Positions 1 to 39,479 of a stretch of 39,479 bases of DNA are shown piece after piece. The stretch comes from Pilatotrama ljubarskyi. Its lineage: Eukaryota; Basidiomycota; Agaricomycetes; Polyporales; Polyporaceae. The translations under genes were made by a program, and so were the position numbers. How positions within the stretch are numbered: the stretch's first letter is position 1; the number at the start of each line of letters is the position of its first letter. The stretch covers positions 4,993 through 44,471 of the forward strand of contig MU277707.1 in the NCBI GenBank assembly GCA_022385805.1. Reading direction: 5' to 3'. Under the pieces are notes generated by a model, which was not told the origin of the DNA, did not search any database, and worked only from the letters and a program-made list of their open reading frames with translations.

Positions 1-1008
1 CCCGGCTTAGTCAACCGAGGTAACGGCTCTAGTAGGGTGTAATAGACTGGGAAAGTGGGACGGATAGTCCAACGGTTGTGCCGTGTGCAATTCCGGCGCG
101 TTCCATTTTCCCCAGTTGTTACAAGCTCGTCCCAGTCACTATGCGCAGTACCCTTCGGAACAGAGCGGTCCGAACCTGTGGTGTCTGGATCGTCCCTCGC
201 CGGGTGCCATGGACGGGACCTGTTGTGGTTGCGTCGTCGAGCCATCATCCTGGAAATGTGCGGTGCGCTGGCGACGGCTGCGGCGGAATTGGTCCGTAGA
301 GAGGCCGTCCGAGCCATCGCCTCTATCCGCTCGCGGGTTGCCTTGTGTTCGAGAACTTCGTAGCGCGCGTGGAAGAGATTCAGGAGGGCCTCGATGAGGT
401 AGTTGAGCATGTCCCCTTCTTCGGGACCCGCCGCGTTGGTGAACAAGACGTCCGGACCGTACGAGGACATAAGACACCCGCGCACGATGGCAATGTACTT
501 CGGGAGGCTGCAGTGCCACGGGCCCCCCGGTTCCCGATACGGATTCTTCCACCCCTCGAACTCCTTGAAGTACTCGGCAATGAAGGTCTCCGGGTTTGGA
601 ATGAGGTTGTTGGGCAGGCAGCGGAGCGCGGAGAAGAGGAGGAGGTGGACAAACGACTCGAGCTCGTCGGCGACCGCGAGAGGGCGCTTCCCGTCCGTGG
701 ACGCGTAGTTCACGGGCATGAATTGCCAGGTCTCCTGTCGGCATCGGGGTGAGCTCCGAATGCGGCATAGTGGATACTGACCCCCGTACCGTTCGCTTCA
801 GCTGTGCCGTCTCAAACCCAGGCTCCCGCTTGTCGAGCTTCACTCTGTTCGCTTCCCAGCCCGCGAGGGGTTGGCGCCACGTGCGCCGCTGCGAGTCGGC
901 GGCCGCGGCGTGGAGGGCCAGCGTAGAGCTTGAAGGGATGGACGTCGCTTGGGTTTGCAAACCGCGTGTGGCCAGAGAGATTGCTAGGTTCGGCGTAGTC
1001 ATTGTGAT
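1..1008 (-). pseudogene. FunK1-type protein kinase fragment, C-terminal half (copy A), cut by element 1
   Basis: The minus strand carries the end of a fungal FunK1 kinase. An exon at 1008-791 holds a WRQPLAGWEANR stretch that matches the family's WRGxLTDWELAK segment. A 56 bp intron (790-735, gtacgg...cag) follows, then an exon from 734 reading ETWQFMPVNYA and later VADELESFVHLLLFSALR. These match the family signatures ERTGTWQFMSV and VADELESFFHVL. The reading frame stays open to the window edge, so the true end lies outside. The catalytic HRD loop and the N-lobe are absent here. On the promoter side the homology stops at the inverted repeat of element 1 and resumes beyond it at 8431. The Asp of the metal-binding motif is Gly-Trp here, so activity is unlikely. 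I call it an interrupted pseudogene; a gene with a 7.4 kb intron is much less likely. Confidence 0.75.
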
Positions 1009-1024
1009 TCTACACCGCCAAATC
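1009..1024 (+). repeat. Left terminal inverted repeat of element 1
   Basis: TCTACACCGCCAAATC, an exact inverted match to 8415-8430. The TA inside it is probably the duplicated target, leaving CACCGCCAAATC as the element's own terminus. Confidence 0.85.
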
Positions 1025-1108
1025 CCCGACATGCGTCCTCGGGACAAGCGCTTCAGACTCCGCCCGCATGAGCGCCCAGCTTGCCTGAGCCTGCGTGCAG
1101 CCCTCCGC

Positions 1109-1185
1109 CAGCTGGCCATACACCTGCGCCTTGCAGCTGGTCCCCAGCTGCGGGGCATGTTGTACTCAGACAACACTCCCAGCTG
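1109..1185. promoter_or_regulatory. Left subterminal CAGCTG array of element 1
   Basis: Four CAGCTG hexamers at 1109, 1134, 1145 and 1180, within 180 bp of the left end. A mirrored set of four lies at the right end. Short subterminal repeats like these are typical transposase-binding sites in CACTA and hAT elements; binding here is inferred. Confidence 0.6.
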
Positions 1186-1450
1186 TCCCCTGCCTGACGC
1201 GATATCTGTTAACAAGAGCAATTTCGCATGTCAAGAGCCTGGCTTCCCAGGCGCCGGGTGCCATGTACATCAGACCGACACTGAGACTCCTCCATATGGC
1301 TGCGGGATGGTTGTCCAGCGTAACGGCTGCCAGTGCGAATGATGCAATACATATATCTCCTTGATAGAAGATATATCTGTTACATGCCGATCACGCCCGC
1401 CACACATTGCTGCGGCGATGCCCACTAAGAGAAGCTAGTAGTTTAAGTAC

Positions 1451-4400
1451 TCATGACGGCCCTTGTGTGATGGCACCGTTATCCTCGTCATCTACTCGTC
1501 GACGCTTCCGTGCACCTGTATCAGAGAGTTCGGTACTACCCCCCGCCGTAGTCGAAGGGTTCCCGGGGAAGTATGAGTTTGTACCCGTTGTTGCGGCCCC
1601 GGCTGAAGGTGGTATTTGCGCGGACCCTGATGCGTCGGCCATGGTGCCGCCAGGTTCCGTTGCTTTCTTTGCAGCCTTCCTCGCATTTGCAGCAGCACGC
1701 TTATGTTGCTGAGTCTCTCGCAGTGCCTGAGCGAGCCTGCGATGCTCTTGGCGGCGATCTGCAAAGTGCGGAAGAGGCGCTACAAGGGAACGTGGGAGGA
1801 CGGAACGGATGAGGTGAGTATTGTGGAGGGAGTGCATATTGATGACGAAGCGTTGGATGTCGTGCTTGTGCACGATGAACCTCTCGTGCACTGAAGATTC
1901 GACGCGTTCTTGTCGTACAGGGCGCTCGCCTGTTGCGCTGCACCCGGCAGAGGCACAATCATGCTGGACATTGAAGGAGAATCGGATGGCCTGTTGAACG
2001 ATATCAGTATGGGACGCAGTGATCCTCGGACGACTATGGCGTGAGCGTAAGCGACAGTGCACCACTCACAGAGACGTCAACAATGACGAATGAGGGCTCA
2101 TTGAGCCGGCGGACCAACCATGGCATGCCGAATATGGGATGACGGCTGGCGGCGATCTCGAAGACGTCCAAGATGACGATAGCCTTGCCAGAGTCCTTGT
2201 CAGCCAATAGCTCGTCGATCCGACCAATGATGGGCACAGAGGGCTGATACAGCAAGAGGTCATCAGATCCCTACTACGTAACTTATAGGTGTGAATACTC
2301 ACATTTATCGTGGAATGCGCGCATACCCATGTTCCCTTGATACAGATATCTTGAGCGCATGACACAACGTTTCGGCATACTGCCCAGATAGAGGTGAGGC
2401 TGTAATCCACGGCATTGAGGGCATCGCGTGCTTGAGTGGAGCCCAGGGAGGTCACCGGTCGTTCCTTCTGTCCAGCGGTCACAGGCGCGAGTTTGAACGT
2501 TCCGGCAGTTGGAGCAGCTGCAACGGACCAGCCGAAAAGTCGTTGTAACGTCGGATTCTTGTGCAAAAAGTCTCGCACCCGGGTCCCTGCCTGCACCCAC
2601 TTCCCACTGGATATCAGCCACATTCCACCCATGAGACGATGCTTATGTGCTTCATGATCGGCGAGTTCACGTGCGATATCACGGCTCGGTGCGAGGTGGT
2701 TGGAGTGTACGGAGCTGTTGCGGAAGACGCCGTGGAACGATTCAAAGCCCTCAGAAGCCATCCCCACGAGCGGCCCAAAACGGGATACGTCCTCTACGGC
2801 ATGAGAGAGGACGTGTAGCTTGACCTTTTCCAAAATTTTCGTTGGGTCGATTTCAGCGAATATATCGAGGACATTCGCGATAGCCACAGTCAGGTCGGCC
2901 TGGAAATCCGTCGTAAAACTTAACTTGACATCGGCTCCGTCCTGAGATAGAGATGAAGCACACCTTATACGTCTCTTCGTTGTCTATCTCCGGGGTCCAG
3001 ATCAGTGCGGTCATGTCACCGACTGCGAGCCAGAGCTTGAAGTGCAAGGGCGACAGCATATCGTGTGTATGAAAGGCGGTCGTTTGGGCAACCGTTTTCA
3101 GTTGCCGTCCAATGAGTGAGTTGGCATATTGAATGATATAGTTCGCACGGATGGCATGTCCCGAGAGTCCGTCTGTGTCTGTCGCTTGCAGGCGTTGTGC
3201 ATACGTGACCTTCTGCGCAGGCGTCAGTGATGTATGTGTCCAGTGCCACGCGTACTTCACCACCCCCAAAAGGACCGTATGCAAGATCTCCACGGGAGTG
3301 TCCCGGGTGGGATCAAGCCCTGACGAATTCACAAGATGAGCCTTCTGCCCACCTGGGAGGTCGACCGACTCAGGCTAAGCACTCACCTGGCATCGTCAGC
3401 ACAGGGTTGTAGACAGCGTCTGGATTGGCATCGACCCAAGCCAGAAGTTCTTCTTGAATATCCTCCTTCGTACGTTCGGGTTGGTTCCTTCGCTCCTCCC
3501 GGGCACGTTTCAGCAGCTCGCAGATTGCATGTTCCGTGTATGCATCCTTCACCCCAGTTTCAGTCTGCTTCTCGCGGACCTTGCTCTCCACTCCGAGACA
3601 GGCGAGTTTCACCTGATCTGTGATAGCGGCTAGGACACTCTCTTTACTGCGAGGTTGTCCAGGCTGCGCAGTGAGATGAGTAATGAGCACACATCAGGTG
3701 GGCTCAGACCTTACAGAGAAGAGGGAGTGGAAGCCTTCATCAGTAGATTTGAAGGCTGTGGTTCCGCCAGCTTCGCACTTGCGGCAGAAATGGTTGCCGT
3801 TGCCACCTATGTGGCCAGAGAGCTCACTCTGCATCGGATTGTCGGATGGCTCTGCATGTACGAAGATGCGAAAGCGAGTTGAACGCCCGGTGACGGCATC
3901 AACAGTACGCACAGGTGAGTGGTGCGTTGCCCTGATGCAGCGAGAGTACATCAATGAGTATCGGGATGTCACAGCGGTCCACACTCACGTTATCACGCGC
4001 TTGAAGTCACATGCCTGTTCTGCCGCCGTCGCATGAGGGGACGTACTGACAAAATGGATATGTGCTTCTTGTTGCAGGATCTTTCGAGGAAGATTTGCAT
4101 GCGTCATGTACGTATTGATGTGCTTGTTCCACGATTTAGAGCGATTTCCCGATACATCGTCTATGAAATGGTTGACGAAGCTCGAGTAGAGCGGATCGCC
4201 CTCTGCAGTCTCGCGCAGTGGATTGGGCATCACGAACGGCAGAGGATCTATTGATGTGGTCAGAAGTGAGCGCTGTTGGTGAAGTACAAGCTCACTGTTA
4301 TGATCCCAGCGTGGAAGTGCATCCTCGGCCTCCAGATCGAAGTAATTTGCAGAGAGAAGCCCGGCAGGAATGAGCTCAGTCGTAGCAGTGTTTACCGAAG

Positions 4401-5954
4401 CAATACCCTTATAAAGAGCGCACGGCACCATGAGATACTTTCGGGATACAAAGGAAAAGTAGTGACGAACCGTTGTCGCATCCAGATTGACCCGGTGTGC
4501 ATCAAAGTGTACTTCACCATGAACGATGACCCAGCGGAGAGGAATCACGAGGTCACCTGTTGCAAGGCGTGAGAGTTCGTCGACGTAGTAATGCTTTTCC
4601 CCGGCATCAAACATTGGGCTCAGCATAGATCTGTCCATGCCAGAATGCCACTTCTGTGTATGCCAAATCTCGGTGATTGGACCGTCCGGGATCTCAGGGT
4701 ATACATGAATATATGGCCGAACTGCAGGATTGGCCCAATCCTATGAAGACAGAAAGTGTCAGTTGCTCTCAGGGCAGATGCTGTTGAGGCGGTGAGGATA
4801 CATACCTGCGCGAGTAGTACACGAGGATCAACCATATAGAAGACATTCCCTCGGGCTGATCTGCACGGGATTGTCGGGATGCCGCAAGACTCCCTAAGAC
4901 GTGCCTGCATCTTACGAAAGCCGTCAAAAGATGGAACACCTTTTACACCGCTCTCCCGCAGGACGTAGAGAAACATGCGCATGAGAGCATCGGGGACTGG
5001 TATGCGCAGCAGGTGATCCAATGTGTCGACAAGGAATGTCTGTGTGTCATGTCAGTATCTGCATCAATCCGACATCACAGAGACCACGACACACAGGATA
5101 GTTGGGATAGGGATAATACTCAGAAGCCGGATTGACGTTTAGGAGTACATCGGCATCCCAGGAAGCCGTCTCTTGAGCAGCACGGTCACCGAATGGATCT
5201 TCGCAATCAGGCGGGCCTAAGTCTTTGAGCATTTGAGCTCTTAAGCATAAGACTAGTATGATGGATGTATGACTCTTACCTGCATTGCTGGCAAGCAGAT
5301 CAGCGATGAAAGCGTCCTCTTCAGCGTAGGCAGCGAGGTTCAGAATGTCTTCGCCCTGAGAAGGCTCTGTCCCGTTTTGGAAACCAAGTTCAGCAGCCGA
5401 GCGGCGAGCGTCCCACATCCCAAACGTTGCCAATTCCTCCTCCAGACGCGTGTATGACCCTCCACCGTTCGGAGTCTCAGAGTTGACTGAGAAGTCGGCG
5501 CCATGTTGAAAGAATTCCTCCCATACTCTCTCTGCTTCACTGGATTTCTGCCAGGCTTGTCCAGCTTCGGACTGGTCCACAAATGGGAATGCGCCAGGGA
5601 CTGCGGTGGAACTCGAAGATGAGCCCCTGCATTTTGGTATGTCACCGGCATGCAGTTGTATGTATTCGATGCTCTTCTGTGCAACCGAGTTCTCCTCTCG
5701 TATTTGAGCACTTCGTGCTGTGGCTTCTACCGCCGCGGCCTTCTGAATGTCGGTGCACTTCAGGTGCGTAGCCGTCCTCTGGTGTGCTTTGACACTCTCT
5801 CGCTTCAGTGTCTGCTTGCATGCCAGACATGTGACGGTCTTGCCATCGGACAACTCTTGAAACCCTTCAAAGCTTCAACTATCAAATCATATTCTGCACG
5901 AGCAGGAAGTCAGGTTTACGCACCTGTCGGCAATTCTTTCCCCTTTCGACCCAT
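1451..5954 (-). CDS. Large transposase-like protein of element 1
   Basis: This intron-rich gene encodes well over 1,000 residues. The likely start is ATG 5954 (short first exon [10 protein letters not shown], intron ending near 5860), followed by a zinc-finger-like CLAC-x12-H-x4-H near the N-terminus. Main coding blocks run at 5853-5280, 5021-4810, about 4740-3985, 3960-3700, 3660-3390, 3340-2960, 2890-2330, 2240-2070 and 1970-1451 (stop). Recognisable blocks include [21 protein letters not shown], a CRKC knuckle, [17 protein letters not shown], and [18 protein letters not shown] with [12 protein letters not shown] recognise these from a large multicopy family of mushroom genomes, usually annotated hypothetical and sometimes Tnp2-like. 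The C-terminus is basic ([13 protein letters not shown], then a KRRR cluster), suggesting nuclear localisation. Its position inside the inverted repeats argues that it is the element's transposase, but I cannot point to a proven DDE triad. Exon joints are approximate. Confidence 0.72.
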
Positions 5955-6295
5955 CTTTAAGATCTGAATGCACGTTCAGTATGGCCAGGTGCGTTGCTCA
6001 AAGCTTCTTCGCAAGCTTCAGAGTGCGTGGATGTTGTTGTATTCCCAGGCCAGAACAACCATGGCACGTGGCCAGTGCCTCAGGATCCAAGTGTGTTGCC
6101 TTTTAGCCACTGCATCGCACAATAGGCTGCATAGGTGTCAAGCCATCCGTTCTCCCCCACAGACAATGGATTGAACGAGACACAGCCCCACCGATCCGGC
6201 ATGAAGGGTAGGCAGGGTGGCTCTTCTTGAGGCCCCTTCAAGTTTCGCTCACCCTCTGACTGCTCACGCTGTTGCATACCTCCATCACCACACTC
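5955..6295. promoter_or_regulatory. Shared bidirectional promoter region of element 1
   Basis: About 340 bp separate the start codons of the two divergent genes, so both promoters must lie here. I see no clear TATA box. Open frames in this stretch are shadows. Confidence 0.5.
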
Positions 6296-7868
6296 ATGCC
6301 GACTCGCAGCCCTGATCCACTGGCAGACAACTTCTGGGACACCCTTGATGAAGTCTTGGACGCCCCGAGCTCTCCCGTCCCGCGTTCCACTCTGGCAGCC
6401 GCACCTCGTCACCGTGGCCAAAAGCGCAGTGCCACTGAAGCTGGGCTTCCAAGTGACAACGAAGACGATGAACCGTCGACCTCTTCCCCGTTCACGCCCA
6501 GTCCTGCACTGCGTCATGGTACCACTTCCGCCAATCGTAATCTCGTTGCTGTCGCTCGCAGGCTTGGCGGTCAGAAGAAGCTCCGCTCAGAGCAGATGCG
6601 CGAGCTCGAGGATTTTGCGGCTGTGAGATGACCATACACTCCACTGCAGGATTGTCTCCTTGTCCTGTGTGCTGATATTATACGCGATAACCTCAGGACA
6701 GCTTATCAGCTCAAAATATCAAGCTTTTTGGGCAGATGCTGGCCCTCGAGAACAAACTCGACAAGATCATTGTGGCTCAGCCGCCTTTCCAGGTTATGAA
6801 GGACTCGGAGCTCTGGGTTCATCTCGCCTTCACTCTCGTGTACCCTCTTAGTGCTCACGGTGCAGCATAGATCAACTTAGTAGCCTACTCTCAAGCGGTG
6901 TTCTTCTCGAGCAAACTCGCAGCATACAAGGGCCCCACCGCCCTTAACCATGTCTTGGTATGTCAGACCCATGGCAGCTGGCACCGGTAGCTGTCATGCG
7001 GATGATATCTGACCTATTGTGTCACAGGACATTGTCAAGCGGATGCGTTTTGGCATCCCGCGCGGGTTGGAGCACAACAGTGCGAGCTGGGACAAGGTAG
7101 TGCATGCAGTACAGGGCATTCTGACGCAGATCCGAGGGGCAGTAAAGAAGGAGGTACGTCTGTTTTTGTGACATGTATTGACGAGCGTGCGCAAGTCCGC
7201 TAACCGTGTGGGCCCCGAAGTTCAAGAAGGGAGCAGATCTTGCCGACCATAAGATGCGGCCGAACATCTTCAAGCTCACAGAGAAACTACTTTCCAAGAC
7301 GTCATGCCGCATCACTATTCCCGTGATGGCGCGGATCGCTCTCATGGTATGTTGTGTTCATCCTCTTTCACTCTCGAATAACACAATCATGTTCACTATG
7401 AACTTTTTTAGCGTACGGTGTATTATCAGGAACCCGGCGACGATTTCTGGGACCGTGTCGACAGTCATCTCCAGAGAGTCTTGAGGAAAGGAGACACTCC
7501 TGAGAAGCTGACTCGGTACGTAGCGGTATCCTACTTTGTCTGCGCGACTGTCTCCGAGTCTGACCTTCGGGGTTTTCGGCAGCGCGTTCAAGTTGATCCT
7601 TGACAAAGACCGCAAAGATCACGGCGGCGGGGACGGATTTGTGGAGCCAGAGGTAGACGACTTCGTCACTGACGACGTGCAGCGCAGTGTCGACGAAGGT
7701 ATAGAGCGTGCCGCGAAGCGTGCTGCTGCTGCCAGCGATGACCGACTGCACGACGAGAACGACCAAGAGATCGAGGACCAACTTGCCGAGGAGACCGCCG
7801 ACGATGCTCCTGCTACTGCTCATTCAGGGATGGGTTCTCCCGCCGGTACGGAGCCGCTCGCCGCTTGA
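6296..7868 (+). CDS. Second gene of element 1, conserved protein of unknown function (~400 aa)
   Basis: Seven exons can be read with consensus-like splice sites. Exon 1 is 6296-6622 (ATG at 6296), with an intron 6623-6696. Later exons begin near 6697, 6880, 7029, 7220, 7413 and 7582, and the stop is at 7866-7868. The N-terminal ~90 residues are Ser/Pro-rich and probably disordered, with an acidic DNEDDE patch. The middle is predicted helical and includes LFGQMLALENKLDKII, a DIVKRMRFGIPRGLEHN block and FKKGADLADHK. The end is acidic and Ala-rich. I recall related proteins as hypothetical, multicopy genes in Agaricomycetes; no catalytic motif is visible. It diverges from the transposase-like gene inside the same inverted repeats, so an accessory DNA-binding role is plausible (compare TnpA of CACTA elements), but this is inference. 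Confidence 0.7.
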
Positions 7869-8274
7869 GAAATGGGTCGTGTTTATTCCATATGCATTAT
7901 GTACCAATTGACATGTCATCGCTCCTTTCCTGGGTCAATATACACGCTGCCCCTCTGTCGAGCACGGTGGCGGTTGTGTGATCGGCTGGGGCAGTTCCGA
8001 ACTACATTCAGCCGCAGTGGGAGACGGTCGAGGGTTGGCATGTTTGATTGACTTGAGCTGTGAATGCAGGCATGGGCGAAGCAGTGGTACTGTTAGCTGC
8101 GGGCTGCATTGCCAGCCTGCAGAAGGTCTTCAATGCTCTCGACGTCGAGCTAGAGGGATCTCTGGGGAACAGCTACGTCACATTGCACTTCACGTACGGA
8201 TGCCTTGCTAGTACAAACCTGGCCACGCATGCACTTGGCGTCGGACATGCCGGCTGGCGTCAGCATGAATCATG

Positions 8275-8409
8275 CAGCTGGGAGTCAGCTGGAGCTGGTA
8301 CCACGGTGGTGCCATTCCCGATGTCAGCCGTCCGCCAGCCCAAAGTCAGCGCGTCTCCAGCTGCACGTGCCATCTGTCCCGCATGTCGGCCCCAGCCCGA
8401 GTCCAGCTG
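8275..8409. promoter_or_regulatory. Right subterminal CAGCTG array of element 1
   Basis: Four CAGCTG hexamers at 8275, 8286, 8358 and 8404, plus nearby AGCTGG half-sites. They mirror the four at the left end. Confidence 0.6.
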
Positions 8410-8414
8410 GGCGA

Positions 8415-8430
8415 GATTTGGCGGTGTAGA
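8415..8430 (-). repeat. Right terminal inverted repeat of element 1
   Basis: GATTTGGCGGTGTAGA, the exact reverse complement of 1009-1024. The TA at 8427-8428 is the putative second target copy. Confidence 0.85.
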
Positions 8431-8710
8431 CCTCGCTTTGTGGGACTCGGAGATGCTCTGCGGGTGAGGAGAGGACTTGGAGCCGTCCTAGTAGCTAGGC
8501 GTGGTGGCTAAGGGGTGAGCGCGCTTCGAGCGCGCAGTGGAGACCGCCCCAAATGCAGGGTTTAGAACTCGTGGCGCGAACATGGATTTAATAGTACTGC
8601 GGAACAAAAGAAAACGGTTCAGTCCGAATCCATTCCACCACGCTTTCCAACTTTGACCGCGCACCGGCGTGGCAGCCGAGGGGCCTTCTAAGTACTCAGT
8701 CATCGATATG
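8431..8710 (-). pseudogene. FunK1 copy A, promoter-proximal remnant beyond element 1
   Basis: On the minus strand this flank continues the kinase remnant interrupted at 1008. Two 14 bp blocks are identical to the FunK1 relic on the plus strand near 36.2 kb: cttttgttccgcag (8610-8597 here; 36192-36205 there) and ttagccaccacgcc (8512-8499 here; 36285-36298 there). Their spacing is nearly equal (84 versus 79 bp). The first block resembles an intron acceptor. No kinase motif is readable in this part; it is assigned by alignment to the relic, not by protein motifs. Confidence 0.55.
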
Positions 8711-9732
8711 TTAACTTTTTATCTTAATCACCTGAGTGCCTGGCTAACAATCCCCATTAGGACTACTTACCCGTTGTGAACAGCCTGCGGTTCCGGAGAT
8801 TTGCTGTAAGCCTCCGCGAGGACTTACTATAGTGTGTGGCAAGTGCTCCGTAATGAGGCTGCGGGGCTTTCCCAGCCATATTGTCAGCGTTCAAACATAG
8901 AGAGGCATACGTCTCCACTGACAAGGAAAGTGTTGACTATGATCAAGTGCTGAGTACTGTACTCTGATTTACTCAGACGATGCAGCCGCTGTGAAGGAGG
9001 CGCGTCAGTCACATATCACGTGAGCCGCGCATCACGCGCATCCGTTGTAATACTAACACGCGCACCGCGTGGCCATGAAGTGCTACCAGCCTCCGCCGCC
9101 ACCGGACCCTCGATACTGCATTGCGAGCGCTCCACTATTCCGCATCGTGTGTGCATCGCACGCAGGTACAGTCAATGACAACACTACGATCCGCGGCATG
9201 CAGGGCGCCGCCGTTTTCCGAGTCCTTGATTCGTTGGAGCACTCTATCTCATCAGACTCATGTGATTGCAGACGTCTAGATAGTCTACTCGGTTCGTCTG
9301 TCGATCCTGCCACCATTAATGTCTTGACTTCGGTTGCTCACGCTGCCTGCAGAGAGAACTCTGGTATCCCTGCCGATGGCCCCTCAGCCTGCTCAAATTA
9401 GACGGAAGGAGCACCCCGGTGTGGCGGTATCCCCGACTTCTGTGCGACCCTTCTACAGACCGCCGCATACTCGCCGCATGCGCCGCACGGGCCTTGATCG
9501 AAAACCGTCCTAGGCATTCGATCGATCATGAATATGTCGGGCTTCCTTCCGAGATATGCGCAAGACACGATTTCCTCACATTCGAATTCTGTTCGGCACG
9601 AGCTAGACATAGACGCTTCTGGAGGCATTTATCGCAGTGCTTATGTTCAAGTCGGCATACCTGCAAGCCCTTGGTCTCTACGAGATCACCTGGGTTCATG
9701 CGACTGGCCATGAGGCTGTGGTATTGGCCATG
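8711..9732. other. Intergenic, nothing recognised
   Basis: Short open frames on both strands (for example 9069-9401 plus) lack recognisable motifs and splice support. This is probably spacer and upstream sequence of the gene at 9821. Confidence 0.5.
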
Positions 9733-9741
9733 TATATTAAA
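9733..9741 (+). promoter_or_regulatory. Probable TATA box
   Basis: TATATTAAA lies about 85 bp upstream of ATG 9821, a normal fungal core-promoter distance. Confidence 0.45.
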
Positions 9742-9820
9742 AGGTGCGTTCGACGCGCGTTCCTCCCCTCGTACCCATCCCCTCATTGTCTCGCTATAGA
9801 CAGCAACGCAGCAGTGAACC

Positions 9821-12484
9821 ATGTCTGCAGCGATGATTGAGAAGAACATTACATTTGCTGCCAGGTGCGCTGCATGTACCCTCTCGACAGTAGAGCCGGG
9901 CATCAACTGGTCTCCCTCAGCGAGGGTCTCGGCGCAAGCTACAAGTTCACTCTCGCCATTGTCCCGCCCGGCGAAGAAACCTTCAAGACCATGACACCTG
10001 TGGCTTGGAAGTAAGCGTCCAATGTTAGCAAGTAGCGAACCCGGGCTAACCGACGTACATTTAGAGTCTTCTCCCTCAAGGACGGAGGTGCTGCACTCGC
10101 TCGTGATTTTATCGGCCGCATATTCACACATTCCGTCCTCTAGACTCCTACCAAGTCACTTGGACGGACATGTGAACATCAACTGTCCCACTGTACGAGG
10201 CAGCCTGTTTGACTTGCTCGCGTCATAGCCTCGCCGGATGCCGTGCAACGATTGACAAGAGCACCTCGCCCACCGCGACTGTCAAAGCCGTAGAATACCA
10301 CCCTCTCAAGGTGCGTCGCTCGCGCCGTCGGCTGAGCAACATAACTGCTCGTAGTGCCCTCTCTCATTTCCGTATCTCTAGGTCACACAGACGTCCGATC
10401 TCCTCCTAGACACCGCCAAGCGTCCGCCCATGTACCACTTCTCCGTGAGTCCAAGCACGCGGATGCGACTACCTTCGTAGGACACGGCTCTGACGCGAGC
10501 GTGCTTCTCGCCGGACAGGACTCCGTTCAGCTTGCGGAGATGGAGAGAGCGCGCATCATGAACAAGACCGGTACTAAGGTGGGCTCTATCGGCGCTGGTA
10601 CGTGCGAGCATTTCCAAACCATGTGCAGCTGCTGACCAAGACCTATTATAAGGCTTCATCACCGACATGGACACGCCCGAAGAGGCCATGAACATTGTCC
10701 TCGCATCCAAGATCGTCGAGTACGTCCCTTACGAGCCTTCCATCGAATCTGGATGCTTTACTGACGTCGGATACTATCATACACAGCAATGGGCAGGAGA
10801 CTTTCGTCGACTACACTCCGGTCGCCAAGATGTGGGTCAACCTCGACTACGAGGAGTCGCAGCTCCTCGACCCAGGAGTGAACATGGTCGCGCCCGTTTG
10901 GGAGCAGAATCTCCTTGAACTGAGCGGCTCGGAGGTCACAGTCCTCATCAAGCGCGACGCTAACGACACGATCACTGCAGCCGTCAGCGACGGCGCCAAG
11001 ACAGCTGGGTTGAAGAGCAAGTTTCCGCTTCCAAGTGTATCGGCTCCGAACGTGAGTAATTCACGCGCAACCTTGCGTGCGACTTGGAATGCAGTGCTGA
11101 TGCGCGCTGTCCCTTGTACCAGACCGCCGCTGTCAGTTACACCGCGAATCTGCCCCTGCATTCGTCGTCGACGGGGTCGCTGCAATTGTCAGGTCGCTCG
11201 CCAGCTTTGGGCCCTTTGGCGCATTCAAGTCCACGTTCAAGGTACGCTGTGTCGCGTGTATAACAATTTTCACTCGATGCTCGCTCGCTTCTCACGCTTA
11301 CCACTGCCTGCAGCAATCCGACAACGAGGCGAGCATCCAGTTCATGTTCGCACCGCCGATCAGGCCCAGTATCGCGACATACGCCTTACTTCAAGTGATC
11401 AATGAGAACGCCGGCACCCACGGAGAGGTGTTCCTCAGGACGCATAGCGCTGCGAGGCTTCTCTCTGCCGAGAGTGCTACCGGACACGAGTTGTGGATGG
11501 ACGTCAACCCCGCGAACGACTCGTGGTCGGAGCCCGGGGGCTCCTGGGTACGTCGTCGCATCTTCTCTTGACTTCTTGCGGTCGCGAACAGCGATGCTTA
11601 CGGGCGACTAACAGGAGCCTGCTTCGCAAGACAACGCTGCGAGAGCAGTCGACGTCACCGCTCTGAAGCAGGGCGACCCCGCTGCCGATCCGGCGATTGC
11701 GATGCAGTCGCTCTGTCTCCTGCCCTACCTCATCAAGCGTGTACTCTGCCCTCCACCCGCACCGGTGTATTACTATTCCCCTGCTCCTGCCCCCGCTGCG
11801 GCTCCGGCTCTTGTGCATGCGCCTGCGCCTGTTTCTGCGCCTGTGTCTGTTTCCGCCCCCGCTCACGCTCCTGTTCCTGCTCCCGAGGCTCCTACTGCTA
11901 CTCCTCAGGCTCCCGCTCCTACTCAAACTCCCGCCCCCACCCCTGCGCCTCAGGCCCCTGTCCCTGTCTACGCCCCCGCTCCTGCACCGGCTATTGCTGC
12001 TCCTACTGCTACTCCTGCTCCTGTGCCCGTTCCTGCATCTGCTCCTGCACCAGTCCCCACTCCTGCGCCGACTATGCCTGTGCCTGAGCCCGCTCCTGCC
12101 CCCGGTGCACCTGGGCCCGCACCGACTTTTCCCGTCCCAGAAGCCGCTCCTGCACCAGCTCCTGGCGCTAACCCCGCCGGGTCATGGAACCCGTGGAACG
12201 GCGGCGGACAGTGGAACGGTCCATGGAACGGCAGCGGGCCCGGGGGTCCATGGAGCGGCGGGAACGGCAGCGGTCCCTGGAACGGGTGGAACGTCGGAAA
12301 CAGCGCTGGACGCGGGGGAAGTCAGTGGAACGGCCCTGACGGGAATGGCGGTAGCGGCACCTGGAACGGCGGGAACGTCATTAGGAACGGCGGAACCTGG
12401 AATGGGGGAAACATTGGTGGGCAGTGGACTGGCGGGAACGGCAATGGGAACGGCGGACAGTGGAACGGCGGGAGCCGCTTTTGA
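9821..12484 (+). CDS. Unrecognised tandem-family protein 1, with Pro/Ala-rich and WNGG-repeat tail
   Basis: I do not recognise this family. The gene is intron-rich. First exons are 9821-9864, 9921-10010 and 10065-10087; later blocks encode LAGCRATIDKSTS, QTSDLLLDTAKRPPMYHFS, ERARIMNKTG, GFITDMDTPEEAMNIVLAS, FVDYTPVAKMWVNLDYEESQ and WMDVNPANDSW. The exon plan and these blocks match the gene at 14032, about 4 kb downstream, so the two are tandem duplicates. The last exon (from about 11615) adds a ~150-residue Pro/Ala-rich stretch (APAP, VPAP units) and then ~100 residues rich in WNGG and QWNG units, ending at TGA 12482-12484. There is no obvious signal peptide (start MSAAMIEKNITFA) and no membrane segment. 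The globular part could be a binding or cytoplasmic stress protein; no function is claimed. Confidence 0.75.
12180..12480 (+). repeat. Degenerate WNGG/GNGG-coding repeat
   Basis: This GC-rich imperfect tandem repeat has a unit near ggcggacagtggaacggc and encodes WNGG, QWNG and GGNGNG motifs. Related arrays lie at 16080-16715 and, inverted, at 39122-39479. Confidence 0.75.
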
Positions 12485-14031
12485 GCGTGTCGAAGCTGAT
12501 GATGGACTACTGGCGTGGTACGATAGGGTGAAAAGCGGGATTCTGTTCGATGTCTTGTAGCCTGTGGTCTCTTCTCCTTCTGTCTATGTCGATAGTCGTC
12601 CTCGTGGACGTCGCCGAGTCTGGCGGTTTCTTCCACGAACCTGCACCACCGTGGGCATGGTGAGCGTTCTTACATCCAGCGTTGCGGCCCCTTAAGGCCT
12701 TATTGGCTTGAGCTCGAGCACTAAGATGGGGAGATGGTCCGGAGCGCGCGCCGCCGCAGAGACGAGGCCGAGAAACACGTCTGTCACGGAGCACGTGATA
12801 ATCTGTCACACCGCCCAAGAACGCGCACCGAGATCCGTGGTCACATATAACGGAGTCACTTTCTACGCTCGCACGGCCATATCGGCGCAACAGTCATTGT
12901 AAGCACGCGGTCGAAGCGCGAACGATATCCCTTGCGACGGCGAGTCCGCGGCGAGTAATTCTCAACTTAGTAAGTACTCAGCTCTGCGAGTTTGCCGCGA
13001 CACTCTGCTGCAGATTCTAGGAACGGTCCAGTTGAGCCTGACATTCTGTATTGGATCACTAAGATGCAGACACTCTCCGCCGCCGTCTGGTCACATCCGC
13101 GGGTTCTGCTGAGGGATGATCGAATCTGTGGCACGAACGTGACATCCCGGAATCCTCGCAGGTTGAAGACCTGCCACGCCAATGTCCGGGCTCCGGGCTT
13201 CACAGCTGTCACCGATCAGGAACATAATGCAAAGCCGGTCTCCGTCGACATAGTCAACCGCGCTACCGCGACGAACGTCCCGGTGCTCTACAACCTTGCT
13301 CGCAGCTCTTGCGAGTACGGATCAAGGCACGACGACAGGTATATTTCTGCGCATGCCCGAGTGCACGCGCTACGAAATTCACATACCCAGGACCGGGCAG
13401 GAGACAAGAGATTGGGATCTGTCCAGGTACAACAACTCTCCTGTTACTACTCGGCTCTGTGCACGGTCGATCACAACGTACGTCTTCCGTTTCAGAGGAG
13501 TTTGCGTAGAGCAGCTTCCTCACCGAAGTGCAGTCGGAGGCGGACTTCAATCCCCGAGGCTGCCGAGAGGTCACATCGTGACAGCATCTTCCATGGGCCT
13601 CCAGTGCGCTTCCCGAAGGGACCTCCTTTGTGGCGTCACGCTAGGGAACGAAGTGAGCTATCACGTTCGCTTCGCGCGCTGTAGCGAGCGCCTGAACGCT
13701 TGCTGTTGCTGCAAAGCTGGCTCTTCCGCGAAGCACTACGCCGAGTTCGATCACTCAGCTCGTTCTCGAGACCTTTATCGCGGTGCAAGGCTTCCATCGT
13801 GCGATCCGAGGCACCGTATTCACAGGCACTTCGAGAGTTTTCTGCGCGACGACATCAGAGTGGCCCCCACAAGTGTGATTGTGACATTGCGAGGCTGAAA
13901 GGTGTCGGTGATCTCTACCACGGCGAGGCCGGGCAGTAAAAGCACGCACGGTCGCATCCTTAACTCCCTACCAATCCCCCCCTTCGTTCGCTCGAGCTCC
14001 CTCTGACAATCCCACCGTCACGCGCGCCACA
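12485..14031 (+). other. Spacer between tandem paralogs, with an unresolved possible gene at 12992-13940
   Basis: A 230-codon plus-strand frame (12992-13684) and overlapping frames (13296-13898; 13720-13880 in another frame, containing TQLVLETFIAVQGFHRAIRG) look partly protein-like, with a possible intron or two near 13340 and 13480. I could not build one consistent model, and no residues match the flanking paralogs. It may be a small intron-rich gene or a decayed one. A TAAAA motif near 13937 could be the core promoter of the gene at 14032. Confidence 0.25.
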
Positions 14032-16719
14032 ATGTCGGACGTTATCAAGAAGACAATCACGTTCAAGGGGTGCGTCCATGGCACCTTGCCTTTGTGCCAC
14101 ATTACTGACTCGGCGATGCCTTCGCCGTAGTGAGAAGCTCGGCGAGAGCTATACATTCACCCTCGCCATCGTCCCGCCCGATCCGGACCCCTTCAAGACT
14201 CTGAAACCTGTCGCATGGAAGTAGGTACCGGCATTCATACCGCTCGTTCAGCAGGGTGACGGACTCTTGCTGCAGAGTTTTCCAGCTCAGCAACGAAGGT
14301 ATGTCATTCAAGCGACCAGAGCACTGCGCTGCCGTGACCTAACCATTTTTGCATGACAGGCTCTGCCGAGGTCGTTTGGACGAACGAGTCAGTCTCCCCA
14401 CTGCATGTAACGCGCCGTGCTGACCTTCGTTCCGACGTATCAGCCTCGCGGCATGCCGCTCCACTGTGGATAAGAGTACGGCTCCAGCCCCAAGTGTCAC
14501 CGCCATCGAATACCATCCCATCACGGTAAGACTTGGCGGATATTGTATCATGGTGCGCTTGGAGTCTGACGACTGACTCGACGTTACGGTTCGCAGGTCA
14601 AGGAGACCTCGGATCTTCTGCTGGACACTACCCGGCGCCCGCCTATCTACCACTTTTCCGTGAGTCCGGCCTGACGCAAGTGCCGCGCTCATGTCCTGAC
14701 GTGCGCTTGTCTGTAGGAATCTGCACCGTTCTCCTCCCCAGAGAGGGCGCGGATCGTGAACAGAACAGGCAAGCTCGTAGAGTCTATCGGCAGTGGTACT
14801 TTGGGAGCCATACCCTTCCTCGATGCTTTCGCTGACCACCTACCGCCCTGTGCAGGCTTCATTACCGACAACGGCGAAAGCACGGAGGAGTTGAATCTCG
14901 TCCTCGCTTCCGGCTGGGTTCCGTACGTACTCTGTCTTGTTGGTAACGCCCCTAGGAGTTAAGTTGACACTCTGAGGTGACGGCCAGGGACGGGAAGGAG
15001 GTCTACGTCGACCACACTCCCGTGGCGAAGCTCTGGGTCAATTTGGACCACAAGCAGTCGCAGCTGCTCGAGAAGACAGTTCTCGACATTCCGCCGGTCT
15101 GGGAGCAGAACCTCCTCGCCATCTCCGACTCACATCTCACGGTCACCATCGCCCCCGACGCCTCTGGCAAAATAGTGGTGAAGAACCCAGCCGAGGACCT
15201 CAACCGGAGACAACCTGGGCCCGACGCGCGGTTCAAGCTCCCTACGGATGCTCACGACCTCAGCTTGACATCTTCCAGCGTGAGTGTTATTCCTACGCCC
15301 TCTCTACCGCTGCATGTTGGCACTGCGGAGGTCAAACTTTCGAACGCTACTCTGACGCACGCCCTATTTCCCAGCCGTACCCCGCGATATATATGGCGAC
15401 CCTCGCATTCTCCGCTCCCGTCCTAGTCGCGGACGGTCTGAAGGCGATCACGAAGCGGCTCGCGAGCAGCAACCTCGGCTTGCACGGGTTCAACTCCACT
15501 CTCAAGGTACGGCAAAGCGTGATCAGATTGATGTAAACCCTTTTGACCTGACGCCGTATCGGCAGGCCTCTGGCACCGAGGCGCGCCTCGAGATGCGCCT
15601 TCCCTCTCACGCAACCTTCAGCGACGCCGAGGGCGTCACCGCCCATGCCATTCGATACCTGCCCGACATGTACTCGCGGACGTACGTCAAGGGCCATGCG
15701 GGCTTCGTGCTCATCTCCGGCGAAGACGGCCACCAACAGTGGATGGATGTCAACCCGGCAAGTGCGATGTGGGCCGGAAGCAGGCTTAGCAGCATTGGCA
15801 GTAGTCTCGCAGTACGCGTGACGCTTTCCTGTACTGCCGTAATAGGTGTTCGCCTGACTGCTCGCGCGACGGTGCATTTTAGGACTTTGTATTTAGCATC
15901 AACGGGACCCATTCTGCCTTTCCTCGCGCTGGGGAGAGGCCCGCCCCCGACGTCCCGACTCTTGACCTCGTGCATGTTGGCGGCGGCCCCGAGCCCTCCA
16001 CTCAGGTCGCGGAGTATTTCACGACCCTCTGCGCGATCCAGAAGCTGCCGCCGTCCTTGCCCGGGCCCGGCACTCAATGCAATGGCGGGGACGGCAACAA
16101 CAACGCAGGCCAGTCGAACCGCGGAAGCGGCTCGGCCGGCCAGAGGAACGGCGGGAACGGCAACGACAACGCCGGTCAATCAAACAGGGGAGGAGGCCCC
16201 TACTACGGTCAGTACAACGGCGGGAACGGGAACGGGAACGGTTCCCAGTCCAACGCGCGCGGCAGCGCTGTCGACGGCCAGATCAACCCAGGACAGCCGA
16301 ACCCGACCTTTGGCGGTGGCCCATTCCGCGGACAGTACAACGGCGGGAACGGCAACGGCAACTCCGGGCAATCGAATTACGGTGCATCCGGCGGACAACA
16401 CAACGGAGGCAACGGGAACGGGAATGGCGGTCAGTGGAACAGCGGAGGCGGTCCAGGACCCGGGTCTCAGTGGAACGGCGGCAACGGCAATAACAACGGC
16501 GGCCAATGGAACAGCGGGGGAAGTCCCTTCGGACAGTACGATGGCGGTAATGGGAACGGCAACGCCAGACAGTCGAACTCTGGTGGTGGCGCCGGCGGAC
16601 AGTACAATGGCGGCAACGGCAACGGCAATGGTGCCCGGTTGAATGTTGGAGTGGGCGGTGACGGTCAGCACAACGGCGGCAACCGCAATGGGAACGGTGC
16701 TCAGGAGAACGTCGCTTGA
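14032..16719 (+). CDS. Unrecognised tandem-family protein 2, with Gly/Asn/Gln-rich tail
   Basis: Paralog of the gene at 9821. First exons are 14032-14069, 14131-14220 and 14276-14298, each followed by an intron with ordinary GT...AG ends; about ten exons follow. The start MSDVIKKTITFKGEKLGES aligns with the neighbour's MSAAMIEKNITF. Matching blocks include FTLAIVPP, PVAWKVF, AACRSTVDKSTA, SDLLLDTTRRPPIYHFS, GFITDNGESTEE, YVDHTPVAKLWVNLDHKQSQ and QQWMDVNPAS. From about 16075 to the TGA at 16717-16719 the protein is a ~210-residue array of GGNGNGNGGQ and QSN units, likely disordered and aggregation-prone. It lacks the neighbour's Pro/Ala block. No known domain, signal peptide or membrane segment is visible. 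Function unknown. Confidence 0.75.
16080..16715 (+). repeat. GGNGNGNGGQ-coding repeat
   Basis: Imperfect tandem units of roughly 30-60 bp (aacggcgggaacggcaac type) encode Gly/Asn/Gln-rich sequence in the last exon of the gene at 14032. The repeat resembles 12180-12480 and 39122-39479. Confidence 0.75.
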
Positions 16720-17000
16720 GAAATTCGGTCTGTTACGCGAGGACAGGGTGCTACTTACGTTCCGTAGCCTTGCGGACTTTTGCCAGAGATGACTCATGCC
16801 TGAGGTCGATGCATCATGATCACGCTTGAAGCTCCAAATGTGTTGTGTAGCAGCAAACTGATCATTTCTCCCAGCCACGCAGTTTGAAGGGAATTCCACT
16901 CCTGATATGCCAAAACCACGAGCAGGGAGAATTTCTGTGTGCGGCGACGCTTTCGGATCCAGAGCCTCCGAAATTCAACCCCTCCTGAGCGGAACATCGT
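16720..17000. other. Intergenic, nothing recognised
   Basis: About 280 bp separate the stop of the Gly/Asn-rich gene from the start of the duplicated FunK1 segment. No supported gene. Confidence 0.5.
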
Positions 17001-17384
17001 AGTGCGGAACACAAGCTGGCCCTTGTCGACAGCAGACGATGACATTAGGTACGTTGACTAGCATGCACGGTAAACGGTCTGAGCAGCATCGCGATCAGAA
17101 GATCCTGTCATGCCAGCGAGTAGTAGAGCTGAACAGTCCGAGGGGTCAGTACAAGGATATACAGTATATTGATGAGCAAATAGGGAAGCATTGTGGTGAG
17201 GATATAGTACGAGAGCAAAAGCACGACGCTTACGTGTAGCCAGCAAACAGCGAAGAAGAGACGTTGAGAACGAGACGAGGAGTGTGATGAACGACACCGA
17301 CACAACAAGTGACAGCCGTCAGCCTTCCAGAGGTCCACTGCAGCGTAATACGCCGCGGCGGAAGATAGGGAGCACACGGGCATG

Positions 17385-20357
17385 TCAGACCTGGCGAGCG
17401 CGTCCCTTCCCCTTCCTACGGGAGGTGGAGAGGTCTGGCTCCGTTTCGAACACCTGGCTGGGGCCGGCCGAAGACGCGGATTGGTTGCTATCCGAGCCGG
17501 TCTTGGCCCGTTTCGCACCGCTGACCTTTGTGCCTGACGCTTGACCCGCCGTCCGAGTGATTGTTGATTGGGCCACAGTGACGAAGACCGGTCGAGGGTC
17601 GTAGTTGACCAACTGGTCCTTGCCAGTGACCTCGGTATCACACCACTGCGCAGTCGGCGTTGATAACGCGCTCGCCAGGAGGCCTAGGAAAGCATCGTGA
17701 GTGTCGAGCTTCTTCGCTTCGTCCCTCATCCACGGGCGAAAGAGCGTCTGCCTCCGGGGTTTCTCGGGCTTGGCTTTGATCCATGGCCTATCGAGGTCAA
17801 GGGAGTCGAGGCCATAGGGGGTGGTATGGACAGGTGGTGTTGGATCATCTTCGCCGTCGGGAGAGCTCGTCTTCAGCGAGTCGTGCAAGATTACAACGTA
17901 TCGGGCCGAGAAGAGGGCGAGCAGATCCGATATAAGCTCGTTTAGAGGATTGCCGTGCTTTCGCGTCTTCTTCAGGAACTCGAGGGGGACCGACTGATTG
18001 CTCAATTGCCCATGCGTCAGTGTCGAACGCTTGAACTCGCCGGAGGACCGTTCTCCCGTACTGGGGTCCCGAGTGAAGGTATCGAAGTACTCGATCACAA
18101 ACTTCGTCACGGAGGGGAGTGTGCTGGGAAGGAAGCGGACGGCATAATATACCAGAACGTGGAAGAATGACTCCAGCTCGTCTGCAACAACGATGGGGCG
18201 AGTCCACTTGCAATCGATGTAATTCACAGACATGAATTGCCATGTGCCCTGCGTTACTGTGAGCGAAGTCGAACAGAAGAATGTCAAACATGACGTACAG
18301 TTCTTTCTGGTTGTCTCGCGACTTCTTCCTCGTCCTCTCGCGGGGCCCGCTTAGCCAATTCCCAGTCGGTCAGAACTCCTCGCCACTGGACGGCTTTTGT
18401 GCCATCTCGACCCGTTACAATTCTAGGAAGAATGAGAACGTTCCCTGCACTGATATCGCGATGCAAGAGGTCGTGATTCTTGTACGCCCAGTAGTGAGCT
18501 AGTACCGAGATGCGTGGAGTGCACTATGTTAGCAACGTACAAGAGAGCAGACGTCGACGTAAGACTCACTCTCGACGCAGTTGTACATCAGCCGAATCAA
18601 CTGCGCTGTCGTGCGGAATTCGGTGAATGGCAGGCAAACCTCCTCCACGGCGATGCGATAGTGGATATGGTGCCGGAAATGCTCATCCTCGCTGATAGCT
18701 TCCGTTCCCTGAGATGTCGCTTCGGCTTCATCGTCCGGCTGGGCCCGCTTCTTGCTCACAGAGCCGCTTGAAGTCGAGTCCGACGGGACAAGTTTCTTTC
18801 GCAGTGTTGCACGTAGGTCGCGCTTCCTCTCCTCCCGGCCCCTCTCTTCGTACCCAGCTGTGAATGCAACCTGGTTCCCAACGTCTCCATGACAGACGAC
18901 CGTCGGGACAATCATGTACTTGTCGCCAGAAAATCGCTCGAGGTATGACCCCTCAGGATCGACCCCCGCGTAGAACGGCCTCCAGGAATCCTTCAAAAAG
19001 ACGAATCGGCCGGTGTGAACGTCCACAGCGATGTAGCCCCGCGTTGCACGACCGAACATCGTGGATGACTTGAAGATAGGCTTCGCGACGAGAAAGACGC
19101 GCTTCTCCTCCCCGACCTCGAGTCTGTACCGCGGCCAGCCGGGTGCGAGCGACTCGCGGAACTGCTGGCGAACATACTTGAACACCGGCTGCTTCTCCCA
19201 ATCGACCTGGTGGAGAGGGCTGTCGCCGTGACCCTCTGTCTCGGTTTCAGGAGGCCTGGCCTCGTCAGAGCCTGAGGGAGGTGAGGGATCGGTGCCCGCC
19301 GATCTCGCGAGGGGTGAGTCAGTGACGATGTGCTCGGTGCCAGGCTCGAGGTAGTTCATGTCGAGGGGGTGCGGCTGCGCGAGGTAATTCATGAGCTTGA
19401 AATCTTCGTCGTCCGTCTTGATGAGCGTCGCTGTCGGATCCAGGCCCTGCTGTTCGTCGCTGAGCTGGGAAAAGTGCCAGATAAACTCCAGAAGCGGCTT
19501 CGGGTCCTTGTAGTAGTTCGTCTTCTTCGACACGATCACGCCGGACCGGTCCCACCACATCACACGGAACTCCTCGCCGATGATGAAGAGGGATAGAAGC
19601 GCAGTGCGGTGCTGGTAGTGAAAGATGTTCTGGGCGTAGGCGATGAGCTGATCCCGCACTTTCTTGCGCGAGGATCGGTCGGACTCCGGCGCCTTGTCAT
19701 CACGATCGTCCCACGGATCGTACGCAATGTTCCCCTTCTTGAACTCGATGTACAGCCGACAGTGGGTCCAGTCCGGATGGTCATCCGGAGGAGCGCAGTC
19801 TTTCGGATAGAGACCGGCGTCGACTTTAGACTTCGTGTCGTCTGACGGGTCGGCCTTGTATCTGGAGAGAGCAGCCTTGTATTCCGGAAGCTCCAGAGAG
19901 TTGATCGCCTTGACCTGCCGGCAGGAATGGGCACCATCAACAAGTCAACAATGGAGGAGCGGCTCGTCATACGCACCATTGTCTCTGCGATCTGGTCTTC
20001 CTTCGGCGAGACTGATTTCTTGTTCTCATCGCCCACAACCTGAAACCCTTTCATCACAAGCGTCTGCGCGCGCTGGATCTTCTCTTTGTCGAGAGGCTCG
20101 CTCGTCGTGTCAGGAGGCAGAGGAGGGAGGACATCTCGTTTGAACGTCTCGAAGTCCACGAGTACGGTCGTGCCCATGCTCTAGTCTCCAACCAGACGTC
20201 GGTCTAAAGCAGCGGCCGGTACGAGAGGTTGTCCTGCTTTTCCAGGGTCGAAATTGTTGAAGCGATTGGCCTTGAGCAGGGTGCACTTGTGACCCGCGCT
20301 ATGTTCGTATGCAACGGGTCCTGGAGGACAAGATTCGGCGTAAGGCATGTTCTCCAT
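17385..20357 (-). pseudogene. FunK1-type protein kinase, copy B, with an early nonsense codon
   Basis: Four exons: 20357-19977, 19914-18570, 18498-18299 and 18248-17385 (930 codons, in frame throughout). They encode a FunK1 kinase: N-lobe region with FKYVRQQFRESLAPGWPRYR, catalytic loop LHRDISAGNVLI (HRD plus Asn), metal-binding region LTDWELAK, the signature ERTGTWQFMSVNYI across the last intron, and a basic Ser-rich tail (KRAKTGSDS). The exon plan equals copy C. Codon 59 (20183-20181) is TAG where copy C has TCG (Ser). A downstream in-frame ATG at codon 61 (20177) could still give an almost full-length product, so it may be functional with a shorter N-terminus. FunK1 kinases are an expanded fungal family of largely unknown substrates. 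Confidence 0.85.
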
Positions 20358-20418
20358 TGAGAAAAAAAAGGACAGATGAGCGGGAGAAATAGCGGACACA
20401 CCTTCTGAGAGAGCGGGA

Positions 20419-20424
20419 ATATAT
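20419..20424 (-). promoter_or_regulatory. TATA-like box of FunK1 copy B
   Basis: CATATATTC (minus strand) lies about 65 bp upstream of ATG 20357 and is conserved at the same place in copy C (35094-35099). Confidence 0.4.
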
Positions 20425-20610
20425 GAGGCGGCGAGGGCAGGTGGCTAAATTGTCCATGTTGCTGTAGTATGGCTAAATGAGAGAGGCCAGGTGAGGCGTG
20501 GATATCACGGCGCAGCATTAAAGGGCTGCAGACAAAGGAATACGTTAGGGCTGGTGACGGACAATGGAGATGCGCACGATCGGGCTGGTGGTGGTCGGGG
20601 CTTGAGGGCA

Positions 20611-20618
20611 AGGCTTGG
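20611..20618 (+). repeat. 8 bp target duplication, left copy (hAT-like MITE)
   Basis: AGGCTTGG directly abuts the left inverted repeat of the MITE. The matching copy is at 20993-21000. Confidence 0.85.
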
Positions 20619-20992
20619 AGGACCCCCGACAATGGGTGAGGAGGCCTGATCCGGGGTCTCGCGATTTTGGCCAAAACGTCCGTTGGGAACAGGCATCATA
20701 AGCGCCCAGATTTGTCCGGACTGGCACAGGCGTAGGCCCTTTTTTTGGATTAAAAACGTCCGGATGAGCGGGCGCTAACGGCACAGGCCGGCGGTCCGCC
20801 GGTCAGGCGGGCGCCTAATGCTCCGTCCCGGCCTCCCGGACCCCCGAATCCTGCCTCAATGTCCGGACTTCGCCACAGGCGTTTGGGCGCTAAAATGCCA
20901 ATTTGTCCGGACTGGCACAGGCATAAGCCCTCCGAAAAGGCCTGTTCCGTCCGGACTAAGATCAGGCATACCCACTGATTGTCGGGGGTCCT
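20619..20992. mobile_element. 374 bp hAT-like MITE
   Basis: The terminal inverted repeats are 15 bp perfect (AGGACCCCCGACAAT at 20619, its inverse at 20978-20992). With a 10 bp unmatched gap they extend to a shared GCCTGATC, about 33 bp in all. Exact 8 bp direct repeats AGGCTTGG flank it, the duplication size typical of hAT elements. The interior has no gene but holds direct repeats such as TTGTCCGGACTGGCACAGGC (near 20712 and 20900) and many TCCGGAC motifs, which look like subterminal binding sites. It sits about 260 bp upstream of FunK1 copy B. Confidence 0.87.
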
Positions 20993-21000
20993 AGGCTTGG
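20993..21000 (+). repeat. 8 bp target duplication, right copy (hAT-like MITE)
   Basis: AGGCTTGG, identical to 20611-20618. It also overlaps the left target copy of element 2 (20994-21002). Confidence 0.85.
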
Positions 21001-21002
21001 GC
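20994..21002 (+). repeat. 9-10 bp target duplication, left copy (element 2)
   Basis: GGCTTGGGC (10 bp if the preceding A is counted), matching 28862-28870. The related sequence AGGCTTGTGC at 35284-35293 in the other module copy is the unoccupied site. Confidence 0.8.
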
Positions 21003-21173
21003 TAGTCTTTATCGGTATGCTGCGTTTGCCCCACCCTTGGCCATTTCAGAGTTTTTCGCATCACGTGATACGGTGGCGCCTTGTTAACACGTCAATATGT
21101 ACAAATAACGCGCCGGCACACAATAGACGCGCTGGACTTTGAGGAATCGTCGCCGCTACGCTCGTATGCGGCT

Positions 21174-23644
21174 ATGTCTGCCGCCGCGCCGCCCTCTGCG
21201 CGGTATGTATTCAGCTCTCCCGCCGGCTTTGAGCTCGTTCGCAAAACTGTACAACCTGTCGTCGGCTACTCGCCCCATGATTACCAGCTGGAAGGCGTGT
21301 GTAAGGTACTCGACGGGAGAGATCTAGTTGCCGTCCTGCCTACTGGTGCAGGAAAGACCGGCTACTATACGTTCTACATGCTCATGCTGCTCGAGATGTC
21401 TAAAAATCCGGGACTATGCTTCCCTGCCTCTATAGCTGTACCTGCTGATCCCTGCATGGTGACGGTCTACCCGACTAACGGTCTCGAGGAAGAGCAGGTA
21501 CGCTTTTGAGGTCACTGCCCTGACGATCATAGTGAGCTGAATCATTCTACAGGCTGCTACTTTTGAGAAGGCCGGTATCAAGACACTGATAATCAATACC
21601 GACACTCTGTCGCAGGCCCAGGCCGCGCGCCGGAGCCTCTGGGTGGAGGCCAGGACCGGTGTCGCTATACTTTTGCTGTCGCCGGAGCAGCTGTCTTCGC
21701 CCGGCTTCGAATCACTGCTCCAGGATCCTTCGTTTCAACGACGCATCTGTTGTCTCGGCATCGACGAGATCCACCTCCTCTACTCCTGGGGTCAGCAATT
21801 CCGGCAGTCGTACCGGCAGATCACGCACATCCGCGCTCGGATGCCTTCCCACGTGAACCTCATAGGGACGACAGCAACTATGCTTCTCGGACATGCTGAG
21901 GAGACCATTATGGCTTTCCTGGGACTTCGTGCGAGGGAGTTCCACCTCATTCGGCGCTCCAACCTCCGACACAGCGTGCGTACTATTTGGCGGAAGCTTT
22001 CGCACGGCCTGGGTAACTGGGCGTTCCCCGACCTCAAGTGGATCCTTGAGAGCGGTCGCAAGACCGTCATCCACTGCCGCACGATCGCTCTTGCATTCCA
22101 CGTCGCAATCTACCTGTGGCATCTTGCTCAGCCTGTCGCAGCGCGCGCAAAGCGCATTCGACTCTACCATGCACTCAACTGGACGTCGTACAACACAGAG
22201 ACACGACGACTCATGCGAGAGGACCCGGACGCTCAGATTGTGATAGCCACGGCGTCTTTCATGGTGGGAATCGACCTGCCAAATATCGAAGACGTGGTCA
22301 TTCTGGGCAACCTCTCAACCGCCGACGAGCACGTTCAGTGGGAGGGCCGGGCTGGACGAGACCCGCGAGTTGTGCACGACGCGCGCTGCATCACGTATCT
22401 GCCGAAGAAAGCTCTTCAGACCGCCCGCGCCATATGCGAGGGGAAGGTCCGTGGGGAAAAGAAGGACGATAAGGCAGCAAAGAAGTCGAAGGCTGTCCAG
22501 ATGGATATCAGCATGGCGAAGCTCCTCACCGCCCCCTGTTCAACCGCCATGCAGAACGAGCTCTACGGCAATCCTCCTTCCGATCCTCCCTGTACCTGCG
22601 ATACGTGCGGTCTCGCCCATCCTGGCTATGTCGTTCCTCCAGGGCTACCGTGCCGCTGTAGCGGCTGCGAGCCCGAAGACGTCGTTGAGCCTATCAAGCT
22701 CAAGCACGAGAGTCACAATCCAGTCCCGCCGAAGAAGCGTCTGACAAAGGTTATGCGTCGAGAAGGGATGAAGCGACTCCGTGCACTGCGCAAAGAGCTT
22801 TATCTCTCAACAGACACTAACGCGTCCCGAGCACTCCCTCCTAGCATTTTCCTCCCCGACACGGTCATGAAGCTACTCCTCGATCGTCTCGCACTGCTAG
22901 ATCAAAAGGCCACGCTTCGCGATGCGATCATGGGACGTGTCCATCTCTTACCTCATGTCGACACACTCTGGGAAGTGGTCGAAGACCTGCAGAGACAGTT
23001 TGAAGGCATGCGTACAACGAAGACGCCGACAGCTCTGCGCAGCAATGCCTCCGCCGCGGAGGACCACCATGGAGTCAATGAGACTAGTCAGCGCGCTCGA
23101 TCTCAGGCTGTTGCAATGTACGTGTCCTTGTGAATCGTCGATGCTGTGGTTACTGAAGCGGTCTGCGCCGCGCCTTCTATGGAGACAGCGTCAACCCCGT
23201 GTTCACAGGCACTTTCCAAGTTTCAATGCCTCGGGCGGTTGCTGGCGGCCACGCGCCCATGCTTGCACTGAGGCCAACGTAAGCTCCTCGCCGTCAGAGA
23301 AGCAGGTGGACTCATAATTTACGAATATTCCTAGGCAAATCGGAGATTCTGTCGAGCCGTACAAGGCGGGTCTGATCCAATGGAAGCTCGATTCAGTTCC
23401 AGAGCGCGTCGACAACAACCAACAGCCTCCTTCAAGTTCTACTTCGAGTCAGGCAACGAGCGCCCCGCTATCCAAGCCTCGCAAGCGGGGTCGGCCACTG
23501 AGCACGCCCAGTGCGCGTCCGCAGAAGAAGCACCGTGGAGTAAGTCCCTGGGTATGCTTACCCATGTGTGGGTTATGGCGCTGACTGTTTGGATAGGACA
23601 AAGAGAACGCCGCAGAATGTGTGCGCACAGATCAACGCAGTTGA
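21174..23644 (+). CDS. RecQ-type DEAD/H-box helicase of element 2
   Basis: ATP-dependent DNA helicase, roughly 730 residues. Exon 1 is 21174-21497, exon 2 runs from 21553 to about 23117, and three short exons end at TGA 23642-23644. Motif I is LPTGAGKT (near residue 63). Motif II is DEIH instead of DEAH, within DEIHLLYSWGQQFRQSYRQI, close to the RecQ DEAHCxSxWGxxFRxxY pattern. Motif III is GTTAT, motif V region FMVGIDLPNIEDV, and motif VI region QWEGRAGRD. A Cys cluster (CTCDTC...CRCSGC) follows in place of a normal RecQ zinc domain, and the tail carries an AT-hook-like KRGRP. The start at 21174 is the first ATG before the family-like region. Joints of the last exons are uncertain by a base. 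It converges with the DUF6589 gene, with 93 bp between stops. A role in transposition is inferred from location. Confidence 0.82.
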
Positions 23645-23737
23645 ATTGGTCCTGTATTGTTGTAGATGAGATACATTTACGCTCCCCTGGGCCCGCACAA
23701 GTCTGATGTCGACAAGTATGCCGTCACCTGCTGCTCA

Positions 23738-26700
23738 TCAAGCATCTTCACCGCTACTGCCACTCTGAAGATCCCCGGTACCATCTTCTTCAAAAATTCC
23801 TTCGTCTTCTTCGAGCTGTTGGATGTTATCGAGCTCCGCAACACTTACCATAGGCAAGCCTGCATCAGACAACACCATCATTCCCATGGTCGGGAGCAAG
23901 TCTCCGTAGCCGGTGTCGTCTTCCTCGTCAGAGTTATCCTCTGTACTGGGGAGGTCTTCGCTGCTGACACATTGACAATGTTATTCCCCGACAAGGCGAG
24001 GCGACAGCATGCAAAGAACGCACTGATGACCTTCGGCGGTATGTGTGTCCTGCAGGATCGAGCGAGCACGTGTTGAATCCCCGATAAACTTTTTCAGTTT
24101 CTTCTGCTCCAAATCAACGACTCCTGCCTCGAAGTTGCTCTTGACTTCCGTCCAGGTGTGATGCGACCGTCCTGGGCAAAAGGAGTGGAGCTCAGCATCC
24201 TTGTACGTTGCCAAAAGTGTCTTGATCTCTGGTCGACTATGCGGCTCGGGATGTCTGCCCCGCCGAGCGGCTAGACCAACGCCTCCGCCCCACTGATTTT
24301 TAAGCTCTACAAAGTGATAAACATTTGGCGAGATGACCTGTCGGATGAACTTGCTATCCCACTCAGCGCCCTTGCGGGTAATAGCCTCTTCAAGCTCGAG
24401 GTTGAGATGTTCTTGAAGTAAGTCGCCTTCAATCATGCGTCCCGGCTCTCCGGATGGGTTCACTAGCCAATTGCGCAGGAAGGCGTCCCGGAGTACTGGA
24501 CTGGACTCCAGCTCGAGGCTGCAGATCATCTCCAGAAGGTATGTTGCATACTTTGTATGGCTTGACCCAGCGAAGGAGAACATCATAATCTACCCGACCT
24601 CGATGTTGGAGACAAGCTAACTGAGATATCAGGAAGGTGCATACCTTGAGATCATTCCAGAGACGACCTACATCTCCCGAGGCAACGGCTTGTGATGCGT
24701 CACGGGAGAGCATGGTCTCGGACATGAAGAGAATCGATCGAGCAAGTGCAGTATCCCCTTCAAACACGTCTGAGCTCTCAGAATCTGCACCACGCTCCGA
24801 GGATGCTGCAGAGCTTTCCGTGTCGGGTCCTGGTGAGTGCGACTGCCTCCCATCATCGTCTTCAGGTTGCTGAGATCGCACGTCAGCTCAGCAACTTCTC
24901 AAGGAAAGCATCCACTGCTGGTGCCTGGCCCAGGACAATGTGCGCACTCACTGGACTGTCCCAGCAGCGTTGAGGTGCTCTGGCTGACCCTCCGCTACTG
25001 GGCTGATACAGTGGACGTGCTTCTTGTGTAGCATTGCTCTTGTCTTGCCGCCATGGTGAGCCAGTCTTCCAGCCGGCTTCAGCGGCGCTTGATCCCCCCT
25101 CGTTCGCACTGAACCACGCTTTCTGAGTGGAGTAGCGGTGATGCAAAGTTGCAGCAGCCTGTCTCAACTCCGCCATGGTAGGCAACGTGTTCTGTAGGCT
25201 CAAGATCTCAAAGTGTGCGTGGAGGTCGTCGCAATCTAGGTGAGTGCTAGACGTCAACCGGAGTTAGACTGTCACTACATTCTTCTCTGATATTACGTGA
25301 AGCGTACCGCCAGCAATCAAGCATACGCGCATCTAGGACGATGTATGCTGTATACAGACTCGGGTAATAGTCGACCTTCTTGAGGTTAGTCGGTGCCTTC
25401 TGATCAATCTTTGTCGCACTATGGCCCAGCGTTGATACATCCTTGGTGAGTGCATCCCCAAAGTGCGTCTCGAAAACAAGGCTAAGGTATGTCCACAAAG
25501 TGTGCCATACTTCGAGGAAGGGCATGATGAGCTCGCATCGCTGGAACTCGTCGTCTTGGAATTGTAAGTAGTTCTTCAGCTGTACCAGCTTCTCGAATGT
25601 TAACCCATCCCCTCCGACAGGGATGAGACGCCTCGTGTAGTCGCCCTCGCTTTGTCCTATCTGCCCAAGGAAGTCAAGCAGGGCAGCAAGAAGCTCCGGG
25701 GTTACAGCCTCGTTCTTGGCCGACGTTGCCAGTGAGTGAATCCTGGCCTTCCGCTCAGGTCCCTCCGGAAGTCTGAGCTTTGCACCTTCCGTCCTATATA
25801 GGTGCGCAACCTCTGGCTTGTACGGCGCAAGTGCGGGGACATAGTCCACGAGTACTTGCATCCACTGCAGTGTGAAGACGATGTCCAGGTGATCAAAGTC
25901 CACCATGTTTGTCAGCTGATCTACTGAAAGATCACTTCGTCGGTCCTCGCGAATGCGTCGCAGTCGATCATCCACGTCTGCTGCTTCTGGAGTGAAGTCG
26001 AAGGCCTCTACAACTGTCGCCGCCACGCCGACTTTCATGGCATTCTCTCGGCCCATGTGACGCTCGCGGCGCTTCTGGTATTGCTGCACGTTGTCCATAC
26101 GAATGACGGGCCACTGCGCTGGGTTACGGCCGAATTGGACCAGGTACTCCGCGTCTTGTTTTCCCAGCCGCGCGAGTGTCTCATACGCAGTGCTCCAGCT
26201 CTGCGTGAGCGCAACCCTGCTGCTGTAATCAAAGACCACACGGGGTACTCCGCATGCGAAGTAGAGGATGCTGCGTGCAGCGGGAACAAGACGGGCATGT
26301 TTCGTCCTGGAGAAGTTGAGCGTACTGATGACCTCTGTAGTGACCTATGAGTGAGTGTGTTAGATGACTGCCCAAGCAATCAGCGCTTGGCGATGGGCTC
26401 ACGAGGGTAGGTGGACGTGTTTTCCTGATCATCACCTTTCCGCTCTCATCTCTCCGCTCAGCAGGGGTTGCAAGTTCTCGCAGTATGTGGAATGTGAGCG
26501 GCTGATGTCTCTCCAGCAGGTCCTGTGCACGCAGCACTGTGTGGCTTCCGATATCTTGCCAGGAGATCTCTCGGTGTCCCTGACTTCCTGAAGCGCTGCC
26601 GTGGAGACCGTTCTTCCCCCGCACTGCCGTCTTTTGTTCCCGCAGCATGCGTTCCATGGTGAGCTGCACTGCCATGGCAGTGATCGCGACAGAGGCATGC

Positions 26701-28142
26701 TTGATCTCGCTCCAATCTGCATTGGGCGAGTACCTGAGTGTGAACTCGCTGTTTGTCATCTTCGGGCGTCCAGCATGGTCCTCGAGCCAGTAATTGATGA
26801 TTTGGATAGGTTTGCGCTTCGTCTGGCCGCTCAAGAACATGCCAATGATTGTCCCGTGGCGCTCGTCCCGTCTCACGATGTTACCGCTGTCATCATGCGT
26901 GCGAAAGGCACTGTAGAGGAACTCGCCGATCGTCCAGTCAAGGCTTTTCAGGTGGCTGAACACTGAGGTGAGTTTCGCCGCCCTACGTTCTGCATCTGTC
27001 TTCCGACGTCCATCAGTACTTGTGTAAAAGTCTGACGAGGTCTGACGCAGACCTCTCAGACCCTTCAGACCAGGTCTCAGACATATTCAGACAGGCCAGA
27101 TGGTCAGAGCTCAGAGGTAGCAGGACGGTTGTTCAGACATTTTGAGTTTTCATGTTTTGCCCCTGAAACGTCCTTGTGGAGATTGTTAAGCCAACCTATG
27201 CATCCTTCTTACATATTCCACAGCTATGTGAAGTCTAACTCGACTACTATCGCCTCATATTGACCCCAAGTTGATGCATTCTGGACAAGCCATTTCATGC
27301 CATTGGCATCAATAGTTTCTTTCAGGAAGGCTCTGAATTGATTACAGAGTTTATACTACACATGTGCAAGGTGCTCCATGCTGCAATATGCAACGAAAGG
27401 CCCCTAGGTAGCAGCAGACCTGGCAGGTTGGACAAGTCTGAGGGGTCTGACTGAGAAAAGGTCAGACATGCCAGATGCTCAGAGATTTGCGAAAGTACTG
27501 ATGTCCAGGAGTAACCTTGCCTGGCGTAGGAGCTTGTGCTGACTTTTCATATCGCATTCAAGGTGAGTTTGAAGTATTCAAATGATGCTCAAATGGGCTC
27601 GCACTCACCGTAGTTGCCCGGCCAGTAGATGCTGAGTCGATTGGGTCCCTCAATGGCGTCTGGGCAGTATATACAGTGCGCGTGTCTTCGCGCTCAAGCC
27701 TGGGGCTATCTCCATGGGACTGTCCATCGGACGTCAACGCCCTGTCGATGGCTCCAGGGGTGTAAGGGCTTTCAGGCGGTGCATCTAGGTATCAGCGCAT
27801 CCACGGCTTTGGTGAGTGCCGTAGCTGCAAATCTAGTACCCTGCTCATAGAGGACTCACAGCTACTGCCTACCATGGCGGGAATACGGTGTCCTCTGGTG
27901 AAGATGCTCTCTTCCTCCTCTTCTAAGAGAGTTTGCACCGGCTGCCAGCCTCTAGACCCGGACATGCCGGCCATAGCAAAGGGTGACGGTGCAGAGAAGT
28001 CCTCTGCTGGAACGGTCAACGGCTTTGGTGTGGGCGTGCTGATGCCAGACCTAGACTCCTGGCTAAGAGGTCGCCATCCTTGGGAGTCCGATGCATGATC
28101 CTCGGGCTGGGGCAGAGCTCTGTTGTGCGAGTATGAACCCAT
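23738..28142 (-). CDS. DUF6589-family protein of element 2, candidate transposase
   Basis: ATG at 28142. Exon 1 (to about 27858) and exon 2 (about 27776-27602) encode a Ser/Pro-rich start. The conserved part runs from about 26990 (VFSHLKSLDWTIGEFLYSAFR) through blocks near 26985-26402, 26345-25305, 25230-24870, 24860-24650, 24590-24020 and an acidic last exon ending at TGA 23740-23738. DUF6589 landmarks: PVIRMDNVQQY, GGDGLTFEKLVQLKNY, a following E and WHTLW, NLKKVDYYPSLYTAYIVLDA-type segment ending MLDCWR, FSFAGSSHTKYATYLLEM and GRHPEPHSRPEIKTLLATYK. The family is uncharacterised. The spaced acids (MDN, GD, E before WHT) recall an RNase H-like DDE core, which is inference. A 491 bp MITE-like insertion interrupts it near 27.0-27.5 kb, so this copy may be impaired. 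Length about 1,100-1,200 residues. Confidence 0.78.
27012..27502. mobile_element. 491 bp MITE-like insertion in the DUF6589 gene
   Basis: Inverted ends ATCAGTACTT (27012-27021) and AAGTACTGAT (27493-27502) are flanked by GTCC on both sides (27008-27011 and 27503-27506). Many TCAGAC/GTCTGA motifs cluster near both ends (27031-27145 and 27436-27480). The interior is AT-rich and has no gene. Removing it with one GTCC joins two stretches of DUF6589-gene coding sequence in one frame (PGKVTPGRRKT on the minus strand). The 4 bp duplication is short, so the exact end is less certain than the insertion itself. Confidence 0.65.
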
Positions 28143-28861
28143 AGTCCAGTTCGTGGTGTTGGAATATGTGTTCCGAGTTGATGCTAGACAGAGGCGAGAA
28201 GTTTACGTTCCTCAGTGTGAGTGTGTTGGGATGTCAGTGGCACAAAGGCGTGAATTTATGCTCAGAGAGCGCGGAAGTGTGTTCAGCAGAACTCCATGCT
28301 AGAAACACGGAGTGCGGCTGTTCCTTCTCGAGCAGGATTGATATCGACGGAAATGCCGTCGGTCCACCACTATGACACTGCCGGTATGCAGAACAGCCCG
28401 CGGTGAATTTCCTCATACTCACACATCCGTGGTTCATGGCAGTCTGGGATCTGGTCAACAGTACAACGGTGCCGCGGATGAAGGCACCACAAGACTCGGG
28501 CAGCATTGACATCCGCGCGCAATGACGAAGCCGAGGCACATATCTTGTGGTATATTCGAAACCGGACTAGCCTTACTACAAATCTCTACTATGAGAGAGT
28601 TGGAGGGATTGTGTTTCAGCAGCAGTATGTTGTCACAGAGCGTGTATGGACGACACGGGACGAATACGTAGCGTAGAGGGAGGTGACAGTACTGTCATTC
28701 CCGCTGACGAAGACTAAATGCTCATTGGCTGGAGAGAGGACAGACGCCGAAGCACAAAGCTTTCGCCCAAGGGTGGGGTAATCGACGCGTACACGAGCAG
28801 ACCATTATAAGAAATCGATCGACTTATCATCGCTTTCTATTATGGTCAGCAACGGAGACTA
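28143..28861 (-). promoter_or_regulatory. 5' region of the DUF6589 gene and right end of element 2
   Basis: No gene is seen. It contains the upstream region of the DUF6589 gene, one arm of an inverted CCAAGGGTGGGG (28767-28778) and the terminal AGACTA (28856-28861). Confidence 0.4.
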
Positions 28862-28870
28862 GGCTTGGGC
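28862..28870 (+). repeat. 9-10 bp target duplication, right copy (element 2)
   Basis: GGCTTGGGC, identical to 20994-21002. The A before it (28861) is shared by the element end AGACTA and a possible 10 bp duplication. Confidence 0.8.
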
Positions 28871-29542
28871 GGCTCTGAACTACGAACCTGGTCCGTATTG
28901 CCTTTTTGGGAGGAAGGATGAATGCTCCGCCGAATTAGGCGCCTGCTGCCGTTCCGTTGTCCGTTTTCCGACTCACAGCACACAAGTCCAGTCGATGTCA
29001 GCATTTTCTTCATTTTGCTACCAGGCTGACAAGGTCCACCACTGTATCAGACCCAGGGCTGTACATTTGGCGATGTGAACGAGCAACGAAGTAACAATCA
29101 GTAAGTAAAGCAGCTGCCAGGTTCCAGTGCAAACACGGTAATATTTGTCGACTCTACTGCGAGAACCGTCACAGCCTCTGTGCTGCAGCTCCCTTCATGG
29201 TGGAGTGTTACGACACATGTCAGAGGCGTCCTGCACCTCTAGTCCGCGCCGAGTACTATGCTGACATATGTGATCAATCAATACGGACGTGGATCGTGAC
29301 GGCCGCGTCAGATTGGAGTTGACGTCAGATCCAGAGTAACCTACATTCAATGACACTGCAACGACCCACTCCAAACCGTGTACATACTGTCCCACCGTCT
29401 CTCCGAAGAGCTCGTACCTCACCCGCACGGTCCGACTTTCTCGCATACTCGAGAGCCCGACACACGGCACTTCCTCTGGGTGAACTTCAGGAGTTGATTT
29501 CCTCTTCTTTCCTCATTCACCTCCTCTGGGCCGCAAGTTGCA
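28871..29542. other. Divergent intergenic arm of the FunK1/F-box module, copy 1
   Basis: 28871-28955 resembles 35294-35380 (shared aactacgaac, attgcctt, gaaggatgaa). The rest is the upstream region of the F-box-like gene. No further gene supported. Confidence 0.55.
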
Positions 29543-30328
29543 ATGGTCGCAAAGCGCCGACAGGCCGCCGGGCGCGCCTCGCAAACAGATGCCACGCAGA
29601 CAGCGGTGCCAGCGAGTGCTCGCTCGCGTATCCAGGTGGGTCCGCCCCCAATGGCACGGCTGCACTTTACGATTTCCTCGCTTTGCATACCGAGGCGGCC
29701 GTTCTGCCACTTACAGAGTCCGCCCATCCTGAAACTACCTGTGGAGCTCGTCAGACTCATCTTTGCCTTCCTCTCCGACGAGCCTCCGCCCTGGCTCGCA
29801 TCCATATCCACCATATGCAAGGCACTCCTCCCCGAAGTGGACGCTATCCTCTACCGTTTCGTCTACCTCAACACTTGCAAGGCAGTCTCGCGCTTCATCA
29901 GCGCCGTCCTCAAGCGCACACACAGGCCTACCGCTGTCCGCACGCTGCTCATCGAGGTGTTCGGCGCCGCGACCTTCACTGCCAGCTGGACTCAGCGAGC
30001 TATCCCATCTCTCACGAACCTCCGCGCCCTAGCGCTGATACTCCGCGAGCCCGTGCTCTTCGACCATCTCCTCTGCGCGCCCGTTCGCCTGGAGGCCCTC
30101 ACCGTTGGCGGGAAGAACTACCCGGTTTGCTTCCCAGACATCCTCGCGTCCCAGCCAAACCTGCGGAAGCTCTCACTCTCCTTCGAGATCGCCAATTCGG
30201 CAGACCCAAGCAAACGACCCTGCGCTGCTCCCCAGCTGCGCACCCTCGCGATCAGCGCACATACCTTCCCGCCGCAGTGCTGCGTGCACCGCGTTCGAGG
30301 TGGCAGGCAGACGGAGGCAGCTCTCTGA
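29543..30328 (+). CDS. F-box-like protein, copy 1, truncated at the C-terminus
   Basis: Exon 1 starts at ATG 29543 (MVAKRRQAAGRASQTDATQT) and ends at about 29605. An intron ending in ttacag precedes SPPILKLPVELVRLIFAFLS, an F-box-like motif (LPxEL, IFxFLS) that continues into PPPWLASISTICKALLPEVD. The following ~170 residues (TLLIEVFGAATF, RLEALTVGGKNYPVCFPDIL, LRKLSLSFEI, PQLRTLAISAHTFPPQC) are weakly repeat-like, as in fungal F-box proteins with degenerate leucine-rich regions. F-box proteins link substrates to SCF ubiquitin ligases; the substrate is unknown. Compared with copy 2 there is an internal deletion of a few codons, and homology is lost after PPQCCVH, so the native C-terminal ~140 residues are missing. 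Probably a non-functional or altered copy. Confidence 0.75.
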   Translation: MVAKRRQAAGRASQTDATQTAVPASARSRIQVGPPPMARLHFTISSLCIPRRPFCHLQSPPILKLPVELVRLIFAFLSDEPPPWLASISTICKALLPEVDAILYRFVYLNTCKAVSRFISAVLKRTHRPTAVRTLLIEVFGAATFTASWTQRAIPSLTNLRALALILREPVLFDHLLCAPVRLEALTVGGKNYPVCFPDILASQPNLRKLSLSFEIANSADPSKRPCAAPQLRTLAISAHTFPPQCCVHRVRGGRQTEAAL

Positions 30329-31689
30329 ATCCCGACCTGACGGAGGAGGCGGAGGCACTGGTCTGGGGGCGGCTCCTGTGCTCCTCCTATGCTCGATGAT
30401 GTGCGGTGTGAGGGTGATCGGACGCTCCTTCGCGTTCGCAGTAGGCCAAGAAAAAGCCGCACCTGCGCCGGGCGTGTATTCTGACTCGTCCTTGAGTACA
30501 ACGCTAGCCATGGTCAGTAGTGGAATCCGTCTGGCACTGGGGTTTGTTAAATGAAATGACGATGATATGGCAGGATAGCGCAAAGCGGGCACGTAAGCGC
30601 AAAGCGCAAAAGCATCCCTTCATGTGTTTGAGGCGGTACACGCTGTCCGTCGCTTCACAGAGATGGATTCGAATATTTATGCCCATGCCGTTATGATGAA
30701 GACGGATGTGAGGTCGCAACAACTTCGCTCGATGTACCCGACGAACCTGTGCAGTCCGGTTCGCTGATGACTCGCGATGCGTATTGCATGATCGACGACG
30801 TATCCGATGTCGAAAACGAGGAAAGTTTGGACCATCTGGCCTGCGGCGGACTGCTGTGCAGTCATGAGGGATTCGATGGAGGGTGGCGTTCGCTCTACCC
30901 ATGGGTCGCGGTGCTGGTACGGCAGGGTATGCGAGATCGGCATCCGTACCACAAGGCGTTGGGTCGTAAGCTCAAGGTCGGACAAATTTTACGAGGCTCA
31001 TGCGTGCCCGCTCTTGAGAGAACGAGTCGTCGCTGCGAGCCTGAGTGCGGATGGCCGTGGTCTAATCAAGAGACGTACCTGGAGTAACTAAATAGTTCTC
31101 CGTGATCCCGCATGACGGTACAACGCTCTACTATCTCTGTAGACTCACGGTGTCTGGTGGTCGACGTATTGCTGTACGTACGAGAGACGGTCGCACGATC
31201 ATGATACTGTCGCACAGAACAAAGCAGAAGCGGGGTACGACCAGAGGCGTGTCGTAGTCAAAATGAGCTCAGGCTTCTGCATGCGTCTGCACGGGCCCTG
31301 GCGGCGTCGCAAAGGGTCGAGCAGGGCGAGCTGGTGAGGCTGCTGTTTCGTTTGTCGGCCGAGTGAAGTCGTGCCGGGAAGATGAGCTTGTAAGACCCGC
31401 ATGGCATACGCCGTAACGTCCCCGCCGCAGATCAAAGCGGCGTCCCGAGTTACAGGAGACGTCTCTATGCTTCCCGATGAGATCCCTCATACGCTCACCA
31501 TGTGGTCTAGTATGCAGCGGAGTGGCTGCGAGTGCTCCTCCGGCGAACGATAATAGCGATGACGACGAGCCCTCGCGCAGCGCGCAAATGAACACGCTGT
31601 CCACCCCCGTTCTACGGATCCCGTCAATTCGGCGGTGCCTTGACAGGCGAAAAGGCCCACAAGCGTCAACAAGGTCGCACTGTCTGAAC
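30329..31689. other. Spacer between module copies, possible acetyltransferase relic
   Basis: No intact gene. A minus-strand stretch at about 30985-30677 reads LTTQRLVVRMP at its start, which resembles the beginning of GNAT acetyltransferases (LxTxRLxLRxP), and later GLHRF, but it lacks an acetyl-CoA loop and has no clean start. I treat it as a possible decayed fragment only. The rest shows no motif. Confidence 0.2.
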
Positions 31690-32057
31690 AGAAGCTGGCC
31701 CTTGTCGAGAGCAAACGATGGCATTAGGTACTTTGACTAGCATGCACGGTAAAGGGTATTAGCAGCGTCGCGATGAGAAGATCCTGTCATGCCAGCGAGT
31801 AGAGCTGAACAGTCCGAGGTATTAGTACAAGGATATACAGTATATCCATGAGCGGATAGGAAAGCATTGCGATGAGGGTATGGTACGAGAGCAAAAGCAG
31901 GACGTTTACGTGTAACTATCAAACAGCGGAGAAGAGACATTGAAGACGAGACGAGGAGTATGAGGAACGACCCAACAAGTGGCAACCGTCAACCTTCCAG
32001 AAGTCCACTGCAGAGTCATACCGCTGTCGCGAGAAGTAGGGAGCACACACTGGCAGG

Positions 32058-35036
32058 TCAGACCTGGTGAGCGCGTCCTTTCCTCTTCCTATCGGAGGCG
32101 GAGAAGCCGGGGTCAGTTGCGAACGCGGATGGGTTACTCTCCGAGCCGGTCTTGGCCCGTTTCGCACTGCCGTCCCTTGCGCTTGACCCTTGACCCACGG
32201 TACGAGTGCTCACTGCATCGACGGCAGCAGCAAAGACGACCCGCGGCTCGTAGTTGACCAGTTGGTCCTTTCCGGCGACATTGGTGTCAATCCAATCCGT
32301 AGCCGGCGCATCCAACGCGCTCGAGAAGAGCCTGAGGAACTCGTGATGGGTATCGAGCTTCTTTGCCTGGGTCTTCATCCACGGGCGATACACGGGTAAA
32401 GCTGTCTCCTTCTGGGCCTCCTCATCTTTGGCCTTATTCCATGGTTTCCCGGGGTGGCGGACTTTGGCGCGAGGCCGGGTCACGGTGGTAGTACTCTTTA
32501 AGACAGGTGGTGTTGGAACGGTGTTGCTGTTGTCCTGGGTCTTCGTTTCCAGCTCATGCAGAATGACAGCATATCGGGCCACGAAAAGTTCGAGGAGATT
32601 TGACAGGAGCCCGTTAAGAGGGTTTCCCTGCTCCCGTGTGGTCTTCAGAAATGCGAGACGGCCTTTCTGCTCGTAGCTCAGCACCCCGGACTGAATTGCC
32701 GAGCGCTTGGACGGGCCGCAAAGTCGTTCTCGGGTGGTGGGGTCGGGGGAGAAGGTGTCGAAGTAGTGAATCACGAAGGTCGTCACTGAGGGGAGCGTGT
32801 TTGGAAGAAAGCGGACGGCGTAATAGAGGAGAACGTGGAGGAACGACTCAAGTTCGTCCGCAACAACTATGGCGCGGGTCCAGTTGCAGTCGATGTAATC
32901 CACGGACATAAACTGCCATGTGCCCTGCGTTATGGTGAGCGAAGCAGAGCAAGGGGCAATTGCACATGACGCACTGTTCTCTCTGGCTGTCTCGCGGCGT
33001 CCTCCTCGTCTTCCTCCTTGACCCGCTTGGCCAATTCCCAGTCTGTCAGGATTCCGCGCCACTCGACGATCTCTACGCCATCATCATCCGTCACCAGCTT
33101 AGGGAGGATGAGAACGTTCCCTGCGCTGACGTCGCGATGCAGGAGGTCGTGGTTTTCGAATGCCCAGTAGTGAGCTGGCACGGGTGGTTTCAATACAGAT
33201 ATACCAGCAACGAATAGCATAGTATGGATGGACGCAGGACTTACTCTCGATGCAATCCGACATGAGGCGAATCAATTGCTCGGTTGTGCGAAATTCAGAG
33301 AATGGTAGGCAAACCTCCTCGACGGCAATGCGATAGTGGATATGGTGACGGAGAGATTCATCCTCGCTGGCGGGGATCGGGCCCTGGGATGCCCGTTGGG
33401 CTTCGTCACCCGGGTTAGCACGCTTCTTGTTGGCAGAGCTGCTTGGATTTGAGTCCAACGGGACGCGTTTCGTCCGGAGCGCTTCGAGACGGGCGCGCTT
33501 CCTTGCCTCCCTCCCCATCTCCTCGTAGCCAGCGGTGAAAGCGACTTGGTTCCCGACATCGCCATGACAGACGACCGTCGGGACATCCATCTCCGAATCC
33601 TTGTGGTTCTTAAACATCTCGAGGTAGGAGCCCTCGGGCTCGACGCCCTTGTAGAACGGCCTCCAGGAGTCCTTCAAGAAGACGAATCGGCCGGTCTCGA
33701 CGTCGACGGCAACGTAGCCCCGCGTTGCACGACCGAACATCGTGGATGACTTGAAGATGGGTTTCGCGACGAGGAAGACGCGCTTCTCCTCCCCGACCTC
33801 GAGTCTGTACCGCGGCCAGCGGGGCGCGAGCGACTCGCGGAACTGCTGGCGAACATACTTGAACACTGGCTGCTTCTCCCAATCGACCTGGTGGAGAGGG
33901 CTGTCTCCGTGACCCTCTGGCTGGGCCTCAAGAGGCCTGGCTTCATCAGAGGAGGATAGTGAGACATCGTTGGTCGCCGATCTCGCGAGAGGCGAATCAG
34001 TGACGATGTCTTCAGTGCCGGGTTCCAGGTAGTCCATGTCGAGGGCGTGGGGTTGCGCGAGGTAATTCATGAGCTTGAAATCACTATCATAGGCCTTAAT
34101 GAGCGTCGCTGTCGGGTCCAGACCCTGCTGCTCATCGCTGAGTTGTACGAAGTGCCAGATGAACTCCAGAAGCAGCTTGGGGTCCTTGTAGTAGTTCGCC
34201 TTCTTAGACACGATTACGCCGGACCGGTCCCACCACATGGCCCGGAACTCCTCGCCGATGATGAAGAGGGATAGAAGCGCCGTGCGGTGCTGGTAGTGGA
34301 AGATGTTCTGGGCGTAGGCAATCAGCTGACCCCGCACTTTCTTGCGCGAGGATCGCTCAGACTCCGCCTGCTCTGTAGGGCGGTCGTCCCACGGATCGTA
34401 CGCAACGTTTCCCTTCTTGAACTCGATGTACAGGCGGCAGTGGGTCCAGTCCGGTCGGTCGGCCGGAGGAACGCATCCTTCGGGATAGAGCCCGGCGTCG
34501 ACTTTGGACTTCGTGTCGTCCGAGGGGTCGGCTCTGTATCTGGAGAGGGCGGCCTTGTATTTCTTCGGGAGATCTAAAGAGTTGATCGCGTCCACCTGCC
34601 CGCAGGGACGTGCATTATCAGCAAGTGACCGCCATGAGCGGCTTGTCGTACGTACCACCGCATCTGCAATCTGGTCTTCCTTCGGTGGGACTATCTTGTT
34701 GTTCTTGTCGAGCACCATCGGGAACCCTTTCATCACATGCGTCTGAGCGCGCTCAATCTTCCCTTGATCGAGAGGCTCGCTCTGGGTGCCAGAGGGGAGG
34801 GGAGGGAGGACTTCACGTTTGAACGTTTCGAAGTCCACGAGTATAGTTGTTCCCATGCTCGAGTCTCCAATCAGACGGCGGTCGAGAGCCGCGGCAGGTA
34901 CGAGAGGCTGTCCTGCCTTTCCGGGGTCGAAGCTGCTGAAGCGGTTTGCCTTGAGCGGAGTGCTCTTCTGACCGGCGCGATTCTCGTATTCAACGGGTCC
35001 TGGAGGGCAGGAGTGAACGGGAGACAGGTTTTCCAT
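32058..35036 (-). CDS. FunK1-type protein kinase, copy C (intact)
   Basis: Four exons: 35036-34656, 34595-33245, 33174-32975 and 32924-32058, total 933 codons in frame, with GT...AG introns of 50-70 bp. The start MENLSPVHS matches copy B. Kinase features: conserved N-terminal half with WTHCRLYIEFKKGN and FHYQHRTALLSLFIIGEE, FKYVRQQFRESLAPRWPRYR, catalytic loop LHRDVSAGNVLIL (HRD, Asn), LTDWELAK in the DFG position, ERTGTWQFMSVDYI, and VVADELESFLHVLLYYAVRF. The C-terminus is basic and Ser-rich (SAKRAKTGSES, RKRKGR), a possible nuclear signal. It predicts a Ser/Thr-type kinase of the FunK1 family, which is expanded in multicellular mushrooms; partners are unknown. It diverges from an F-box-like gene as copy B once did. 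A TATA-like box lies at 35094-35099. Confidence 0.9.
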
Positions 35037-35093
35037 GATTATGGAGTAAATAAAGAAGGTGAGATGACGGACGAACCTTCCGAGAAAGCGAGA

Positions 35094-35099
35094 ATATAT
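35094..35099 (-). promoter_or_regulatory. TATA-like box of FunK1 copy C
   Basis: CATATATTC on the minus strand, about 60 bp upstream of ATG 35036; conserved in copy B. Confidence 0.4.
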
Positions 35100-35283
35100 G
35101 AGCGGGTGAGAGCAGGTGGCTAAACTGAACACGTTGCGGTATGGCTAAGTCAGAGACTGAGTGCGACGTGAGCTGCAATATCACGGCGCCGCAGTAAAGG
35201 GCTGCAGACAAAGGCTTATCTGAATGAGATGGCGGACCATGGAGAGACGCACAATCGGGTTGGTGGCGGTCGGGCTTGAGGCA

Positions 35284-35293
35284 AGGCTTGTGC
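35284..35293 (+). other. Unoccupied target site corresponding to the element 2 insertion
   Basis: AGGCTTGTGC followed by GGCTCTTAACTACGAAC. It aligns without a gap to the two sides of element 2 (20993-21002 and 28871 onward), differing from the duplicated sequence by one base. Confidence 0.8.
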
Positions 35294-36185
35294 GGCTCTT
35301 AACTACGAACTTGGTGTAAATTGCCTTTCCTGGCCGAAGGATGAACCATCCACCGCATTAGACGCCCAAAGAGCCATGTCTCCTTGGCGCTTCAGAGCCC
35401 CATATCACTAGTACTGTCTCCCATATCGCAACTTCAAGGTGCGTTCGAGATTGAGTAAGTAGAAATAATTGCTCCGCCACGCGAATGTCTCCCTATGATA
35501 CTACTTATCAAATCATATCCTCAAGGAAAGAAGTCCGGATAACGGACAACATCGCTTGATGATAGCTCTGTGAGCACGCAAGTGCTAGTCCAACCGCCAG
35601 GACTACTACAGTGTGAGTAAATGCACCGAGCGCGGCTCCTGTGTCATTTGATCAAGTCTGATCCCTAAACTCCGACTAATGGACAGGCCTCCACACGGCT
35701 TCACGCGCTTCGCGCGCAAGATGGTCTGCCCTTTCATCCGTATGCGCGGTACATACACATCTTGCTTTCCTGCTTCTCCCGGGGTGATCTGACGATCTTG
35801 CATCAACGGCTCGTGCTCGACCTGACATGGGGGACGCAGTGTCCATCGTTTCGCTCCGCCGCCGGTACGACAAACAGCGTACGTCCCAGTCCGCTCTTCG
35901 AATGTCGTCGATCAACACGTATGCTGGCAGCCCTCGCGACCCCTATTTACGCGCGGGACTGAATGAAGGCTAGTAGAGCCACGCCACTTCGTGTGTGTGT
36001 ATATACGGTGCTCGTAAGGGCTCACAGCAGATCTCTGACGCCGCCGCTGGGTGAGTAGTCATCATGTCTGATAGGGACTTCATGGAATTGAATTGAGAGT
36101 CCGGAGAGTCAAGGCATCGCGAAGGCTACAAGGCTCCGAGGCTGCGGTACGCAATGTTCGACAGAGGCGGGCGCGCGACTCTACC
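35294..36185. other. Intergenic, nothing recognised beyond 35380
   Basis: The first ~90 bp match 28871-28955. The remainder has only short frames without motifs. Confidence 0.45.
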
Positions 36186-37120
36186 CAATGTCTTTTGTTC
36201 CGCAGCGCAGGCACGCCTGTAAGACGAATAAAAGCCTGCATGGCATGCGCTTTCCAGGCGCTCGTATCCCCGTCTCAACAGATCTTAGCCACCACGCCGC
36301 AAGACGTCTTGTCCTCTCGTTGCGCCTAACTTATGTCGGAAGACGAATACTCTCCTATCATGATGACGACGCCCACCCTACCGAACTCACCAAATTCCGT
36401 GATCACGAGCTCTACGTTCACGTTCGGCGCGGCGGGCGCGGACGCACCACGGCGTACATGGCCCCAGCTCCTTGCCGATTGGGATGCGGCTAAAAGGGTG
36501 CTCGAAAAGCGGGAGCCAGGGGTTGAGCTGAAGCGCACGGTACGTCGACCGGTCCTTCCCACACCGCGCCCGGAGCTGACCGTGGCTGGCAAAGGGTACA
36601 TGGCACTTCATAGCCGTTAACTACGCGTACGCCGACGGCAATCGCCCTCTCGCCGTCGCCGACGAGCTCGAGTCCTTTTTCCACCACCTCCTTTTCTGCG
36701 CCCTCCGCTTCGCACCCCACAACCTCATCGACCCGGAGGACTTCATCGTCAAGTACTTCGAGGAGTTTGAATCGCACCCCAGGGGGCCCGTACTGCTGCA
36801 CCCACCTGAAGGACGTCGCGGTCCGGCGCGGGTGCCTCGAGTACTACCCCGAATACCGCACGCTCAAATTCTGCAACGCGGTCCGGCGCGGAGAGGGGAA
36901 CATGCTCAACTACCTCACATCGACGCCCTCCTTGGGCTCCTCAACGCGCGCTATGAAGTTCTGCAGCATGAAGCGGACCGCGAGATGGAGAAGGCGAGGA
37001 AGAAGTCGATTCGGCGTGCCAACTGCGCTGCAGCCGGCACTAGGTGACTGTGTGAAGCATCTGCGGCTCAACAGCAGGATGACGGTCGCACCCGTCCATC
37101 TCGGCTCGAGGATGAGCTAC
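36186..37120 (+). pseudogene. FunK1-type kinase relic (copy D)
   Basis: Plus-strand relic closest to copy A. An exon to 36539 includes WPQLLADWDAAKRVLEKREP and LKRT. An intron (36540-36594, gtacgt...aag) follows, then GTWHFIAVNYAYADG and LAVADELESFFHHLLFCALR. Two frame changes break it: one near 36770 (after KYFEEFE; frame resumes as RTPGGPYCC) and one near 36920 (after NMLNYL; frame resumes as ALLGLLNARYEVLQHEADRE). No HRD loop or N-lobe is present. Upstream, 36192-36298 shares two 14 bp blocks with the far flank of element 1, so this relic spans the point where element 1 entered copy A. Confidence 0.75.
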
Positions 37121-37126
37121 CCATGA

Positions 37127-37661
37127 AGAACGCCATGACCTCAGGAGCCTCCGGTGACTCGGACTCGCTCTCTCCCTCCATAGTGGAACATGCGACAGAA
37201 CTCGACACTCACGACATTATATTGGCCATCCTTCGCGCGACCATTGCGCATCGGTGGGGCATGGCACCGCATGAGTAGCGCGAAACCACTTCCATGAGCC
37301 CGCATCGCGGGACCCAGTAGAGTGTGCCTTTGCGTCCGCACCAGAGTCCTTGTCGCGAATACCGAGGTCCACGTCCGTCATGTGTGACCTAGATGCACGT
37401 GAATCGTGACATCTCCACCTTGTCTCTTTAGATCTCTACACACTCTAATGACTCACCTCCGCCTCCGTCAGCCCTGCGCGTACGCTCATGGAACTCATTA
37501 ACAACTGATACTTGCCGGATTTCACAGCTCTACGTCGCATCCTGACAGCGAACTTGAGTCAATTGTAAATATTTGCATTTCGCATCCACAGGCAATTGCG
37601 CCTTCTCTCTCGACTTAGTCGTATCGCTACACACACTTTGTCTGAGCCGCAAGCTGTCGCG
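37127..37661. other. Intergenic, upstream of F-box copy 2
   Basis: No supported gene. The last bases before ATG 37662 (gagccgcaagctg) match those before copy 1 (gggccgcaagttg). Confidence 0.45.
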
Positions 37662-38840
37662 ATGGTGACGACGCGCCGACAGTCCGCCGCTCGTACCACG
37701 CTAGGTGCTACCGACATAGCGGTGAATCCCCATTCGCCTATGCAGTTGAGTCCATGTCCACCGAATACATACTTGTCCCCTCTGTCTCGCTTTGCCTATT
37801 GACATGACCATTCTATCTTCTTACAGAATGCCCCGATGTGTAGACTACCCGTTGAGCTCGTTAAAGTCATCTTTGCCTTCCTCTCCGGCGAGCCTCCGCC
37901 CTGGCTTGCATCCATATCCACCGTATGCAAGGTCCTCCTCCCTGAAGTGGACGCTGTCCTCTACCGTGTCGTCTACCTCAACACTTGCAAAGCAGTCTCT
38001 CGCTTCATCAGCGCCGTCCTCAAGCGCACGCACAGGCGTACCGCTGTCCGCACGCTGCTCATCGAGGTATTCGGCGGCGCGACTTTCATTACTGGCTGGA
38101 AGCGGGCCATCCCATCTCTCACGAACCTTCGCGCTCTAGCACTAATAGTAGACGAGCCCGTGCTCTTTGACCATCTCCTCGGCGCCCCCTTTTGCCTCGA
38201 GGCCCTCACCGTTGGCGGGAAGAACTACCCCGCTTGCTTCCCGGACATCCTCGCGTCCCAGCCGGACCTGCGCAAGCTCTCACTCTCCTTCGAGATCGCC
38301 GACTCGAAGAACGCAAGCGAACTACCCGCTTTATCCGACCCTGCGCTGCTCCCCCAGCTGCGCACCCTCGCAATCAGCGCACATACCTTCCCGCCGCAGT
38401 GCTTCGTGCACCCGTATGCCATCACGGACCTCACGCTCATCCGCCCCGCGCACGCCGGTCTTTCACACGCGCTGCGCACGATCGTCTGGGGCGTCGAGTG
38501 CGAGGAGCTCTAGGACCTGCTCTGGCGCCCCGAGGACTTTGGCGGCGCCGTCTCCCTCCCTGGCGGCTCGGGCTCGACCTCGGAGGAAGCTGGCAAGAAC
38601 GGGCCGCCACAACCGGCCCCATCGAAGATCCAGGCGTACGAACGCATGCCGTTCTCCGCGCTGCCCGCACTGGAGCGCGTCGCGGCGTACGACTTGGACG
38701 ACTGCGCGCCGGCGGAGGACGGGGTGTGGGGATGGGTGTACATGAGGAAGAATAAGGACGACGAGCTGATCGATGATGCTGTGCTCGAGATGGACGCGTG
38801 GCGGAGGCGGGCTGTCAATGAGGCGACGGCGACGGCGTGA
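37662..38840 (+). pseudogene. F-box-like protein, copy 2, with an internal TAG
   Basis: Exon 1 is 37662-37721 (MVTTRRQSAARTTLGATDIA); the intron is 37722-37826 (gtgaat...acag). Exon 2 begins NAPMCRLPVELVKVIFAFLS, an F-box-like motif, and continues with the same blocks as copy 1 (TLLIEVFGGATF, CLEALTVGGKNYPACFPDIL, LRTLAISAHTFPPQC) and then YAITDLTLIRPAHAG. A TAG at 38511-38513 follows VWGVECEEL. The same frame then stays open for 108 codons (LLWRPEDFGG ... YDLDDCAPAEDGVWGWVYMR ... DDAVLEMDAWRRR) to TGA 38838-38840. The downstream part has clear coding character, so the TAG looks like a recent nonsense mutation. The truncated product would keep the F-box and most of the leucine-rich part. Read-through or a sequencing error are alternatives. 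Confidence 0.8.
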
Positions 38841-39121
38841 CTGGGGTGTGTCGGCAAGAGGGAAGGAAGGTGAGCCCGCTACTGAGTACTGAGTACTGGA
38901 TCCTGACCCTACTATTCCCTTGAATCGATACTAACTGTACACTTTCTATCCTCGCTCTAACCGGACAGAAAATGACCATACGCTGGGTGCATGGATTCTG
39001 CACATCTCCGAGCGCTACTAATCATACACATGTACATGTTGACGGAGGCTACAAGACGTCGGGCGGACTCCCACTCCCCACATTGCTATGGTCGCGTAGT
39101 GCCAGTCAGTCATATTCACGT
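38841..39121. other. Short spacer, nothing recognised
   Basis: Contains a small gagtactgagtactg direct repeat near 38884-38898. No gene. Confidence 0.4.
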
Positions 39122-39479
39122 TCAGCAGGAGTTCCCGCCATTCCACTGCCCACCGTTCCCGGTACCGTTGCCGCCGTTCCACTGGCCGCCGTTGTTCCCG
39201 CCATTCCACTAGCCACCGTTGCCAGTGCCGTTCCCGCCGTTCCATTGCCCTCCATTTCCGTTTCGTTACCACCGTTCCACTGCCCACCGCAGTTGCCCCC
39301 ATTCCACTGGCCTCCAGTGCCAGTTCCGTTCCCGCCGGTCCACTGACCTCCAGCGTTCCCCCCGTTCCACTGCCCACCGTTTTAGGTGCCGTTCCCACCG
39401 TTCCACTGGCCTCCTCCGTTTCCGCCGTTCCACTGACCTCCGGTGCCGGTGCCGTTGCCGCCGTTCCAGGTACCGCCAC
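39122..39479 (-). pseudogene. C-terminal WNGG-repeat tail of a third family member, broken
   Basis: Read on the minus strand, this stretch encodes GGQWNGGNG-type units like those ending the gene at 9821, and finishes GGQWNGGNSC then TGA (39124-39122), comparable to GGQWNGGSRF there. Within the repeat there are an in-frame TAG where CAG (Gln) is expected (near 39210), a one-base deletion near 39265, and a TAA near 39381. The body of the gene lies beyond the window edge. It shows a further, inverted copy of this family, decayed at least in its tail. Confidence 0.65.

Follow-up and report, generated by a model that had tools for sequence, protein, structure and literature searches.

A RecQ-family helicase gene and a gene for a DUF6589 protein lie next to each other in the window, by which we mean the whole 39,479-nt stretch of the Pilatotrama ljubarskyi genome that was analysed here (contig C38, 286,325 bp; genome, 33.1 Mb). 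The locus raises the question of whether the two genes belong to one mobile unit, which of them would move it, and to which group of transposons such a unit should be assigned. The interval 21003..28861 is a genuine mobile element. Very probably, it is an AcademH-type class II (DNA) transposon that has DUF6589 as its DDE transposase and a RecQ-type helicase acting with it.

Boundaries and Target Site of the Element

The complete element spans 7,859 bp (21003..28861), as delimited by its ends, by the 9-bp duplications of related copies, and by an empty paralogous site. It opens with TAGTCT (21003..21008, + strand) and closes with a right terminus (28797..28861, + strand), in which a subterminal inverted repeat with the arms GACCAT (28800-28805) and ATGGTC (28842-28847) is followed by AGCAACGGAGACTA, with the terminal AGACTA situated at 28856-28861. 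The TAGTCT/AGACTA ends proposed in the first-pass annotation are present at these edges and recur in related copies, and the 9-10 bp target duplications that it claimed take the form of the 9-bp GGCTTGGGC directly at both borders (20994..21002 and 28862..28870).

The paralogous copy of the locus contains the unoccupied target site GGCTTGTGC (35285..35293) in a single copy. The right flank of the element, target included, matches this site over ~82 bp, and the left flank at 18049-20617 is 80% identical to 32725-35290. The earlier claim of an empty site with matching flanks thus holds for the single-copy site and the right flank, but the match of the left flank stops short of the element; it ends at 20617 because a separate 374-bp insertion (20619..20992), with the 15-bp inverted ends AGGACCCCCGACAAT and the 8-bp duplication AGGCTTGG, sits between. 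Since this insertion also duplicated the target, AGGCTTGG is found in three copies at the site.

A 493-bp repeat with the inverted ends CATCAGTACTT and the flanking 2-bp duplication TC is located at 27011..27503; going by the copy on contig C158, which is without it, the repeat lies in coding sequence of the DUF6589 gene. Judging by the sequence, the window copy is damaged in that its DUF6589 gene is interrupted towards the 5' end by this repeat, and P0189, the partial gene model in the public record, begins downstream of it. Further copies of the repeat occur in the genome at 97-99% identity, together with a group at ~74%, and the 2-bp duplications that flank them are not always TA (TC, CA, CG, and TA were observed). 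Both the 374-bp insertion at the target and the 493-bp insertion in the transposase gene had been overlooked in the earlier reading.

We also note that the element occupies one copy of an old duplication (17007-20617 / 31686-35290 and 29710-30294 / 37820-38415; 78-87% identical). A tandem repeat stretch is present near the end of the window (39131-39468), with inverted matches at 12362-12473 and 16402-16522.

Related Copies and Their Duplications

The left 150 bp of the element have no other match anywhere in the genome; its last 169 bp have an 89% match in the second copy on C158. A non-autonomous family of ~0.9 kb, family B, with the ends TAGTCTTTATCTC and GGCAACGGAGACTA, resembles the window element at 77-78% over the last 96 bp. 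Five two-ended B copies (C7, C34, C53, C54, and C24) were found through DNA similarity and independently of their duplications; other insertions split two of these, and a contig end cuts a sixth copy (C13). The 9-bp duplications of the five, CTTAATATG, AGTCCCGAC, TCATATACC, TGACACACC, and ACGCGGATG, are all exact and all different. The family thereby provides what the first-pass annotation had proposed to search for, copies with the same ends and different duplications; since these duplications adjoin exactly such ends, the pair of GGCTTGGGC flanking the window element is not a chance occurrence.

Boundary scans for 9- or 10-bp duplications adjoining inverted ends, for which shuffled sequence yielded 0-0.05 matches per locus at an inverted end of at least 6 bp, identified a unit at C16:473950-480250 with 98-bp identical inverted ends and TCAGTCACC. 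When TAGTCT-like ends were required, two further units were recovered, C38:274051-280231 (GAGCTGGGC/GAGCCGGGC) and C64:160111-168263 (GTTTTCGAC; ends TAGGCTCGAG and TCGAGTCTA). All three enclose both a helicase and a DUF6589 gene, and their duplications are not independent evidence for these C/D-family units, as the scans used the duplication as a criterion. For three of the seven gene pairs (C25, C112, and C123), the boundary scans gave no convincing two-sided boundary. The candidate borders at C25 and C123 each have a duplication with one mismatch but only 8 of 20 bases inverted, and were taken as chance; at C112, the left end TAGACTCG lies at 60041, and the contig stops before any right end is reached. 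A lone, degenerate copy of the long terminal repeat of family C is located at C51:224916-225024, with no duplication of at most one mismatch downstream in the ~1 kb examined. Altogether, nine two-ended insertions have 9-bp duplications, eight exact and one with one mismatch.

The Helicase and Its Pairing with DUF6589

The two genes are arranged tail to tail inside the element, as had been claimed. The helicase gene (21174..23133, + strand) comprises at least two exons, whose splice sites are not fixed, and encodes the motifs GAGKT (Walker A), DEIH, and QWEGRAGRD. Its assignment to the RecQ family follows from the 81% identical relative P0121, which matches RecQ-family models (TIGR00614 at E 2e-28, below the curated cut-off) and structures named ATP-dependent DNA helicase, RecQ5, RecQ1, RecQ, and BLM. 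The Pfam matches of the helicase over the cut-off are DEAD (PF00270) and Helicase_C (PF00271); RQC and HRDC are absent from them. The multi-exon DUF6589 gene, a candidate DDE transposase gene, lies at 23984..28202 (− strand; outer limits approximate).

A search of the genome with the PF20231 profile returned 17 matches at eight loci, and the seven loci that are not cut by a contig end have a helicase within ~5 kb. At the eighth, C158, the contig ends inside the element; a 14,553-bp contig of P. ljubarskyi carries a helicase that is 81% identical to that of the window and may be the other half of the C158 element. The reverse search with the window helicase found seven places, of which one is the window, five lie next to other DUF6589 loci, and a weak one (E 8e-4) is away from any; the partner at the seventh DUF6589 locus, C25, was found by tblastn with further helicases. 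Five of the pairs are tail to tail and two (C64 and C112) are head to head. The repeated pairing and the three further complete units that enclose both genes support the earlier proposal that the two form one mobile unit.

Among public proteins, 8 of 29 DUF6589 relatives share a contig with one of 68 helicase relatives, taking the same species and an equal contig size as a proxy: one on the contig of the window, two each in Trametes sanguinea and T. coccinea, and one each in T. cingulata, Earliella scabrosa, and Daedaleopsis nitida. The other 21 have no listed helicase on the same contig, in a helicase list limited by length and closeness. In Ganoderma sinense, the helicase GSI_13250 and the DUF6589 protein GSI_12667 are apparently on one contig, 583 gene numbers apart.

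DUF6589 as a Predicted DDE Transposase

Pfam gives the function of PF20231 (DUF6589) as unknown, and the literature searched contained no paper that names DUF6589 and no relevant one that names PF20231 or its InterPro number. At least 297 DUF6589 proteins came from one search; among the 120 listed, those with a name are 'hypothetical' or 'uncharacterized' proteins of fungi, with the exception of one misnamed as a helicase.

Structure prediction, which had been proposed as a check, returned a transposase-like RNase H-like fold. The fold assignment rests on VIA-align, by which the best structural matches of two DUF6589 models are Hermes, the P element, RAG1, and ISCth4; plain Foldseek with the DUF6589 model gave no match under E 0.001, and PDB sequences gave none to the DUF6589 A1 profile at E 1. 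In Hermes and RAG1, a helical insertion precedes the last acidic residue, and the predicted DUF6589 fold shares this feature, together with the RNase H-like core, with all four. The element differs from them in the lack of a PDB sequence match to the A1 profile, the lack of C/DxxH, the 9-bp duplications, and the helicase partner. The DUF6589 alignment has a conserved D, D, and E, in which the E was located by its position in the predicted model; an alternative third residue is also a conserved glutamate (E472 in P0003, 50/61; E447 in P0189, 29/32). DUF6589 is accordingly a predicted DDE transposase of the RNase H-like type, whose D, D, and E would carry out catalysis. The fold and the conserved residues back the earlier suggestion that DUF6589 supplies the transposase, on which past purifying selection was also detected. 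Most likely, DUF6589 proteins are the transposases of helicase-carrying transposons.

Probable Assignment to AcademH and Alternative Explanations

Kojima 2020 (Mob DNA 11:15) is said to be the original description of AcademH. The pairing with a helicase had been regarded as unusual in the first-pass annotation, and the novelty that this implied is not supported, since helicase-encoding transposons with 9-10 bp duplications are already published as AcademH (PMC10045372). AcademH makes target site duplications (TSDs) of 9 or 10 bp and AcademX of 3 or 4 bp (Kojima 2023, PMC10045372), and that paper ties these lengths to the encoded helicase and nuclease. PMC10799480 reports low copy numbers of AcademH in Basidiomycota, Ascomycota, and Mucoromycota; PMC9587614 places Academ among the DDD/E superfamilies; and PMC8290104 describes putative members of Academ from Marasmius oreades, a basidiomycete. 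The encoded helicase and the 9-10 bp duplications match this lineage, on which basis the element is considered AcademH-like. By its published description, AcademH and the element share the duplication length, the helicase, a basidiomycete host (here a polypore), and a DDD/E transposase, which in the element is predicted from the fold and the conserved D, D, and E. The assignment thus rests on architecture and TSD length, and the DEAD and Helicase_C domains do not single out AcademH, as PMC10799480 gives them jointly for AcademH, KolobokH, or Helitron. No paper in the literature searched combines any three of RecQ helicase, transposase, polypore, and 9-bp target site.

Several other origins of the locus have to be considered. 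The three copies of AGGCTTGG, produced in part by the 374-bp insertion, could suggest that the flanking GGCTTGGGC are old direct repeats or part of that insertion and that the genes are ordinary host genes; the same ends with different duplications elsewhere and the single copy at the paralogous site make this reading extremely improbable. Helitrons insert without target duplication, and membership in this group was rejected in view of the 9-bp duplications; no HUH nuclease is among the Pfam matches of the two proteins. A KolobokH element, i.e., a fungal Kolobok encoding a RecQ helicase with its transposase, fits in some respects, for PMC9587614 describes KolobokH as combining a RecQ helicase with a DDD/E transposase and as confined to fungi, and the element shares the helicase, the transposase (by prediction), and a fungal host. 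The same paper, however, gives Kolobok 4-bp TTAA duplications and 5'-RR..YY-3' ends, and KolobokH a C/DxxH motif, whereas the element has 9-bp non-TTAA duplications and 5'-TA..TA-3' ends, and C/DxxH between the second D and the last E, with the E placed by the model, occurs in at most 4/61 and at most 1/32 DUF6589 sequences at any column. KolobokH membership was therefore rejected and appears very unlikely, and hAT or P membership was rejected for the same lack of C/DxxH, again with the E placed by the model.

The helicase/DUF6589 elements might instead constitute a superfamily separate from Academ that arrived at its 9-bp duplications and its helicase partner by convergence. The lack of a Pfam function and of relevant papers on DUF6589 or PF20231 in the literature searched would be in keeping with this idea, as would the fact that the comparison with Academ is one of published features; the agreement in TSD length, helicase, and host group with AcademH nevertheless renders a separate superfamily improbable. 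If the element is of the AcademH kind, the DUF6589 protein would bind the element ends, cut beside TAGTCT/AGACTA, and join the ends to a target cut in a staggered manner, with 9 bp between the cuts. Encoded on the opposite strand, the RecQ-type helicase would act with the transposase; its most likely task would be to unwind either the ends or the joined intermediate for processing by host enzymes.

Solo Right Ends and the Subterminal Inverted Repeat

The element and its relatives, compared with AcademH by description, have subterminal inverted repeats, and some right ends occur alone. Right ends similar to that of the window element were searched for with a 14-base end pattern. At up to two mismatches, there was almost no excess over the control (115/125 vs 104/121), for which reason only the 21 places with zero or one mismatch were pursued, and these were used only if the similarity extended beyond the pattern. 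C2, C89, C138, and C11, which had nothing beyond it, were excluded, and C13 (contig end) was put aside together with the two-ended copies. Together with BLAST matches, 13 places carry the right end alone. At eight of them, a 45-67 bp fragment lies between the two copies of a 9-bp duplication, which differ at no more than one position (four exact), against a background in the same loci of 4 in 25,374 positions, or 0.009 expected per search; among the other five, C41 has a candidate with two mismatches and four have none. Genome searches found no left-end-only copies of family A or B. The left borders of the solo fragments are not TAGTCT and vary over ~20 bp, starting in or beside the outer arm of the subterminal inverted repeat. 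Introners were considered for the 45-67 bp insertions and dropped, the junction splice signals being inconsistent by eye.

The right end of the window element folds into a hairpin (over 66 nt, z -3.5, 0/200 shuffles as good; over 120 nt, z -4.1), as does that of family B (z -2.9, 2/200 shuffles as good). The values for the left ends are z +1.2 (A) and -1.6 (B), and folding of four solo copies by themselves yielded z -1.7, -1.4, 0.0, and -0.1. Over 120 nt, folding is weak for the B right ends (-1.7, -1.4, and +0.5), and the C158 right end and the single C51 end have z -1.5 and -1.6. The subterminal inverted repeat is present at the right end only in families A and B; in families C and D, each of the two ends has such a repeat ~10-12 nt from the terminus (z -2.1 to -5.7 over 120 nt).

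The solo right ends are read as one-ended insertions in which the break falls close to the base of the inverted repeat. It is possible, if rather doubtful, that single-stranded ends fold into hairpins in the process: the RecQ helicase would expose the inverted repeat 10-15 nt inside the terminus, a cut at its outer base would free the end, and the transposase would insert 45-67 bp with a 9-bp duplication. The inverted repeat is explained equally well as a pair of oppositely directed binding sites for the transposase.

Implications

A function can be proposed for PF20231, and genome annotation should treat DUF6589 proteins as probable transposases of helicase-carrying transposons. If hairpin-folding ends are indeed involved, this would be a eukaryotic DDE transposon that transposes by one end and in which the helicase has a direct role. 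The solo right ends and the inverted repeats near them make the role of the helicase testable.
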